64,000 bases of DNA, taken from positions 3,952,501-4,016,500 of the forward strand of contig NZ_JAOVZR010000001.1 in assembly GCF_026619415.1 (NCBI RefSeq). Direction: 5' to 3'. The notes under the pieces were generated by a model. The model was given only the letters and a program-made list of their open reading frames with translations, was not told the origin of the DNA and did no database searches. Positions 1 to 64,000 of this stretch are shown one piece after another. Numbering within the stretch: the stretch's first letter is position 1; each line of letters starts with the position of its first letter. Source of the DNA: Hoeflea algicola. Lineage in GTDB: Bacteria; Pseudomonadota; Alphaproteobacteria; Rhizobiales; Rhizobiaceae. Made by a program: the position numbers and the translations under genes.

Positions 1-155
1 TCAATCGCGGCAATGTCTGATCGGATGGTTTCAATGTCGCCATCTTCAAGCCTGAGAGAGCGCAGGCATTTAGACCTGGCTGTAAACAGACCGTTGATGG
101 TGATGGCATAGCCGCGTGTCCGCTGGCGGGATATGTTGTGTTTGGCTCTAGGCAT
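1..155 (-). CDS. Hypothetical protein, partial (C-terminus outside window)
   Basis: An open frame reads on the minus strand from an ATG at 155 to the window edge, giving about 51 residues that begin MPRAKHNISRQRTRGYAI. It is basic at the N-terminus and becomes acidic (LEDGDIETI) near the cut. No domain is recognised and no clear Shine-Dalgarno sequence stands before the ATG. It could be a short regulator or a chance frame; only its lack of stops and neighbour-like codon use support it. Confidence 0.35.
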   Translation of the reverse strand, partial: MPRAKHNISRQRTRGYAITINGLFTARSKCLRSLRLEDGDIETIRSDIAAI

Positions 156-210
156 GTGGGGATTGTAGGGAAAAGCGGCGTTTTGATCGTGCGGAATCTT
201 GGTGCTTTTG

Positions 211-2124
211 CTACATAAGACCGCACAGATGCGCATCTCGTCTCAATTGTGCCAGCGCCCGCCATCCGGCAAATGACATCAGCAGCCAATAGACTGGTGC
301 CAGTAACAGCCAGCGGCATTTGAGCCGGCGGCGTTCATAGCCCGTGAATCCGCGCCATCCCATCGCTGCGAAGGTCAGGTAGCTGCCCGCTATGTTGTAC
401 AGGTCGAGCCACATCAGCGTGGTGTGCAACGGCGATACTGTCGCCGTGGTCGCGAGCCAGGCCAGCGTCATGCAGACAAAGACGTACATCAACGGATGTG
501 CGAGCGCCGAGACCAGCATCCCAGCAATCATCAACTGAAAGACAGCAAATCCGCCCATACCCAGGCTGCGGCAGGTTTTCAGTGGTTGGCGCATGATCAC
601 CAGCCATGTCTGCGCCCAGCCCTTGAGCCACCGGGTGCGCTGCCGGGTCCACGCATCAAGCGCAACTGGCGCCGCCTCCACCGTGGCGCTGGCGATCGTG
701 CCGGTGCGGTAGCCATGCGCATACAGTCGCAAGCCTAGATCGGCATCTTCGGTCACATTGTGGGGATCCCACCCGCCGACGGCTTCAAGTGCTGCGCGCC
801 GGAAATGGTTGGAGGTGCCACCCAGCGGTATCGGCATGCCGGTGCGGGCAAGAAACGGGATCAGCACCCGGAAAAGCCCGCTGTATTCGAGCGCGAACAG
901 CCCGCTGATCCAGTTGGTGCGCATGTTGGCGATGGCGAGCGGCGCCTGCAGGCACGCCAGGCGGTCATCGCCCAGGGCAAATCGAGCCGAGGCTTCCCGC
1001 AATTGCCGCGGCGCGGGCTTGTCTTCTGCGTCATAGACAGCAACCAGCGATCCGCGCGCACCCTTGAACGCGTATTGCAGCGCCTTTGGCTTGGTGCGCG
1101 GGCCGAAATCGGGAACCATGACGATTTCGCACTCGGGTCCGAGAGCCTGTGCCTCAAGCGCCGCGAGTGTCGTCCTGTCTCCGACCTCGCAGATGTATTT
1201 GATGTCGAGCCGGCTTTTGGGCCAGTCCAGCGCATCAATTCGCGAAACGATTGCGGGCACCATCTCGGCTTCATCCAGCAGTGCGATCAACACCGTATAG
1301 ATAGGCAGCGGCATTGCCGCTGGCTGATGTGCAACCCGGTGTGCCGGTTTGATCACCGACGCCGCCAGTGCGGTCAGGCGCAACATTATGCCGCCGGAGA
1401 AAAACAGGGTCAGAACCACATGCAGCGCGAGCAGCGCCATGACCGGGTGCAGCAATAATCCGGCCAAGCCAAGGCACAGCACCAACGCCAGCACAAAACC
1501 CTGCGCCCCGGTCAGGACCTGTCTGGCACTGGCATGACGATAATCCTGATCGAGCTGGAAGGTTGTCTGTCGCACCCGATCATCCGCTGCGGCCTGCCAG
1601 ACCGCCTTGCGGATGGTGGCGGGCGAGGCGACGGCCAGACCGCCGCGCAGCTCCGGCGTTGCGGCAAGTCGCGCATTCTCCGCCTCAAGTCGGCGCGCTT
1701 CAGGAACGATCACCGTCAATTGTCGGCCGTCGCGCCACAGTCGAAGCGGCCCGTCGCGATGAAGCAGCGTGTCCATTGAGGGAAGTCGGACCACTTCCGC
1801 CGGGTCAATCCGGTCGATAAAGTTCAACCCCAGTTCGCCCGCCAGCCAGCGGTAGTACAGTTCCGGTTCGATCAGGCCTTCGGCCAGAAGCTCTTTTTCG
1901 ACAGTGGTGGCATTAGCATTGGCTGCGGCCAGCGCGGCATCGACATGGGGTTTGCCGATGCCGCAATCGAGAAAAAACCGTGCCTCCCGTGTTTCTCTCT
2001 TGCGGTCCGTGGCCGCAACGGGCAACCGGATCAATCTGGCTCCAGTGTGGCGATCCGGGATCAAACGCAAGTGCTGGACTGGTCGGCCGGGAATCCGCGG
2101 ATCGATGGTTTTGTTTGAAGCCAT
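211..2124 (-). CDS. Membrane glycosyltransferase, family 2, with GspE-like N-terminal region
   Basis: Inner-membrane processive-type glycosyltransferase of about 637 residues. The N-terminal 200 residues resemble the N-domain found before type II secretion ATPases (LLAEGLIEPELYYRWLAGELGL). Two hydrophobic helices follow (about 205-255), then a GT-A domain with the acidic VYDAEDKP motif near residue 370, TEDADLGLRL near 480 and the QxxRW-type QRTRW near 500. Further membrane helices fill the C-terminus. The layout matches bacterial GT2 enzymes that polymerise or export polysaccharide; the sugar and acceptor cannot be told. I start it at MASNKTID (2124) because the longer frame to 2253 would overlap the divergent binding-protein gene at 2168. 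Only 43 bp separate the two starts, so they probably share a bidirectional promoter region. Confidence 0.85.
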   Translation of the reverse strand: MASNKTIDPRIPGRPVQHLRLIPDRHTGARLIRLPVAATDRKRETREARFFLDCGIGKPHVDAALAAANANATTVEKELLAEGLIEPELYYRWLAGELGLNFIDRIDPAEVVRLPSMDTLLHRDGPLRLWRDGRQLTVIVPEARRLEAENARLAATPELRGGLAVASPATIRKAVWQAAADDRVRQTTFQLDQDYRHASARQVLTGAQGFVLALVLCLGLAGLLLHPVMALLALHVVLTLFFSGGIMLRLTALAASVIKPAHRVAHQPAAMPLPIYTVLIALLDEAEMVPAIVSRIDALDWPKSRLDIKYICEVGDRTTLAALEAQALGPECEIVMVPDFGPRTKPKALQYAFKGARGSLVAVYDAEDKPAPRQLREASARFALGDDRLACLQAPLAIANMRTNWISGLFALEYSGLFRVLIPFLARTGMPIPLGGTSNHFRRAALEAVGGWDPHNVTEDADLGLRLYAHGYRTGTIASATVEAAPVALDAWTRQRTRWLKGWAQTWLVIMRQPLKTCRSLGMGGFAVFQLMIAGMLVSALAHPLMYVFVCMTLAWLATTATVSPLHTTLMWLDLYNIAGSYLTFAAMGWRGFTGYERRRLKCRWLLLAPVYWLLMSFAGWRALAQLRRDAHLCGLM

Positions 2125-2167
2125 GACTCTGATAAACACATGACGATTGTAGCGAGGCGATAAATCT

Positions 2168-3049
2168 ATGGTAGTGAATGCACGCCTGAATGCACCTCTG
2201 AAATTCAAGGGCGTTTCACGCATATTGATCGGTTTGTTCGCAATTTTGATCAATATTCAGGCGGCCATGGCTGCCGGGGATGTCGTTGTTCCCAATTACA
2301 TCGATCCGCGCGAACGGATACCCGCGCCGGATTCCCAGTCTTTCAACCGTATCCGTTTTGTCACCACGGTTGATTTTCCGCCGTTCAGTTTTTTCGATCA
2401 GACCAACCGTCTTTCAGGTTTCCACATTGATCTCGCCCGCGCCATCTGCGCGGAAATGAATGCGTTGCCAAAATGCCAGATTCAGGCATTGCCCTGGACC
2501 GAGCTGGCCAACGCCCTGAAAACCGGGCAGGCGGAAGCCATGATCTCTGGCCTTGCCATGACCGCCAAGAGCCGGGCCGACTACCGCTTTACCCGCCCCT
2601 ATTTGCAATTGCCGGCGCGCTTTGCAATCCGCAAGGACGCCGCTCCCGGTGGCATTGATGCCAAGGCGCTGGCCGCACGGCGCGTCGGCGTCGTCGGGGG
2701 TGCCGCCCACGAGGCGATGCTGCGCGAATGGTTCCCGGCGCTCAAACCGGTCACCTTCTCGCGGCCGGACTGGATGTTCGACGCGCTCAAATCCGGCAAC
2801 CTCGACGCCGTCTATGGCGATGGGCTGCAATTGTCGTTCTGGTTGTCGAGCCAGACCGCGGAATCCTGTTGCCGGTTCTTTGACGGGCCGTATTTCTCAC
2901 GCGCCCATCTGGGCGAAGGCCTGGCAATTGCCGTGGCGCCCCGCAACGCGGCTCTGGCAGTGGCGTTCGACAATGCGCTGGCAGCACTCAACCGCGACGG
3001 CCGCTTCGCCGAACTCTATCTCCGCTGGTTCCCGAACGGGCTCTACTGA
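2168..3049 (+). CDS. Periplasmic solute-binding protein, family 3
   Basis: A 293-residue extracellular solute-binding protein of the amino-acid ABC transporter type. The hydrophobic stretch at about 16-35, ending AAMAAGD, is a Sec signal peptide. The mature part shows the family pattern: FVTTVDFPPFSFFD, then GFHIDLARAICAEMN, then GQAEAMISGLAMTAKSR and a C-terminal FAELYLRWFPNG. No permease or ATPase gene is adjacent, so it is an orphan binding protein that may feed a transporter elsewhere or act as a sensor component. It is divergent from the glycosyltransferase, and its stop overlaps the convergent sterol-desaturase-type gene by 7 bp. Confidence 0.85.
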   Translation: MVVNARLNAPLKFKGVSRILIGLFAILINIQAAMAAGDVVVPNYIDPRERIPAPDSQSFNRIRFVTTVDFPPFSFFDQTNRLSGFHIDLARAICAEMNALPKCQIQALPWTELANALKTGQAEAMISGLAMTAKSRADYRFTRPYLQLPARFAIRKDAAPGGIDAKALAARRVGVVGGAAHEAMLREWFPALKPVTFSRPDWMFDALKSGNLDAVYGDGLQLSFWLSSQTAESCCRFFDGPYFSRAHLGEGLAIAVAPRNAALAVAFDNALAALNRDGRFAELYLRWFPNGLY

Positions 3050-3903
3050 GCGCTGTCGGTCCCGTCGCGATCACTCCGGTCGCGCCGGGCAGGCGTTGGC
3101 AAGAACGGCAACGCCAGTCCCCAGCCAAATTTGGCGGTGCGCCCGTCGCGCCATTCCGACAGCCCGATCTCGATACCTGTTTCGCCCCGCCGCGGCGTTT
3201 CCGTGTAGGTGGAAAACAACCGATCCCAGATCGCCAGGTTGAACCCGTAATTCGAATCCGTTTCACGCTGGTCGGTGGAATGGTGAATGCGGTGCATGTC
3301 CGGGGTCACGATCAACCGCCGCAACACTCGGTCGACCGGCTTTGGCAAACTGATGTTGGCATGGTTGAACATAGCGGCACCATTGAGCACGATCTCGAAG
3401 ATCAGCACCGCTGCCGGCGGCGCGCCGAGCGCGATGATGACAGCGGCCTTCCAGAACATCGACAGCACGATTTCGAACGGGTGGAACCTCAGTGCCGTCG
3501 TCAGGTCAAATCCTGTGTCGGCGTGGTGCATGCGGTGGATACGCCACAGCCACGGCCATTTGTGGCTGACCAGATGTTCAAGCCAGACGGCGAAATCAAG
3601 CACCACGAAGGAGATGATGGCGACAAGCCAGAGCGGCAATTGGGTGAGTGGCAGCAACCCCAGGCCCTCCGACTGGGCCCACAACGCGGTACCTACGGCG
3701 GCCAGCGGGAACACGATTCTGAGCACCACCGAGGAGAGTACCACCATGGCCAGGTTGGTTATCCAGCGGCGTGATTTCAGCGCGCCGCGCATCTCGTCGC
3801 GTTCAAGCCGCGGCGCCAGCAGTTCAATTGCCGCGAGCGTTACGAAAATTGACGAAAACGCCAGCAGCCGGATTACCGGTTCGGATAGTCCCAACAATGT
3901 CAT
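3043..3903 (-). CDS. Sterol desaturase / fatty acid hydroxylase family membrane protein
   Basis: A 286-residue integral membrane protein with the di-iron histidine boxes of the fatty acid hydroxylase superfamily: HLVSH at 110-114, HRMHH at 123-127, and HRIHH near 205 followed by DSNYGFNLAIWDRLF. Hydrophobic helices lie at about 8-30, 48-72 and 88-108, before the histidine clusters. Members hydroxylate or desaturate lipids using O2. The substrate here is unknown; hopanoids, ornithine lipids and carotenoids are all possible. The C-terminal tail is arginine-rich. No partner gene is adjacent. Confidence 0.88.
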   Translation of the reverse strand: MTLLGLSEPVIRLLAFSSIFVTLAAIELLAPRLERDEMRGALKSRRWITNLAMVVLSSVVLRIVFPLAAVGTALWAQSEGLGLLPLTQLPLWLVAIISFVVLDFAVWLEHLVSHKWPWLWRIHRMHHADTGFDLTTALRFHPFEIVLSMFWKAAVIIALGAPPAAVLIFEIVLNGAAMFNHANISLPKPVDRVLRRLIVTPDMHRIHHSTDQRETDSNYGFNLAIWDRLFSTYTETPRRGETGIEIGLSEWRDGRTAKFGWGLALPFLPTPARRDRSDRDGTDSAQ

Positions 3904-4011
3904 GATCGCCTCCTGATTGGCTCATGGTCTGATGACACAAGCGGTGCTGTCTGGCGAAACACGATCTGGTGAGCAGGTGGCGAGGTCTCCCCTAAGCTTC
4001 CGGCAGTGGGC

Positions 4012-4425
4012 TCAGTTGCTGCGGAACCGCGCAATCGCGCCACGTTCGATTGCAGCGCATGTGAGTTTGTCGAGACCCAACCGGTCGCGCAACATCTGCA
4101 ACAGCCGGATTTCCTCCTGCTGGATGTTGTAGTCCGCCGAGGCGATCTCCACTGCCAGCGCGTAAGCCGTGTCATAGAACTTGTGCGGCACCGCGTCGCG
4201 CACCACCTCCAGCACGATGTCGAGGCCTTCCGGTCCCTTCAGCAATTCCGCAGCTGACCGCGTGACATCAATTAGCCGGTCCTCGTCAAAGCCCTCGAAC
4301 ACCGGAAGGAAAGTGATAAGGCGGCCGATGCGCGCCAGCTCCGCGTCGTTCATGGTCTTGTCGACGGCCGACATCGTCACCATCAGATAGATCAGCGCGT
4401 CGTGGGCGGTAATGCGTGCGGTCAT
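4012..4425 (-). CDS. TerB-like (tellurite resistance TerB family) protein
   Basis: A 137-residue, all-helical acidic protein. The pattern ALIYLMVTMSAVDKTMNDAELARIGRLI, then ALAVEIASADYNIQQEEIRLLQMLRDRLGLD, is that of the TerB/TerB-N-like family, where two helical repeats each carry an acidic metal-binding loop. It is cytoplasmic and its function is unknown. The chosen ATG is 4425; a TTG two codons earlier sits closer to the GAGGAG ribosome site and is an alternative start. No ter gene is nearby, so a role in tellurite resistance is not implied. Confidence 0.8.
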   Translation of the reverse strand: MTARITAHDALIYLMVTMSAVDKTMNDAELARIGRLITFLPVFEGFDEDRLIDVTRSAAELLKGPEGLDIVLEVVRDAVPHKFYDTAYALAVEIASADYNIQQEEIRLLQMLRDRLGLDKLTCAAIERGAIARFRSN

Positions 4426-4529
4426 GGGCAAAATTTCTCCTCGATTAGGCTCGAAAGATAAGAACTCCGGCCTTCAGGCACAAGCGGCAACCGGTAGCAT
4501 CTGCCAATCCACCGTGCCGGGACGGTCAT

Positions 4530-5201
4530 TTACTGGCTGGCCCAGATGATCCGCGCCATCCAGTCGATCTCGCTCAGCTCGAAACTGCGGTTGGGATGGT
4601 CGGGATTGAGCGACATCAGTTCCACCGATCGCGCGCTCTGGCGGGTGAGTACCTTGGCCATCACCTCCCCCTCGCACGAGCGCACCACCACCCGGTCACC
4701 GCGACGGATCTGCCCGCCGGGCTCGACAATCAGAATGTCGCCATCACGGTAGAGCGGCATCATGCTGTCGCCCTGAACCTCCAGCGCATAGACCCCGGGT
4801 CGCTCCGATGGCTGGGTCGGAAAATCGACAACATCCCAGCCCTGGCCCGCGGGGAATCCGCCATCATCGAAAAATCCTCCCGATCCGGCTTGGGCAAATC
4901 CCAGCAACGGGATAGAGCCGGTCTGCGGCGGAAACGCCCCCTCGGGAATGGGATTGCCGGCGCCGGAATTGTCACCGGCGACAAGGCTCAAGAATTCATC
5001 AAGGGACGAGCCAGTCGCGCCAAGCACCTTGGAGAGCGATTCCGTGGATGGCCAGCGGTCGCGGCCGTCGGTGCCGCGGCGCTTGGACTTGTTGAATGAT
5101 GTGGGATCCAGACCGGCACGGCGTGCCAGTCCGGATGCCGTCAGCCCGTGGCGTTCCGCAAGCGCGTCAAGCGCTGACCAGATGCGTTCATGCGAGAGCA
5201 T
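4530..5201 (-). CDS. XRE/S24-type transcriptional repressor (LexA/CI-like)
   Basis: A 223-residue regulator with an N-terminal helix-turn-helix (ALAERHGLTASGLARRAGLDPTSFNKSKR, about 8-37). The C-terminal S24 peptidase fold carries the nucleophile serine in VQGDSMMPLYRDGD (about 140) and the partner lysine in GEVMAKVL (about 178). Such proteins dimerise on operators, and some self-cleave on RecA activation. Rhizobial homologues start at MLSH, so I use the ATG at 5201 rather than 5228. It is single-copy beside metabolic genes with no phage genes near, so it is probably a housekeeping chromosomal regulator and not a prophage repressor. Confidence 0.85.
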   Translation of the reverse strand: MLSHERIWSALDALAERHGLTASGLARRAGLDPTSFNKSKRRGTDGRDRWPSTESLSKVLGATGSSLDEFLSLVAGDNSGAGNPIPEGAFPPQTGSIPLLGFAQAGSGGFFDDGGFPAGQGWDVVDFPTQPSERPGVYALEVQGDSMMPLYRDGDILIVEPGGQIRRGDRVVVRSCEGEVMAKVLTRQSARSVELMSLNPDHPNRSFELSEIDWMARIIWASQ

Positions 5202-5353
5202 GGTCGAGTTCCCGCTGTTAAGGGACATGGCCTTGGCACGCGCCGATAAGGCCCGGAAAGGCCCTTTCTACATGAGGCAAGGCCCCCGCGTAAAGCCGGT
5301 TAGGAAAAATATCCTGATTTTGTCATGCCACGCGGATCGGAATTTCCGGCCAC

Positions 5354-5971
5354 TCAGGCCGGACGATAAGGCTGTCGGCCGGTGACAAGCGCCTGTTCCA
5401 GCAGTTCGATCCGGTCCTGGCCCCAGAACGGCTCACCGTTGAACACGTAGGTCGGTACGCCCACCGCGTCGGCGGCGATGGCTTCGCGGGAGTTCTGTTC
5501 GCGAATGGCGGCAACCGCCTCTGTTTTGGCATCGGCGAGCGGTGGTCCGGGATCGAGGCCGACCTGCGACAGGTAAGAGGCCAGCACAGCCTCATCGGCG
5601 ATGTCGTCGTCATTGGCCCAGACGCCGGCCAGCACCTTGGCCATGAAATAGCGCGGGTCATGTCCGTCCTGGCTCAGCGCGATGACCACCTTGTCAGCCA
5701 GCGCCGGATCAACCGGAAAGTATTTTGGCGTGGTCTTGATCGGCAGTTCCCGCCAGGCTGCAAGCCGCTGCAACTCGATCAGCCGCAGCCGCTGCCTGAC
5801 CGGAGGTCGTTGTCCGGGTGGAACCGCACCGGATATGTCCCACAGCGCTTTCAGATTGACCGGCTTGTAGTTGAGCAAGACCTTGTGCCGTTCGGCCAGA
5901 TCGCAGATTTTATTGTGGCCGAGATAGGTGAAAGGCGACGCGCAATAAAAATAATAGTCGATCACTGACAT
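5354..5971 (-). CDS. 2-hydroxychromene-2-carboxylate isomerase, DsbA/GST-kappa family
   Basis: A 205-residue thioredoxin-fold protein. It starts MSVIDYYFYCASPFTYLGH, where the serine in ASPFTYLG replaces the DsbA CxxC and is the glutathione-contacting residue of this family. The C-terminal TYVFNGEPFWGQDRIELLE is the typical signature. Members isomerise aromatic breakdown intermediates using glutathione, but many homologues have unassigned roles. A GGAGG ribosome site lies just before the ATG at 5971, which fixes the start. A hydroxychromene substrate is not supported by neighbours; the next genes downstream in the genome belong to fatty-acid oxidation. Confidence 0.85.
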   Translation of the reverse strand: MSVIDYYFYCASPFTYLGHNKICDLAERHKVLLNYKPVNLKALWDISGAVPPGQRPPVRQRLRLIELQRLAAWRELPIKTTPKYFPVDPALADKVVIALSQDGHDPRYFMAKVLAGVWANDDDIADEAVLASYLSQVGLDPGPPLADAKTEAVAAIREQNSREAIAADAVGVPTYVFNGEPFWGQDRIELLEQALVTGRQPYRPA

Positions 5972-6076
5972 TGGACTTGGCCTCCTGTTTTCACCACAGT
6001 GCAGAAGCCGAAGCGTTCCGGCAAGCCCATTCATCCCGATTGCCGGATCAGCGCTGCCAGATGCAGGACTGGAAAT

Positions 6077-6100
6077 GCAAAACGGGCCCGAAGGCCCGTT
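6077..6100 (-). terminator. Rho-independent terminator of the acyl-CoA degradation operon
   Basis: On the minus strand an ACGGGCC stem, a TTCG tetraloop and a GGCCCGT stem are followed by TTTTGCATTT. It lies about 30 bp past the stop of the FadJ-like gene and fits transcription ending there. Confidence 0.75.
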
Positions 6101-6132
6101 CATGATCTCGTTTTTCGCTGGTATGCTGCGCG

Positions 6133-8346
6133 TTATGCCGCAGCCTTGTCGTCGCGGTAGGGATTAAACCGTCCGTAGAAGGTTTCGTCCTTTTCAGCCA
6201 TATCAAGCAGCAGTTTGGGGGCGCGGAACTGGCTGCCATATTTGCGCGCCAGCACCTTGCACATGGCCACAAAGGCCTTGGCGCCCATGCTGTCGATGTA
6301 GCTCAGCGCCCCGCCGGTATAGGGCGCGAAACCGAAGCCGAGGATGGTGCCGAGATCGGCCTCACGCGGATCGGTGACAATGCCTTCCTCGACCGTGCGT
6401 GCGGCTTCCAGTGCAATTACCGCAAGATAGCGGTTCTGCAGTTCCTTGACGTCGACCTTGGCTGGATCCAGCTGTGGATAGAGCGTCTTCAGCTCGGGCC
6501 ACAGATGCTTCTTGGCGGGCTTGGCCGGGTAATCGTAAAAGCCCTTGCCGTTCTTGCGGCCGAGCCGGCCTTCCTTCTCGACCATCCGTTCGACCAGCGC
6601 CAGGTGACGCGGATCGACCGCCTTTTCGCCGAGATCGGCAACGGCAGCGCGCAGGATCTTGAGCGACAGGTCGATGGCCACCTCGTCATTGAGCGACAGC
6701 GGCCCGACCGGCATGCCGGCCATCTTGGCGGCGTTCTCGATCATTGCCGGCGGCACGCCCTCGGCAAGCATGTTGTAGCTCTCGTTCATGTAACGCAGCA
6801 CGCAGCGGTTGACGAAGAAGCCGCGGGTGTCGTTGACCACGATCGGCGTCTTCTTGATTGCGGCGACATAATCGAGTGCCACGGCCAGCGCCTTGTCCGA
6901 GGTCTTGCGGCCGAGAATGATCTCCACCAGCAGCATCTTGTCGACCGGCGAGAAAAAGTGGATGCCGATGAAGTTCTTTGGGCGCTTCGAGTTCTTGGCA
7001 AGCCCGGTGATAGGCAGCGTCGAAGTGTTCGAGGCATAGACCGTGGTCGGCCGGATCTGCGCTTCGATCGATTCTGTCACTGCCTTCTTGACGTCGCGAT
7101 CTTCAAAAACGGCTTCAATCACCAGATCCGCATCCGCCAGATCTGCATGATCGGCCGAGGTGGTGATCAGCGACAACAGTTTGTCGCCTTCTTCCTTGGT
7201 GGTCTTGCCCTTCTGGATGCCCTTTTTGACGAGGTCTTCCGAATAAGCCTTGCCCTTGCCGGCAACTTCGAGATCGCGGTCTATCAGCACCACCGGAATG
7301 CCGGCCTTGGCCGTCACATAGGCAATGCCCGCGCCCATGAAACCGGCGCCGACAACGCCGATTTTGCGGAACTTGGTGGGCTTGATGCCGTCGGGACGGC
7401 GTGCGCCCTTGTTGATCTCCTGCAGCGAGACGAACAGCGACCGGATCATCGACTGGGCTTCATTGGTTTGCAGGATATGACTGAAATAGCGCTGCTCGAT
7501 CCGCAAGCCGGTGTCGATAGGCACCTGCAATCCTTCAAACACGCTTTGCAGGATGGCCTTGGCTGCAGGGTAATTGTTCTGGGTTTCGCGCCGCAGGATG
7601 GCGGAAGCCGCAGGCCAGAGCTGTGCGCCCTGTGCCGACCAGATCTGCCCACCCGGCAGCTTGAACCCCTTGACGTCCCAGGGAGCGACCGGGGAAAGCC
7701 CGCCCTTGATCATCGCCTTGGCGGCGGCAACCAGTTTCTTGGGTTCCACAACGTCGTGAATCAGCCCCATCGCCTTGGCGCGCGCCGGTGTCAGCGACTG
7801 CCCGGTGGTCATCATCTGCAACGCATCCTGCGCATTGGTCAGGCGCGGAACGCGTTGGGTGCCACCAGCGCCCGGGAAGATGCCGACCTTGACTTCCGGC
7901 AGCGCCATCTTGACTGACGGTGAATCCGCTGCGACCCGGCCGTGGCAGGCCAGCGACAATTCGAACGCCCCACCCATGCACACACCATTGATGGCCGACA
8001 CCCACGGCTTGCCGCAGGTCTCGATCTTGCGAAACAGCTGGCTCATCTTGCCAACCTGGTCAAACAGCAGCTTCTGCGCATTTTCCGGATTGTTGCGTTT
8101 TTCTTCCGCCATGCCGGTCAGCATGGTCTTCATCATGGTCAGGTCGGCGCCGCCGGAAAAGGATGACTTTCCGGACGTGAAGATCACGCCCTTGACGGCG
8201 TCATCGGCGACAAACCGGTCAACCAGCCCGTCGAGCTGCTCAAGCGCTTCCTGCGTGAACACGTTCATCGACCGGCCGGCCATGTCCCAGGTGACGAGCG
8301 CGATGCCGTCATTGTCGACGTCTACGGTGTAAATTTCATTGCTCAT
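6133..8346 (-). CDS. fadJ: 3-hydroxyacyl-CoA dehydrogenase / enoyl-CoA hydratase, bifunctional (FadJ/FadB-like)
   Basis: A 737-residue fatty-acid oxidation alpha subunit. The crotonase domain (about 1-190) contains [19 protein letters not shown] and the oxyanion/catalytic stretch [17 protein letters not shown]. The NAD-binding domain starts near 330 with [22 protein letters not shown], followed by ASNTSTLPI and [11 protein letters not shown] with the catalytic His. A C-terminal 3HCDH domain follows, with [12 protein letters not shown]. It hydrates trans-2-enoyl-CoA and oxidises the 3-hydroxyacyl-CoA. It is last in a same-strand run with thiolase, GST and two acyl-CoA dehydrogenases. The start at 8346 (MSNEIYT) fits homologues. 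Confidence 0.93.
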
Positions 8347-8362
8347 TGTGGTTCTCCGGTAA

Positions 8363-9571
8363 TCAAACGCGTTCGATGATCGTCGCGGTGCCCATGCCCG
8401 CGCCGATGCACAGCGTGACAAGGGCGGTGTTGAGATCGCGGCGTTCGAGCTCATCGAGCACGGTACCGAGGATCATCGCCCCGGTGGCGCCCAGCGGGTG
8501 CCCCATGGCGATGGCGCCGCCATTGACGTTGATCTTGTCCGATGGAATGTCGAAGGCTTGCTGATAGCGCAGCACCACGGCGGCGAAGGCCTCGTTGAGT
8601 TCGAATAGATCAATATCCGAGATCTTCATCTTGGCGCGCTTGAGCAGCTTCTCGGTGACATCTACCGGGCCGGTCAGCATCAATGCCGGATCGGAGCCGA
8701 TATTGGCGAAGGCGCGGATTTTTGCACGCGGCTCCAGTCCCATGGTCTTGCCACCGCGCTTGGAGCCAAGCAGCACCAGGCCGGCGCCGTCAACGATGCC
8801 CGACGAGTTGCCGGCGTGGTGGACGTGGTTGATGATCTCGACTTCCGGGTGCGCCTGAATGGCAACGGCGCCAAAGCCGCCCATTTCCGCCATCATACCG
8901 AACGATGCATTCAGGCTGGCCAGCGTCTGCATGTCGGTGCCCGGCCGCATGTGCTCGTCGCGGTCGAGAATGGTCAGGCCATTGATATCCTTGACCGGTA
9001 CCACCGACTTGTCGAAATAGCCGTTTTTCCAGGAGTGTTCGGCCCGCTTCTGGCTTTCCACCGCATAGGCGTCGACATCATCACGGGAGAAACCGTATTT
9101 GGTGGCGATCAGGTCGGCGGAAACGCCCTGCGGCATGAAATAGGCCGGGATGTTGACTGAAGGATCCATGAACCAGGCGCCGCCCTGGGCGCCGATGCCG
9201 ATCCGTGACATCGATTCCACACCGCCGGCAATGACGATATCATCGGCGCCATAGGCAATCTTGCCTGCGCCCATATTGATCGCATCAAGCCCGGAGGCGC
9301 AGAAACGGTTGATCTGGATACCGGGGGCTTCGGTGGCATAGCCGGCCTCGAAGGTGGCCGCGCGGGCGATGTCGCCGCCGGCTTCCCCGATGGCATCGAC
9401 GCAGCCCATGATAATGTCGTCAACCTTGCTTGTGTCGAGCCCGTTGCGGTCGCGCAGCGCTTGCAGCATGTGTGACGCCAGCCGCACCGACGGGACTTCG
9501 TGCAGGCTTCCGTCCTTCTTGCCGCGGCCCCGCGGGGTGCGGGCGTGATCATAGACAAATACATCAACCAT
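8363..9571 (-). CDS. fadA: Acetyl-CoA C-acyltransferase (thiolase, FadA/FadI-like)
   Basis: A 402-residue thiolase that catalyses the last step of beta-oxidation, CoA-dependent cleavage of 3-ketoacyl-CoA. The nucleophilic cysteine is in [11 protein letters not shown] near residue 91. The C-terminal catalytic His lies in [15 protein letters not shown] and the second Cys in CIGAGMGTA. It lies 16 bp upstream (in transcription order) of the bifunctional hydratase/dehydrogenase, which is the usual beta and alpha pairing of the complex. Confidence 0.93.
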
Positions 9572-9599
9572 CGGTTTCTCCAGGGTGTTCGGGTTCGTA

Positions 9600-10253
9600 T
9601 CAGGCAGTTGCCGTAGCGGGGTCGATCCCGCTCGGCATCAATTGTTCGGGGCGTTTGAAGCCGGGCAGGGCGCTGATGCGGTCGAGCCAGGCTGCGATAT
9701 TCGGGTAGGCGTTCACGTCCATTCCGATCTGATCGGGCCAGAACAGGTAACCGCAGATCGACAAATCGGCGATCGTCGGGTGACCGGAGGCGACAAAGTC
9801 GTGATCCTTCAGGCGGGCTTCCAATACCTTCCATGCGTTGACTGCTCGGGCGTGGAAGAACTGGGCGACAGGGTCGTCAGTCTTGTTCTGGAAGTGGCTC
9901 ATGAACCGATAGGTGGCCATATAGCTGGTCTGCTTGTGGTTGTCCCAGAACAACCAGCGCAAGATTTCCCGGCGCTCATCCTCGTTTGCCGGACCGAACC
10001 GGTCGAATTCACGGGACAGATAATCGAGAATTGCGCCGGACTGGCTCAGCACTATGTCGCTGTCCGCCTTATGATGGGTCAGCACCGGCGCTTCGCCCAT
10101 CACATTGAGACTACGGAATTCCTCGGATCGGGTCTGGCCGGTGAAGAACGCCACGCGCCGCGGTGCCCAGTCGGCGCCACACAGTTCCAGCATCAACGCC
10201 ACCTTGTAGGCGTTACCGCTTTCCAAAAAACAGTCGAGTGTGAAATCTGTCAT
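9600..10253 (-). CDS. Glutathione S-transferase family protein
   Basis: A 217-residue two-domain protein. The thioredoxin-like N-terminus (MTDFTLDCFLESGNAYKVALMLELCG) includes the glutathione-binding GEAPVLTHH and LSQSGAILDYLS motifs. The C-terminal helical domain carries the conserved ISALPGFKRPEQLM-type end. It sits inside the acyl-CoA operon, 4 bp after the stop of the upstream acyl-CoA dehydrogenase gene, so it is cotranscribed. Its role may be detoxification of reactive acyl intermediates; that is inference only. Confidence 0.85.
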   Translation of the reverse strand: MTDFTLDCFLESGNAYKVALMLELCGADWAPRRVAFFTGQTRSEEFRSLNVMGEAPVLTHHKADSDIVLSQSGAILDYLSREFDRFGPANEDERREILRWLFWDNHKQTSYMATYRFMSHFQNKTDDPVAQFFHARAVNAWKVLEARLKDHDFVASGHPTIADLSICGYLFWPDQIGMDVNAYPNIAAWLDRISALPGFKRPEQLMPSGIDPATATA

Positions 10254-10257
10254 CGGT

Positions 10258-11430
10258 TTACAGGCTCCTTGCGATCAACAGCTTCATGATCTCATTGGTT
10301 CCGCCATAAATCCGCTGCACGCGGGCATCGCGGAACATCCGCGCCACCGGGTATTCGTTCATGTAGCCATAGCCGCCATGCAACTGCACGCACTCATCCA
10401 CCACCTTGCACTGCAGGTCGGTGGTCAGATACTTGGCCATCGAGGCCGTGGTCGAGCTCAGTTCGCCCTTGAGGTGTTCACCGATGCAGTGATTGACAAA
10501 TACCCGCGCCATCACCGCTTCGGATTTTAGCTCGGCGAGCTTGAACTGGGTGTTCTGGAATTCGATGACCGCCTTGCCGAAGGCTTTGCGCTCCTTGACG
10601 TAATCAATGGTGATCGCCAGTGCCCGCTCAATCATCGAGATCGCCTGGTTGGCGATCAGCAGCCGTTCCTGCGGCAGTTCGGTCATCAGTTGCGCAAAGC
10701 CTTGACCTTCCTCGGTGCCGAGCATGTTGGCGGTGGGGATGCGGACATCATCAAAAAAGAGCTCCGATGTGTCGTTGGATTTGAGCCCCACCTTGTCGAG
10801 ATTGCGGCCGCGGCGGAAGCCTTCAACCTCCTCGGTTTCGACCACCATCAACGACACGCCCTTGGCGCCCTTTGATGTGTCGGTCTTGGTCACGACGATG
10901 ATCAGATTGGCGTGCTGGCCGTTGGTGATGAAAGTTTTCGAGCCATTGAGGACATAGTGGTTGCCGTCCTTTTTGGCCGTTGTCTTGATGCCCTGAAGGT
11001 CCGAGCCGGCACCCGGTTCTGTCATGGCGATGGCGCCGATCATTTCGCCGGAAGCCATTTTCGGCAGCCATTTCTTCTTCTGTTCTTCCGAGCCGAAATG
11101 CAGGATATAGGGCGCCACGATGGCATTGTGCAGCGCGATGCCGAACCCGTCGGTGCCGGCACGGCCCAGCGCTTCGGCGATTACCGCCTCATGGGCGTAG
11201 GTGCCGCCCGAACCGCCATATTCCTCCGGCATCGAAGCACACAGCAAGCCGGCGGCGCCGGCGCCTTCCCAGGCGCTGCGGTCGACCATTTCCTGCTTCT
11301 CGTAGCGGTCATAATGCGGCGCTACCTCGGCTTCGAGCCAGCGCAACGCCATGTCTTCGAGCATCGCTACATCGTCGTCCATCCAGTCCGGACGCGAGAC
11401 ACCAAGAACTTCAGATGGCATGGTCGCCAT
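10258..11430 (-). CDS. Acyl-CoA dehydrogenase (about 390 residues)
   Basis: A classical four-domain flavin acyl-CoA dehydrogenase. Signature stretches are AIAMTEPGAGSDLQGIKTTA (about 134-153) and QLHGGYGYMNEYPVARMFRDARVQRIYGGTNEIMKLLIARSL at the C-terminus, the latter holding the region of the catalytic glutamate (YGGTNEI) and FAD contacts. It introduces the trans-2 double bond in acyl-CoA and passes electrons to ETF. It is encoded between the long acyl-CoA dehydrogenase and the GST in the same operon. Confidence 0.92.
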   Translation of the reverse strand: MATMPSEVLGVSRPDWMDDDVAMLEDMALRWLEAEVAPHYDRYEKQEMVDRSAWEGAGAAGLLCASMPEEYGGSGGTYAHEAVIAEALGRAGTDGFGIALHNAIVAPYILHFGSEEQKKKWLPKMASGEMIGAIAMTEPGAGSDLQGIKTTAKKDGNHYVLNGSKTFITNGQHANLIIVVTKTDTSKGAKGVSLMVVETEEVEGFRRGRNLDKVGLKSNDTSELFFDDVRIPTANMLGTEEGQGFAQLMTELPQERLLIANQAISMIERALAITIDYVKERKAFGKAVIEFQNTQFKLAELKSEAVMARVFVNHCIGEHLKGELSSTTASMAKYLTTDLQCKVVDECVQLHGGYGYMNEYPVARMFRDARVQRIYGGTNEIMKLLIARSL

Positions 11431-11521
11431 TATTTTCTCCCGGGAGTTGCTGCCGGGCGAGCCGTCCGCCCGGCGATACGCTCAATTCAGTTCCCGAACC
11501 TGGTCAAACCAAGACCACAGT

Positions 11522-13318
11522 TCAAAACGCTTCTGCGGCCAGTTCCATCATGGTGTCGGCGCCGGTCTCGATGCGAGCCTTGCGCAACGCCGTCTCCGGC
11601 ATGATCCGCTCCATGTAGAACTTGCCGACCAGCAGTTTGGAGGCGAGGAATTCCCCCTTGCCATCGGCGCCGCTGGTACGTTTTTCGACAGCTGCCTTGG
11701 CCATCAGCGCCCACATGTATCCGAGCGTCACAAGTCCGAACAGGTGCATGTAATCGGCCGAGGCAGCACCGGCATTGTCGGGCTTGGCCATCGCGTTCTG
11801 CATCAGCCACATGGTCGAGGCCTGCAGATCGCCAAGCCCCTTCTTGAGCCCCTTGGTATAGAGCGCCAGTTCCTCGTTGGAACGGTTCTCTTCGCAGAAA
11901 TCGCCAACTTCCTTGAAGAACGCCATCACCGCGCGACCGCCATTGAGGCCGAGCTTGCGGCCCACAAGATCGAGCGCCTGGATGCCGTTGGCGCCCTCAT
12001 AGATCATGGCGATACGGGCATCGCGGACATATTGGCTCATGCCCCATTCTTCAATGTAGCCGTGGCCACCGAACATCTGTTGCGCCATAACCGCATGGTC
12101 AAAGCCCTTGTCGGTGAGCACGCCCTTGACCACCGGAGTGACCAGGCTGAGCAGGTCGTCGGCTTGCTGCACGTCGCTTTCGACCTCGGATTTGTGGGCG
12201 ACATCGGATTTGAGTGCAGTCCACAACATGAAGGCGCGGCCGGCTTCATTGAACGAACGAATGGTCATCAGCGTGCGTCGCACATCCGGATGCACGATGA
12301 TCGGGTCGGCCTTCTTGTCGGGGAACTTGGGGCCGGAAAGCGATCGGCCTTGCAGCCGTTCGCGGGCATAGCTGACGGCGTTCTGATAGGCGATTTCACC
12401 GATTGCCTGTCCCTGCAGGCCAACCCCGAGACGGGCTTCGTTCATCATCACGAACATCGCCTTCAGTCCGGCGTTTTCCGCGCCGATGAGATAGCCCGTG
12501 GCTTCGTCGTAATTCATTACGCAGGTGGAATTGGCGTGGATGCCCATTTTCTCTTCGATCGAGCCGCAAGTGACCGGATTGCGCTCACCGAGCGAGCCGT
12601 CGTCGCCGACCATGAATTTGGGCACGATGAAAAGCGAAATGCCCTTCACCCCTTCCGGTGCACCCTCGATGCGGGCAAGAACCAGGTGGATGATGTTGTC
12701 GGCCATGTCGTGCTCGCCGGCCGAGATGAAGATCTTCTGGCCGGAAATCTTGTAGCTGCCATCGTCCTGGGGCACCGCTTTGGTGCGCAACAGTCCCAGA
12801 TCGGTGCCGCAATGCGGTTCGGTCAGGTTCATGGTGCCTGTCCAGGTGCCCTCGATCATCTTCGGCAGGAACTTGGCCTTTTGCGCGTCGGTGCCGTGCT
12901 CGTTGATTGCGGCGACCGCGCCCTGGGTCAGGCCCGGATACATCATCAACGAAAGGTTGGCCGAGATCATGTATTCCGACACCGCCGTGTGCAGCACATA
13001 GGGCAGGCCCTGGCCGCCGAATTCCGCCGGTGCTGCAAGCCCGAGCCAGCCGCCTTCGCAATACTGCTTGAAAGCTTGCTTGAAACCCTTCGGCGTCGAC
13101 ACTGTTGCGTCGTCATGCCGGGTGCAGCCTTCCTGGTCACCGCTCTGGTTGAGCGGAAACAGCACTTCCTCGGACAGGCGGCCGCCTTCCTGTAGGATGG
13201 CCTCGACAATATCCGGGCTTGCATCGGCAAAACCGGGCAAATTCATGTAGCGCTCATAGCCGAGCACATCGTTGAGAATGAAAAGTGTGTCGTCGACCGG
13301 CGCCTTGAAGACTGGCAT
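11522..13318 (-). CDS. Long acyl-CoA dehydrogenase, DmdC-like (about 598 residues)
   Basis: A 598-residue acyl-CoA dehydrogenase with the N-terminal extension MPVFKAPVDDTLFILNDVL and a C-terminal extra helical domain typical of the FadE5/DmdC branch. Core motifs are NLTEPHCGTDLGLLRTKA, the HGYIEEWGMSQYVRDARI stretch, and MIYEGANGIQALDLVGRKL, which carries the catalytic glutamate. In Ruegeria the branch includes 3-methylmercaptopropionyl-CoA dehydrogenase, but many members act on ordinary acyl-CoAs. It is first in the operon. The start at 13318 leaves an 80-bp leader containing a palindromic operator. Confidence 0.9.
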   Translation of the reverse strand: MPVFKAPVDDTLFILNDVLGYERYMNLPGFADASPDIVEAILQEGGRLSEEVLFPLNQSGDQEGCTRHDDATVSTPKGFKQAFKQYCEGGWLGLAAPAEFGGQGLPYVLHTAVSEYMISANLSLMMYPGLTQGAVAAINEHGTDAQKAKFLPKMIEGTWTGTMNLTEPHCGTDLGLLRTKAVPQDDGSYKISGQKIFISAGEHDMADNIIHLVLARIEGAPEGVKGISLFIVPKFMVGDDGSLGERNPVTCGSIEEKMGIHANSTCVMNYDEATGYLIGAENAGLKAMFVMMNEARLGVGLQGQAIGEIAYQNAVSYARERLQGRSLSGPKFPDKKADPIIVHPDVRRTLMTIRSFNEAGRAFMLWTALKSDVAHKSEVESDVQQADDLLSLVTPVVKGVLTDKGFDHAVMAQQMFGGHGYIEEWGMSQYVRDARIAMIYEGANGIQALDLVGRKLGLNGGRAVMAFFKEVGDFCEENRSNEELALYTKGLKKGLGDLQASTMWLMQNAMAKPDNAGAASADYMHLFGLVTLGYMWALMAKAAVEKRTSGADGKGEFLASKLLVGKFYMERIMPETALRKARIETGADTMMELAAEAF

Positions 13319-13397
13319 GTTTCCCCATCCCTTTGTGGTACGTTTATCGCCGCAAGCGTGGAAGCCCGGCAATCATCACACTGCTTACTCAATTTTG

Positions 13398-13413
13398 ACG
13401 TTTGCGTAAACGT
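13398..13413. promoter_or_regulatory. Palindromic operator upstream of the acyl-CoA operon
   Basis: ACGTTT-GCGT-AAACGT is a perfect 6-bp-arm inverted repeat about 80 bp before the first operon gene and just downstream, in transcription order, of the merR gene. The shape resembles the palindromes bound by MerR-family regulators of acyl-CoA and branched-chain catabolism (LiuR type). Binding by the adjacent MerR protein is inferred. Confidence 0.6.
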
Positions 13414-13582
13414 AAAAATTGGACCTAAAGCCTGCTCACGAGAGGCTGTTACCCCAAAATGGGTCGAAAACCGAAGTTTTTCAGGAAGGCAGCGGTAAAA
13501 AAATTCGAAAAGTGATCGTTCACATTTTGCCAATGCGAGACAAAGTTTGTGTCTGGCGTCCTTGCGGGGCCTCGTTTGGCAA

Positions 13583-13607
13583 CAAAAAGCCCGCCATTCA
13601 GGCGGGC
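13583..13607 (-). terminator. Rho-independent terminator after merR-type gene
   Basis: On the minus strand GCCCGCC-TGAA(T)-GGCGGGC is followed by TTTTTGTT. It stands about 105 bp past the regulator stop and separates that gene from the downstream acyl-CoA operon. The rest of the 394-bp gap 13319-13712 holds the operator described above and no gene. Confidence 0.75.
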
Positions 13608-13712
13608 GTGTGCAGGCGCTACCGGTTACGGATGGCGTCCAAACATCAGGGCTGCTTTAGCGCTTTGATCTGATGCAGGGGGAAATCGCCCCAATATTAA
13701 GTGTGACCTGCG

Positions 13713-14123
13713 TCAGGCCGAATCCTCCAGCATATTCCTGACCATGGCAATCGTGCGTTCAAGCTCCTCGATCGCCGTGTGAATGCTGTCCCGCTGTTCC
13801 TCGAGCACCCGCATTTGTGCTTCGCCCTTGTCGAGGGCCACCTTGAGCTGGGTGACATTCTTGCCGCGCGGATCATACAGATCGATCATCCGTTTTACTT
13901 CGGTCAGCGAAAAGCCGACCCGCTTGCCGAGCATGATCAGTTTAAGCCGGGCGCGGTCGCGTCTGGTAAATAACCGCGTGACGCCAACGCGGGTCGGCTT
14001 GAGCAGGCCCTTGTCCTCGTAAAATCGCAAGGTCCGCAATGTGACCTCGAATTCCTGGGCCAGGTCGCCGATCTTGTAGACCGGTTCATCCTGGTCTGCG
14101 CTGGTGTCCGCCATGTCATTCAT
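13713..14123 (-). CDS. MerR-family transcriptional regulator (LiuR-like)
   Basis: A 136-residue regulator with the MerR winged helix (YKIGDLAQEFEVTLRTLRFYEDKGLLKPTRVGVTRLFTRRDRARLKLI, about 16-60) and a C-terminal coiled coil (LDKGEAQMRVLEEQRDSIHTAIEELERTIAMVRNML). It lacks the cysteines of metal-sensing MerR proteins. Its place directly before the acyl-CoA dehydrogenase operon, on the same strand with an operator palindrome between, supports control of that operon by acyl-CoA intermediates. The effector is not visible in the sequence. Confidence 0.85.
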   Translation of the reverse strand: MNDMADTSADQDEPVYKIGDLAQEFEVTLRTLRFYEDKGLLKPTRVGVTRLFTRRDRARLKLIMLGKRVGFSLTEVKRMIDLYDPRGKNVTQLKVALDKGEAQMRVLEEQRDSIHTAIEELERTIAMVRNMLEDSA

Positions 14124-14448
14124 CGTCGATCAATATCGCCATAAAAATGTTTCACCAAATGCGAGGGAGGCGGTGTGACATTAAACCTTACGCATCGTCA
14201 AGTCGCGTTACTTTGTTGGGGTAGCGGCCAAGAAAAGTAACCTTGGTTAACGGGTTGTTTACCACGTTTCGCGGAATGTGCGCAGGAAGTGCAGTAAACC
14301 CGGATTCCCTGTTTAGCGTAGTCGCCGGTTTGAAGCCCGCTTATTTTGAAAGCCGGGCAATCATGCCAGTGGACCGAGATTCGAAAATGGATTGGCTGCG
14401 GACGGGGGTGGAGCAAGGCTCCGACAACAACGCGAAGCGGAAACGAAA
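14124..14448 (+). promoter_or_regulatory. Leader of the PodJ-like gene with CtrA-like box and GANTC sites
   Basis: A 325-bp gap without a supported gene. It contains TTAA-N7-TTTA at 14247-14261, one base off the CtrA consensus TTAA-N7-TTAA, and GANTC (CcrM methylation) sites at 14303-14307 and 14378-14382. The region is the only promoter space for the long polarity gene. Cell-cycle control is inferred from these motifs. Confidence 0.45.
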
Positions 14449-17400
14449 ATGAACGGATCGCGATCACATTCAAGCCGGTACGGATCGGGCGACTCCTCGC
14501 TGGACGCGCTCAACCGGACCATCGAGGGGCTGGAAGCGCGAATTGAGGATATGCTTGGTCGCGGTGGCCAGCCGGGCAAGGCAGCCAACGCCGCGCGCCC
14601 GGCGCCGGCCGGCGCCGGATCCGATATGCTCGACGGTATTCGTGCCCGTCAGCGGGCCCTGGAGAACATCCAGCGCGGCCCGGTGCATTCAGCCGTCAAA
14701 CCTCAGGCACCGAATTTCTTCGCTCAACAGCCAGCCGCAGCCGCGGCACCCGCCCGGCCCGCTGCGCCAACCCCTGCGCCGCGCACCGATCTGAGTGAAG
14801 CTCTTGTCAAGGAAATGGCGGCGCTGCGTCGCGAGATGAGCGAATTGCGCACCGAGGCCCGTGATCAGGCGTTGCCGCAGGATTTGCGCCGGGATCTGGC
14901 GGGCATCTCTGCATCAATCGACGCGCTTGGTGCACAGGACTCCGGCGCCGACTCGCTTCGGCTGGAGCTCGATTCGATGCGCTCGATGATCGACCGGTTG
15001 GCACGTGAAGACAGCGTTCAGTCGCTGGAATCGCGCTGGCAGGCCATGGAAGAACAGGTCAGCGGTCTTGATGTCGGCGGTCTGCGTGAGGAACTGGTCA
15101 ATCTTGCTTATCGTCTCGACGACATCCGTGAAGCCTTGGCCACCATGCCGGCAACCGGTCAGGTTCAGGCGATCGAGGACAAGATCGCCGAGCTTGCCCA
15201 AGCCATCGAGATCATGACCACGCAGCCTGCTGAATTTGGCGCCGAGTTCCCGCAGCTGTTTGACCAGCTTGGTGCGCGGCTTGACGAAATCACCCGCGCC
15301 ATCGCTGCAATACCGGCGCCGCCCACCCCGGTGGTTGACACCGCGCCGTTTGATCGCCTTGAGGCACGGCTCGCTTCGGTCGCTCAGAAGATCGATCAGC
15401 TTCAGCTCGAGCCGGCGGAAACCACATCCGATATCGGCGCTCGCATCGAGCATCTGGCGGCCCGTGTCGCCGAACTGGCTGATGAGGAAGCTGTCGCCCG
15501 CCTCGACGCCCGGATCGAGCGCCTGCAGACCCTCGTTGAAGACGGCGCGCGCGGCGACCGGATGCCGGAATTGTCGGAGTATCTTTCCGATATCTCCAAC
15601 AAGATCGAGGCGCTTGACGCTCGCGGCGTCGACCCATCAGTGCTTGCCCGGCTCGACAATCTTGCCGACCAGATCGAGAATTTCGCAGCCACGCCGCACC
15701 AGCCAGCCGCCGTGCCTGAGGCCGTCATCGGGCGGCTCGAAGCGCTGATCGGGCGGGCGGAAGCCACCGCATCGCGCTCGGTTGACCCGTTGCCAGGGCT
15801 GGAGACGCTGGACGCCCGCCTGGCCGACATTGCCGCCAAGCTGCAGCAAGCCGAAGTCACCGCCGCCGGCTATGCCATGCAACCGGCAGGTGGACTTGAA
15901 AACGTCGAGGCACAGCTCGCCGAGATTGCCGCCCGTCTGGACCGCGCACCTGCCGAACAAGCCCATGTCACCATTCCCGGCATCGAGAACCTCGAAGCGC
16001 GGCTTGCCGATATCGCCGATCGCCTGGATATGTCCAGCAATGCCGTTGCCGGTCCCAGTGACGAGGCGATCCGCGGCCTTGAAGACCAGATCGCCAATCT
16101 GTCGCGGCTGGTCAGTTCGGCTCCGTCGAGCGCTGCTTCCGAAGCCTTCGATGATCGCTTCGCCTCGCTTGAGGAACATCTTGCCACCAGCGACGAGTTC
16201 ATTGTCGAGGCCGCGCGTCAGGCCGCCGAAGCTGCCCTGATGGCTTATTCAGGGCAGATGGGTGGTGCACCTTCGGCCCAGTCGATCGCCAATATCGAAG
16301 TCATCACCGCGCTTGCCGATGACCTGAAGGCGCTTGAAGGTCTCAGTCGCAAGAGCGACGACCGCACCATGCGCGCCTTCGAGGCGGTGCAGGACACGCT
16401 CTTGAAAATCGCCGGCCGGCTTGAAAAACTCGATATGGGGCAAATCTCCGGCGGTTCCGTAGGACTGGCCGGTATGCGCGACGCCGTTGCTGATGCCCGC
16501 ACGGCGGTTGAGGCGGCGATGCCGTCTGCTTCGACCGACGCGCTCGATCACGCGATGCAATCAGCTGATGGCAGTGGCGAAGAAGGCCGCTACCAAGCTG
16601 GTGCCCACAAAATCGCCGGCCAGGGCGAACATACCGACCGCGTTCCCCATTCGCCGGCCGAGGCCGCAGCGCGCGCCGCGGCTTTTGCCACCAGCGAGGA
16701 AATGGGCCAGCATTCCGGTGCCCTCGATGCCGCCGGCAAAAGTGACGGGAAATCGTTCCTTTCCGGTCTGGCTGCGCGCATCCGTCCCGGCAAGGAAGCC
16801 CCGACGCCTGTCGCCGCGGAGCCGCAATTTACCGAAACCAATACACCGCCGCTTGATCCTTCGATGGAACTTGACGCGGCTACCGCCAACATGCCGCTGG
16901 AGCCCGGTTCCGGCGCGCCTGACATCAACCGGATCCTGCAAAAGGTTCGGGAGGCCCAGGCAGTCGAACGGCAACGCGGTGGCGCTGCGGACGACGGATC
17001 GGAAAAGTCCGAATTCCTGGCGTCGGCACGCCGTGCAGCCATGGCCGCGGCCGCCGAAGTCGAAACCATCGGCAAAGGCCGCAAGGCAGGCAAGGCCAGC
17101 GGCGGTCTGCGCGATGTTCTCAAGTCTCGCCGTCGGCCGATCCTGATGGCAGCGGGCGCGGTATTGCTGGCGATCATGTCGTTCCCGCTGGTTACGGGCA
17201 TGTTGTCCGGCGGCAGCGATGACCAGGCCGCTGTGGAACCGGCAATCGTTGAACCCGCAGCACCAGTTGAACAATTGGCAGCCCCGCTGAGTGCGGAATC
17301 GGGTGAGGCCGACATCGAAAATCCGCAACAACTCGCTGAGGCGCGCCTGCCTGAAGTCAGACGGATCGAGCCGGGGAAGGATCCGTTGGTGAGCGATACA

Positions 17401-18375
17401 TCTGTGACCGATACGCCGGTTGCAGTCTCGTCCGAGGAAACCGCGGCGATTGCGCCGGCCGCTTCGCCGGCACCGGCGGTGCAGGTTGAAAACAACGACG
17501 CCAGCGTGCTGATGGCCGAACTGGATGCGCTGCCTGAAGGTGCAGCACCGGCTGCGCTCAAGGCCGCTGCAGCCGCGGGCAATCCCCTGGCATTTTACGA
17601 AATCGGCGCGCGCTTTACCGATGGGCGCGGCGTCGCCGTTGACCTGTCTCGTGCGGCGACCTGGTATCAGCGCGCAGCCGACCTCGGCCACGCACCGTCA
17701 CAATACCGGATCGCCAATTTCTACGAGAAGGGCAGCGGTGTTGATCGCGATCTCGCCGCCGCCAAGAAGTGGTACCAGATGGCAGCCGAGCAGGGGAACG
17801 CCAGCGCCATGCACAATCTCGCGGTGCTTTATGCCACCGCCGGCCAGGCTCCGGATTTTGACAACGCAGCCGAATGGTTTGGCCGCGCCGCCGATGTTGG
17901 CGTTCGTGACAGCCAGGTCAATCTGGCCATTCTCTACGCCCGCGGCGATGGCGTGACCCGCGACCTCGTCCAATCCTATAAATGGTTCGCGATTGCCGCC
18001 AATGATGGCGACAAGGATGCAGCGGTCAAACGCGACGAGGTTTTCAATGCGCTGCGGCCCGAACAGGCAGAAGCTGCCCGCGCCGCGGTTGCCAATTGGA
18101 CCGCCAAGCCGATCAGCCCCGAGGCAAACGCAGTCGAAGTGCCGGCGACCTGGGGTGGCGACAGCACCGAAACTGCGGCCGTGGACATGGGCAAGGCGAT
18201 CCGCAACATCCAGGCCATACTCAACAACAACGGGTTTGACGCCGGTAAAGCTGATGGCATGATGGGCAAGAAAACCATCTCGGCGATCAAGGCGTTCCAG
18301 TCGTCTATCGGCATGGAGCCCACCGGCGAAATCACCGATGCTCTGGTCAAGGAATTGCTGGCGCGTAACGGGTAA
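14449..18375 (+). CDS. PodJ-like polar localisation factor with Sel1 repeats and peptidoglycan-binding domain
   Basis: A 1308-residue protein starting MNGSRSHSSRYGSGDSSLDALN. The N-terminal 500-700 residues are Ala/Glu/Leu-rich with repeated LEARLADIA-type heptads, a long cytoplasmic coiled coil. One transmembrane helix lies at about 897-917 (ILMAAGAVLLAIMSFPLVTG). A Pro/Ala/Glu linker leads to four Sel1-like repeats (about 1040-1195: YEIGARFTDGRGV, YRIANFYEKGSGV, HNLAVLYATAG, VNLAILYARGDGV). A peptidoglycan-binding fold closes the protein (AIRNIQAILNNNGFDAGKADG). This is the PodJ architecture: a cytoplasmic polar scaffold anchored to the wall. I start at 14449 because rhizobial homologues begin MNGSRS. 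It is monocistronic. Confidence 0.88.
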   Translation: MNGSRSHSSRYGSGDSSLDALNRTIEGLEARIEDMLGRGGQPGKAANAARPAPAGAGSDMLDGIRARQRALENIQRGPVHSAVKPQAPNFFAQQPAAAAAPARPAAPTPAPRTDLSEALVKEMAALRREMSELRTEARDQALPQDLRRDLAGISASIDALGAQDSGADSLRLELDSMRSMIDRLAREDSVQSLESRWQAMEEQVSGLDVGGLREELVNLAYRLDDIREALATMPATGQVQAIEDKIAELAQAIEIMTTQPAEFGAEFPQLFDQLGARLDEITRAIAAIPAPPTPVVDTAPFDRLEARLASVAQKIDQLQLEPAETTSDIGARIEHLAARVAELADEEAVARLDARIERLQTLVEDGARGDRMPELSEYLSDISNKIEALDARGVDPSVLARLDNLADQIENFAATPHQPAAVPEAVIGRLEALIGRAEATASRSVDPLPGLETLDARLADIAAKLQQAEVTAAGYAMQPAGGLENVEAQLAEIAARLDRAPAEQAHVTIPGIENLEARLADIADRLDMSSNAVAGPSDEAIRGLEDQIANLSRLVSSAPSSAASEAFDDRFASLEEHLATSDEFIVEAARQAAEAALMAYSGQMGGAPSAQSIANIEVITALADDLKALEGLSRKSDDRTMRAFEAVQDTLLKIAGRLEKLDMGQISGGSVGLAGMRDAVADARTAVEAAMPSASTDALDHAMQSADGSGEEGRYQAGAHKIAGQGEHTDRVPHSPAEAAARAAAFATSEEMGQHSGALDAAGKSDGKSFLSGLAARIRPGKEAPTPVAAEPQFTETNTPPLDPSMELDAATANMPLEPGSGAPDINRILQKVREAQAVERQRGGAADDGSEKSEFLASARRAAMAAAAEVETIGKGRKAGKASGGLRDVLKSRRRPILMAAGAVLLAIMSFPLVTGMLSGGSDDQAAVEPAIVEPAAPVEQLAAPLSAESGEADIENPQQLAEARLPEVRRIEPGKDPLVSDTSVTDTPVAVSSEETAAIAPAASPAPAVQVENNDASVLMAELDALPEGAAPAALKAAAAAGNPLAFYEIGARFTDGRGVAVDLSRAATWYQRAADLGHAPSQYRIANFYEKGSGVDRDLAAAKKWYQMAAEQGNASAMHNLAVLYATAGQAPDFDNAAEWFGRAADVGVRDSQVNLAILYARGDGVTRDLVQSYKWFAIAANDGDKDAAVKRDEVFNALRPEQAEAARAAVANWTAKPISPEANAVEVPATWGGDSTETAAVDMGKAIRNIQAILNNNGFDAGKADGMMGKKTISAIKAFQSSIGMEPTGEITDALVKELLARNG

Positions 18376-18656
18376 GGCGCCCGCAATCGCCATTTCAGCG
18401 AGACTTGGTTTCTGTTTTCCGCTGAGTGGGGAAAAGGCTACGGCGTGACCTGCGATCGTGCCGGCAATTGTGGTCGATCCGTCCCGGTTTCATCGAGATC
18501 GGCGGGCGGCACGCAAAGCGGCATGCAAAGAAGCGGAAATACAGCCCAAATGGGCCTTAACTCATTTGACTCGCACGGTTTAAACGCGCAAAACCGGGGT
18601 CTCGGGAACACCCGAGACGAACTGTTTTCCCTGCCATTGGTGCCCGGGGGCGCAAG
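18376..18656. other. Intergenic gap without recognised gene
   Basis: This 281-bp stretch between the PodJ-like gene and the TauE gene contains a 71-codon frame (18445-18660) with no recognisable protein character. I see no strong terminator or promoter; presumably the tauE promoter lies here. Confidence 0.4.
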
Positions 18657-19583
18657 GTGAGCATCTACCTGCCTATCGCCGAACTGTCGGTCAACGTCTT
18701 CGTCATTCTCGGGATGGGCGCAGCGGTCGGTTTCCTGTCAGGAATGTTCGGCGTCGGTGGTGGTTTTCTGATCACCCCACTGTTGATTTTTTACAACATC
18801 CCACCGGCAGTAGCCGTGGCCACTGGCGCCAATCAGGTTGTCGCCTCCTCGATTTCAGGCGCACTGGCGCATTTCCGGCGTGGTACACTGGATATCAAAC
18901 TTGGGCTGGTGCTTTTGTCTGGCGGTCTCGTCGGCGCGACAGTTGGTATCCAGATATTTGCCATGCTGCGCCGCATGGGCCAGCTGGATCTGATCATTTC
19001 GCTGCTTTATGTGGTGTTTCTCGGGTCCATCGGCGGGCTGATGCTCTGGGAGAGTGTCAATTCGCTGCTCCGCGCCGCCAAGAACAACCCGGTGCCGTTG
19101 CGCAAGCCAGGCCAGCACAATTGGGTGCACCGGCTGCCGTTCAAGATGCGTTTCAAGCGCTCAAAACTCTATCTCAGCGTTATCCCGGTGATCCTGCTCG
19201 GTTTTGCGATCGGCATCCTCACTTCGGTCATGGGTGTTGGCGGCGGCTTCATCATGGTTCCGGCGATGATTTATTTGCTGCGCATTCCCACCAACGTGGT
19301 GATCGGCACCTCGCTGTTTCAGATCATTTTCGTCACCGCCTTCACCACCATCGTACAGGCAGCGATCAACTACTCGGTCGATATCGTACTCGCCTGGCTG
19401 CTGATGTTTGCGGGTGTGATCGGCGCCCAGTATGGCGTTCGCGTTGGCCAGAAAATGCGCGGCGAACAATTGCGTGCGGGGCTGGCGCTGCTGGTTCTGG
19501 CTGTCGGCATCCGGCTCGGTTTCGGGCTGGTGTTGCCACCCGACGAAATCTATTCGGTTGTCAGCGGGAGCTTTGGTTTCTGA
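18657..19583 (+). CDS. TauE/SafE family sulfite/anion exporter
   Basis: A 308-residue multi-helix membrane protein. It shows the two family repeats GFLSGMFGVGGGFLITPLLIFYNIPP (about 24-49) and GILTSVMGVGGGFIMVPAMIYLLRIP (about 185-210), each followed by the ATGANQVVASS/IGTSLFQIIF half. Members export sulfite, sulfoacetate or related organosulfur anions. The start is GTG at 18657. The stop overlaps the next start (TGATG), so the TIGR02186 gene is translationally coupled; the pair is a conserved alphaproteobacterial unit. Confidence 0.9.
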   Translation: MSIYLPIAELSVNVFVILGMGAAVGFLSGMFGVGGGFLITPLLIFYNIPPAVAVATGANQVVASSISGALAHFRRGTLDIKLGLVLLSGGLVGATVGIQIFAMLRRMGQLDLIISLLYVVFLGSIGGLMLWESVNSLLRAAKNNPVPLRKPGQHNWVHRLPFKMRFKRSKLYLSVIPVILLGFAIGILTSVMGVGGGFIMVPAMIYLLRIPTNVVIGTSLFQIIFVTAFTTIVQAAINYSVDIVLAWLLMFAGVIGAQYGVRVGQKMRGEQLRAGLALLVLAVGIRLGFGLVLPPDEIYSVVSGSFGF

Positions 19584-20389
19584 TGCGTGCGGTGACCCTC
19601 ATGGCCCTGTTGTCGCTGTTGATAAGCCTGCCGGCCTCGGCCCAGCTCGTCGATCACACCGTTACGGTCAATGACAAGTTCAGGGAACGAATCGATATCG
19701 GCATTTCCACCAACGAGATCGCCATTTCGTCGGATTTCTCCGGCGCCGATATCACCGTATTCGGCGCTATCGACGGCGCCGATGAACTGTTGCTGTCCAC
19801 CTTCGCCTATGATGTTGTCGTCGCACTCGAGGGCCCGCGCCAATCCACCACTGTCCGGCGCAAGGAGAGAGTGGCGGGAATTTGGATCAATCGCCATTCG
19901 ATCCGCTTCGAGCCGATCCCGGCTTCCTATTCGATGTCGAGCACCCGGCCGCTAGCCGATATTACCAATTTGATGGAGCTTGGCTCCCGCGATATCGGCA
20001 TCAATAACATCCGCCTGGTTCCCACCGGCGGCTTCGGCGACGGATCACGCTTGTCGGATTTTCGCGACGCTTTGCGACGCATCAAGCAGACCAGTGGGCT
20101 CTATCAGCGCGCTCCAACGGGTGTGCAGTTCATCTCCAAGGCGCTGTTCCGTGCCTCAGTGCGGCTGCCGGCCAATATTCCTGTCGGCGCGCACAAGGTT
20201 CGCGCCGTGCTCTACAAGAACAACGAGTTCGTGATGGAGAAGGTGATCCCGCTGAGGGTGGTCAAGACCGGCCTCGAACAGTTTATCTACACGATGGCGC
20301 ACAGCTATTCGCTGGCTTACGGCATCTTCGCGGTGCTGCTGGCAACGTTGACAGGCTGGCTGGGCAGCGTGATCTTCCGCAAGGATTGA
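19583..20389 (+). CDS. TIGR02186-type transmembrane protein, TauE-associated
   Basis: A 268-residue protein with an N-terminal signal (MRAVTLMALLSLLISLPASAQ) and one C-terminal membrane helix (YGIFAVLLATLTGWLGSVIF) ending FRKD, so most of it lies in the periplasm. Family stretches include ISSDFSGADITVFGAIDGAD and VALEGPRQSTTVRRKERVAGIW. It is a family of unknown function almost always encoded directly after TauE, so it may help that exporter. The start was taken at 19583 inside a longer frame because it overlaps the tauE stop and begins a clear signal peptide. Confidence 0.85.
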   Translation: MRAVTLMALLSLLISLPASAQLVDHTVTVNDKFRERIDIGISTNEIAISSDFSGADITVFGAIDGADELLLSTFAYDVVVALEGPRQSTTVRRKERVAGIWINRHSIRFEPIPASYSMSSTRPLADITNLMELGSRDIGINNIRLVPTGGFGDGSRLSDFRDALRRIKQTSGLYQRAPTGVQFISKALFRASVRLPANIPVGAHKVRAVLYKNNEFVMEKVIPLRVVKTGLEQFIYTMAHSYSLAYGIFAVLLATLTGWLGSVIFRKD

Positions 20390-20421
20390 GCAGGCAGCCC
20401 ACGCAAGACGGCAGGCAGGGG

Positions 20422-20435
20422 AGATCGGAAGAGCG
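20422..20435 (+). other. Sequence matching an Illumina adapter stem
   Basis: AGATCGGAAGAGCG is identical to the first 14 bases of a TruSeq-type adapter and lies in the 69-bp gap between two convergent genes. It may be chance or an assembly artefact. It has no biological annotation. Confidence 0.3.
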
Positions 20436-20458
20436 CCGCCACCTGACCGAAGGCCAGA

Positions 20459-21187
20459 TCAGCCATTCATGCGATTGAAGGCAATGGAATAGAGCCGCTC
20501 GCGCCCCAACAGATGTGCCACCAACTGGCTCTGGACAAACAAGCCCCGCATCGCAGGATGGCGCAATTCCAGCCCGCCCGTGGTAGAGCCGAAGGCCGGC
20601 ATCAACAGCCGCTTGCCATCCGAGGCGAAGCAGGCCCGCCGAACGCCCTTGCCACGCCGCACAACGCGGGCGGTCGGGTGCAGATGGCCGGCGATTTCGC
20701 CATCGGCTGCACCGCGAACCGGTTCATGGCGAAACACCAGATTGTCGACATGGAGTTCGGAACACCAGGCTCCTTCAAGCCCGACAGGGATGTCGGGATC
20801 GTGATTGCCCTCGATCCAGGTCCATTCACGCCCTTGCTGTAATGCCTTGAGTGCATCGCGGTAGTGTTCGGGCAGGAACTGCGAGCCGACCCGATCGTGA
20901 AAACTGTCGCCCAGGCTAATCACCATCCGAGGATTGAAGCGCGCGATTGCCTCGCCGAGCCGCGCCAGTGTCGCCGCGGTATCGTAGGGCGGCAGCATCA
21001 GCCCGCGGCGGGCAAAGGCTGCGCCCTTTTCCAGATGCAGGTCCGAGACCACCAGCACGCCGCTGTCGGCCAACAACAACACGCCGGACCGGTCGCAAAG
21101 AACCGCGGTGCCATTGACCTCGAATTCGACAGACGCCGGCACGGCATCGCCGGCCTGCGGTGTAAGCGCTGCCTTTGCGCCGTGCAT
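20459..21187 (-). CDS. pdeM: Ligase-associated DNA damage response endonuclease PdeM
   Basis: A 242-residue calcineurin-like metallophosphoesterase. Metal ligands are visible in VVSDLHLEKGAAFARRG, SLGDSFHDRVGS, IEGNHDPDIP and AGHLHPTARV. The family (TIGR04123) occurs with the Lhr-like helicase, exonuclease and ATP-dependent ligase in the ligase-associated DNA-damage cluster. It follows the helicase gene. A TTG at 21202 would overlap the helicase stop, but the ATG at 21187 has a GGAG site at good spacing, so I prefer it. Confidence 0.88.
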   Translation of the reverse strand: MHGAKAALTPQAGDAVPASVEFEVNGTAVLCDRSGVLLLADSGVLVVSDLHLEKGAAFARRGLMLPPYDTAATLARLGEAIARFNPRMVISLGDSFHDRVGSQFLPEHYRDALKALQQGREWTWIEGNHDPDIPVGLEGAWCSELHVDNLVFRHEPVRGAADGEIAGHLHPTARVVRRGKGVRRACFASDGKRLLMPAFGSTTGGLELRHPAMRGLFVQSQLVAHLLGRERLYSIAFNRMNG

Positions 21188-21198
21188 GTTGGCTCCGT

Positions 21199-23739
21199 TC
21201 AATTGTTGCCCCGCGCTTCGGCCAGGAGGTCATCGGCCGCTTCCGCCAGGATGCTCTCATGGGCCTCGCCGACCACCGGTTCGCGCCCGATTTCGAGCAT
21301 GATCGGAACCGCCAGCGGCGAGATTTGCGTGAGCGCCCGGTGCTGTATATGGCCCTTGATTCGCTTGAGCATAGCCCCGAGCCTGTGAATATCCAAAAGC
21401 CCTGCCGCCGCATCCGCACGGGTTGCCTGCAGCAGAATATGGTCGGGTTCGTGGCTGCGCAGCACGTCATAGATCAGGTCGGCCGACACCGTCACCTGGC
21501 GCCCGGTTTTCTCCTTGCCGGGGTGCCGCCGCTCGATCAGGCCGGAAATCACGGCGCAATTTCGAAACGTGCGCTTGAGCAGCCAGGATTCATCGAGCCA
21601 GGCGTCGAGATCATCGCCGAGCATGTCCTCATCGAACAGCTCGCTTAGATCCAGCCGCCCGCCCGCGATCATCGCACCCAGATCCTCAAGCCCCCAGATC
21701 GCCAGGGAATAGTCGGTGGCGACAAATCCGAGCGGCCGAGCGCGCAACCGTTCCAGCCGCCGGGTCATCAGCATGCCGAGCGTCTGGTGCGCCATCCGGC
21801 CCTCAAACGGATACATCACCATGAAAAACCGCTCCGCCCGCGGAAAGGTCTCGATCAGCAGATCATCGCGGCCCGGCAATTGCGACACGTCCTGCTGGAT
21901 CCGCAACCAGTCGGAAACCTGGGTGGGGAGCGCGCGCCATTCCTCAGGATCGGCGATCATGGCCCGTACCCGTTCGGCCAGATAGGTCGACAGCGGAAAC
22001 TTGCCGCCCGCATAAGCGGGCACCTTCGGGTCCTGGTCCCAGGCACGCGAAACCAGGCATTCATTCTCGCGGATGCCCTCGAATCTGAGGATCTTGCCCG
22101 AGAACAGGAAGGTATCGCCCTGGGTCAGTGTTTCCAGAAAATACTCCTCAACCTTGCCCAGCGTCGGTCCGCCACGGCCGCTGGTCTTGCCGCTTTTCTG
22201 GCTGACCATGCGCACATTGAGCATCGGCGATTCGACGATGGTTCCGATGTTGAGCCGGTACTGCTGCGCCACCTGCGGATTGGAGATCCGCCACAGCCCG
22301 TCGGCGCGTTTGCGGATGCGTGCATAGCGCTCATAGCTCTTGAGCGCGTAACCACCGGTGGCGACGAACTCGATCACCTTGTCGAATCGGTCACGATCAA
22401 GCGTCGAATAAGGGTTGGCGCTCGTGACCTCGCGATAGAGCTCATCGGCGCTAAACGGGGCTGCCGCAGCCATTCCAAGTACATGCTGGGCCAGTACATC
22501 AAGCGCACCCGCGCCGGCAGACGGGGTGTCCTGGGCACCGACGTAATTGGCGTCGATAGCGGCCTGGCACTCGAGCACTTCGAACCGGTTCGATGGCGTC
22601 AGGATCGCTCGGCTCGGCTCGTCCATGCGGTGGTTGGCGCGGCCGATACGCTGTGCCAGCCGGCTTGCACCCTTGGGAGCGCCGACATGGATGACGAGAT
22701 CGACATCGCCCCAGTCGATCCCCAGATCGAGCGTCGAGGTGGCAACCACCGCGCGGAGCTCATTGCGCCCCATCGCTGCTTCCACCCGCCGCCGCTGGCT
22801 GGTGTCGAGCGAGCCGTGATGCAGCGCGATCGGCAGGCTGTCGTCGTTGATGGCCCAGAGTTCCTGGAACAATCGCTCGGCCTGGCTGCGAGTGTTGACG
22901 AAGATCAGCGTGGTGCGGTGATCCTTGATGGTGGCGTAGATATCAGGCACCGCATAGCGCGTCGAATGGCCCGACCAGGGAATCCGCTCGGCGGTGTCGA
23001 GAATGGTGATGATCGGGCTTGCTCCGCCTTCGACGGTGATCAGGCCAGCCAGATCTTCGCCGTCGGGCGGTTGCGGCACCAGCCAGCGTTGAAGTTCCGC
23101 CGGATCGGCCACGGTGGCCGACAGACCGATGCTGCGCAGCCCCGGTGCCAGCCGCCTCAGCCGCGCCAGCGCCAGCGACAGCAGGTGGCCGCGCTTGGAA
23201 GCCGAAAGCGAATGCAACTCGTCGAAAATCACAAAACGCAGATCCTTGAACAACCGTTCGGCATGGCCACTGGCAATTAGCAGCGACACCTGTTCGGGCG
23301 TGGTCAGCAGGATATCGGGCGGATGGCTGCGCTGCCGGGCGCGCTTGGATTGCGGGGTGTCGCCGGTGCGGGTCTCGATCCGGATCGGCAGCCCCATCTC
23401 CTCGACAGGCCGTGCCAGGTTGCGCTCGATATCGACCGCCAGCGCTTTCAGCGGGGAAATGTAGAGCGTGTGCAGCGACTGCCCCTGCGCACTGCCGGGC
23501 TTGGGCTTGCCGCGTGCCGTAAGCTCGGTCAGGCTCGGCAGGAACCCCGCCAGCGTCTTGCCGGCTCCCGTCGGTGCGATCAGCAGCATCGAGCGCCCGG
23601 CAGAGGTTGCGGCCAGCAGGTCGAGTTGGTGTGCCCGCGGCCGCCAGCCACGACTGGCGAACCAGCCGAGGAACGGCTCGGGCAGTTCGAAACCCGGAGT
23701 GTCTGTGGGAGGCGCGGATTCGGCTTTCACATCCATCAA
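21199..23739 (-). CDS. Ligase-associated DNA damage response DEXH-box helicase (Lhr-like)
   Basis: An 846-residue superfamily 2 helicase. Motif I is LLIAPTGAGKTLAGFLPSL (about 52-70), motif Ia is TLYISPLKALAVDIERN, the DEAD-type box is FVIFDELHSL, motif III is GLSATVAD, and motifs V-VI are VVATSTLDLGIDWGDVDLVIHVGAPKGASRLAQRIGRANHR. An Lhr-type winged helix and C-terminal region follow. It belongs to TIGR04121, the helicase of the four-protein ligase-associated repair set. It is transcribed away from the ligase and exonuclease and is followed by pdeM. Confidence 0.92.
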   Translation of the reverse strand: MMDVKAESAPPTDTPGFELPEPFLGWFASRGWRPRAHQLDLLAATSAGRSMLLIAPTGAGKTLAGFLPSLTELTARGKPKPGSAQGQSLHTLYISPLKALAVDIERNLARPVEEMGLPIRIETRTGDTPQSKRARQRSHPPDILLTTPEQVSLLIASGHAERLFKDLRFVIFDELHSLSASKRGHLLSLALARLRRLAPGLRSIGLSATVADPAELQRWLVPQPPDGEDLAGLITVEGGASPIITILDTAERIPWSGHSTRYAVPDIYATIKDHRTTLIFVNTRSQAERLFQELWAINDDSLPIALHHGSLDTSQRRRVEAAMGRNELRAVVATSTLDLGIDWGDVDLVIHVGAPKGASRLAQRIGRANHRMDEPSRAILTPSNRFEVLECQAAIDANYVGAQDTPSAGAGALDVLAQHVLGMAAAAPFSADELYREVTSANPYSTLDRDRFDKVIEFVATGGYALKSYERYARIRKRADGLWRISNPQVAQQYRLNIGTIVESPMLNVRMVSQKSGKTSGRGGPTLGKVEEYFLETLTQGDTFLFSGKILRFEGIRENECLVSRAWDQDPKVPAYAGGKFPLSTYLAERVRAMIADPEEWRALPTQVSDWLRIQQDVSQLPGRDDLLIETFPRAERFFMVMYPFEGRMAHQTLGMLMTRRLERLRARPLGFVATDYSLAIWGLEDLGAMIAGGRLDLSELFDEDMLGDDLDAWLDESWLLKRTFRNCAVISGLIERRHPGKEKTGRQVTVSADLIYDVLRSHEPDHILLQATRADAAAGLLDIHRLGAMLKRIKGHIQHRALTQISPLAVPIMLEIGREPVVGEAHESILAEAADDLLAEARGNN

Positions 23740-23831
23740 TGTAGTTCAGGCCTGCTGACAGTCCAAGCATACGCATGATGATCGGCTCAATTTGTCAGGA
23801 GAACAGCCTCAGTTGACAGATTTTTCGAATC

Positions 23832-23850
23832 GTGGATAAATTATATCCAC
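23832..23850. promoter_or_regulatory. Inverted-repeat operator before rrf2-type gene
   Basis: GTGGATA-AATTA-TATCCAC is a perfect 7-bp-arm inverted repeat ending 16 bp before the regulator's ATG, just before the AAGGAG ribosome site. Autoregulation by the Rrf2-family protein is the simplest reading. Confidence 0.6.
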
Positions 23851-23866
23851 AATAAGGAGCGGCGAT

Positions 23867-24367
23867 ATGAAACTGAGTGACGGCGTCGAGCAAGCGATAC
23901 ACAGCGTGACCATGCTGGCCGGGCTTGAAGACGGCGCCGTGCTGTCGGCGGCAAGCCTGGCTGAGTTTCATGGCGTGTCGACCAGCTATCTGCTCAAACA
24001 TTTGCAGGCGCTGTCGGGCGCCGGCATTCTGGCAACCGTGCCCGGCCCGAAGGGCGGTTACCGCCTGGCCCGGGCGCCTAATTCCATCAGCCTGCTCGAC
24101 ATCGTGCTTGCCGTCGAGGGGCCTGCACCCGCTTTTCGGTGCAACGAAATCAGGCAGCGCGGGCCAAATCCCCTGCCATCACGCTATTTCACCGCCCCCT
24201 GCGGTATCAACGCCGCCATGCTCAAGGCAGAGAAGGCCTACCGGGCCGAACTCGCCCAGGTGACCGTGGCCGGCCTGATCGCCCAACTCGGCGAATTGGA
24301 CGACGGCGGAATTGCTGCCCGCGGTTGCGCTTTTTTGGACATTCATCAACGCAGATCGGCCCGCTGA
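23867..24367 (+). CDS. Rrf2-family transcriptional regulator
   Basis: A 166-residue regulator with the Rrf2 winged helix (LAEFHGVSTSYLLKHLQALSGAGILATVPGPKGGYRLAR, about 31-69). It has cysteines at 92 and 112 but lacks the regular three-Cys cluster spacing of IscR, so iron-sulfur sensing is uncertain. AAGGAG precedes the ATG and an inverted repeat lies in the promoter. It is 28 bp upstream of an AhpD-like gene, a common pairing that suggests redox- or thiol-responsive control of that enzyme. Confidence 0.85.
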   Translation: MKLSDGVEQAIHSVTMLAGLEDGAVLSAASLAEFHGVSTSYLLKHLQALSGAGILATVPGPKGGYRLARAPNSISLLDIVLAVEGPAPAFRCNEIRQRGPNPLPSRYFTAPCGINAAMLKAEKAYRAELAQVTVAGLIAQLGELDDGGIAARGCAFLDIHQRRSAR

Positions 24368-24395
24368 GGCCCGCATCAATGAAAAGGAGATAATC

Positions 24396-24857
24396 ATGCA
24401 TCCTCGTCTTGATTTCTACAAAGCCTCTCCCGAGGCGCTCAAGGCCGTCGTCCAGCTTGAGAATTATGTCCAGAATTCCGGACTTGATCGCCGCTTCATT
24501 AATCTGATCAAGCTGCGCGCATCGATCATCAATGGCTGCGCCTATTGCGTCGACATGCACGTCAAGGAATCCCGTCACGATGGGCTGGGCGAACAGTGGA
24601 TCAACCTGATGAGTGTCTGGCGAGAAGCTGGTGTCTATGATGCCAAGGAACGTGTCTTGCTCGGCTGGGTCGACGCGGTGACGAATATCGCCCAGACCGG
24701 CATTCCTGACAGTGATTTTGAAGCGCTCAAGGCCCATTTCAGCGACGAGGAAATCATGAAGATCACCGTGGCCATCAGCACGATCAATACCTGGAACCGG
24801 CTTGCCGTGGGCTTTCGCAGCCCGCATCCCATCGATCAGCCGGCTGCGGCTGCCTGA
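24396..24857 (+). CDS. AhpD-like carboxymuconolactone decarboxylase family protein
   Basis: A 153-residue alkylhydroperoxidase-D-type protein. The CxxC redox pair is C48 and C51 in INGCAYCVDMH, with the family histidine at 55 and the stretch FSDEEIMKITVAISTINTWNRLAVGFR. Such proteins are peroxidase-like or thiol-disulfide partners. The start at 24396 has a strong AAGGAG. It lies in an apparent operon with the Rrf2 regulator. Confidence 0.88.
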   Translation: MHPRLDFYKASPEALKAVVQLENYVQNSGLDRRFINLIKLRASIINGCAYCVDMHVKESRHDGLGEQWINLMSVWREAGVYDAKERVLLGWVDAVTNIAQTGIPDSDFEALKAHFSDEEIMKITVAISTINTWNRLAVGFRSPHPIDQPAAAA

Positions 24858-24893
24858 AAGCGATTTGCACAGGCCGCACTGCTGCCATGGCTC

Positions 24894-25898
24894 CTAGTTG
24901 AGAGCTATGGTCAGCTGTGTTGCCCGCGCCGCGGCAGCGATTTTGGTGCTCATGGCGGCGTTTGCGCCGGGGCGTTTGCGGGCCACGGCCAACAGGCCGG
25001 TGATGGTATCTGCGCCGTCACGCCGGATTGGCGCACGCGACAGTTTGAGAAGGTCCAGGCCGTGTTGGTCGAGCATCCGCCGCAGGTAAGGCTCGCCATG
25101 ACAGTAACGAAGCGATGGTTGCAGCAGCCAGTCGCAGTCCTCGGAGCCGGCTTCCAGAGAGAAGGCCAGCAATCCACCGCCCGCTATTAGTTTCGTGGCA
25201 ACGGCCATCACCGGGTTGAGATCGCCGAAATAGGCAAACACGTCAGCGGCGGCCACAAGATCGGCCTGCACGGCGCCGGCCTGGCGCGCGGCGGCGATGC
25301 TGTAGAGGATATCGGCCTGGGCGAGATGGTCATAGACGGCCTTGCCGCTGGCTTTCGACAGCATGCCCTGTGACAGATCATACCCTTCCAGCCAGGACGT
25401 CCGATGCCGGATCTGCTCACCAAACAACCCAGTGCCGCACCCCAGGTCGATCACCTTGGCAAATTGTGCGCGTTCCCCCGCCACCTCGCCAAGCAGCGCT
25501 GTCAGCAGTTCCGGCACGCGGTAATCGAGGTTTTCGACAAGCGCCGTATCGAAACGGTCAGAGTAGCCGTCAAACAGCGCTTCGACATATTCGGAAGGAG
25601 GCAGCGGCGGCATTTCCGCCTGTCCGGTCAGCGACAGTTTCAACCCCGCACCGAATATATCGACCGGCGAAAGCGCCAGCACTTTGCGCCAGGCATCGGC
25701 GGCGCCTTTGAGGTCGCCGGCGGCTTCGCGATAGTTGCCCAGGCTGTGCCAGCCCGCGGCCCAGATCGGCGCCAGTGCCAGCGCCTGGGTCTGCATGTCG
25801 ATCGCAGCCACATGATCACCGCCCTCGGCGTAGAGATGAGCGTAGTGGGCGCGGCGATCGGCAGTCAGATCGCCCGAGGACAGCTGGAACGTGGTCAT
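24894..25898 (-). CDS. SAM-dependent methyltransferase with N-terminal TPR-like repeats
   Basis: A 334-residue protein. Residues 1-90 form TPR-like helices (HYAHLYAEGGDHVAAIDMQTQALALAPIWAAGWHSLGNYREAAGDLKGAADAWRKVLAL). The Rossmann methyltransferase domain has motif I VIDLGCGTGLFGEQIR and later DLVAAADVFAYFGDL. The tail is Ala-rich. The TPR-plus-methyltransferase layout occurs widely in alphaproteobacteria and its substrate is unknown. It is divergent from the exonuclease gene, with about 100 bp between starts. Confidence 0.85.
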   Translation of the reverse strand: MTTFQLSSGDLTADRRAHYAHLYAEGGDHVAAIDMQTQALALAPIWAAGWHSLGNYREAAGDLKGAADAWRKVLALSPVDIFGAGLKLSLTGQAEMPPLPPSEYVEALFDGYSDRFDTALVENLDYRVPELLTALLGEVAGERAQFAKVIDLGCGTGLFGEQIRHRTSWLEGYDLSQGMLSKASGKAVYDHLAQADILYSIAAARQAGAVQADLVAAADVFAYFGDLNPVMAVATKLIAGGGLLAFSLEAGSEDCDWLLQPSLRYCHGEPYLRRMLDQHGLDLLKLSRAPIRRDGADTITGLLAVARKRPGANAAMSTKIAAAARATQLTIALN

Positions 25899-25998
25899 TG
25901 TGAAACCGGAAATTTTTTGTGGTGATGTCGCCTATGGTGCCGCACGCAGCAAAACGCAAGCTCTTTCACACAGGGCACCACCGCCCTACCTTGCCCAT

Positions 25999-27015
25999 AT
26001 GACCATGCGTCCGGAACAATTACTCATCCCCCGCCGTGAAGGGCTTTATTGCCCTCCCGGCGATTTTTTCATCGATCCGGTGCGCGGCGTCGACCGCGCG
26101 TTGATCACCCATGGCCATGCCGATCACGCCCGCGCCGGCCATGGCCATGTGCTGGCAACCGCCGAGACGCTCGACATCATGGCAATCCGCTATGGCGACG
26201 ATCACGCCGGCGCCACGCAAGGCGCGGGAATCGGCGAACAAATCCGCATCAACGATGTTACCGTGGAATTTCTTCCCGCCGGTCACGTGCTCGGCTCGGC
26301 GCAGATCTCGGTGGAGAAGGACGGCCTGCGCATTGTCGCATCGGGCGATTACAAGCCGCGACCCGACCCGACCTGTGCCGCTTTCGAGCCCGTGCCCTGC
26401 GATGTCTTCATCACCGAGGCAACCTTTGCGCTGCCGGTGTTTCGCCACCCCGAAGCCACAGGCGAAATCGCCCGACTGTTGCGTTCGCTTGCCCGAAATC
26501 CGGAGCGGGCGCATCTCGTCGGGGTCTATTCGCTCGGCAAGGCGCAGCGGGTGATCCGGCTGATCCGCGATGCCGGCTACCAGCAACCGCTCTACATCCA
26601 CGGCGCGTTGCAAAAGCTGTGCGATTATTACGAAAGCCAGGGCATTGCCCTGGGCGAGTTGCGCCCAGCCACCGTTGAAGCCAGCGCCAAGGGCGAATTT
26701 GCCGGCGCCATCGTGCTCGGTCCACCTTCGGCCTTTGCCGACAAATGGGCGCGGCGGTTTCCCGATCCGCTGATCAGCTTTGCTTCCGGCTGGATGCAGG
26801 TTCGCGCCCGCGCCCGCCAGCGCGGCGTGGAACTGCCGCTGGTGATCTCCGATCATGCCGATTGGGATGAACTGGCCGAGACCATAAATGCCGTGTCGCC
26901 AGCCGAGGTATGGGTAACCCATGGCCGCGAGGAAGCTTTGGTGCGCTGGTGTCAGATGCAGGGCATCGCCGCCCGGCCATTGCACCTGGTCGGCTATGAA
27001 GACGAGGGCGATTGA
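25999..27015 (+). CDS. Ligase-associated DNA damage response exonuclease
   Basis: A 338-residue metallo-beta-lactamase-fold nuclease. The metal motif is THGHADHARAGHGH near residue 36, and a beta-CASP-type region carries DVFITEATFALPVFRHPE, HLVGVYSLGKAQRVIRLIR and VISDHADWDELAETI. It matches the exonuclease of TIGR04122 found next to the ligase. Three bases separate its stop from the ligase ATG, so the two are cotranscribed. The start is ATG 25999; the longer frame runs back through the divergent promoter and lacks homology. Confidence 0.9.
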   Translation: MTMRPEQLLIPRREGLYCPPGDFFIDPVRGVDRALITHGHADHARAGHGHVLATAETLDIMAIRYGDDHAGATQGAGIGEQIRINDVTVEFLPAGHVLGSAQISVEKDGLRIVASGDYKPRPDPTCAAFEPVPCDVFITEATFALPVFRHPEATGEIARLLRSLARNPERAHLVGVYSLGKAQRVIRLIRDAGYQQPLYIHGALQKLCDYYESQGIALGELRPATVEASAKGEFAGAIVLGPPSAFADKWARRFPDPLISFASGWMQVRARARQRGVELPLVISDHADWDELAETINAVSPAEVWVTHGREEALVRWCQMQGIAARPLHLVGYEDEGD

Positions 27016-27018
27016 CCC

Positions 27019-28629
27019 ATGAACCGTTTTGCCGAACTTATCGACATGCTGGCCTTCACGCCCTCGCGCAATGCCAAGCTCGCGCTGCTGCAGGAGCATT
27101 TCCGCACGGTACCAGATCCCGAGCGCGGCTATGCGCTGGCGGCGATTGCCCGCGATCTTGATATTCCCGCGGTCAAGCCTGCGCAATTACGCGCGCTGAT
27201 CTCGGCCCGCATGGACACGGAGCTGTTTGCGCTTTCCTATGATTACGTCGGCGATCTGGCCGAAACCATCGCCTTGGCCTGGCCGCAGAAATCGGGCAAC
27301 CGCGCCGGCAGAAACGATGCGCCGGGATTGACCGAAGTGGTCGAGACACTTGTCGTTGCTTCACGCCAGGCCGGTCCGGCGCTGGTCGAGGACTGGCTCG
27401 ACCGGCTCGACGGGCAGGGGCGCTATGCACTGCTGAAGCTGGTGACCGGCGGTTTCCGTATGGGCCTGTCCGGTCGGCTGATCAAGCAGGCGCTGGCCGG
27501 CTTTGGCAATGTCCATGTCAACGAGATCGAGGAGCTCTGGCACGGGCTCGCCCCGCCCTATCTCGAGCTGTTTGCCTGGCTCGAGGGCAGGGCTCCCAAG
27601 CCGGTCAATGCCGCTGCCGCACCGTTCCGCCCGGTGATGCTGTCGCATGCCATCGACAAATCCGATTTCGAAAAGCTGGACCCGGCCGATTTCGTTGCCG
27701 AATGGAAGTGGGACGGGATCCGGGTACAGGCGACATCCGAGCGCGGGGTCCACCGGCTCTACACCCGCACCGGCGACGACATTTCCGCAACCTTCCCGGA
27801 TCTCGTCGATGCCTTCGGCTTTGATGGTGCGCTTGATGGCGAATTGCTGGTCGCACGAGTGGTGGATGGCGGGACCGAGACCGGCAGTTTTTCCGATCTG
27901 CAGCAGCGGCTCAACCGCAAGAGCGTGACTGCAAAACAATTGCGCAGCCACCCTGCTTTTTTCAGAGCCTATGATTTGCTCCAGGACGGCGACGAGGATC
28001 TTCGCGGGTTGAGCTTTCTCGAACGACGGACGCGGCTTGAAACCTTTGTCTCGACGCTCGATCCGGCGCGTTTTGATTGCTCGCAAATGCTTGCCTTTTC
28101 CGATTGGGACGCGCTTGCAACGCTTCGCGCCAACCCGCCATTGCCGGTGATCGAGGGGGTGATGATCAAGCGCAAGGCGGCACCCTACCTGCCTGGTCGG
28201 CCCAAGGGCGAGTGGTTCAAGTGGAAGCGTGATCCGTTCCTGATCGATGCGGTGCTGATGTACGCTCAGCGCGGCCACGGCAAGCGTTCGGGATTCTATT
28301 CGGATTACACCTTCGGCGTCTGGCGCGCACCGGGTGAGCTGGTGCCGGTCGGCAAGGCCTATTTCGGCTTCACCGACGAGGAGCTGACGCAGATCGACAA
28401 ATTTGTCCGCACCAATACCATCGAACGCTTTGGCCCGGTGCGCTCGGTGCGCGCGGAACCCGATTTAGGCTTGGTGTTCGAGGTCGCGTTCGAGGGCATC
28501 AACCGCTCGAGCCGCCACAAATCGGGTGTCGCCATGCGCTTTCCGCGGATCAGCCGCCTGCGCTGGGACAAGCCGCCGCACGAGGCTGACCGGCTGGAAA
28601 CGCTCGAACGGATGATCGACACACAGTGA
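27019..28629 (+). CDS. Cisplatin damage response ATP-dependent DNA ligase
   Basis: A 536-residue ATP-dependent DNA ligase. An N-terminal helical domain (about 1-190) precedes the adenylation domain, with the lysine nucleophile in EWKWDGIRVQA near 231, then DGELLV, KRKAAPYLPGRPKGEWFKWKRDP, and an OB fold with FEVAFEGINRSSRHKSGVAMRFPRI. This is the TIGR04120 ligase, the hub of the ligase-associated cluster. With the exonuclease, helicase and PdeM it is expected to act in crosslink or strand-break repair; the family was named for cisplatin sensitivity. Confidence 0.93.
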   Translation: MNRFAELIDMLAFTPSRNAKLALLQEHFRTVPDPERGYALAAIARDLDIPAVKPAQLRALISARMDTELFALSYDYVGDLAETIALAWPQKSGNRAGRNDAPGLTEVVETLVVASRQAGPALVEDWLDRLDGQGRYALLKLVTGGFRMGLSGRLIKQALAGFGNVHVNEIEELWHGLAPPYLELFAWLEGRAPKPVNAAAAPFRPVMLSHAIDKSDFEKLDPADFVAEWKWDGIRVQATSERGVHRLYTRTGDDISATFPDLVDAFGFDGALDGELLVARVVDGGTETGSFSDLQQRLNRKSVTAKQLRSHPAFFRAYDLLQDGDEDLRGLSFLERRTRLETFVSTLDPARFDCSQMLAFSDWDALATLRANPPLPVIEGVMIKRKAAPYLPGRPKGEWFKWKRDPFLIDAVLMYAQRGHGKRSGFYSDYTFGVWRAPGELVPVGKAYFGFTDEELTQIDKFVRTNTIERFGPVRSVRAEPDLGLVFEVAFEGINRSSRHKSGVAMRFPRISRLRWDKPPHEADRLETLERMIDTQ

Positions 28630-28696
28630 TGCCGGACTTGCCCGCCGCGTCTGCCATGACTATGTGAGGGCAACGACGAATCCGGGAACCATCACC

Positions 28697-28963
28697 ATGA
28701 GCGACAGGCTGACACGATTTTTGGGCGACACGCCCGGGCGCACGGCGCTCAAGCTGCTCGTCGCATCTTTTGTGGTTGGCGTGATCATGGCCGCGTTCAA
28801 CTGGTATCCGGAAGACATCCTCTACATGATCCGCGATTTCGCGGTCAATTTGTGGGAAACCGGTTTTGCCGCTCTCGGTCGGTTCGGCACCTATCTGGCG
28901 CTCGGCGCCGGCGTGGTGATTCCGGTCTTTATCGTCATGCGGCTGCTCAACTTGCGCAAATAG
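28697..28963 (+). CDS. Small membrane protein, DUF6460-like
   Basis: An 88-residue protein with two hydrophobic helices (LLVASFVVGVIMAAFNWYP and YLALGAGVVIPVFIVMRLL). The pattern MSDRLTRFLGDTPGRTALKLLVASF resembles a small alphaproteobacterial family of unknown function (DUF6460, recalled by eye). It follows the ligase by 67 bp on the same strand and could share its transcript. Confidence 0.75.
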   Translation: MSDRLTRFLGDTPGRTALKLLVASFVVGVIMAAFNWYPEDILYMIRDFAVNLWETGFAALGRFGTYLALGAGVVIPVFIVMRLLNLRK

Positions 28964-28972
28964 GCGCGATCT

Positions 28973-29878
28973 TCAGACCAGTTCCAATGCCGCTTCGAAA
29001 GTGAGCAGGTGCCGTCGCGCCACCGCGTCGGCGTCACGGCTGTAGCCCCCGCCAAGCACGCTGGCCACCGGAATGCCAAGCGAGCGATAATAATCGAATA
29101 CCCGGCGGTCGCGGTCCTTCAACCCCTTATCGGTCAGCGACAACCGTCCCAGCCGGTCGTGCTCGTGCGGGTCGACGCCGGCATTGTAGAACACCAGATC
29201 CGGCGCAAACCCGTCGATTGTTTGCGGCAACAGCCAGGAAAGCGTTTCCAGATAGGCCTCGTCGCGAACGCCGTCGGGAAGCGCGATATCGATGCTCGAT
29301 TGCTGCTTGCGCACCGGATAGTTCTTCTCGTTGTGCACCGAGACAGTGCGGATCGCCGGATTGCCGGCGCAGATTTCTGCGGTGCCGTCACCCTGGTGCA
29401 CGTCGAGATCGATTACCAGCACCCGATTCACCTCGCCATCGGCCAGCAGCAGAAGCGCTGCGACCGCCACATCGTTGAAGGTGCAAAACCCGGCGCCCTG
29501 CGCATGCCGCGCATGATGGCTGCCGCCGGCAGTGTTGCAGGCCAAACCTTCCGAAAGCGCCAGCCGCGCCGCCATCACCGTGCCGGCGGTCGCCAGTTGC
29601 GCGCGCAGACTGACCCGGTGATCGACCTGAAAACCGATCTCGCGTTCGATCAGCGCAGGAACCCGGCAGGCGATCACCTGATCGACGTAGGTCCGGTCAT
29701 GGGCCAGCGACAGCCATTCGGCCGAAGCCGGCGCTGGCGCGTGAAAATGCGCTTTCGACCCCAGACCGGTCTCCTTGATCAGTTCCATCAACCGGGTGTA
29801 TTTGCCCATCGGAAAGCGGTGGCCGGGGGCGACGCCGGCATCGTAGAGAGGGGCGTGAACAATGACGAGATCTGGCAT
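28973..29878 (-). CDS. Histone deacetylase family protein (acetylpolyamine/acetoin-type amidohydrolase)
   Basis: A 301-residue arginase-fold deacetylase. Zinc and catalytic motifs are GGSHHARHAQGAGFCTFNDVAVAA, with the tandem histidines, then VLVIDLDVHQGDGTAEI and FYNAGVDPHEHDRLGRLSLT, followed by VLGGGYSRD. Bacterial members deacetylate small amines or acetylated substrates rather than histones. I start at MPDLVIVHAPLYD (29878); an upstream ATG at 29929 would add 17 residues without homology. Confidence 0.88.
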   Translation of the reverse strand: MPDLVIVHAPLYDAGVAPGHRFPMGKYTRLMELIKETGLGSKAHFHAPAPASAEWLSLAHDRTYVDQVIACRVPALIEREIGFQVDHRVSLRAQLATAGTVMAARLALSEGLACNTAGGSHHARHAQGAGFCTFNDVAVAALLLLADGEVNRVLVIDLDVHQGDGTAEICAGNPAIRTVSVHNEKNYPVRKQQSSIDIALPDGVRDEAYLETLSWLLPQTIDGFAPDLVFYNAGVDPHEHDRLGRLSLTDKGLKDRDRRVFDYYRSLGIPVASVLGGGYSRDADAVARRHLLTFEAALELV

Positions 29879-29995
29879 GGCAGTGATGTGCCGCATCCTG
29901 GCGATTTCGTCCATGCCCGCGCTGTGCAATTTTCCGGCCGCACGTTATCTTCACCAAAACCCTGACGCGAATCATCGCGGGCGACGGAAACTTCC

Positions 29996-31348
29996 ATGAA
30001 GCAAGCTCAGACGCCCGCCACGCAGCCTTCACGGGCCTTTGATGTCACCAACCGCATGGTGTTGGCGATTGCCGTGCCGATGACGCTGGCTTTCCTGACC
30101 ACGCCGCTGCTGGGGCTGGTAGATACCGCAGTGGTCGGCCGGCTTGGCAATGCGGCGCTGCTTGGCGGTCTGGCGATTGCCGCAATCCTGTTCGATCTGG
30201 TTTTCACCTCGTTCAATTTCCTGCGCTCCTCGACCACCGGTCTCGTCGCCCAGGCCATGGGCCGGGGCGATGCCAGCGAGGAACAGGCGATTTTCTGGCG
30301 GTCGCTGACGATCGCCGCCGTCGCCGGCGTCGCTGTGATCGCCGCAACCCCGCTGTTGCTGACAATGGGTCTGGCGTTCATGGGCGCGCAAGGCGAGGTG
30401 GCCGCGGCGGCTGCGACTTACCTGACCATCAGGTCGCTGTCGGCGCCCGCTGCCCTCGCCAATTACGCCATCCTTGGTTATGTGCTCGGCCGCGGCATGG
30501 GCGGCACCGGGCTGTTCCTGCAAACAGTCATCAACGGCGTCAACATCGTGCTGTCGATCTGGCTCGCGCTCGGGCTCGATTATGGACTTGAAGGCGTCGC
30601 CTGGGCCACGGTGACCGCCGAGATCGTCGGCTGTGCCGTTGGTTTTGCCATCATCCACCGCAATTTCGACCGTGCCGATACGCCATCCTGGAGCAGAATC
30701 ATCGACAGGACGGCGATTGCCAGGCTGATGGCGCTCAACGGCGATATCATGATCCGTTCCTTCGCGCTGATCGCAGGCTTTGCCTGGTTCACCCGCATGG
30801 GCACTGGCTTTGGCGAGACGACGCTCGCAGCCAACGCCATTCTGATGAACTTCTTTATGGTCGCGGGCTATTATCTCGATGGTTTTGCCACCGCCGCCGA
30901 GCAATTTTCAGGCCGCGCGGTCGGCGCGGGCTTCCGGCCGGCACTGGTCAAGGCAGTCAGGCTGACGCTTTACTGGGGGCTTGGGCTGGCTGGCTTCACC
31001 ACCGCCTTTTTCCTGTTTTTCGGCGCCGACGTGGTGGCGCTGATGACGACGCTGGAGACTGTGCGCGACGAGGCCGATTTGTATCTGTTCTGGGCGGCCC
31101 TGACAGCACTTTCCGGGGTGCTGGCGTTCCAGATGGATGGTGTCTTTATCGGCGCCACCTGGTCACGCGACATGCGCAACATGATGCTGGTCTCGCTGGT
31201 GCTGTTTATCGGGCTGTCGCTGGCGCTGTCTGCAATTTGGGGCAATCTCGGCCTGTGGATCGCCTTCAACATCTTCCTCGCCCTGCGCGGTTTCACCCTG
31301 CTTGCGCTGTTGCCGCGGCGGATGGATCAAGCGTTCCCTGCCGGATAA
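29996..31348 (+). CDS. MATE-family efflux transporter (DinF-like)
   Basis: A 450-residue protein with about 12 transmembrane helices in two repeats. It shows AVPMTLAFLTTPLLGLVDTAVVGRLGNAALLGGLAIA at the N-terminus and RSSTTGLVAQAMGRGD, typical of the DinF branch of MATE Na+/H+-coupled multidrug exporters. The second repeat begins near LMALNGDIMIRSF. It stands alone, divergent from the deacetylase gene. Confidence 0.9.
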   Translation: MKQAQTPATQPSRAFDVTNRMVLAIAVPMTLAFLTTPLLGLVDTAVVGRLGNAALLGGLAIAAILFDLVFTSFNFLRSSTTGLVAQAMGRGDASEEQAIFWRSLTIAAVAGVAVIAATPLLLTMGLAFMGAQGEVAAAAATYLTIRSLSAPAALANYAILGYVLGRGMGGTGLFLQTVINGVNIVLSIWLALGLDYGLEGVAWATVTAEIVGCAVGFAIIHRNFDRADTPSWSRIIDRTAIARLMALNGDIMIRSFALIAGFAWFTRMGTGFGETTLAANAILMNFFMVAGYYLDGFATAAEQFSGRAVGAGFRPALVKAVRLTLYWGLGLAGFTTAFFLFFGADVVALMTTLETVRDEADLYLFWAALTALSGVLAFQMDGVFIGATWSRDMRNMMLVSLVLFIGLSLALSAIWGNLGLWIAFNIFLALRGFTLLALLPRRMDQAFPAG

Positions 31349-31359
31349 CCCGGGACCGA

Positions 31360-32442
31360 TCAGTCAGGAATCGGCAAGCCCGCATAATGCGCTGTCCGTC
31401 TGTCGCGCAGGTCCGAAAGATGTGCGAGATTCTCCCGGTCACACAGCCGCGACAGATCGCGCAGGATTCCCGCCGGCAGCATCGGCCCGCCATAGATGAA
31501 CCCGGTGTAAAGTTGAATGAGATCGGCGCCAGCGCGGATCTTCTCTGCAGCCGTCTCGGCGCTGTCGATGCCGCCGACGCCGATCAGCGGCATGCTGGCG
31601 CCGAGCCGCTGGCGCATCTTTGCCAGCACGATGGTTGAGCGTTCAAAAAGCGGCCGCCCGGAAAGCCCGCCTGCCTCATTCTGCTTGGGATCGGCGGCAA
31701 GCCCGCTGCGCGACAATGTCGTGTTGGACACGACCAGCCCGTCAAGCTTCTGCGCCAGGCTTTCGGTGGCGATGTCGTCGAGATCGGATTCGCTGAGATC
31801 CGGTGCGATCTTCAAGAACACAGGCACCCGGCGCGCTTTCCGATCACGCTCGGCGAGCACTCTTGTCAGCAATTCGCCAAGTGCTGCGCGGGTCTGCAGA
31901 TTACGCAGCCCCGGCGTGTTGGGCGAGGAAATGTTGACGGTGAAATAGTCGGCAACATCGGCGAAGGTTGCGATCCCCTCGACATAATCCTGGGTCCGGT
32001 CCGTGCTGTCCTTGTTGGCGCCGATATTGACCCCGAGCAGACCTGCCTGCGGCCGCGCGGCAATCCGCGCCAGCGCTGCGGCATGGCCTTGATTGTTGAA
32101 CCCCAGCCGGTTGATCACCGCCCGGTCTCGCGTCAGCCGGAAAATCCGTGGCTTCGGGTTTCCGTCCTGCGGTTTGGGGGTAATGGTTCCCACTTCGACA
32201 AAGCCGAACCCCAGCCGCGCCAGTTCCGGGCCGACCTCGGCATTCTTGTCATAGCCAGCCGCCATGCCCAGCGGGTTGGCAAAGCTCAGCCCGGCGAGCG
32301 TGACCGAGAGCCGCGGGTCGCGGTTGGCGCGGCACCCCGGCACCATGCCGCTTTTCAACGCGGTGATCGACAGCCCGTGGGCCGTTTCAGGATCCAGCGT
32401 GAACAGCGCGTTGCGCGCCAGACTTTCGAGGAAATTGCTCAC
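31360..32442 (-). CDS. pyrD: Dihydroorotate dehydrogenase (quinone), class 2
   Basis: A 360-residue membrane-associated flavoprotein that oxidises dihydroorotate to orotate in pyrimidine synthesis. Motifs are NPLGMAAGYDKNAEV, GFGFVEVGTITPKPQDGNPKPRIFRL, MNRLGFNNQG-type (INRLGFNNQG here), and the catalytic serine in VNISSPNTPGLRNLQ. The C-terminus carries LIGVGGIDSAETAAEKIRAGADLIQLYTGFIYGGP. It starts at GTG 32442, which overlaps the TGA of the upstream DUF952 gene, so translation is coupled. Confidence 0.93.
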   Translation of the reverse strand: MSNFLESLARNALFTLDPETAHGLSITALKSGMVPGCRANRDPRLSVTLAGLSFANPLGMAAGYDKNAEVGPELARLGFGFVEVGTITPKPQDGNPKPRIFRLTRDRAVINRLGFNNQGHAAALARIAARPQAGLLGVNIGANKDSTDRTQDYVEGIATFADVADYFTVNISSPNTPGLRNLQTRAALGELLTRVLAERDRKARRVPVFLKIAPDLSESDLDDIATESLAQKLDGLVVSNTTLSRSGLAADPKQNEAGGLSGRPLFERSTIVLAKMRQRLGASMPLIGVGGIDSAETAAEKIRAGADLIQLYTGFIYGGPMLPAGILRDLSRLCDRENLAHLSDLRDRRTAHYAGLPIPD

Positions 32443-32786
32443 AGCGCCAAGTCCGGAAACACATGTGCGCCGTCGGGCCCGAGCGGTAGCGGCTTGACCC
32501 ATTTGACCGCCGACAGCGGTAACGGCGCATACAGGTGCGGAAACAGCGCGCCGCCACGCGAGGGCTCAAACACCAGCTTATCGCCCAGCGCGCCCGCATC
32601 GACGGCCACCAGCACCAGGCCTTCCTGGCCGGCGAAATGCAGCCGGACGGTCTCGATCGCCTGTTCGCCCGTGGAAAAATGAATGTAGCCATCGGCAATA
32701 TCGATCGGCGCGCCGGTAAACCGGCCTTCTGCCTCGGCAGCCTGCCACATGGTTTCGGTTGCAATCTTGTAAATCGTCGGGTGCAT
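32439..32786 (-). CDS. DUF952 domain protein
   Basis: A 115-residue protein of the DUF952 family (HPTIYKIATETMWQAAEAEGRFTGAPIDIADGYIHFSTGEQ, then VLVAVDAGALGDKLVFEPSRGGALFPHLYAPLPLSAV). The family is thought to share an ADP-ribosyltransferase-like fold, but its activity is unknown. It is the first gene of a two-gene unit with pyrD, with a GTGA overlap; this linkage is common in Hyphomicrobiales. Confidence 0.85.
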   Translation of the reverse strand: MHPTIYKIATETMWQAAEAEGRFTGAPIDIADGYIHFSTGEQAIETVRLHFAGQEGLVLVAVDAGALGDKLVFEPSRGGALFPHLYAPLPLSAVKWVKPLPLGPDGAHVFPDLAL

Positions 32787-32922
32787 GGCTGTTACTCTCA
32801 TTTCGCTGATTGAGGGATTGATCGGGCGTCCCAGTTCGCGGAAATGGCAATCCGCTCTCGATAATGTCGTTATTGCATGTCATGACAGCTTCAGATCCAA
32901 GCGCAAACAGGAGTGTGTCACC

Positions 32923-33360
32923 ATGACCCGATTTGCAGTTGCCTCTCTTGCCATTGCGATGCTGGCTGTCCCCGGCCAAGCCTTCTCGCAGGAGCCGATA
33001 GCAAACCGTTTCACGATGGAAAAGACCGAAAGCGGTTTTGTTCGCATGGATACGCTGACCGGGGAGATGTCGATCTGTCGCGAACAATCCGGGCAACTGG
33101 TGTGCAAACTGGCAGCCGACGAGCGCCGCGCCTTCGAGGAAGCGCTGTCGGATCTCTCGGCCCGCGTTGCCGCGCTGGAGCAGCGCCTTGACGCGGACGC
33201 TCCTGCTGCTCTCGATATCCCGGACGACGCCGAACTCGACCGTGCGCTTGGCGTCATGAAAAAGATGATGCGCGGCTTTTTCGGCATGGCCGAAGATTTG
33301 CGCAAGGAGTTCGATCTGGACCCCGACCATCCGGCCGAACCGCTGCCTGACCGGACCTGA
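32923..33360 (+). CDS. Secreted coiled-coil protein of unknown function
   Basis: A 145-residue protein with a Sec signal (MTRFAVASLAIAMLAVPGQAFSQ). A short beta region (SGFVRMDTLTGEMSICREQSGQLVCKLAADERRAFE) has two cysteines that could pair, and a heptad helix (ALSDLSARVAALEQRLDA) follows. The C-terminus is acidic. CAGGAG precedes the ATG. The pattern is frequent in Rhizobiaceae but I know no function. Confidence 0.75.
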   Translation: MTRFAVASLAIAMLAVPGQAFSQEPIANRFTMEKTESGFVRMDTLTGEMSICREQSGQLVCKLAADERRAFEEALSDLSARVAALEQRLDADAPAALDIPDDAELDRALGVMKKMMRGFFGMAEDLRKEFDLDPDHPAEPLPDRT

Positions 33361-33582
33361 TATGGGCTTAACCCGATGCTGACTGGATCTGATTGCGGGT
33401 GATTCGGGTGCCCAACCGGTGTGTGATGTTGCGGCAGATAGGCGCGGCTGTTCCAAACTGCGGAATGAAGTCTTTGGCCGATAGTGCAGTGCCAGATCAT
33501 CCGCGCGGACCGATCTGGCGTATGTATCTGCACGAGCGAAGGATTTTCTGCGCCCGATACCTGTCGAACGGGAACTGCCGCC

Positions 33583-33891
33583 ATGCGCGCTTTGCAATTT
33601 ACTCTCGCCGGAGCCGCTTTCACGCTTGCCGCCCTGATTGTCTATGCTTTGCTGGACGGATCTTTCACCGCGGCGGGCGCTTGGCTAACGTCCGAGCCCT
33701 GGGGACTTGTGACACTGGCGGACCTTTATCTCGGTTTTGTATTGGCGGCGGTTCTCATCGGCCTGTGTGAGCCCCGACCGGTCGTTGCACTGTTGTGGAT
33801 CCTGCCGATACCGTTTCTCGGCAATATATGGACGGTGATATGGTTCATCATCCGGCTGCCGCACTTGCGCGAACGGTTGGCGCGCCGTTAA
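33583..33891 (+). CDS. Small membrane protein, DUF1475-like
   Basis: A 102-residue protein with three predicted membrane helices (LAGAAFTLAALIVYALLDG, TLADLYLGFVLAAVLIGLCE, ALLWILPIPFLGNIWTVIWFIIRLP). Its layout resembles DUF1475 proteins. The 222-bp gap before it (33361-33582) shows no gene. It ends 66 bp before the response regulator on the same strand. Confidence 0.7.
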   Translation: MRALQFTLAGAAFTLAALIVYALLDGSFTAAGAWLTSEPWGLVTLADLYLGFVLAAVLIGLCEPRPVVALLWILPIPFLGNIWTVIWFIIRLPHLRERLARR

Positions 33892-33957
33892 AGTGGCGCC
33901 GACCAACGGACGTCGTGGTTGGTGTGGTTGCGGCAGCGCGACCGGGAGGGGAACTGC

Positions 33958-34620
33958 ATGGCGCAATTGACATTTATCATCGCTGATGATCACCCGCTGT
34001 TTCGGGGAGCGATGCGGCAGGCGCTGGAGGGAATTGAGGCGGAAGTCAACATTCTCGAGGCCGGCGACTTGGAGGGCGCCCGCACCAAGGCCGAGGCGCA
34101 CCCCGAAGCTGATCTGATCCTGCTTGATTTGACCATGCCTGGCGTGTCCGGGCTGTCGGGGCTCATCGCTTTCCGCGCCGAATTCCCCAGCCTGCCCGTG
34201 GTTGTGGTCTCGGCAAGCGACGATCCGCCAACCATGCGACGCTCGCTTGAACTCGGCGCTTCCGGTTTCATTTCGAAATCCGCCAGCATCGAACGAATCC
34301 GCCAGGGCGTTCGTACGGTACTCGATGGTGGAATCTGGACCCCGCCCGGGGTCGATCTGGGCTCCGAGCATGATCCGGAGATTGCCGCGCTGATTGCCCG
34401 TATCCAGACCCTGACCCCGCAACAGGGCCGGGTACTGGGCATGCTGGCGGAGGGACTGCTCAACAAGCAGATCGCCTATGAGCTCAGCGTGTCGGAAGCT
34501 ACCATCAAGGCGCACGTCTCCGCCGTTCTGCAAAAGCTCGGAGTCGACAGCCGCACGCAGGCTGTCATCCAGTTGTCCAAGATTGGTGCCGAAGTTCTCG
34601 GCCACAACGACGCATCTTGA
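33958..34620 (+). CDS. NarL/LuxR-type response regulator
   Basis: A 220-residue two-domain regulator. The receiver domain shows FIIADDHPLFRGAM, the phospho-acceptor Asp in LILLDLTMPGVSG (about 59), VVSASDD and SKSASIERIRQ. The LuxR helix-turn-helix is LTPQQGRVLGMLAEGLLNKQIAYELSVSEATIKAHVSAVLQKL. GGGAGG precedes the ATG at 33958. It is convergent with the symporter-hybrid kinase 70 bp away, which is the likely cognate sensor; this pairing recurs in proteobacteria. Confidence 0.9.
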   Translation: MAQLTFIIADDHPLFRGAMRQALEGIEAEVNILEAGDLEGARTKAEAHPEADLILLDLTMPGVSGLSGLIAFRAEFPSLPVVVVSASDDPPTMRRSLELGASGFISKSASIERIRQGVRTVLDGGIWTPPGVDLGSEHDPEIAALIARIQTLTPQQGRVLGMLAEGLLNKQIAYELSVSEATIKAHVSAVLQKLGVDSRTQAVIQLSKIGAEVLGHNDAS

Positions 34621-34690
34621 AGCTCTTGACGCAGCCCTGACACGGGAGCCTGAAGCCTTTTGGTCTCGCGTTGTTGGTTGGCTATGGGCT

Positions 34691-37600
34691 TTACTCGGCG
34701 GCGCTTCGCCGGGTGGCGGTGACCTGGTTGAGGAAGGCCCTGAGCGCCGCGGGCTTGATCGGCTTGTTTTGCGTGGCGATGTGGTGGGTTTCGGCCATGC
34801 TGCGCACTTCCGGCGTCCGATCGGCAGTCACCAGTGCCGCCGGGATATCGCGCCGCCACACCTTGCGGGCCGCGACGATGGCCTCGATCCCGGTTCCATC
34901 ATCAAGATGATAATCCGCAAAAATGGCGTCCGGTGCGTCTTCCGTCTCGGCGATCTCGAGACTTTCCTTCATTGAATCTGCCGATAACACGACGCAGCCC
35001 CAGCCGCTCAGAAGCAGTTTCATACCTTCCAGGATCTTTGGTTCGTTATCGACACACAGCACCCGAAGTCCCTTCATATGGGCGGTAATCTGATCGGCGC
35101 CGCTGCGATTGAGCGGTGTCTGGATGCGTTCAATATTGGTCTCCACCGGCAACTCGACCCGAAATTCGGTACCCTTGTCCGATTGCGAGGAGATATCAAC
35201 CGAATGCTTGAGAACACGGGCGATGCGGTCGACAATCGATAGACCCAGCCCCAGCCCGGATGCTGCCCGGGCACCCTCCTCGAGCCGCGCGAACTCCCTG
35301 AACACGGTCCGAAACTTGGTCGATGGAATGCCGATGCCGGTATCGATCACCTGAATGATCACCTTGTCGCCACGCCGCCGGACGCCCACCAGCACCCGGC
35401 CCTCGCGGGTGTATTTGATGGCGTTGGAAACCAGATTCTGGATCAGTCGGCGCAACAGGTTCGGGTCGGAACGGACATACACGCTGGTTGGCATCACCGT
35501 GAAACGCAGGTTCTTCTCGCGCGCTACCGGGGCAAAATCGGTGACCACCCGCAACAGCAGGTCGTTGAGCGGAAAGCTTGCCAGTTGCGGCTTCATCGCC
35601 CCGGTGTCGAGCCGCGAAATATCGAGTACAGCGCCAAGAATGGCCTCCACCGATTCCAGTGAGGAATCGATGTTTTGCACCAGCTTGCGGTTGGCCGAGT
35701 TGCCAATCCGTTCGACAAGGGTGGAGGAGTAAAGCCGGGCGGCGTTGAGCGGCTGCAAGATGTCGTGGCCTGCGGCGGCGAGAAAGCGTGTCTTGCCGAT
35801 ATTGGCGTCTTCGGCGGCCAGTTGCGCTTTCTCAAGTTCCTTGTTGACCCTGGTCAGTTCCGCTGTGCGCTTGGAAACGCGCTGCTCAAGGGTTTCGTTG
35901 GCCTGCTTGAGCGCCATGTCGGCAGCGACCCGCTCGGTGATGTCGGCATAGGTTGTCACGATGCCGCTGTCGGGCATCGGGTTGGACCGGATTTCAACGA
36001 TCCTCTTGTCGGGGCCGATGGTCAGCGAGAAGGTTTCGTCCATCACCAGGAAACGGTCGAGCGCTTCCTGCTCCTTGCCGGGCTCGATGTCACCGCGGGC
36101 GGCCAGAATTGAAATGATGTTTTCCAGCGGAAACCCGACCTGGCCGGCTTGTTCAGGAAGCTCCAGCAACGCCCGGAAGCGCTTGTTCCACACAGTCAGA
36201 CGGTTGGAACTGTCAAACACCGTAATGCCCTGGTCCATTTGCCCCAGCGCCGTTTGCAACAGATCGCGGTTGTATTGCAGGGCTTCGGAGGCTTCGTCGA
36301 GCAGCCGGGCGGTATCGCCGGGCATGTCGTCGGTCCGTTCGAACAGCAGCGACAGCACCAGCCGGGCCGACGCCGAGCCGATGGCGCTTCCGAGCAATTG
36401 TTCGGCAAACCGCAACAACCCCATGTCGGCTGGGTCTTGATCGTTGATCCATCGCCCGATCGCCCGCTCATGCGAATGGAACGAACGTTCGGTCCGCTCA
36501 TGGCCGAGATAGCGGCTGATCGTCTGCTTCAGATCGGCCACGGTTACCTTGGTTTTCCAGCTCCGCCCGGAGGTTGTCAGTCTGCGGCTTTGCGGGATGA
36601 ACATCGCCGCCTGGATCCGCTCGATTGATTTCGGCCGCCGCGAAAGCGATCCGCCGACATAGAGCAGGCAATTGATGATCAGGCTCAGCACCACGGAGTT
36701 GAACAGCGGATCGGCGGTGGGGCCGGTAAAGGAGTGCGTGCCGGGAATGAAAAAATCTAGGATCGCTGCCGCGATATGGCTGTTGTCGGGACCGCCCAGG
36801 CTCGGCACCATCAGCATGTAAGCCCAGATCGCAATGCCGCCCGACAGTCCGGCAATAGCGCCGCGGGCATTGGCCTGCCGCCACAGCAGCCCGCCGAAGA
36901 ACGCAGGCGCCAGCTGGGCAATCGCCGCGAACGACAGCAGCCCGATCGAGGCAAGGCCGGCATTGATGTCAGCGGCGCGGTAATAGGCGAAGCCCAAAAG
37001 CAGGATGCCGGCGATCGCCAGGCGCCGGACCAGCAGGATCGATCCTGAAAAGTCGCCGCTGTGGCCGCCCCGGTTTCTGCGCCGCAGCATCACCGGAACA
37101 ATGATGTCGTTGGATACCATGATGGCGACAGCTACCGAAGCGACGATCACCATTGCGGTTGCCGCCGAAAACCCGCCGATAAAGGCAATCAGCGTGATCA
37201 CCGGCAAGTCATTGGCCATTGGCAGGGTCAGCACAAACAGGTCGCTCTGTTCCCCCGAACCAAATTGCAGCAACCCCGCGATCGCCACTGGCAGCACGAA
37301 GATGTTGATGGCAACCAGGTAGAAAGGCAGCAGCCATCCGGCCAGCTTGAGTTCGCTCGCGGTCCGGTTTTCCACCACCGTGACATGGAACTGGCGCGGC
37401 AGCAGGATGATGGCGAAGGCCGAAAGCACGATCAACAGGCCCCAGCGCAAGGGCGGTGTTTCATAGGCAAGCGCCGTCATCACGCTGGTGTTCTGGGTGG
37501 CGGCGCTGAGCAGGTCCGAAGGGCCGTCAAAAATGAAGAACACCACCGTCAGGCCGATCATCGTGAAGGCCAGCAACTTGACCACCGATTCCATGGCGAT

Positions 37601-38191
37601 GGCCAGGATCAGGCCGTCCTGGTGTTCGGTGGCATCGGTGTGCCGGGTTCCGAAAATCGCAGCGAATGCAGCCAGCACCAGCGTCACAAAGAAGGAGATG
37701 TCGGACAGGAAAAAGGTTCCAGTTACCCGGCTCAACTGCTCGGCATCGACCATCACCGCCACCGATGAAGACACCGCCTTGAGCTGCAACGCGATGTAGG
37801 GAATGGTGCCGATCACGGCGATCAGCGCCACCAGCGCCGCCACCATCGGGCTCTTGCCATAGCGCGCCGCCATGAAGTCGGCGATCGAGGTCAGTTTCTC
37901 GGCCTTGGCCAGGGTGACGATGCGCTTGAGGACCGGCATACCGAGCGTGAACATCAGGATCGGGCCGATATAGATCGCCGTGAATTCGAGCCCGCGCGAA
38001 GCGGCCAGGCCGACCCCGCCGAAATAGGTCCAGGAGGTGCAGTAGATTGCCAGGCTGAGAGAATAGATGATCGGCCGGCCAGCGGTCCGCCGCTGCCGTT
38101 GTCGCGCCGAGCGATCGCCATAAGTTGCAATGGCAAACAGCATCAACAAGTAGAAAAGCGCTGATCCGAAAACCAGCCAGCCGGGCATCAT
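34691..38191 (-). CDS. Hybrid sensor kinase fused to a sodium/solute symporter domain
   Basis: A 1166-residue membrane protein. The first about 550 residues are a 13-helix sodium:solute symporter (PutP-like) domain (YSLSLAIYCTSWTYFGGVGLAASRG, then KLTSIADFMAARYGKSP). A PAS region (about 650-760, LGQMDQGITVFDSSNRLTVWNKRFRALL) and a coiled coil lead to the HisKA box FLAAAGHDILQPLNA with His near 808. The ATPase domain has NLVSNAIKYT, IDTGIGIP and GLGLGLSIV. A C-terminal receiver has its Asp near 1092 (IFADYHLDDGTG). Such CbrA/NahK-like kinases couple solute passage or binding to signalling. The ligand is unknown. Confidence 0.92.
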   Translation of the reverse strand: MMPGWLVFGSALFYLLMLFAIATYGDRSARQRQRRTAGRPIIYSLSLAIYCTSWTYFGGVGLAASRGLEFTAIYIGPILMFTLGMPVLKRIVTLAKAEKLTSIADFMAARYGKSPMVAALVALIAVIGTIPYIALQLKAVSSSVAVMVDAEQLSRVTGTFFLSDISFFVTLVLAAFAAIFGTRHTDATEHQDGLILAIAMESVVKLLAFTMIGLTVVFFIFDGPSDLLSAATQNTSVMTALAYETPPLRWGLLIVLSAFAIILLPRQFHVTVVENRTASELKLAGWLLPFYLVAINIFVLPVAIAGLLQFGSGEQSDLFVLTLPMANDLPVITLIAFIGGFSAATAMVIVASVAVAIMVSNDIIVPVMLRRRNRGGHSGDFSGSILLVRRLAIAGILLLGFAYYRAADINAGLASIGLLSFAAIAQLAPAFFGGLLWRQANARGAIAGLSGGIAIWAYMLMVPSLGGPDNSHIAAAILDFFIPGTHSFTGPTADPLFNSVVLSLIINCLLYVGGSLSRRPKSIERIQAAMFIPQSRRLTTSGRSWKTKVTVADLKQTISRYLGHERTERSFHSHERAIGRWINDQDPADMGLLRFAEQLLGSAIGSASARLVLSLLFERTDDMPGDTARLLDEASEALQYNRDLLQTALGQMDQGITVFDSSNRLTVWNKRFRALLELPEQAGQVGFPLENIISILAARGDIEPGKEQEALDRFLVMDETFSLTIGPDKRIVEIRSNPMPDSGIVTTYADITERVAADMALKQANETLEQRVSKRTAELTRVNKELEKAQLAAEDANIGKTRFLAAAGHDILQPLNAARLYSSTLVERIGNSANRKLVQNIDSSLESVEAILGAVLDISRLDTGAMKPQLASFPLNDLLLRVVTDFAPVAREKNLRFTVMPTSVYVRSDPNLLRRLIQNLVSNAIKYTREGRVLVGVRRRGDKVIIQVIDTGIGIPSTKFRTVFREFARLEEGARAASGLGLGLSIVDRIARVLKHSVDISSQSDKGTEFRVELPVETNIERIQTPLNRSGADQITAHMKGLRVLCVDNEPKILEGMKLLLSGWGCVVLSADSMKESLEIAETEDAPDAIFADYHLDDGTGIEAIVAARKVWRRDIPAALVTADRTPEVRSMAETHHIATQNKPIKPAALRAFLNQVTATRRSAAE

Positions 38192-38426
38192 GAACTACGC
38201 TCTCCTCCGCGCCTACGGATTTCAGCATAGTCCCTCGTTGCCGCCACACAAGGCAGCCTTTGGTTGGGCAAGGCAAGAACTTGCCCACAACCCCCTGAGC
38301 CTGCGGTTTTGATGGTTAATTTTCTGTTCATCTATGCTAGGCATGGCCCAAGCCGGTCAGGTTATATGCGCAATTTGGCCGGTCAATATAACGAGGGAAA
38401 GCGCATTTTATTTGGAGCAACTAAAA

Positions 38427-38840
38427 ATGCTGAACGAGTTCAAGGCGTTTATCGCCAAGGGCAATGTCATGGACCTGGCGGTCGGCGTCATCATCGGCGG
38501 CGCGTTTGGCCTTATCGTCAAATCGTTGGTCGATGATATCATCATGCCAATCGTCGGCGCCATCTTTGGCGGTCTGGACTTTGCCAACTACTTCATTCCG
38601 CTAGCCGGTGGCGTGACAGCCTCGACGCTGGAAGCAGCCAGGGAGCAGGGTGCAGTTCTTGCCTATGGTAACTTCCTCACGGTCTTGATCAACTTCCTGA
38701 TCCTTGCCTGGATCATCTTCTTGATGGTCAGGGCGGTCAATTCGATCCGCGCCAAGGAAGAGGCCGCACCGGAAGCCCCGGCTGCACCTCCTGCCGATGT
38801 TGCACTTCTCACCGAGATCCGCGATCTCCTGAAGAAGTAA
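38427..38840 (+). CDS. mscL: Large-conductance mechanosensitive channel MscL
   Basis: A 137-residue protein. The amphipathic N-terminus [41 protein letters not shown] carries the TM1 pore helix. A periplasmic loop follows, then TM2 [20 protein letters not shown] and a C-terminal helix TEIRDLLKK. It opens under membrane tension to release osmolytes. TTGGAG precedes the ATG at 38427. Confidence 0.95.
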
Positions 38841-38895
38841 CAGCGCTTGTGTTTCCCTGATGGTTGCTGCAGCCATCGGTGAACCGCGAAAATGG

Positions 38896-38924
38896 GCTCC
38901 GGCGCTTGCGTCCGGGGCTTTTTC
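38896..38924 (+). terminator. Rho-independent terminator after mscL
   Basis: GCTCCGG pairs with CCGGGGC across a CGCTTGCGT loop (one G-T pair) and is followed by TTTTT. It stands about 55 bp after the mscL stop. Confidence 0.75.
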
Positions 38925-39035
38925 GTGCCGGCATTGCTCCCGCACCGCTAGCATCAGTAATATCGATGGATCGATCATCTGCGGGTGGATGCGAGATCAG
39001 AAAATCCAGTCTAAGAAGGGCAAACGGAGTTTGTC

Positions 39036-40202
39036 ATGAACCAAGCTGAACATCTCAGTCGCCGCGCCATCGCGGCTCCCGAAAGCGGCATTGTTGCCGT
39101 CGTCAATCATGGGCGCCTCAAGCAAGGCCTGATTCCGCTCTGGGCCGGTGAGGGCGACGAGAAAACGCCCGGTTTCATCAGCCGCCCGGCAGCCGAAGCG
39201 CTTGTCGCAGGCGAAACCTTCTACACTTGGCAACGCGGCATTCCCGAACTCAGGCAGGCGCTGGCGGATTACTACACGCGCCATTTTGGCAAGACGCTGC
39301 CGCTCGATGCTTTCTGCGTGACCGGGTCCGGCATGCAGGCGATCAAGATTGCCGTCGAGGCGGTGACCGATCCGGGCGATGAAATCATCCAGATCACCCC
39401 GGCCTGGCCCAATTTTTCCGCTGCCGCGGGGATGTCCGGCAGCGTCGTGGTCTCGGCAACCCTTGACTATGCCGAGGGCCGCTGGAGCATCGATCCCGAC
39501 CGGATCGCCAATGCCATCACGCCCCGGACCCGGGCGTTGTTCATCAATACGCCTTCCAATCCCACCGGCTGGACCGCGACGCGCGAAGACCTCACAGCCA
39601 TTCTCGCACTCGCCCGCCAGCACGGGCTCTGGATCATCGCCGATGAAATCTACACGCGGTTCTTCTATGCCGGCGGGCGAGCGCCGTCATTCCTCGACAT
39701 CATGCATGACGACGACCGCATCATCTTCGTCAATACATTTTCCAAGAACTGGTCGATGACCGGCTGGCGGGTCGGCTGGATCGTCGCCCCGCCATCGCTG
39801 ATCCAGGTGCTGGAAAACAGCGTTCAGTACCAGACATCGGGCGTCGCCCAGTTCATGCAGAAGGGCGCGCTGGCCGCGGTCGAGCATGGCGATGCCTATG
39901 TCGAGAGCCAGGTGGCGCGGGCGGCTGCAGCGCGCGATCTGTTCTGTGACGCGCTGACGGCCACCAACCGGGTGGTAACGCAAAAGCCCGATGGCGCATT
40001 TTACGCGTTCTTCCGTATCGACGGAATTACCGACACCAAGGCGGCGGCGATTGATATTGTTGACCGTGCCAATGTCGGCCTGGCTCCCGGTACCGCGTTT
40101 GGCGCGGGCGGTGGCAGCTTCCTTCGTGCCTGTTTCCTGCGCAGGCTCGATCATGTCGAGGAGGCTGCAGGCCGGTTGGCGGCCTATATCTCTGCGCTGT
40201 AA
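39036..40202 (+). CDS. PLP-dependent aminotransferase, class I/II
   Basis: A 388-residue fold-type I aminotransferase. It has YTWQRGIPELRQALADYYTRHFG, the Asn/Pro motif FINTPSNPTGW, the cofactor Asp in IIADEIYTRFFY, the Schiff-base lysine in VNTFSKNWSMTGWRVGWI near 236, and a C-terminal arginine in FLRACFL. It is typical of the aspartate/aromatic aminotransferase group; the donor and acceptor are not predictable. ACGGAG precedes the ATG. Confidence 0.88.
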   Translation: MNQAEHLSRRAIAAPESGIVAVVNHGRLKQGLIPLWAGEGDEKTPGFISRPAAEALVAGETFYTWQRGIPELRQALADYYTRHFGKTLPLDAFCVTGSGMQAIKIAVEAVTDPGDEIIQITPAWPNFSAAAGMSGSVVVSATLDYAEGRWSIDPDRIANAITPRTRALFINTPSNPTGWTATREDLTAILALARQHGLWIIADEIYTRFFYAGGRAPSFLDIMHDDDRIIFVNTFSKNWSMTGWRVGWIVAPPSLIQVLENSVQYQTSGVAQFMQKGALAAVEHGDAYVESQVARAAAARDLFCDALTATNRVVTQKPDGAFYAFFRIDGITDTKAAAIDIVDRANVGLAPGTAFGAGGGSFLRACFLRRLDHVEEAAGRLAAYISAL

Positions 40203-40284
40203 TGGCCCGATCGCAGGCGCGTTCAGGCTTTCTTGAAACTTGACGTTCATTCTGCGCTCGTTGTTGCATAATTGGGGAAGCGCC

Positions 40285-41277
40285 ATGACGGTTCTGGTTA
40301 CCGGGGGAGCCGGTTATATCGGCAGCCACATGGTATGGGCGCTGCTTGATGCTGGCGAGGACGTGGTCGTCGTCGACCGGCTGTCGACCGGGTTCGACTG
40401 GGCCATCCCGCCAGAGGCCAGGCTGATCCGCGCCGATATCGCCGATGCAGCGGCGATGGCCGACATGCTCAAGGCTCATGAGATCGAAGCCATCGTTCAC
40501 TTCGCCGGCTCGATCTCGGTGCCCGAATCCATTGCCGATCCGCTGAGTTACTACCAGAACAACACTGCCAACTCGCTCGGCCTGATCCGCAGCGCCATCG
40601 ACGCCGGTGTCAAGAAGTTCGTCTTCTCATCGACCGCCGCGGTTTATGGCACCCCCGATGACGATCGACCGGTCACTGAAACCGATCCTACTTGCCCGCA
40701 ATCGCCCTATGGCGCTTCCAAGCTGATGACCGAAACAATGCTCGGTGATACTGCCGCCGCTCACGATTTCCGCTATGTCGCGCTGCGCTATTTCAATGTC
40801 TCGGGCGCTGATCCGGAAGGCCGCACCGGACAGTCGACCCGCGGCGCCGTTAACCTGATCAAGGTGGCGACAGAAACGGCGATGGGCAAACGCGAGGCGA
40901 TCGAGGTGTTCGGTACCGATTATCCGACCCGGGACGGCACCTGCGTGCGTGATTTCATCCACGTCAACGATCTGGTTGCGGCCCATCTTGATGCGCTCGG
41001 TTACCTGCGGCGCGGCGGTGATAGCCTTGTGGCCAATTGCGGCTATGGGCGCGGCTACACTGTCCAGGAGGTACTCGACGCGGTTCGCCGGGTCAGCGGT
41101 CGTGACTTTAAAATCCATCGTGGCCCGCGAAGGACGGGCGACATCGTCACCTCGGTCGCAAATTCCACCCGGGCGCGGACAGTGCTCGACTGGACCCCCC
41201 GCCATGACAATATCGACGAGATCGTCGGCAGCGCGCTGGCCTGGGAAGCGTCGCTCGCTCGCCGCAATCACAAATAG
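40285..41277 (+). CDS. galE: UDP-glucose 4-epimerase
   Basis: A 330-residue extended SDR. The NAD motif is VLVTGGAGYIGSHMVWALLDAG, the catalytic region is FSSTAAVYGTPDD and PYGASKLMTETML (Tyr-x-x-x-Lys), and the C-terminal part shows YPTRDGTCVRDFIHVNDLVAAHL and NCGYGRGYTVQEVLDA. It interconverts UDP-glucose and UDP-galactose for polysaccharide synthesis. GGGGAAG precedes the ATG at 40285. It is the last intact core gene before the scar at 41388. Confidence 0.9.
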   Translation: MTVLVTGGAGYIGSHMVWALLDAGEDVVVVDRLSTGFDWAIPPEARLIRADIADAAAMADMLKAHEIEAIVHFAGSISVPESIADPLSYYQNNTANSLGLIRSAIDAGVKKFVFSSTAAVYGTPDDDRPVTETDPTCPQSPYGASKLMTETMLGDTAAAHDFRYVALRYFNVSGADPEGRTGQSTRGAVNLIKVATETAMGKREAIEVFGTDYPTRDGTCVRDFIHVNDLVAAHLDALGYLRRGGDSLVANCGYGRGYTVQEVLDAVRRVSGRDFKIHRGPRRTGDIVTSVANSTRARTVLDWTPRHDNIDEIVGSALAWEASLARRNHK

Positions 41278-41387
41278 GATTCCAGTAGTGCCAACAGGCC
41301 GAACAACTGGTGCATTCCGGCTGAAAGCGTCGCTCGGGGCCATACCTCGGGCCTATCGGATGGAAGCCGGCGCCGGCCCTTGGCTTC

Positions 41388-41720
41388 TCAGTCCTTAAGC
41401 GGTTTGAGATTGTCGAAAACCGGCGCGCGCTTTTCGCCGCGGGCGATATAGGCTTCCTTGATGTCATCGGGGCGCAGCATGGCCGCGTTCCATACCGCCA
41501 CATAGTCGAGCGCATCGGCGGTTGAGTGGTCGCGAGCATAGTTGGCCATGGTCTTGCACCCGGCAATGGCCAGCGGCGAGTGCTCGGCAATCTTTCGAGC
41601 GATTGCCATGACCCCGTCGAGCAGCGCTGCGGGGCTGTCAAACACCTCGTTGACCAGGCCGATTTCCCTGGCCTTGTCGGCGGGAAGCCGCTCGGCGGTA
41701 TACACCATCCGCCGTGCCCA
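41388..41720 (-). pseudogene. C-terminal remnant of an enoyl-CoA hydratase/crotonase gene
   Basis: About 110 residues (WARRMVYTAERLPADKAREIGLVNEVFDSPAALLDGV, then IAEHSPLAIAGCKTMANYARDHSTADALDY, ending FDNLKPLKD) match the C-terminal part of crotonase-family hydratases, including the region after the catalytic loop. The N-terminal two thirds, with the acyl-CoA and oxyanion sites, are missing. The frame continues upstream into a transposase remnant at about 41720, giving a chimeric open frame to 41870. The native promoter and catalytic half are gone, so it is non-functional. Confidence 0.85.
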
Positions 41721-42040
41721 CCCCGCCGCCGATACATGGGTGCGAACCACCGTGGAGTCGAACATCAGGATCAAATGTGCCGTGAGCTCAGATTCGCTAG
41801 ATGATCGAAGAACTCGGCGAACACGCCTGCCTTGCTCAGCCGGTCGAACCGGTTCCAGATGCTGTTCCATTTGCCGAAGCGTTCTGGCAGCGCACGCCGT
41901 GTGACATTGTCAACCGAGAAATAATGCAGTGCTTCGAGGAACAACCGGTCATCGCGGGCTTTGGCCCCGCGTCGGGGAAGCGACGCCCGAAACACGGCCA
42001 ACGCGTTGGCCCAATCCGCATCCGTCATCTTCGTTGACAT
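41721..42040 (-). mobile_element. IS5-family transposase remnant, truncated and frameshifted
   Basis: The frame from 42040 (MSTKMTDADWANALAVFRASLP, then DRLFLEALHYFSVDNVTRRALPERFGKWNSIWNRFDRLSKAGVFAEFFDHLA) is the N-terminal orfA of an IS5-family transposase. It shifts frame near 41795 into LILMFDSTVVRTHVSAAG, the start of the DDE half with its first Asp, and is then cut at about 41720 where crotonase sequence begins. The rest of the DDE domain and one end of the element are lost. It marks the left edge of the acquired region. Confidence 0.8.
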
Positions 42041-42060
42041 TGCCGACCCTCCACGTCAGT

Positions 42061-42322
42061 CGTCATTCCATGAATCACATTGAAAACGCTTCGGGATTCC
42101 TCAAACCGATGCGGGCAGCAATTCGTCCAAACGGTTTAGTGAGTGGCTGCGCTCAACCGAAATATTGGATGATCTAAGCGCACCTCGGACTACTTATGCT
42201 TGGCTGTCAATGGGCGCACAGAATCGGACGCCGATAATCCTGCTGAAGGGGATAGTTGTAAGTGCCGAAACAAACACATCCTCGTAAAAAGTCATGCGGA
42301 CGGTTTTTTTGAAACCTTAGGG
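42061..42322. other. Gap between IS remnant and hydantoinase cluster
   Basis: This stretch of about 260 bp has no start-to-stop gene that I can support. Its plus strand contains an open piece reading TYAWLSMGAQNRTPIILL, which could be a decayed transposase or host fragment, but no family is recognised. Confidence 0.3.
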
Positions 42323-42384
42323 TTGACATTTTTCGCTTATTCAATGAATTTCATATTACGAAATATTAGTTCATATTAAGAAAT
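42323..42384 (+). promoter_or_regulatory. Promoter and tandem operator of the hydantoinase operon
   Basis: TTGACA at 42323-42328 looks like a -35 box. Downstream are two near-identical 15-mers, TTCATATTACGAAAT (42350-42364) and TTCATATTAAGAAAT (42370-42384), spaced exactly 20 bp. The first extends to the inverted repeat ATTTC-N7-GAAAT. The arrangement resembles IclR-type operators. TTGGAG then leads to the ATG at 42401. No regulator gene is found in the island within this window. Confidence 0.55.
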
Positions 42385-42400
42385 TTGGAGAAGCATTCGC

Positions 42401-44436
42401 ATGGGGTTGGTGGTTGGAGTAGATACTGGCGGAACTTTCACAGATCTTCTGCTAGTGGATGGCATAGGCGGCGGCTGCAAGATCGCGAAGATTCCAACCA
42501 CCCCAGGCGACCAATCAAAGGGATTTTTGGCCGGACTGGCGCTACTTGGAGCAAATCCGGACGCCATAGAGCTTCTTGTTCATGCCACCACCGTCGGAAC
42601 CAATGCCATGCTGGAGCGAACGGGCGCCATATGCGGAATGCTGACGACTCGCGGTTTCAGAGATGTTTTGGAGTTGGGACGACGAACACGACCAAACGCT
42701 TACGGATTATCCGGCAACTTCGATGCCCTTATCGAGAGGCAAAACCGACTGGAAATCCCCGAGCGGATTGACGTTGATGGAAACATTGTCACGCCATTGG
42801 ACGAACAGGCCGTGAGAGAAGCGGTGTATACTCTCCAGGCTGCGGGAGCAGATTCACTTGTCATCCACTTCATCAACTCATATGTGAACCCTGAGCATGA
42901 ACAACGCGCCACTGAGATTGCGTTGGAGATTTGGCCGAATTCATTCGTAATTTCCGGATCGGAAATACTTCGCGAAGTTCGTGAGTTCGAACGCGGAACT
43001 GCCGCAGCCATCAATGGATATATCAGCCCTATCGTCTCCCGTTATCTGGGCCGCGTAGAAGATGGGCTGCGCGAAGGTGGTTTCCAGGGTGGCTTTCTTG
43101 TCATGCAGGGCAATGGAGGAATGGCATCAGCAGCTCAGTCGGGACGGTTGGCAATCAACACAGTCATGTCAGGGCCTGCTGCTGGCGCGATAGCAGCGGG
43201 TCTCATCGGTGAGAAGGCTGGCTTTCCCAATTTAATAAGTTGTGACATGGGGGGACCAGCTTCGACGTCACTCTGATCCTCGATGGAGCGCCATCGGTAA
43301 GTAGCCAGCGTGACTTGGCCTACGGCGTACCGATCCGCGTTCCTATGGTGGATGTACATACAATCAGTGCGGGAGGCGGCAGCATTGCACGCGTCGATCA
43401 AGCTGGCATGCTGCGCGTTGGCCCCGATAGTTCTGGCTCCTCTCCTGGGCCGATCTGCTTCGGTAGAGGCGGGCAATATCCAACTATCACCGACGCCAAC
43501 ATAGTGCTCGGGCGCTTAGATTCATCCTCCATCAATGGTGCCGACACTCGGCCCCCGGTAGAACAAGTCGCAGCGGTGCTCGGTCAATGTATAGGGACTC
43601 CACTCGGTCTGAGTAACGTCGAAGCCGCCGCCGCAGTTGTTCAGGTGGCAACAAATGACATGGCGGGTGCAATAAACTTGGTATCAGTCGCACGTGGTCA
43701 CGATCCTCGCGATTTCGCACTCTTCGCCTTCGGGGGAGCAGGCCCCCTGCATGCAGTCGCGTTGGCACGAGAATTAGGTATTCCAAAGGTTATTATCCCT
43801 CCTTTCCCAGGTGTCACCTCCGCAATCGGCAGTATTCTTGCGGATGTCCGCCATGACTTGGTGCAGACGATCAACCGTCCCGTCTCGGAGGTGGATGAGG
43901 AAAAGATGACCTCTATTCTACGCCAACAAGGCGTGGAAGGGCGTCGGTTTGTGTTAAATCAAAACCTTCTGTTAAAGGAAGTCGTCGTCGAACACTCGGC
44001 GGATTTCCTCTACGATGGCCAGTCCCACGTCTTGCAAATTTCGCTGACCGGCGAACGGTTCAGTTGCTCCGAGGCAATCGCTGCGTTCAAGAAGAGTTAC
44101 ACTCAGCGCTTTTCCATCGATTTGTCGGACATGAGATTAATCCTCGTTAATCTGCGAACGACTGTCATCGGCAAGCGCGACAGGGTCGACGTATCGATCA
44201 TTGCCCCGAAATCAGATCAGCAGAAGGAACGTTGCGTTTCAACACATATCACGAAAAGTTATTTCGAAGGATCTTGGATTAAAACAAATGTTTATTATCG
44301 TGATGCTTTGATTTCTAACAATACATACATCGGACCTGCGATTATCAAGCAAGTAGATACTACGATATATATCGATTCAAAATCCAATTTTAATATAGAT
44401 GAATTTGGTAATATTATTATTACGGTGAAATTATGA
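42401..44436 (+). pseudogene. Hydantoinase/oxoprolinase A subunit, frameshifted (hyuA-type)
   Basis: Two frames (42401-43276 and about 43255-44436) together give a hydantoinase A subunit of about 678 residues. The N-terminal ATP-binding motif is VVGVDTGGTFTDLLLVDG. DVLELGRRTRPNAYGL, GIGA-type LLVHATTVGTNAMLERTGA and VMQGNGGMAS follow, then after the shift SFDVTLILDG, VHTISAGGGSIARVDQAG and FAFGGAGPLHAVALARELG. The break lies in GACATGGGGGGACC: the run at 43249-43254 has six Gs and a seventh restores MGGTSFDV. The enzyme class opens ring amides such as 5-oxoproline or N-methylhydantoin with ATP. The 3' end is strikingly AT-rich. It may be a sequencing error rather than a real mutation. Confidence 0.85.
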
Positions 44437-46118
44437 ATATTTCAACTGATAAAAACAAACGCTCAGTCGTGGATACGATTACTCTTTCTGTAATTCAGAA
44501 TAAACTTCGTCATATATGCTCCGAAATGGATATTTCCCATGAGAAAGCATCCTTCTCTCCGGTGATATCCGAAGCTTTCGACCGATCTAATGGAATTTAT
44601 GATATCAATACCGGAGATGTTATTGCTCAGGGCGAATGGGGACTCCCTATATTCATGGGCGTCATGCAAGAGACTGCGCGTGACACCATTGCCAAGTATC
44701 CTGCTTTGAACGAAGGCGATATCGTTGTCGTAAACGACCCCTATCGCGGCGGCACGCACCTCCAGGATGTGCGCATGGTGAAGGCAGTGTTTTATCAGGG
44801 CAAGCCTTGGTGCCTACTCGCGAATACGGGGCACTGGCCGGACATAGGGGGAATGGTTCCCGGAGGCTTTGCCTGCCAAGCCACAGAGATCGAACAGGAA
44901 GGACTACGAATTCCGCCGGTCAAACTGTGCCGTCAGGGGGTAATGGACGAAGACATCCTCGACATGATTTTGACTAATATTCGTGTGTCTCAAGAGCGCT
45001 TCGGAGATATTCGTGCTCAAATCGGAGCATTGCAGGTCGGCGAAAATCGAATCGTCGAATTACTGGACAGATATGGTGTCGACGTCGTTTCATCTGCAAT
45101 TTCTGAACTACATAACCGTTCAGAGCAGCAAGTACGCACGCTTGTAAGCGAAATTCCGAACGGAAAATACACATCCCAATCGTTCATCGACAGTGATGGA
45201 GTCGATGTTGGGCGATTGACAATTAGTCTCACTCTGACAGTCAAAAATGGCGAATTGACTTTCGATTTTACCGGAAGCAGCAAGCCTTGCAGAGGGCCGC
45301 TCAATTCCACTTGGGCGACGACCCAAGCATCCGTGTATGTCGCCATGAAGCATATCATGCCGGAAGTTCTGGTTAATGCTGGATGTTTCCGCCCGTTTAA
45401 TATTGTTCCACCGGAGGGTACGTTTCTCTACGCACGATATCCACGGCCGGTTTCCGGCTGCTCTTCGGAAACATCCCAACGCATAATGGAGGCTATTTTT
45501 CTGGCGCTTAGCCAAGCGATACCAGAACGCCTGTTCGCAGCCCCGTTCGGAACTAGTGGCAATTTTACGCTGGGCGGTTACGACCCTGAAAAGGAACGCC
45601 ACTATATTATGTATTTCTTCTCAGGTGGCGGCTACGGCGGCTGGTGGGCGGGAGATGGTCTAACTAATGGCACTTCCATCCAAGGGATTTCCAAAACCCA
45701 GCCGGTAGAGATCTTAGAGCAGCGTTATCCGCTCCTTGTGGAAGAGTATGCGCTGCGCGAAAACTCAGCAGGAGCGGGTAAATACCGTGGCGGCTTTGGT
45801 GTCAACTATCGGATGAGGTTGTTGCGTGGCCGAGCGGTAGCGTCGTTTCTTATGGATCATGGTGCAATAGGGCCCCCGGGTATCCTTGGGGGTGAAAGTG
45901 GTGCTTCCAACTGCATCGAGTTGGAAGTGGGAGGGCGACAAGTCAACATTCCTCATGTCTCAAAGGGGTCCGGCTTCGCATTGTCGCCGGGTGATGCTGT
46001 ACAAGTTCGTACGCCGGGCGGCGGTGGTTATGGAGACGCAGCAGACCGCGACCTAGAGAGCCTCGCCGTTGATCGCGCACGTGGATATTTTCGAACGGCC
46101 GAGAAGACTGATGACTAA
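44433..46118 (+). CDS. Hydantoinase/oxoprolinase B subunit (hyuB-type)
   Basis: A 561-residue hydantoinase B protein. Signatures are TLSVIQNKLRHICSEMDISHEKASFSPVISEAFDRSNGIYD, DIVVVNDPYRGGTHLQDVRMVKAVF, NTGHWPDIGGMVPGGF, the GGGYGGWWAGDGLTNGTS stretch, and GKYRGGFGVNYRMRL, with C-terminal SPGDAVQVRTPGGGGYGDA. It forms a heteromer with the A subunit. Its ATG overlaps the hyuA stop (ATGA). The first about 25 codons are very AT-rich compared with the rest. The gene itself is intact. Confidence 0.92.
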   Translation: MNISTDKNKRSVVDTITLSVIQNKLRHICSEMDISHEKASFSPVISEAFDRSNGIYDINTGDVIAQGEWGLPIFMGVMQETARDTIAKYPALNEGDIVVVNDPYRGGTHLQDVRMVKAVFYQGKPWCLLANTGHWPDIGGMVPGGFACQATEIEQEGLRIPPVKLCRQGVMDEDILDMILTNIRVSQERFGDIRAQIGALQVGENRIVELLDRYGVDVVSSAISELHNRSEQQVRTLVSEIPNGKYTSQSFIDSDGVDVGRLTISLTLTVKNGELTFDFTGSSKPCRGPLNSTWATTQASVYVAMKHIMPEVLVNAGCFRPFNIVPPEGTFLYARYPRPVSGCSSETSQRIMEAIFLALSQAIPERLFAAPFGTSGNFTLGGYDPEKERHYIMYFFSGGGYGGWWAGDGLTNGTSIQGISKTQPVEILEQRYPLLVEEYALRENSAGAGKYRGGFGVNYRMRLLRGRAVASFLMDHGAIGPPGILGGESGASNCIELEVGGRQVNIPHVSKGSGFALSPGDAVQVRTPGGGGYGDAADRDLESLAVDRARGYFRTAEKTDD

Positions 46119-46490
46119 GTCGCTTACAGGAAAAGTCGCCTTAGTCACAGGCGCCGGACGCGGCATTGGCCGGGCCATCGCCGACCACTTGGCAAGTCAA
46201 GGGTGCTCGATCGCCATTCACGGAATGCGTGAGAACGGCCCTTCTGAATATGGTGAAGGAAGAACCTTGTCTGAAACCGCGCATCAAATATCAAATCGCC
46301 ACGACATTAGGACGATGCGCGTTCTAGCTGACCTGACCGATCCTTTACAGGCACGAGCATTGGTGGCCACGGTGGAGCAAGAACTGGGGCCGCTCGATAT
46401 TTTGGTCCACAACGCCGGCGGCGACATTTCCGCGGCAGGCGGCAAACCCGATCCAAACGACTGCGTTCATATCGTTGCTGACGATGTCAG

Positions 46491-47427
46491 TGTCGGTCCG
46501 CAAAGAAGTTGAATGATATGAATCGTTTGTGATTCGATGCCGTTGATTTGATTCGACGATGGGATGGAGGCTATGTGGACGAAAGCGAACCGTGGGAAAT
46601 ACAATCGGGATGGTCTGCGCTATCCCAGCGATCTGACGGATGCGGAATGGGCGCTGGTCGAGCCTTTGATACCTCCTGCCAAGCGGGGTGGCCGCAGGCG
46701 TGAGGTCAATGTGCGCGAGGTTCTTAACGGCCTGCTTTATGTTCTCAGCACCGGCTGCCAATGGCGGGCTGTTCCGAAGGACTTGCCGCCGAAGAGCACC
46801 CTGTTCAGCTATTTCGACCTTTGGAACTGGGACGGCACACTCGGCCGTATTCATCAGGAGCTTTATGTGAAATGCCGCGAGGCGATGGGACGCGAGGCTA
46901 GCCCGACGGCGGCGGTCATCGACAGCCAGAGCGTCAAAGGCGCGGAAAAAGGGGGCTTGTATCGACCCGAGCGGGTATGATGCGGGGAAGAAGGTCAAGG
47001 GTAAGAAGCGGCATATCCTTGTCGACACGGTAGGTCTGCTGCTGCATGCGCTGGTTCATCCAGCCGACATCCAGGACCGCGACGGCGGTCTGCTGGTCAT
47101 CAAGACGTTGTTCGGGCGCTATCCGTTTTTGAAGAAACTCTTTGCGGACGGTGGCTATCAGGGACCTGTCTTCGCCAAGGGTCAGAAGAAGGCCATGCCC
47201 GGGCTGGCGATCAAGATCATCAAGCGATCCGACATCGTCAAGGGTTTTGAGGTTCTGCCGAGACGCTGGGTGGTCGAACGGACTTTCGCGTGGCTTGGGC
47301 GATGCCGCAGGCTAGCCAAGGACTTCGAGAACCTGTCGCGCAACGCGCTCGCCTTTCTCAAACTCGCGTCTATCCGCCTCATGCTGCGAAGGCTCTGTTC
47401 AAAATGAACAACTTTCCGGACCGACTC
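46491..47427 (+). mobile_element. IS5-family (IS427-like) insertion sequence, 937 bp
   Basis: It is bounded by TCAG at 46487-46490 and 47428-47431. The ends are imperfect inverted repeats sharing GTCGGTCCG and then AAAG. It carries one transposase in two frames, on the plus strand. Because it lies in the second position of an operon-like array it is expected to be polar on downstream genes unless it supplies a promoter. Confidence 0.9.
46564..47407 (+). CDS. IS5-family transposase, two frames (orfA/orfB)
   Basis: OrfA (46564-46980) has RYPSDLTDAEWALVEPLIPP, the helix-turn-helix-like LNGLLYVLSTGCQWRAVPKDLP, and the first DDE Asp in AAVIDSQSVKGAEKGG. The frame then has to move by +1 at the AAAAAGGGGG stretch (about 46946-46955) to read ACIDPSGYDAGKKVKGKKRHILVDTVGLL, KKLFADGGYQG (second Asp) and RRWVVERTFAWLGRCRRLAKDFE (Glu), ending at 47407. 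IS5/IS427 elements often use programmed frameshifting here, so activity is possible; a true indel is the alternative. Confidence 0.82.
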
Positions 47428-47900
47428 TCAGGGCTGTGATTGAGCGCAATCTCCTGGCCACGATTTTTACCTGCCAAGCGGCTGCTGAAGGAATGATGCA
47501 AAGGCGAAACGGTCGAATTGTCACAATCAGCTCAACTGCTGCGTTTATTGGAAGGCCAAATTCCGCGATATATGCGACGGCCAAAGCTGCAGCAGTTCAT
47601 TATACAAGGTGCCTTGCCACCCAACTGCGTCCATTTTGCATAAACGTCAATTCGATCGCGCCTGGGGAAACTCGTACTGCTCGCTTTTTGGCCACCAGGG
47701 AGGTCGACGAGAACCGACTCATGGATGGGGGCACACTGGATCGGGTCGCCCTTATCGATGAAGTAAGTCGCGTGACGGAAGTATTCGTAGGCCCACTTGG
47801 CGATTTCGTCAGTGGCCAGGTCATTCGTGTGGATGGAGGTGCTCAATGTTGGCCTGCATAACAGACTGCAGGACTTCATTGGAGTAATGGGAGATTGTTG

Positions 47901-49182
47901 ATGTCACAAATTGAACTGGTGAATGCGTGGGCGAAAGCTACGCCGGGTCCATCATGGGGCTACATGAACCTACCCGCGCAACTCAGCCCTGTAATTGTAA
48001 GGGGCAATGGCGCCAGAGTCTTTGATGCATCGGGAAAATCCTATGTCGACCACCTCCTGAGCAGCGGACCGTTGATCGTAGGTCACGCTCATCCCGTAGT
48101 TGTGGAGGCTGTGACCGATCAATTATCGAGGGGATCGGCATACTTTGCGATAAATATGCCAGCTATTGAACTTGCTCAAGAGATCCTCGGCGCCTCTCTG
48201 TGTGGTGATACTCTGCACTACCAAACCACCGGTAGCGAAGCAACGGCGGCAGCACTGCGGATTGCACGGGCTGCAACAGGCCGATCGAAAGTAATAAAAT
48301 TCGAAGGTGGCTTTCATGGAAGCCACGATCTAGCACAATTGTCGAACGATGCAGTCGTCGATCGACCAGCGCCCATGATTAACCCTTCTAGCGCTGGTGG
48401 ATCTCCGGGTATGTGCCAAGATGCGTTAATCGCAGTTTATAATGACATCACATCGGTCGAAGCGCTCGTGGCGCAGAATCGAGACAATATTGCATGCGTC
48501 ATCATTGAGCCGATCCAACGTGCAATTATGCCTCAACCCGGATTCTTGGAGCAGCTACGCGCACTGACGCACAAGGAAGGGATACTCCTGATCTATGATG
48601 AAGTCGTAACCGGTTTTCGGGTGGCTTGGGGGGGGCTCAAGAGGTGTTCGGGGTCGTTCCTGATCTTGCCTGCTATGGAAAGGCGATTGGTGGGGGTTCC
48701 CTCTTTCGGCCGTTGTTGGCCCTCGTGAGTTGATGAGCCTCGCCGACCCTCGACGTCGTGATGCGGGGGAACCTTATTGCTTCCTTTCCGGGACGTTGAC
48801 TGGAAATCCAATTTCGGCGACTGCGGGGCTCGCTACGCTTAGGTTGCTGAAGGAACCTGGTACCTACGACAGGCTCCGCGCACGCACGCATCAACTTAGT
48901 GACGGCATCAGGCAAATGGGGCAGCGCAAGGGAATTCAACTTCTCGTCGGCGAATGTTGCTCGATGATCCAAGTATATTTCACCGAGCAAAACACTTTGT
49001 CCAATGCACGAGACGTCTTGAAGACCGACAAGAAAATGGCCGTGAAATTCGGGCGCAAGCTGATCGAAAACGGTGTCCTGACAACACCGGGTGGCAAGAT
49101 GTATCTCTCTACAGGACACAGCGAAGAGGATATTGAGGAAACTCTCTCTGTTATTGGAATGACTTTGGATGAAATCATATAA
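47901..49182 (+). pseudogene. Class III aminotransferase (glutamate-1-semialdehyde aminomutase-like), frameshifted twice
   Basis: The reconstructed protein has about 427 residues: RVFDASGKSYVDHLLSSGPLIVGHAHP, the PLP loop TTGSEATAAALRIARAATG, VIKFEGGFHGSHD, and the cofactor Asp in [17 protein letters not shown]. After repair it reads [23 protein letters not shown] (Schiff-base Lys) and SGTLTGNPISATAGLATLRLL. One missing G in the 8-G run at 48628-48635 and one in the 5-G run at 48692-48696 break it. It belongs to the omega-amino/GSA aminotransferase group and probably transaminates the ring-opened or oxidised substrate of the island (inference). GGGAG precedes the ATG at 47901. Confidence 0.85.
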
Positions 49183-49245
49183 TAACAAAAATTTGTTTCG
49201 GCAATTCTCAAAATTGTGGAATTAGAAATAGTAAAAGGCACGAAT

Positions 49246-50226
49246 ATGAGTGATACGGTCAATCCACCCCCTCCAAATAAATATAAATCTGCAGAAATCG
49301 TAGATTTAGCTATCCGACACAGCAACGTACTCGCATTGATAGCACTAATAGTGATAGCAGGAGTAGCGTCTCCATACTTCTTCGAATGGAGAAACATCAT
49401 GAACTTTCTGCGAGGATCAGCGCCTCTTGCTTTGGTGGCGATCGGAACGACGATCGTAATTCTGAGTCGCGGCATCGATCTTTCAGTTGGTTCATTGGTA
49501 GGCGTTTCTGCAACGGTCGTAGCGGCAATAATACCATTCAACCCAGTACTTGCAGTTACGCTCGCACTCGTTAGCGGACTCCTTCTTGGAGCTGTCAACG
49601 GATTTCTTATAACCCGATTCAACTTGCAACCTTTCATAGCCACTCTAGCGATGCTCATTTCAGGGCGTGGAATTGTATACATGTACACGGAAGGGTCCAA
49701 TATCGTCGTTCGCGATCCTCCGAAATGGTTCAGTTTTATCGGTTCTGGATACGTTGGCCCGTTCCCCACCCCGGTCGTTATCGCAGTCGCTGCCTTCATC
49801 TGCATGATCTTAGTCATGCGCGAAACGCAATTCGGCCGCCATGTGTACGGGATTGGGGCTAACGAAGAAGCTTGCAAGCTTTTTGGCATCAACGTCAAAG
49901 GAGTTACGCTCCGCATATACATGCTTAGTGGCCTGCTCTCCGCTTTGGCAGGGATTATACTTGTGAGTCGACTGACCGTCGCGGAACCCAACGCCGGACA
50001 CCTCATGGAGCTGGATGCGATATCCGCAACGTTGATTGGGGGAACGACATTCACGGGTGGCATCGGCAGTCTTGGAGGAACGGTAATTGGCGTTCTCGTA
50101 CTGGCAATTTTGGGAAATACGCTCAACCTGGTGGGGATATCACCATTCCTCCAGATGTTCCTTCAGGGTGTGATCATCGTGATCGCTGTCCTGATGAGTG
50201 AAATGCGGCAGAAAGTCTTGAAATAA
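49246..50226 (+). CDS. Ribose-type ABC transporter permease
   Basis: A 326-residue membrane protein of the RbsC/branched-chain permease family with about 8-10 helices. It shows VAIGTTIVILSRGIDLSVGSLVGVSATV, NGFLITRFNLQPFIATLAMLISGRG, the EAA-like loop FGRHVYGIGANEEACKLFGINVKG, and DAISATLIGGTTFTGGIGSLGGTVIG. It is the first gene of a permease, binding protein, ATPase set. The intergenic stretch before it (49183-49245) is AT-rich. Confidence 0.9.
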   Translation: MSDTVNPPPPNKYKSAEIVDLAIRHSNVLALIALIVIAGVASPYFFEWRNIMNFLRGSAPLALVAIGTTIVILSRGIDLSVGSLVGVSATVVAAIIPFNPVLAVTLALVSGLLLGAVNGFLITRFNLQPFIATLAMLISGRGIVYMYTEGSNIVVRDPPKWFSFIGSGYVGPFPTPVVIAVAAFICMILVMRETQFGRHVYGIGANEEACKLFGINVKGVTLRIYMLSGLLSALAGIILVSRLTVAEPNAGHLMELDAISATLIGGTTFTGGIGSLGGTVIGVLVLAILGNTLNLVGISPFLQMFLQGVIIVIAVLMSEMRQKVLK

Positions 50227-50248
50227 ACCAATAACTTGGAGGAAAGAA

Positions 50249-51241
50249 ATGACTGATAAATCAAAAACTGTATCCCGTCGCACCTTATTGGGAGGAATGG
50301 TTGGAGCTGGCCTGGCGATGCCAGTCATTCTAAACAGCGCCTTGGCGGAATCATCACTCAAAGGTATGCGGGTGGGCTATTCGACCAGTCTTGCCGCCAA
50401 TGAATGGATGGTGGCGCAGCGTCGCGGTGTAATAGAAACTTCGGCAAAGCACGGCTTCGAGCTATCGGTTGTGGATGCCAATGACCGACCTTCAAAACAA
50501 GTTCAGGACATAGAGGATCTGGTGGTGCGGCGTATGGATGCCATTATCATCAACACCTACTACGCTGATGCAATCACACCCGCTGTAAAACAGATTAACG
50601 AAGCGGGAATTCCTTTAGTAGTACTAAGTTCTTCGTTAGCAAGTAGTGTTGAATGGACGGCGCATCTTGCCACCGACAATTTGGGGACTTCCACCAGAGC
50701 TGGCCACATCTATGCAGAAAAGCTTAACGGCAAGGGCAAAGTGATCCTTATAGAGGGGAAAACTGGATCGTTTGTTAATGAGGAGCGAACTCGTGGATGG
50801 CGTTCCGTAATCGATAAAAACCCGGAAATTGAGATAGTCGGTCATGCCGTTGCAAACTATGAGCGGGGCCTTGCACTGCGAAAGATGGAAGAATTTCTGA
50901 ATAGTCAACGAGATATCGATGCCGTCTACTGTAATAATGACGAAATGGCGCTCGGCGTACTTCAGGCGGTTCGAGAAGCAGGTCGCGAGAGGGATATTTG
51001 GATTACCGGATATGACGGTGTGCAACCAGATATCATGCATGCGATCGCGAAAGGCGAAATATTCGGAACTTTCCACAACAGCCCGATGGGTGTCGAAGGT
51101 GTCGAGGTTGTCGCCAAAATTCTGCGTGATGAACCGGTCGACAAACGTATTGTTTTCCAGTCTCCCTTCATAAATGCGGAAAACCTCGCCGAGTTCTGGG
51201 ATCCGGAATCAGGCATGAAGATGAGGCCTTCGCAGATCTAG
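50249..51241 (+). CDS. Sugar-type ABC substrate-binding protein with Tat signal
   Basis: A 330-residue periplasmic binding protein of the ribose/galactose family. The Tat motif SRRTLLGG is followed by a hydrophobic stretch ending NSALAES, so it is exported folded. The mature part has MRVGYSTSLAANEWMVAQRRGVIE, DLVVRRMDAIIINTYYADAITPAVKQINEAGIPLVV and AVYCNNDEMALGVLQAVREAGR, and IWITGYDGVQPDIMHAIAKGE. Tat export is unusual for this family but not rare in alphaproteobacteria. AGGA precedes the start. Confidence 0.92.
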   Translation: MTDKSKTVSRRTLLGGMVGAGLAMPVILNSALAESSLKGMRVGYSTSLAANEWMVAQRRGVIETSAKHGFELSVVDANDRPSKQVQDIEDLVVRRMDAIIINTYYADAITPAVKQINEAGIPLVVLSSSLASSVEWTAHLATDNLGTSTRAGHIYAEKLNGKGKVILIEGKTGSFVNEERTRGWRSVIDKNPEIEIVGHAVANYERGLALRKMEEFLNSQRDIDAVYCNNDEMALGVLQAVREAGRERDIWITGYDGVQPDIMHAIAKGEIFGTFHNSPMGVEGVEVVAKILRDEPVDKRIVFQSPFINAENLAEFWDPESGMKMRPSQI

Positions 51242-51274
51242 CTGCGTAGTTTCTAAATAGCGAGGGAGGAAGGT

Positions 51275-52063
51275 ATGAAAGCGAATGATTGGGAGGCTCC
51301 GAAAGGAACGAAAACCTTTCTTCATGCTAAGTCGATCTCTAAGAGTTATGGCGGTCTCAAAGCCGTCAGCGAGGTTGACCTCAAAATCCACAGGGGCGAG
51401 GTTGTTGCCCTTGTGGGAGACAATGGCGCAGGGAAATCAACTCTTATAAAGATGCTGTCTGGCGTCATCTCTCCGGACAGGGGTGCCATAGAGATAGACG
51501 GTCAGCCGATAAGGTTCCTTGGTCCCAGCGATGCCCGAACGGCTGGAATAGAAACGCTGCATCAACACTTAGGACTTGTTGAGGTCTTCAATGTTCCGGA
51601 GAACATTTTCCTCGGACAGGAGCTAACGCGCCGTCGTCTTGGTATCTTCAAGGGACTTGACCACGCCAAAATGCGGAGGTTAACGGAGGAATTGCTCCGC
51701 CGAGTAGATCTGCGATTGCCGTCGCTCGACCAACCTGTGAAAGCAATGTCAGGCGGGCAAAGGCAAGCGGTCGCCATCACTCGCATGCTGTTGAATGAGG
51801 TGCACTTGCTCATCATGGACGAGCCGATGGCCGCGCTCGGTGTTGATGAAGGACGCAAAGTTCTCGATCTGATCGTAACCCTTCGGGAACGAGAATTGTC
51901 AACACTCATCATCAGTCACAATCTCGAACATGTCTTCGCAATTGCTGATCGTATTGCAGTGATGAAAAATGGAGAACTTATCTCGGTTGTAAATACTCGG
52001 GAAACAACCAGCGATGAGGTCGTAGGTATGATCGTCTCCGGCCGCAGTTACAAGGAAGCCTGA
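51275..52063 (+). CDS. Sugar-type ABC transporter ATPase, single domain
   Basis: A 262-residue ATPase with Walker A VALVGDNGAGKSTLIKML, Q-loop HQHLGLVEVF, signature MSGGQRQAVAITRML, Walker B LLIMDEPMAALGVDEG and switch His in LIISHNLEHVF. It has one ABC domain, as in FrcA, whereas RbsA-type partners carry two in tandem. It completes the importer with the permease and binding protein before it. Confidence 0.92.
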   Translation: MKANDWEAPKGTKTFLHAKSISKSYGGLKAVSEVDLKIHRGEVVALVGDNGAGKSTLIKMLSGVISPDRGAIEIDGQPIRFLGPSDARTAGIETLHQHLGLVEVFNVPENIFLGQELTRRRLGIFKGLDHAKMRRLTEELLRRVDLRLPSLDQPVKAMSGGQRQAVAITRMLLNEVHLLIMDEPMAALGVDEGRKVLDLIVTLRERELSTLIISHNLEHVFAIADRIAVMKNGELISVVNTRETTSDEVVGMIVSGRSYKEA

Positions 52064-52102
52064 TTCAGATTCGAAACGACGTTATTTGGTGAGGAGAGAA
52101 AG

Positions 52103-53830
52103 ATGGTAGAGCGCCGCAAATCCAAAGACCTTAGGAGTAGTCGCTGGTTCGCGGCAGAGGATCTGCGCGGTTTTGGCCACCGCTCTCGTGCGATGCAAAT
52201 GGGCTACGACACGGATGATTTTCTTGGCAAACCGGTCGTGGCAATTATCAATACGTGGAGCGACATAAACCCTTGCCACGCTCACTTCCGCAATCGCGTG
52301 GAACACGTGAAGCGCGGGGTACTCCAGGGCGGTGGTTTTCCACTCGAATTGCCCGCGATGTCGCTGTCGGAGAATTTTGTCAAGCCCACGACGATGCTCT
52401 ATCGCAACCTGCTGGCGATGGAAGTTGAGGAACTGCTTCGATGCCATCCGGTAGACGGGGTTGTGCTTATGGGAGGTTGCGACAAAACTACGCCAGCGAC
52501 CGTTATGGGTGCGGTCAGTATGAATCTTCCGATGATCTTCCTTCCGGCCGGTCCGATGATGCGAGGGCATGTCAACGGGAAGATTGTCGGATCGGGTTCC
52601 GATGTATGGAAATACTGGGCTGAAAAGGAGGCAGGTAACATTTCCGAGGGGGACTGGAGAGATATTGAGGCCGGTATTGCCAGATCGCACGGAACATGTA
52701 TGACGATGGGTACTGCTTCGACCATGACTCTCATCACAGAGGCTCTTGGCCTGAGCCTTCCCGGGGCCTCTTCGATTCCTGCGGGTGATTCGGCGCATCC
52801 ACGTATGTCGGCTGCCTGTGGGCGGCGTATCGTCGAAATGATCTGGAATGACGTCACCCCGAGCACAATTCTCACACGGAGGTCGTTCGAGAACGCGCTA
52901 GTGGTTCATAATGCGATCGCGGGTTCGACTAATGCCATCATTCATCTAATCGCCATGGCGGGTCGCGCTGGAGTATCCTTGACTATGGACGACTTCGACA
53001 TTTCCGCAAGAACCACTCCTGTGATTGCAAATCTGAGACCATCCGGCGCATGGCTAATGGAGGACTTTCATATTGCCGGTGGCACTCGCGCTCTTCTAAA
53101 TGTTCTTTCTCCTTTTCTTCATCTCGATGAAAAGACCATCTCGGGTAGGACGCTTGGAGAGAATTTGGTCGGAGCAAAGGTCTTTGACAACGACGTCATC
53201 AGGCCACTCGACAAACCGATCTCATCCATAGTGGGTACTGCGGTGCTGTTCGGCAACCTAGCACCAAACGGTTGCGTGATGAAGCCGGCGGCCGCCGAAG
53301 CGAGGCTTTTAAGACATACAGGCCCAGCGTTGGTTTTCGATAACTACGACGACATGGCTAAGGCAATCAACGATCCTGATTTAGACGTGACACCTGACCA
53401 TGTGCTGATCCTCCGGAATGCGGGCCCAGTTGGTGGGCCCGGCATGCCGGAATGGGGGATGCTGCCGATACCACGAAAGCTACTGCACAAGGGGGTTCGC
53501 GACATGTTACGGATATCTGACGCGCGAATGAGTGGTACGAGTTATGGGGCGTGCATACTTCATGTCTCTCCAGAGGCTCATGTCGGAGGGCCTTTGTCCG
53601 CAGTTCGAAACGGCGACCTAATCTCCGTCGATGTTGAAGCTCGTTCGCTGAACTTGCTCGTTCCTGATGTTGTGATCGCAGAGCGTATGTCTTCATCTTC
53701 GAGCCCTCCTCCCTCTTCATCTCGTGGTTTCGCGGGGATGTTCACCAGACATGTGACGCAGGCACACCTTGGTTGCGATTTTGATTTTTTGGAAGGAGTG
53801 GAAATCTTGCCGGAGCCAGAAATTCACTAA
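52103..53830 (+). CDS. IlvD/Edd-family dehydratase, sugar-acid type
   Basis: A 575-residue iron-sulfur dehydratase. Cysteine-containing stretches are TWSDINPCHAHFRNRVEHVKRG, LMGGCDKTTPATVMGAVSMNLP and ARSHGTCMTMGTASTMTLITEALG, with the later serine/lysine region in PAGDSAHPRMS. The family removes water from aldonic acids or dihydroxy acids, giving 2-keto-3-deoxy acids. With an HpcH/HpaI aldolase next door, a sugar-acid role (arabinonate, fuconate or rhamnonate-like) is more likely than branched-chain amino acid synthesis. The C-terminal segment RMSSSSSPPPSSSRGF replaces the usual aromatic/proline stretch and looks odd. Confidence 0.88.
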   Translation: MVERRKSKDLRSSRWFAAEDLRGFGHRSRAMQMGYDTDDFLGKPVVAIINTWSDINPCHAHFRNRVEHVKRGVLQGGGFPLELPAMSLSENFVKPTTMLYRNLLAMEVEELLRCHPVDGVVLMGGCDKTTPATVMGAVSMNLPMIFLPAGPMMRGHVNGKIVGSGSDVWKYWAEKEAGNISEGDWRDIEAGIARSHGTCMTMGTASTMTLITEALGLSLPGASSIPAGDSAHPRMSAACGRRIVEMIWNDVTPSTILTRRSFENALVVHNAIAGSTNAIIHLIAMAGRAGVSLTMDDFDISARTTPVIANLRPSGAWLMEDFHIAGGTRALLNVLSPFLHLDEKTISGRTLGENLVGAKVFDNDVIRPLDKPISSIVGTAVLFGNLAPNGCVMKPAAAEARLLRHTGPALVFDNYDDMAKAINDPDLDVTPDHVLILRNAGPVGGPGMPEWGMLPIPRKLLHKGVRDMLRISDARMSGTSYGACILHVSPEAHVGGPLSAVRNGDLISVDVEARSLNLLVPDVVIAERMSSSSSPPPSSSRGFAGMFTRHVTQAHLGCDFDFLEGVEILPEPEIH

Positions 53831-53917
53831 ACATCTTATTCCCAATGAGTACCGCAATTTTAGAACCGTAATGTGATCTAAAACTCTAGAGAGCATTGAA
53901 GGAAGCAGGCAGTAGAG

Positions 53918-54691
53918 ATGGAAATTAGACGCAATCGTTTCAAACGAGCACTGGAAAAGCGCATTCCGCAAATCGGAATGTGGACCAATCTTGGCTCTGA
54001 TTTTATTGCAGAGATAATCGCGGATGCTGAGTTCGATTGGATCCTATTGGATATGGAACATGCGCCAAATGAAATTGGAGATGTGCTGAGACAATTGCAG
54101 GCTGTTGACTGCCGTCATACAGCACCGATTGTGCGCCCCCCGTGGAATGATCCCGTCATTCTGAAGCGTCTGCTGGATCTGGGATTCCAAAGCTTCTTGA
54201 TACCTTTCGTGCAAAACCATCATGAAGCGGAACTGGCGGTGAAGGCGACCAGATACCCACCGTTGGGTAACCGAGGGGTGGCCGGATCTATGCGAGCGTC
54301 TCGGTTTGGCCGCGTGAAAAATTACACGCAGGAAGCTGCAGATGAGATCTGCGTTCTTGTCCAGGTGGAAACACGGGAAGCATTGGACAATTTGGAGGAC
54401 ATCGCGGCAACAGAAGGAGTGGACGGCGTCTTTATCGGTCCCTCAGACCTCGCGGCGTCGGTTGGTTATCTCGGACGACCTGACCATCCTGATATGAAGG
54501 CATTAATTTCAGAGGCGATCCGGCGAATCAATTCCGCCGGCAAAGTTGCTGGTATCCTTGCGCCGATCCCTTCTGACGCTCATCGTTGGCTCGATGAGGG
54601 AGCCATGTTCGTATCAGTTGGGGTTGACGCGAACATGGTGGTTCGCTCAACAGCGGAACTCCGGGCCCAGTTTCCTGCATCTTCAGCCTAA
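53918..54691 (+). CDS. HpcH/HpaI-family aldolase
   Basis: A 257-residue class II pyruvate aldolase. Motifs are QIGMWTNLGSDFIAEIIADAEFDWILLDMEHAPN, the glutamate/aspartate metal site in LVQVETREALDN and VFIGPSDLAASVGY, and FQSFLIPFVQNHHEAELAVKATRYPPLGNRGV. It cleaves 2-keto-3-deoxy acids to pyruvate plus an aldehyde. It follows the dehydratase by 87 bp and is the last intact gene of the island. The remaining 150 bp to the IS3 remnant carry no gene. Confidence 0.9.
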   Translation: MEIRRNRFKRALEKRIPQIGMWTNLGSDFIAEIIADAEFDWILLDMEHAPNEIGDVLRQLQAVDCRHTAPIVRPPWNDPVILKRLLDLGFQSFLIPFVQNHHEAELAVKATRYPPLGNRGVAGSMRASRFGRVKNYTQEAADEICVLVQVETREALDNLEDIAATEGVDGVFIGPSDLAASVGYLGRPDHPDMKALISEAIRRINSAGKVAGILAPIPSDAHRWLDEGAMFVSVGVDANMVVRSTAELRAQFPASSA

Positions 54692-54752
54692 ACGTTTGAT
54701 CCCGGATTTTGGTGGTGCAATATTTCCCTTGTGATGGAGAAAAGCACGATAG

Positions 54753-54780
54753 TGTCAATCGGCATGCAATCCTGACCCCT
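54753..54780 (+). repeat. Possible end of an IS21-type element (scar)
   Basis: The 28 bp TGTCAATCGGCATGCAATCC plus TGACCCC resembles the terminal repeat unit of some IS21-family elements. No transposase accompanies it, so it would be a solo end left after deletion. Recognition is by eye only. Confidence 0.35.
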
Positions 54781-54792
54781 GGAGTTGCCCCC

Positions 54793-55260
54793 TGAAAGTG
54801 GTCCACCAACTGGGATAGATTATCCCTCAAATTGGAGGATCAGCGATGGCTGGAAAACGAGAGAAGCCGGAAGAGATTGTATCGAAGCTTCGGCAGGTTG
54901 AAGTTCTGCAAGGGCAAGGTGCGACGATTGCTGACGCGGTGCGCCAGATCGGCGTGACACAGCAGACGTTTTATCGATGGCGGAAGCTCTATGGCGGGAT
55001 GCAGCGATCTCAACTCACTCGGCTGAAAGAGCTGGAGAAGGAGAACCAGCGGCTTCGGCGGGCGGTGTCTGACCTGACACTGGACAAACTCATCCTGACC
55101 GAGGCGGCAAAGGGAAACTTCTAAGCCCTTCGCGTCGTCGCAAGTGCATCGACCATGTGCGGCGGGAGCTTGGCGTATCGGAACGCCGCGCCTGCCGCAC
55201 GCTCGGACAACACCGATCCACACAGCGCAAGGTGCCACAGGGCCGGGCAGATGAAGAACG
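54793..55260 (+). mobile_element. IS3-family element, left part only
   Basis: It begins with the IS3-like terminus TGAAAGTGGTCCACC and contains an intact orfA followed by the first about 45 codons of orfB ([30 protein letters not shown], then [12 protein letters not shown]). At 55261 a second IS3-type element starts, so orfB is cut. The rest of this element would lie beyond the nested block, outside the window or lost. Confidence 0.85.
54846..55124 (+). CDS. IS3-family transposase orfA
   Basis: A 92-residue orfA with a helix-turn-helix ([44 protein letters not shown]) and a leucine-zipper tail ([28 protein letters not shown]). It binds the IS ends. The orfB frame starts overlapping its stop, as in IS3 elements that make OrfAB by -1 frameshifting, but orfB is truncated so no active transposase can be made from it. 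Confidence 0.88.
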
Positions 55261-55692
55261 TGAACCGCCCCGAGTTTGCCGGAGGCTCCAACTTCTGAGA
55301 GAGTGGAGCCATTATGAGCAAGACAACGAACAAGTTTTCACCTGAGGTCCGCAACCGTGCCATTCGCATGGTGCTGGACCATGAAGCCGAGCATCCATCA
55401 CGCTGGGCCGCCGTTTCATCTATCGCTGCCAAGATCGGCTGCTCACCAGCCACGCTGCACGACTGGGTCAAGAAGACCGAGGTCGACAGCGGCAAACGAG
55501 CAGGCGTGCCGAGCTGCGTATTCCGGGGCGATCCGGCCACTGATTCCGATAGCATCCGGCCACCCATTCCGATTTGATCCGGCCGGGGATTCCGGGGCAT
55601 CCGGCCACCCCCATTTCAACCCAGTTTAGGCTGCTGCGAGGCGATCTGTAACAGGGCTACTGTTCCGTTCCTTTGGATGGAGAGAGCCCTTT

Positions 55693-57222
55693 ATGAAGAG
55701 ATTGCCTATGCGGAAGATAAGGGAAGCCCTGCGGCTTCGGGCGGATGGATTTTCAGGCCGCCAGGTGGCGCAAAGCCTGTGCGTGGCCCGTGCGACGATT
55801 TCGGAATATTTTCGGCGCGCTGATCTGGAAGGTTTGAGCTGGCCTCTGTCTGCTGATCTGTCGGACGCCGACCTTGAGAACCGCCTGTTTCCCGTTTGCC
55901 CCGGCGATGTCCGTCGCGCGGTTCCTCAGCCTGTCTGGGCGCATGTGCATGCCGAGTTGCGGCGCAAGGGCGTGACGCTGTCGCTGCTGTGGGAGGAGTA
56001 TCGCGGGGTTCATCACGATGGATACGGCTATAGCCGATACTGTGAGCTCTACACCCGCTGGGAAGGCAAGCTGTCTCCGGTGATGCGTCAGCGTCATCCT
56101 GCAGGCGAGCGGCTGTTTGTCGATTACGCGGGCCCGACAGTTGATGTTGTCTGCCCCAAAACGGGAGAGGTGCGCACCGCACAAATCTTTGTCGCGACGC
56201 TGGGAGCGTCCAATTACACCTATGTCGAAGCCAGCTGGACACAGGGCCTGCCGGACTGGGTATCCAGCCATGTGCGTGCCTTTGAGTTCTTCGGTGGCGT
56301 GCCTGCGCAGCTGGTTCCAGACAATCTCAAGGCAGGCGTCACCAAGGCCTGTTTTTATGATCCTGAGATCAATCGCACCTATGGTGATATGGCGGCACAT
56401 TACGATACCGCCATCGTTCCGGCGCGGCCTGGAAAGCCGAAAGACAAGGCAAAGGTGGAAGGCGCTGTTTTGCTGGCCGAGCGCTGGATTTTGGCGCGGC
56501 TGCGCAACCAGCACTTTTTTGGCCTTGATGAGGTGAACGCTGCCATCCGGCCATTGCTGGATCAGCTCAACGGCAAAGTCAGTCGCCATCTTGGTGCAAG
56601 CCGCCGCGATCTGTTTGAACGCCTGGATCGGCCCGCTCTGAAGCCCTTGTCTATGGAGGCCTATGTTTATGCCGAATGGAAGCAGTGCCGCGCGGGCCTC
56701 GATTACCATGTCGATATTGGCCGCCATTATTACTCGGTGCCGCATCAGTTGCTGAAGCAAAAACTATGGGCAAGGATCACCGCACGCACCGTAGAGGTAT
56801 ACTTTAATGGGCAACGCGTTGCCTCTCACGCCAGAACCTCGGGCAATCGCCAGCACTCCACGATCCGCGATCACATGCCCGCCCATCATCGCTTCCGCGA
56901 GGATTGGACGCCACAGCGTATCCGCGGGCAAGCTGTGCGCATCGGCCCAAATGTTGAGGTCTTTGTCGATGTGATCATGCGCCAGCGCAAACATCCCGAA
57001 CAAGGATACAGAACGTGCCTCGGTGTTTTACGGCTGGCCAAGACCTTCGGGCGGGAGCGCCTGGATGCCGCCTGTTTGCGTGCGCTTGAGATCAACGCCC
57101 ACTCCTACACATCCCTGCATTCCATTCTGAAGAATGGTTTGGACCGTCAGCGCCGCGAACCCACCACGGACGGCCCTGCGATCACTCACCCCAATATCCG
57201 TGGTGCGGATTACTTCCATTGA
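55693..57222 (+). CDS. istA: IS21-family transposase IstA
   Basis: A 509-residue transposase. The N-terminal helix-turn-helix (IREALRLRADGFSGRQVAQSLCVARATISEYFRRADLEG) is followed by the DDE core: first Asp in LFVDYAGPTVDVV, second in AQLVPDNLKAGVTK, and Glu in KDKAKVEGAVLLAERWIL. A C-terminal beta domain contains HYYSVPHQLLKQKLWARIT. GGAGAGAG precedes the start. It cuts and joins the IS ends with help from IstB. Confidence 0.93.
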   Translation: MKRLPMRKIREALRLRADGFSGRQVAQSLCVARATISEYFRRADLEGLSWPLSADLSDADLENRLFPVCPGDVRRAVPQPVWAHVHAELRRKGVTLSLLWEEYRGVHHDGYGYSRYCELYTRWEGKLSPVMRQRHPAGERLFVDYAGPTVDVVCPKTGEVRTAQIFVATLGASNYTYVEASWTQGLPDWVSSHVRAFEFFGGVPAQLVPDNLKAGVTKACFYDPEINRTYGDMAAHYDTAIVPARPGKPKDKAKVEGAVLLAERWILARLRNQHFFGLDEVNAAIRPLLDQLNGKVSRHLGASRRDLFERLDRPALKPLSMEAYVYAEWKQCRAGLDYHVDIGRHYYSVPHQLLKQKLWARITARTVEVYFNGQRVASHARTSGNRQHSTIRDHMPAHHRFREDWTPQRIRGQAVRIGPNVEVFVDVIMRQRKHPEQGYRTCLGVLRLAKTFGRERLDAACLRALEINAHSYTSLHSILKNGLDRQRREPTTDGPAITHPNIRGADYFH

Positions 57223-57234
57223 AGAGGATAGAGA

Positions 57235-57993
57235 ATGCTTGATCACCCAACGCTGGATCAGCTCAAAACACTCAGGCTCGACGGCATGGCAGAAGCCTTT
57301 GCCGAGATGCAAAAACAGGACGGCACAGCCGGGCTTAGCCACGCTGAATGGCTTGGGCTGCTCATTGATCGAGAGACCGCCAGTCGTGAGACGAGGCGAT
57401 TTGAAAGCCGCATGCGTACAGCAAAACTGCGCCACGTCGGTGCCTCGCCGGAGGACGTGGATTACAAGTCGCGGCGCGGCCTCGACAAAGCCATGTTCCA
57501 GCAGATGCTGACCGGGCGCTGGATCAAGGACAAGCGCAACCTGATGATCACTGGCCCCTGCGGCGTTGGCAAAACATGGTTGGCCTGCGCTCTGGCGCAA
57601 GCCGCCTGCCGAGACGGTATCACTGTGCTGTACAAGCGCATGCCACGTCTCTTTGATGAATTGGAACTGGCCCATGGTGACGGACGCTTTCCGCGTCTGT
57701 TCAAGGCCCTTACCAAAACTCAACTGCTAATCCTGGACGACTGGGGACCGGATCGCCTCAATGCCAGTCAGCGTCGTGACCTTATGGAAATAGTCGAGGA
57801 CAGATACGAGGTTGGATCAACCTTGATCACAAGCCAATTGCCCATCGACACCTGGCATGACGTGATCGGGGAACCCACCTTCGCCGATGCCATTCTCGAT
57901 CGCCTCGTACACAACGCCTATCGCGTCGAACTCGACGGCCAGAGCATGAGGAAAACCAAACTCGGAACAGGTGACGAAAGCATCCAATCCTGA
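57235..57993 (+). CDS. istB: IS21-family ATPase helper IstB
   Basis: A 252-residue DnaC-like AAA+ ATPase. Walker A is TGPCGVGKTWLACALAQAA and Walker B is LLILDDWGPDRLN, followed by sensor region GSTLITSQLPIDTWHDVIGEPTFADAILDRL. It follows istA by 12 bp. It marks target DNA and stimulates the transposase. Confidence 0.93.
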   Translation: MLDHPTLDQLKTLRLDGMAEAFAEMQKQDGTAGLSHAEWLGLLIDRETASRETRRFESRMRTAKLRHVGASPEDVDYKSRRGLDKAMFQQMLTGRWIKDKRNLMITGPCGVGKTWLACALAQAACRDGITVLYKRMPRLFDELELAHGDGRFPRLFKALTKTQLLILDDWGPDRLNASQRRDLMEIVEDRYEVGSTLITSQLPIDTWHDVIGEPTFADAILDRLVHNAYRVELDGQSMRKTKLGTGDESIQS

Positions 57994-59296
57994 TAACCAA
58001 ATCATCAGGCCTCGCAGCCGCTATATAAGGGTGGCCGGATACCCCGGTTTAGGTGGCCGGATGTTATCGGAATGGCCGGCCGGATACTCCGGAATGCGCA
58101 CCGAGCGATGTGGCCGAGAAGATGAAGGCTCTTGAGCGGGAGAACCGCGAGCTTCGCCAGGCCAACGAGATTTTGCGCAAAGCCTCTGCATATTTCGCGA
58201 TGGCGGAGCTCGACCGCCCCTTCAAGCGATGATCTCGTTTATCGACGAACACCGAGGTGTGTTCGGGGTCGAGCCGATCTGCAGGCTGCTGCCGATTGCC
58301 CCTTCAACCTACTACGAGAATGTAGCCAAACGCCTGGATGTGGATTGCCTATCGATCCGCGCCCGCAGCGATATCAGCCTGAAGATCGAGATACGTCGTG
58401 TCTTCGAACAGAACTTCCGCGTCTATGGTGTTCGCAAAGTCTGGCGGCAATTGAAGCGTGAGGGCTTTGACGTGGCCCGCTGCAGTGTCGCCAGGCTTAT
58501 GAGGGCTATGAACTTGCAGGGTATCATTCGAGGAAAGCCGATCCGCACGACGTTCTCGGACAAGACTGCTCCGAGCCCGCTTGACCGGGTTAACCGCCAG
58601 TTCAAAGCCCCCGCACCAAACAGACTGTGGGTTTCGGACTTCACCTATGGTGCGCCTCGCCCCAATCGGGGAGGCATATGACTGGAATGCAAAAGAGAAA
58701 GGAGGATGCGAATAATTGCCTGCCCTCTGCTGTAAGGGGCATGAGCCCAAGCGGCGGTGACCTGCCGTCAACTGGCAGGGTGACGTAGCCCGCAGGTAAA
58801 GGGGATTGAGGCGAAGCCGTTACGTCGAGATGGTTCCCGAGGCTGAAGTATTGGAAGGTTGAGGAACACGAACCGGTTAACCCGCATCTGAGGGCTGGAA
58901 TGTCGCCTTCGCCTACACGGCTTAACAGGTGAAATGCTGATGATGGCGCGTGAGATGTACGCCAGCGTTATCCCAACACGGACGAATACGTAGGTTGTCC
59001 GTGGCAGCCATGGGGAGAATACAGCCAGACCATGGCATCGGCATCGACTTGCGGAAAGCAAGGGAAAAGACTGCGACCGGCAGCCTCACCAATACGCAGA
59101 CGTCCAGCATATGAACGAGGGAAGGCATGATGGAATGACAACGATGTTCTGCGTCGCAAGGGAGTTGGCCCTGATGTCCATCATGTTGGCGGAGTTCTCA
59201 TAGTAGTCCGCGGCAGGGAAAGCCTGTCACATGGCGAAGGGGAACAGTTCAAGCTGCTTGAAGTGCAAACTATCTGACCAAGCGAGGTGAAGACCT

Positions 59297-60826
59297 TTGA
59301 TAATCAGCGAAATGCAGCACAAGCTCGCAACATGGGCCGAACGCGATCCAAACCGACGGTTTGATCGGCTTCTTCGGCTGATTGCTAACCGGGAATGGCT
59401 TGCCGAGGCCGCTCGTGTCGTTTTGGCGTCAAGTGGCGCACGAACGCCGGGCATAGACGGAATGGATAAGCAAAGACTGCAGGTCAAACTGGATCAGCAT
59501 CTGGACGACCTGCGGACAAGCCTGCTGGAGGAGAGTTATCGCCCCCAGCCGGTCAAGCGCGTCTATATTCCGAAAGCCAATGGCAAGCTACGACCACTGG
59601 GTATTCCGACCCTGACGGACCGTATCGTTCAACGCGCCATGCTGATGGCCATGGAGCCGATCTGGGAGAGCGATTTCCATCGTTTATCCTATGGCTTCCG
59701 GCCGGAACGGAGCGTGCACCATGCCGTCCGCACCGTGAGGATACAGCTTCAGGATGGAGCCGACACGACGAGGGGCCGCTGGGTCATCGAAGGTGATCTC
59801 GCCAGCTACTTCGACACGGTCCATCACAAGCTGCTTCTGAAATGCGTGCGGCGACGGGTGCAGGACGGACGGCTCGTTGATCTTCTCTGGCGGTTCCTGA
59901 AGGCAGGCCACATCGACCGTGGCCTGTTCACAGCCTCAAGCGAGGGTGTTCCGCAAGGTGGCGTTCTGTCACCGCTCCTGTCCAACATCATGCTCCACGA
60001 GTTTGATATGTGGCTGGAGGCGAAATATCTGAACAAAAAGGCTCGTAAGGATCGCTGGGCATGGAACTTCGGCATCCAGCAAGGCAGGCCCATCACGGCT
60101 CGCGAGAACCGGCAATGGAAACCTGCCGTTGCCTATTGCCGATACGCTGACGACTTTGTCGTGATCGTAAAAGGAACCAAGGCTCAGGCAGAGGAAATCC
60201 GTGAGGAGTGCCGGGCGTTTCTGGAAGGTGAACTGAAGTTGACGCTGAACATGGAGAAGACCCATGTCACACACGTCAATGACGGCTTCGTTTTTCTGGG
60301 GCACCGGATCATCCGCAAGCGTGGGGCGCATGGACGGATGTCCATCGTCACGACGATACCCAAGGAAAAGGCCAAGGGGTTTGTCCGCAGGCTTACCGAA
60401 ACCCTTTCCGGCAATCATAGTGTCAGTACGGTCGGCATGATCGCCAGTCTGAACCGCCAGTTGGTGGGATGGGCGGCGTTCTACAAGTTCACCGACTTCA
60501 CGGCGTACGTATTCCGGCGCATCGATCATGTCGTGTTCTGGAAAATGGCGCATTGGCTGGGCCATAAATACCGATCTCGCATCAAACCCTTGATGCGGAA
60601 ATGGTACCGGGTCCCGGAACCGGGCAAGGCGAAAACCTGGCTCGTGTTTGGTCGGACTGAACGCGGTGACCCCGTCGGAAAAGCGTTGAAACGGCTTGTC
60701 TCAAGCCCCAAGGCGCAATTCCGGTGGCGCAATCCGGAGACGAATCCGTACATCTTCCGGATTGAAGACCGCAGTACCGTCACGTCGCATTACCATGATG
60801 TTGCTATGGCCATGGGCCAAGCTTGA
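59297..60826 (+). CDS. ltrA: Group II intron-encoded reverse transcriptase/maturase
   Basis: A 509-residue intron protein. Reverse transcriptase domains include VYIPKANGKLRPLGIPTLTDRIVQRAMLMAMEPIWE, FHRLSYGFRPERSVHHAV, GDLASYFDTVHH, QGGVLSPLLSNIMLHEFD and the catalytic YADD at 283-286 (YCRYADDFVVIV). The maturase domain X region follows (VGWAAFYKFTDFTAYVF). I see no HNH zinc-endonuclease motif at the C-terminus, so it belongs to an endonuclease-lacking class that retrohomes with other primers. The start is TTG 59297 after GAGGTG; ATG 59312 is an alternative. Confidence 0.93.
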   Translation: MIISEMQHKLATWAERDPNRRFDRLLRLIANREWLAEAARVVLASSGARTPGIDGMDKQRLQVKLDQHLDDLRTSLLEESYRPQPVKRVYIPKANGKLRPLGIPTLTDRIVQRAMLMAMEPIWESDFHRLSYGFRPERSVHHAVRTVRIQLQDGADTTRGRWVIEGDLASYFDTVHHKLLLKCVRRRVQDGRLVDLLWRFLKAGHIDRGLFTASSEGVPQGGVLSPLLSNIMLHEFDMWLEAKYLNKKARKDRWAWNFGIQQGRPITARENRQWKPAVAYCRYADDFVVIVKGTKAQAEEIREECRAFLEGELKLTLNMEKTHVTHVNDGFVFLGHRIIRKRGAHGRMSIVTTIPKEKAKGFVRRLTETLSGNHSVSTVGMIASLNRQLVGWAAFYKFTDFTAYVFRRIDHVVFWKMAHWLGHKYRSRIKPLMRKWYRVPEPGKAKTWLVFGRTERGDPVGKALKRLVSSPKAQFRWRNPETNPYIFRIEDRSTVTSHYHDVAMAMGQA

Positions 60827-60831
60827 ATGGA

Positions 60832-60865
60832 GAGCCGTATGCGCTGAAAGGTGCAAGTACGGTTC
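60832..60865 (+). ncRNA. Group II intron domain V
   Basis: The 34-nt hairpin opens GAGCCGTATGCGCTGAAAG and closes GTACGGTTC. It has the expected length, GNRA-like GAAA loop and two-nucleotide bulge region. It is the catalytic core of the ribozyme and lies 5 bp after the maturase stop. Confidence 0.93.
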
Positions 60866-60921
60866 GGGGAGGAGAAGCGCATCTGCGCTTCTTACTCCAC
60901 TCGCGACGTGGCAGGGCTTTG

Positions 60922-62296
60922 GTAATTACCCACCCCCTTGCCATGCACCACAATGTCTGAATCCATGATGATATGGATCGGACTGATTTGCAGCAGCTGA
61001 GCAAGGACGAATTGATCGAGATGGTGCTTCGGCTCCAACGGCCTTCCAAGGATTCTCGGACGTCTTCCAAGCCGCCCTCGACGGACAAGAAAGAGAAACG
61101 CGTCAACTCACGACCGGGTGGAGCCAAGCCCGGGCATGAACCCCACAATAGGGTGCTGGCGGATTTTGCCGACATGTTTCGCGATCATGAACCGACCGCC
61201 TGCAAGAGATGCGGCCATGCGTTTTCCGGTGATGATACGATGGTGCTGGCCGGGGCCTATGACGAGATCGATATTCCTGCGATCCGTCCTCATGTCACCC
61301 GGCATCGGCGTTTTTCCTGTCATTGCCCGCAATGCGGCACGACAACAAAAGCCACCGCACCTGCCGTGGCAACCGCAACGCCGTTCGGGCCAGGCATTCA
61401 CGCGCTGGCGATCTACCTCAAGAGTTTCCATGCATTGTCTTACGAACGCCTGAGCGGTGTGTTCATGGATATCTTCGGCCTTAATGTGAGCGAGGGCGCG
61501 ATCATGAACATGTTTTCCCGCTCCCGTCCGAGCTTCCAGGCCACAGCACAGGCCGCCAAGGCCAGCCTTCGAGCCGCCCGCGTTGTCGCCAGCGACGAAA
61601 CCGGTGTGCGTATCGAGGGCACAAATGCCCAACACTGGGTTTTTCATTGCAAGGATGCTGTTGTCCACCAGCCCGATTACTCCCGTGCAGCACGGGTCGT
61701 TCACGAGACCATGGGCGGCCATGTCCCCGAGGTATGGATATCTGATCGGTATTCAGCCCAGCAATCTCACGGCCATCGACATCAAACCTGCCTTGCACAT
61801 TTGGCGCGTGATACAGCCTTTGCGCTGGAACATGGCGAGGATGATCTCCCTCTTCGCTTCCAGCTTTGGTTTGGCCGTGTGTTTGATTTCGCCAGAGCCA
61901 TAAGCACATTCGCTGCGTCTACCGTCGCAAGCAAGAAGCGCAAATTCGATAAACAGCTTGCCGGGCTTCTATGCGCCCCGACTTCGTGCGACCTGGCCCA
62001 AAAGCTCCAGGCCAAGATCGGGCGGGCCCGCGATCAGCTGCTGACGTTTTGCGACTATCCCGGAGAAGTCGATGTCACCAACAACACATCTGAGCGAAAG
62101 CTCCGTCCATGGGTCATTCAGCGAAAGGTGACAAACGGATATCGCGCCATGTGGGCCGCCCAAGCCGAGGCGGATGTACGCACGACCATCGACACCGCCC
62201 GCCTCAAAGGCGCAAACCCCTTCCAGGTCATCGCATCCGTCCTGGCATAGGCCGGTAGAAGAACCGGAAATCACGAATTCGGGGGTGGGTAATTAC
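60922..62296 (+). mobile_element. IS66-family element (tnpC-only type), 1375 bp
   Basis: Inverted repeats GTAATTACCCACCCCC bound it, with an 8-bp duplication GGGCTTTG at 60914-60921 and 62297-62304, the size typical of IS66. It carries one tnpC and no tnpA or tnpB, like the shorter ISBst12-type subgroup. It sits 21 bp downstream of the group II intron, in the 3' exon. Confidence 0.92.
60973..62250 (+). CDS. tnpC: IS66-family transposase TnpC
   Basis: A 425-residue transposase. The N-terminus has the IS66 leader LSKDELIEMVLRLQRPSKDSRTSSKPPSTDKKEKR. A zinc-finger-like CKRCGH and CHCPQCG pair follows. The DDE core shows VASDETGVRIEG, VWISDRYSAQQSHGHRHQTCLAHLARD and NNTSERKLRPWVIQRKVTNGYRA. The frame is intact, so the element may be active. 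Confidence 0.92.
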   Translation: MDRTDLQQLSKDELIEMVLRLQRPSKDSRTSSKPPSTDKKEKRVNSRPGGAKPGHEPHNRVLADFADMFRDHEPTACKRCGHAFSGDDTMVLAGAYDEIDIPAIRPHVTRHRRFSCHCPQCGTTTKATAPAVATATPFGPGIHALAIYLKSFHALSYERLSGVFMDIFGLNVSEGAIMNMFSRSRPSFQATAQAAKASLRAARVVASDETGVRIEGTNAQHWVFHCKDAVVHQPDYSRAARVVHETMGGHVPEVWISDRYSAQQSHGHRHQTCLAHLARDTAFALEHGEDDLPLRFQLWFGRVFDFARAISTFAASTVASKKRKFDKQLAGLLCAPTSCDLAQKLQAKIGRARDQLLTFCDYPGEVDVTNNTSERKLRPWVIQRKVTNGYRAMWAAQAEADVRTTIDTARLKGANPFQVIASVLA

Positions 62297-62799
62297 GGGC
62301 TTTGTCTACGTCGCTTTCGTCATCGATGTATTTGCGCGCCGGATTGTCGGATGGCGGGCAAGCCGCACAGCCAATGCTTGGTTTGTTCTGGATGCTTTGG
62401 AGCAGGCCATTCATCAACGCAGACCGGCACAGGACAAACTCGTTCACCATTCGGACCGTGGGTCGCAATATCTATCGATCAAATACACGGAACGGCTGGC
62501 CGAAGCCAAAATCGCACCTTCTGTCGGCAGCGTCGGGGATTCCTATGACAATGCATTGGCCGAGACAATCAACGGCCTGTTCAAAGCGGAAGTCATTCAT
62601 CGTCGTGGCCCAGGGAGGAGCTTTGAAGCCGTCGAATACGCCACCCTCGAATGGGTCGACTGGTTCAACAATCGCCGCCTACTGGAACCGATCGGAAACA
62701 TCCCACCAGCAGAAGCCGAAGCAAACTTCTACGCCGCTCTGGAAAGAGAAGACATGGCAGCATAACTTAAACCAAATAGCCTCCAGCACACCCGGGGCG

Positions 62800-64000
62800 T
62801 GTGTGGATGCCCCCTGTTTGGCAAGCTTTATCTTCGATTTTTCGGCGGGGTCTTCGATCGGACGTGTGTCAGGCCTCAGGTTGTGGCCTTCGATGACGCC
62901 ACGGGCCGGTATGCTGTTCGGAAAGCTGGGTTCACATCGGTTCAGAGAGCTGCAAGCGCTCGAGCCCCGGGTCTGAATTTCCCTGCCTTGAACTTCGAAG
63001 TCCGTGTCGCGTACTCCTCGTCGATCGCTCACCCCGGCCTTGCGGCCATGTCGTGCCTTTTCCCTTCTCGGTTTCAGGTCACGCCATTCGATAATTCTCT
63101 TGCTTGGTCGACATGGCCCAGATCATTCGGGCCATCTTATTCGCCAGCGCAACGGCCGCGACCATCCTTGGCTTGCGTGCTACGAGAGCAGCGAGCCAGC
63201 GATTCGAACTGCCACCCTTTCGGACGACCCAGCGGATCACGCTCATCGCTCCGACGATTAGCAGTCGGCGGATGTCGGTCTGCCCCATCTTGCTGACCGA
63301 CCCCAGCCTGGCCTTGCCCCCCGTGGACCTCTGCCGTGGCACCAGGCCGAGCCAGGCCGCAAAGTTCCGCCCACTGTCAAAAGTGTCGAGGTCGGGCGCA
63401 AACGCCGCCACGGCGCCTGCCGTCACGGGGCCGATCCCGGGGATGGTGCAAAGCCGCCGCAACTCACAATCTGTCTTCGATGTATCTTCCAACTCGTTTG
63501 CCAGCCGTTCGATCACGTCGGTCAGCCGCGCGATCTGCTCGAGATAAACCGCCCCCATCTCACGAACCGGGTCAGGCAGGTCGCTGCTCTCGTCCGCCAA
63601 CGCATTCTCGAGTAGTTTCAGGCTCGCCGGTCCCTTCGGCGCCACCAGCCCGAATTCGGCCAGATGTCCGCGGAGCGCGTTGATGAGCTGCGTGCGCTGC
63701 CGGACCAAGCATTGATGGGTGCGGAACGCCACAGCACGGCCTTGGGTTTCGGCACTCTTCACTGCCACGAAACGCATGGTCGGGCGCATGGCCGCCTCTG
63801 CGATAGCCTCCGCGTCCGCGCGGTCATTCTTCTGGCGCTTGACGAACGGTTTCACATACGCCGCCGGCACCAGACGCACTTCATGACCGTGAGACTGCGC
63901 CATCCGGCCCCAGTGATGCGACGTGGCGCATGCCTCCATCGCGACTACACAGGCCGGCTGCTCGCCCAGAAGCGTCGCCAACCGGTTCCGAGACAGTGCC
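62800..64000 (-). mobile_element. IS110-family element, partial at window edge
   Basis: It reads on the minus strand and its 3' end (GGGGGCATCCACACA) abuts the right terminal repeat of the IS3 element at 62799/62800. The about 280-bp non-coding segment 62800-63078 between the transposase stop and this end is typical of IS110 elements. No terminal repeats or target duplication are seen, as expected. The other end is outside the window. Confidence 0.85.
63079..64000 (-). CDS. IS110-family transposase, partial (N-terminus outside window)
   Basis: At least 307 residues of an IS110/IS1111-type DEDD transposase. The N-terminal catalytic part shows VVAMEACATSHHWGRMAQSHGHEVRLVPAAYVKPFVKRQKNDRADAEAIAEAAMRPTMRFV. 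The C-terminal Transposase_20 half shows LCTIPGIGPVTAGAVAAF, NFAAWLGLVPRQRSTGGKARLGSVSKMGQTDIRRLL with the conserved serine. The frame is open to base 64000, and about 50-60 N-terminal residues with the first Asp should lie beyond. Confidence 0.92.
   Translation of the reverse strand, partial: ALSRNRLATLLGEQPACVVAMEACATSHHWGRMAQSHGHEVRLVPAAYVKPFVKRQKNDRADAEAIAEAAMRPTMRFVAVKSAETQGRAVAFRTHQCLVRQRTQLINALRGHLAEFGLVAPKGPASLKLLENALADESSDLPDPVREMGAVYLEQIARLTDVIERLANELEDTSKTDCELRRLCTIPGIGPVTAGAVAAFAPDLDTFDSGRNFAAWLGLVPRQRSTGGKARLGSVSKMGQTDIRRLLIVGAMSVIRWVVRKGGSSNRWLAALVARKPRMVAAVALANKMARMIWAMSTKQENYRMA

Follow-up and report, generated by a model that had tools for sequence, protein, structure and literature searches.

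A probably decaying foreign operon in Hoeflea algicola that joins ring-amide hydrolase, aminotransferase and sugar-acid genes

Can genes for ring-amide hydrolysis, transamination and sugar-acid breakdown that stand in one row belong to a single pathway, and is that row still able to work? The question is raised by a nine-gene catabolic array of about 12 kb on the plus strand (42401-54691) of a window from Hoeflea algicola, by which we mean the whole 64-kb stretch analysed (contig NZ_JAOVZR010000001.1, positions 3,952,501 to 4,016,500) and to which all coordinates refer. The gene families listed by the first-pass annotation were all recovered with strong matches, on one strand and in the order given there: HyuA, HyuB, SDR, class III aminotransferase, permease, binding protein, ATPase, IlvD/Edd dehydratase and HpcH/HpaI aldolase. 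The array and its borders contain the following features:

41388..41794, minus: C-terminal part of a truncated enoyl-CoA hydratase gene, on the host's side of the left junction (Pfam ECH_1)
41771..42040, minus: IS4/5-type transposase remnant, left junction (Pfam DUF4096, 55.8 bits)
42350..42382, upstream of hyuA: TTCATATTANGAA twice, 20 bp apart, and nowhere else in the 64-kb window
42401..44436, plus: hyuA, frameshifted (Hydant_A_N and Hydantoinase_A in piece 1, Hydantoinase_A and Hydant_A_C in piece 2, over Pfam cutoffs)
44433..46118, plus: hyuB, open, 561 aa (Hydantoinase_B, 546 bits, over the Pfam cutoff)
46111..47861, plus: SDR, split by an IS into 46111-46490 and 47428-47861 ( adh_short positions 1-89, adh_short_C2 positions 101-235)
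about 46491..47427, plus: IS5-family element (DUF4096 and DDE_Tnp_1; inverted ends; TCAG on both flanks, by eye)
47901..49182, plus: class III GSA-type aminotransferase, frame-changed (Aminotran_3)
49216..50226, plus: CUT2 (ribose-type) permease (BPD_transp_2, 141 bits)
50249..51241, plus: periplasmic sugar-type binding protein (Peripla_BP_4, 166 bits)
51275..52063, plus: ATPase of the importer, 262 aa with one ABC domain (ABC_tran, 108 bits)
52103..53830, plus: sugar-acid dehydratase of the L-arabinonate dehydratase type (NF009559, 983 bits, cutoff 882)
53918..54691, plus: HpcH/HpaI-type aldolase (HpcH_HpaI, 170 bits)
55693..57993, plus: IS21 istA and istB, right border (Mu-transpos_C_2, IstB_IS21)

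Except at the IS, neighbouring array genes overlap or are separated by gaps of 22 to 87 bp. This tight spacing, together with a common atypical composition and the retention of all catalytic residues looked at in HyuB, IlvD and HpaI, indicates that the array is more than a chance row of genes. Scans for promoters (10 found versus 10.8 expected) and terminators (8 versus 13.4) were also run, and we found no regulator among the array genes. The pair of TTCATATTANGAA copies upstream of hyuA is a possible operator.

The array is not intact, contrary to what the heading of the first-pass annotation suggests. Its gene families are there, but three genes out of nine lack an open frame, namely hyuA (frameshift), the SDR gene (IS) and the aminotransferase gene (two frame changes); open reading frames are intact in hyuB, the importer genes, the dehydratase and the aldolase. 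The first-pass annotation had referred to an intact homologue without naming these broken genes. In hyuA, the first open piece covers 42401-43276 and the sequence resumes in another frame from a G6 run at 43249, inside the ATP-site motif DMGGT, so that this motif and the first phosphate-site motif, DTGGTFTD, which is present, do not lie in one open frame. Two frame changes affect the aminotransferase gene, one at a G8 run at 48628 and the other near 48694, and the two pieces of the gene score 206 and 84 bits with the hemL model TIGR00713, whose cutoff of 527 is meant for a whole protein. The IS5-family element occurs three times in the genome, the copy in the SDR gene included, with 100% identity over 926 bp, and its insertion there is apparently recent. 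With the sequence as read, HyuAB, the aminotransferase and the SDR should be unable to carry out their steps here, and the importer, dehydratase and aldolase could still act.

We considered that the changes in hyuA and the aminotransferase gene might be sequencing errors at G runs, with only the SDR gene truly broken. Each of the three frame changes lies at a G run, and two of these sites are the sole runs of six or more G in the window. G/C runs of this length numbered 1 in the 41.3 kb of the host part of the window, 4 in 39.8 kb of two other stretches of this genome and 30 in 191.6 kb of congener loci, which hinted at systematic undercalling of homopolymers. However, ten 20-kb samples from each genome gave 14 such runs here and 18, 18 and 20 in three congeners, so that no clear undercalling appears in the larger samples; moreover, the break in the SDR gene is due to an IS and is independent of homopolymers. 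We consider the error explanation unlikely.

Next to its host, the array is foreign: its GC3 is 0.48-0.57 versus 0.73-0.78, and one codon usage is common to both halves, whose distance (0.090) is close to the mean of random splits (0.092). At the left junction, only the C-terminal 112 residues of the enoyl-CoA hydratase are left; the open gene at that place in a congener encodes 323 aa. The array interrupts a host gene that runs on in congeners. Location on one strand, close or overlapping genes, uniform foreign codon usage, three genes that are not open and, at the left end, an IS remnant and a shortened host gene together make it probable that the array is a single catabolic operon which a Rhizobiaceae chromosome acquired horizontally and which is now in decay. 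For the Hoeflea algicola genome, the locus is mainly that: a foreign operon in decay.

The first-pass annotation had named homologues in separate, unrelated operons as the finding that would undo its reading, taking this to mean that IS elements had brought two clusters together by chance. Relatives of the parts, and of the two halves, do occupy separate operons, and IS flank the array on both sides, with one more inside the SDR gene; but no IS lies where the halves meet (49183-49245) and both carry the same codon usage, unlike that of the host, which leaves such an assembly in this host highly improbable.

Does the full gene set occur elsewhere? A second one, for which the first-pass annotation had proposed a search, was not found in the collections searched, neither at 20 HyuB loci, nor at 20 aminotransferase loci, nor at 5 importer loci. 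An alignment scan with HyuB gave at least 541 relatives, the best 80 of which were used for neighbourhood counts. In 11 of these 80, a class III aminotransferase came after HyuAB, and in none did the available sequence show the dehydratase, aldolase, binding protein or permease, though downstream DNA was long enough in only 45 of the 80. A single-protein HyuB scan of genome contigs hit 19 stretches, but no HyuB relative is encoded in any of them; this makes a near-identical HyuB unlikely in the contigs scanned, from which records of this genome or its closest neighbours may be missing. No aminotransferase relative above 49% was found outside the window in 199 genomes of the order and 297 of the family. 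Against plasmids, the array DNA, IS aside, matched just in short 76% stretches of the dehydratase.

Each part of the array has relatives with other partners. In Rhizobium sp. Q54 and a Rokubacteria MAG, a class III aminotransferase comes after HyuAB (60-62%) in the same orientation, as here, but the locus sequence examined shows no match to dehydratase, aldolase, binding protein or permease, and the Q54 locus has TRAP transporters. The pairing of dehydratase and aldolase recurs in other loci, among them one on plasmid pSM-1 of Skermanella mucosa, where a dehydratase (63%) adjoins an aldolase (54%) on the same strand; unlike the array, this locus has an RraA-like protein, a TPP enzyme, an alcohol dehydrogenase and a CoA-transferase, and no match to HyuAB or the class III aminotransferase. 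Relatives of the importer adjoin CoA-transferases in the two importer loci that are annotated. Since the class III aminotransferases that follow HyuAB come from several branches of the aminotransferase tree, the data suggest that ring-amide hydrolysis followed by transamination was assembled more than once, which is useful for annotating an enzyme family that is large and has few secure assignments.

The separate occurrence of these parts would suit an operon of two modules, one for a lactam or hydantoin (HyuAB, SDR and aminotransferase) and one for a sugar acid or sugar (importer, dehydratase and aldolase), which were joined before transfer and have common expression but not a common pathway. 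The uniform codon usage fits a joining in the donor. On the other hand, the genes of both modules stand close together in a single row, with neither a regulator nor a clear promoter between the modules, and all of these genes can be placed in one pathway. We regard two modules in one transcription unit as a serious possibility, somewhat short of an even chance.

What the single enzymes would do was judged from their conserved residues and curated models. HyuB keeps metal ligands at Asp50, His109, Asp112 and His134 (hand-counted in an alignment to 6yra chain B); those of the caprolactamase subunit CapB are given as Asp41, His99, Asp101/102 and His124 in PMC8453981. An acetophenone carboxylase was ruled out by curated model cutoffs. 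If HyuAB opened a simple lactam or hydantoin and the aminotransferase and SDR processed the amino acid, with the rest accessory, the first two steps would be those of the Pseudomonas jessenii cluster with CapAB (PMC6061476). However, the scores against NF050156 and NF050157 are far under the cutoffs of 1000 (CapA 201 and 252 bits for the two separately scored pieces of the split hyuA; CapB 316), the proposed acid/base catalyst Tyr136 of CapB (PMC8453981) aligns with Phe146 of the array HyuB, and the sugar-type importer and sugar-acid enzymes would stay unexplained. This caprolactam- or hydantoin-type role is improbable.

The predicted sugar-acid dehydratase retains the cluster cysteines Cys58, Cys126 and Cys199 and the active-site serine Ser477, and it ends in a histidine. 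In the aldolase, the catalytic residues of the HpcH/HpaI class II family are present as His48, Arg73, Glu151 and Asp177, and the scores stay below the equivalog cutoffs of HpaI (TIGR02311, 324/369 bits) and GarL (TIGR03239, 312/407). According to PMC11316719, a C-terminal histidine is conserved in sugar-acid dehydratases, with Cys200 and Ser480 as reference residues. A plain RbsABC ribose importer was rejected, as all components lie below equivalog cutoffs (binding protein 163/337, permease 256/398, ATPase 185/745 bits) and the 262-aa ATPase has one domain versus two. Several aligned ribose contacts of the binding protein are changed, e.g., Glu178 in place of an arginine in the E. coli ribose-binding protein, and, compared with its nearest relatives, the protein deviates at positions 51, 178, 229 and 277; these differences would suit a different ligand.

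A linear pathway using every array gene can be proposed from these assignments. The CUT2 importer would take up a sugar-like cyclic amide, HyuAB would open the ring amide at the cost of ATP, and the aminotransferase would convert the freed amine to a carbonyl, which the SDR would reduce to give an ordinary sugar acid. The IlvD/Edd enzyme would then dehydrate this acid to a 2-keto-3-deoxy acid, and the HpaI-type aldolase would cleave the latter to pyruvate and an aldehyde. The HyuB ligands, the dehydratase score over cutoff with the C-terminal His, the recurrence of HyuAB with aminotransferases and the different ribose contacts of the binding protein support such a route. We speculate, tentatively, that the decaying foreign operon formerly served a sugar-like cyclic amide, most simply the lactam of an amino-deoxy sugar acid. 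A sugar-lactam pathway through all nine genes is possible but rather unlikely taken by itself, and about as likely as two unrelated modules; a complete route for an iminosugar-type lactam (e.g., an amino-deoxy-aldonic acid lactam), imported as a sugar mimic and degraded via a keto or aldehydo sugar acid, is doubtful. The amino-sugar acid or its lactam, suggested earlier as the possible substrate, stays the simplest one using all genes, but the full set was seen in no second genome. Our search of open-licence PMC literature yielded no paper on such a pathway, nor on an L-arabinonate dehydratase paired with HpcH. If the linear reading is true, the array would show how bacteria can feed on sugar lactams, which are related to the iminosugars that inhibit glycosidases, and would offer a testable gene set.

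Two known pathways are among the systems closest to the array. Lactam hydrolysis followed by transamination is proven for caprolactam (PMC6061476), and the P. jessenii cluster (CapAB, omega-aminotransferase and 6-oxohexanoate dehydrogenase) shares with the array an ATP-dependent ring-amide hydrolase of the same superfamily and a PLP aminotransferase. The array differs in having a GSA-type aminotransferase, no aldehyde dehydrogenase among its genes, and an extra sugar-type importer, dehydratase and aldolase. The Route I non-phosphorylative pentonate pathways, in which dehydration precedes aldol cleavage and ABC importers lie nearby (PMC6336799), likewise cluster an IlvD/Edd sugar-acid dehydratase with a pyruvate aldolase and an ABC importer. 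Unlike them, the array has no recognised sugar 1-dehydrogenase or lactonase, and it adds HyuAB and an aminotransferase.

The array is best read as a decaying operon of foreign origin that brings known enzymes together in a new combination. It comprises nine genes on one strand, and Pfam domains bore out the families, gene order, strand and coordinates that the first-pass annotation had assigned to it.

42401-54691, + strand: whole array, in the order listed here
42401-44436, + strand: hyuA, Hydantoinase A domains; open from 42401 to 43276
44433-46118, + strand: hyuB, Hydantoinase B domain
+ strand: SDR
+ strand: class III aminotransferase
+ strand: importer, comprising CUT2 permease, binding protein (Peripla_BP_4) and ABC ATPase
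+ strand: dehydratase, ILVD_EDD N and C domains
+ strand: aldolase, HpcH_HpaI
55500-64000: mobile-element nest to the right of the array, with IS21, IS3-type element, group II intron, IS66 and IS110
58187-58303: ALIL pseudoknot of the IS3-type element
59297-60900: group II intron

The genes overlap at hyuA/hyuB and hyuB/SDR, and the remaining intergenic gaps measure 22 to 87 bp. Two copies of TTCATATTANGAA, placed 20 bp apart at 42350-42382, 5' of hyuA, are its sole matches within the window and form a possible operator. The dehydratase passed the NCBIfam model for L-arabinonate dehydratase (983 bits, cutoff 882); the NCBIfam models tried for the aldolase, the importer and caprolactamase all scored under their cutoffs. 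From the enzyme families alone, we infer a putative linear pathway in which no gene would be left over or used twice: after import, the ring would be opened at the cost of ATP, followed by transamination, reduction by the SDR, dehydration and aldol cleavage.

Catalytic or ligand-binding residues were inspected in four of the products. The aldolase keeps His, Arg, Glu and Asp, the catalytic residues of HpaI. Asp89, Arg90 and Arg141 of the E. coli ribose-binding protein, all ligand residues there, correspond to Ser, Ser and Glu178 in the binding protein, while Asn190 and Asp215 are kept (alignment counted by hand); the protein also departs from its nearest relatives at positions 51, 178, 229 and 277. 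With identities of 42-47%, these differences are no more than a hint that it may take a different ligand. HyuB retains the four metal ligands of CapB, a subunit of the Pseudomonas jessenii caprolactamase, but Tyr136 of CapB, the proposed acid/base catalyst according to PMC8453981, is replaced by Phe146, a residue invariant in an alignment of the window protein with six relatives. The dehydratase has kept three cysteines, a serine and the C-terminal histidine; PMC11316719 describes this histidine as a conserved feature of sugar-acid dehydratases.

Reading frames are disrupted in three of the nine genes (hyuA, SDR and aminotransferase) and open in hyuB, in all three importer genes and in the genes for the dehydratase and the aldolase. 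The HyuA sequence switches frame at a G6 run at 43249, inside the DMGGT motif; in CapA, its homologue, this motif is the second phosphate site (PMC8453981). The aminotransferase has two switches, one at a G8 run at 48628 and the other near 48694. An IS5-family element cuts the SDR in two; read by eye, its ends are inverted and TCAG stands on either side. This insertion looks recent, since three copies in this genome, counting the one in the SDR, show 100% identity over 926 bp. Each of the three frame switches falls on a G run. The window has just two G runs of at least 6, both of them switch sites, and its three C runs of 6 lie elsewhere. This location could reflect sequencing error or slippage. 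G/C runs of at least 6 numbered 1 in the 41.3 kb of host DNA in the window, 4 in 39.8 kb of two other stretches of this genome and 30 in 191.6 kb of ten congener loci; ten 20-kb samples per genome gave 14 here and 18, 18 and 20 in three congeners. Judged from assembled sequence, this genome shows no clear sign of homopolymer undercalling.

The GC content per 1.5-kb bin is 49-56% over 42.0-55.5 kb versus 58-65% leftward, and eleven array pieces have a GC3 of 0.48-0.57 against 0.73-0.78 for three host genes. When the 5' half (pieces of hyuA, hyuB and the aminotransferase gene) was compared with the 3' half (importer, dehydratase and aldolase genes), the distance in synonymous-codon usage was 0.090. 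Since this is no greater than the mean of 0.092 over the 126 splits of the same ten pieces into two fives, 76 of which reached the observed value, the halves are of one compositional background; each lies about 0.26 from host genes. At its left end the array borders on two remnants, one of an IS4/5-type element and one of an enoyl-CoA hydratase gene. At the corresponding site fetched in ten congeners, a match to the latter remnant was beside galE in seven and about 10 kb on in one, and none was seen at the fetched site in two. One congener (L213) has a full reading frame of 323 aa for this counterpart, of which only the C-terminal 112 residues matched this genome, at high identity. Chance assembly by IS elements within the host is the least likely of the readings.

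The first-pass annotation had proposed looking for the same gene set in other genomes, and no second copy was found at loci of HyuB, aminotransferase, importer or aldolase relatives. The nearest HyuB relatives, among the matches listed, are about 59-65% identical. In 20 fetched loci of HyuB relatives, the dehydratase, aldolase and permease had no match at E 1e-8, the binding protein had a 25% match on the other strand in one, and the aminotransferase matched in two. Around the best 80 of at least 541 HyuB loci, no match to the dehydratase, aldolase, binding protein or permease was obtained at E 1e-3; 45 of the 80 had at least 7.7 kb of downstream DNA, so the full-set test is complete for about half. 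Neither HyuAB nor the permease, binding protein, dehydratase or aldolase was matched in 20 aminotransferase loci (one an own-genome paralogue), nor HyuAB, dehydratase or aldolase in five loci of binding-protein relatives. At E 1e-75, and counting this genome, the binding protein occurs in 3 of 297 genomes of the family and in 1 of 289 genomes of the class, and the aldolase in 26 of 247 genomes of the family. A dehydratase in the same stretch as the aldolase was matched at 65-66% in two of 20 other loci, at 29% in one and in none of the remaining 17. The main rival to the linear pathway, two modules within one transcription unit, accounts no less well for where the relatives occur, and the two readings are about equally probable. 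CoA-transferases adjoin importer relatives in both annotated loci (L057 and L058), and another lies near the dehydratase-aldolase pair of the Skermanella mucosa plasmid pSM-1 (L224); a TPP enzyme occurs in L057 and L224, and dihydroxyacetone kinase genes in L057.

Within the same best 80 of at least 541 HyuB loci, 63 of which had at least 3 kb of downstream DNA, 11 had a class III aminotransferase no more than 5 kb downstream of HyuB and on its strand, and a single one lay within 7.5 kb upstream, encoded on the opposite strand. Stricter counting gave 10 of 72. Some aminotransferase queries in these counts derived from the same HyuB loci. The majority of these HyuB relatives are without such a neighbour. 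Five loci (L136, L139, L140, L142 and L174, from Alphaproteobacteria and Alcaligenaceae) carry two different consecutive class III aminotransferases after HyuB. The HyuB-linked enzymes are spread over at least three branches of a tree of 44 rows, in which the window aminotransferase, on a long branch and without strong support, is nearest by path to the HyuB-adjoining enzyme of a Rokubacteria MAG (L146). In Skermanella mucosa the dehydratase adjoins the aldolase. The Pseudomonas jessenii caprolactam cluster, as described in PMC6061476, follows the same logic as HyuAB with an aminotransferase, lactam hydrolysis and then transamination.
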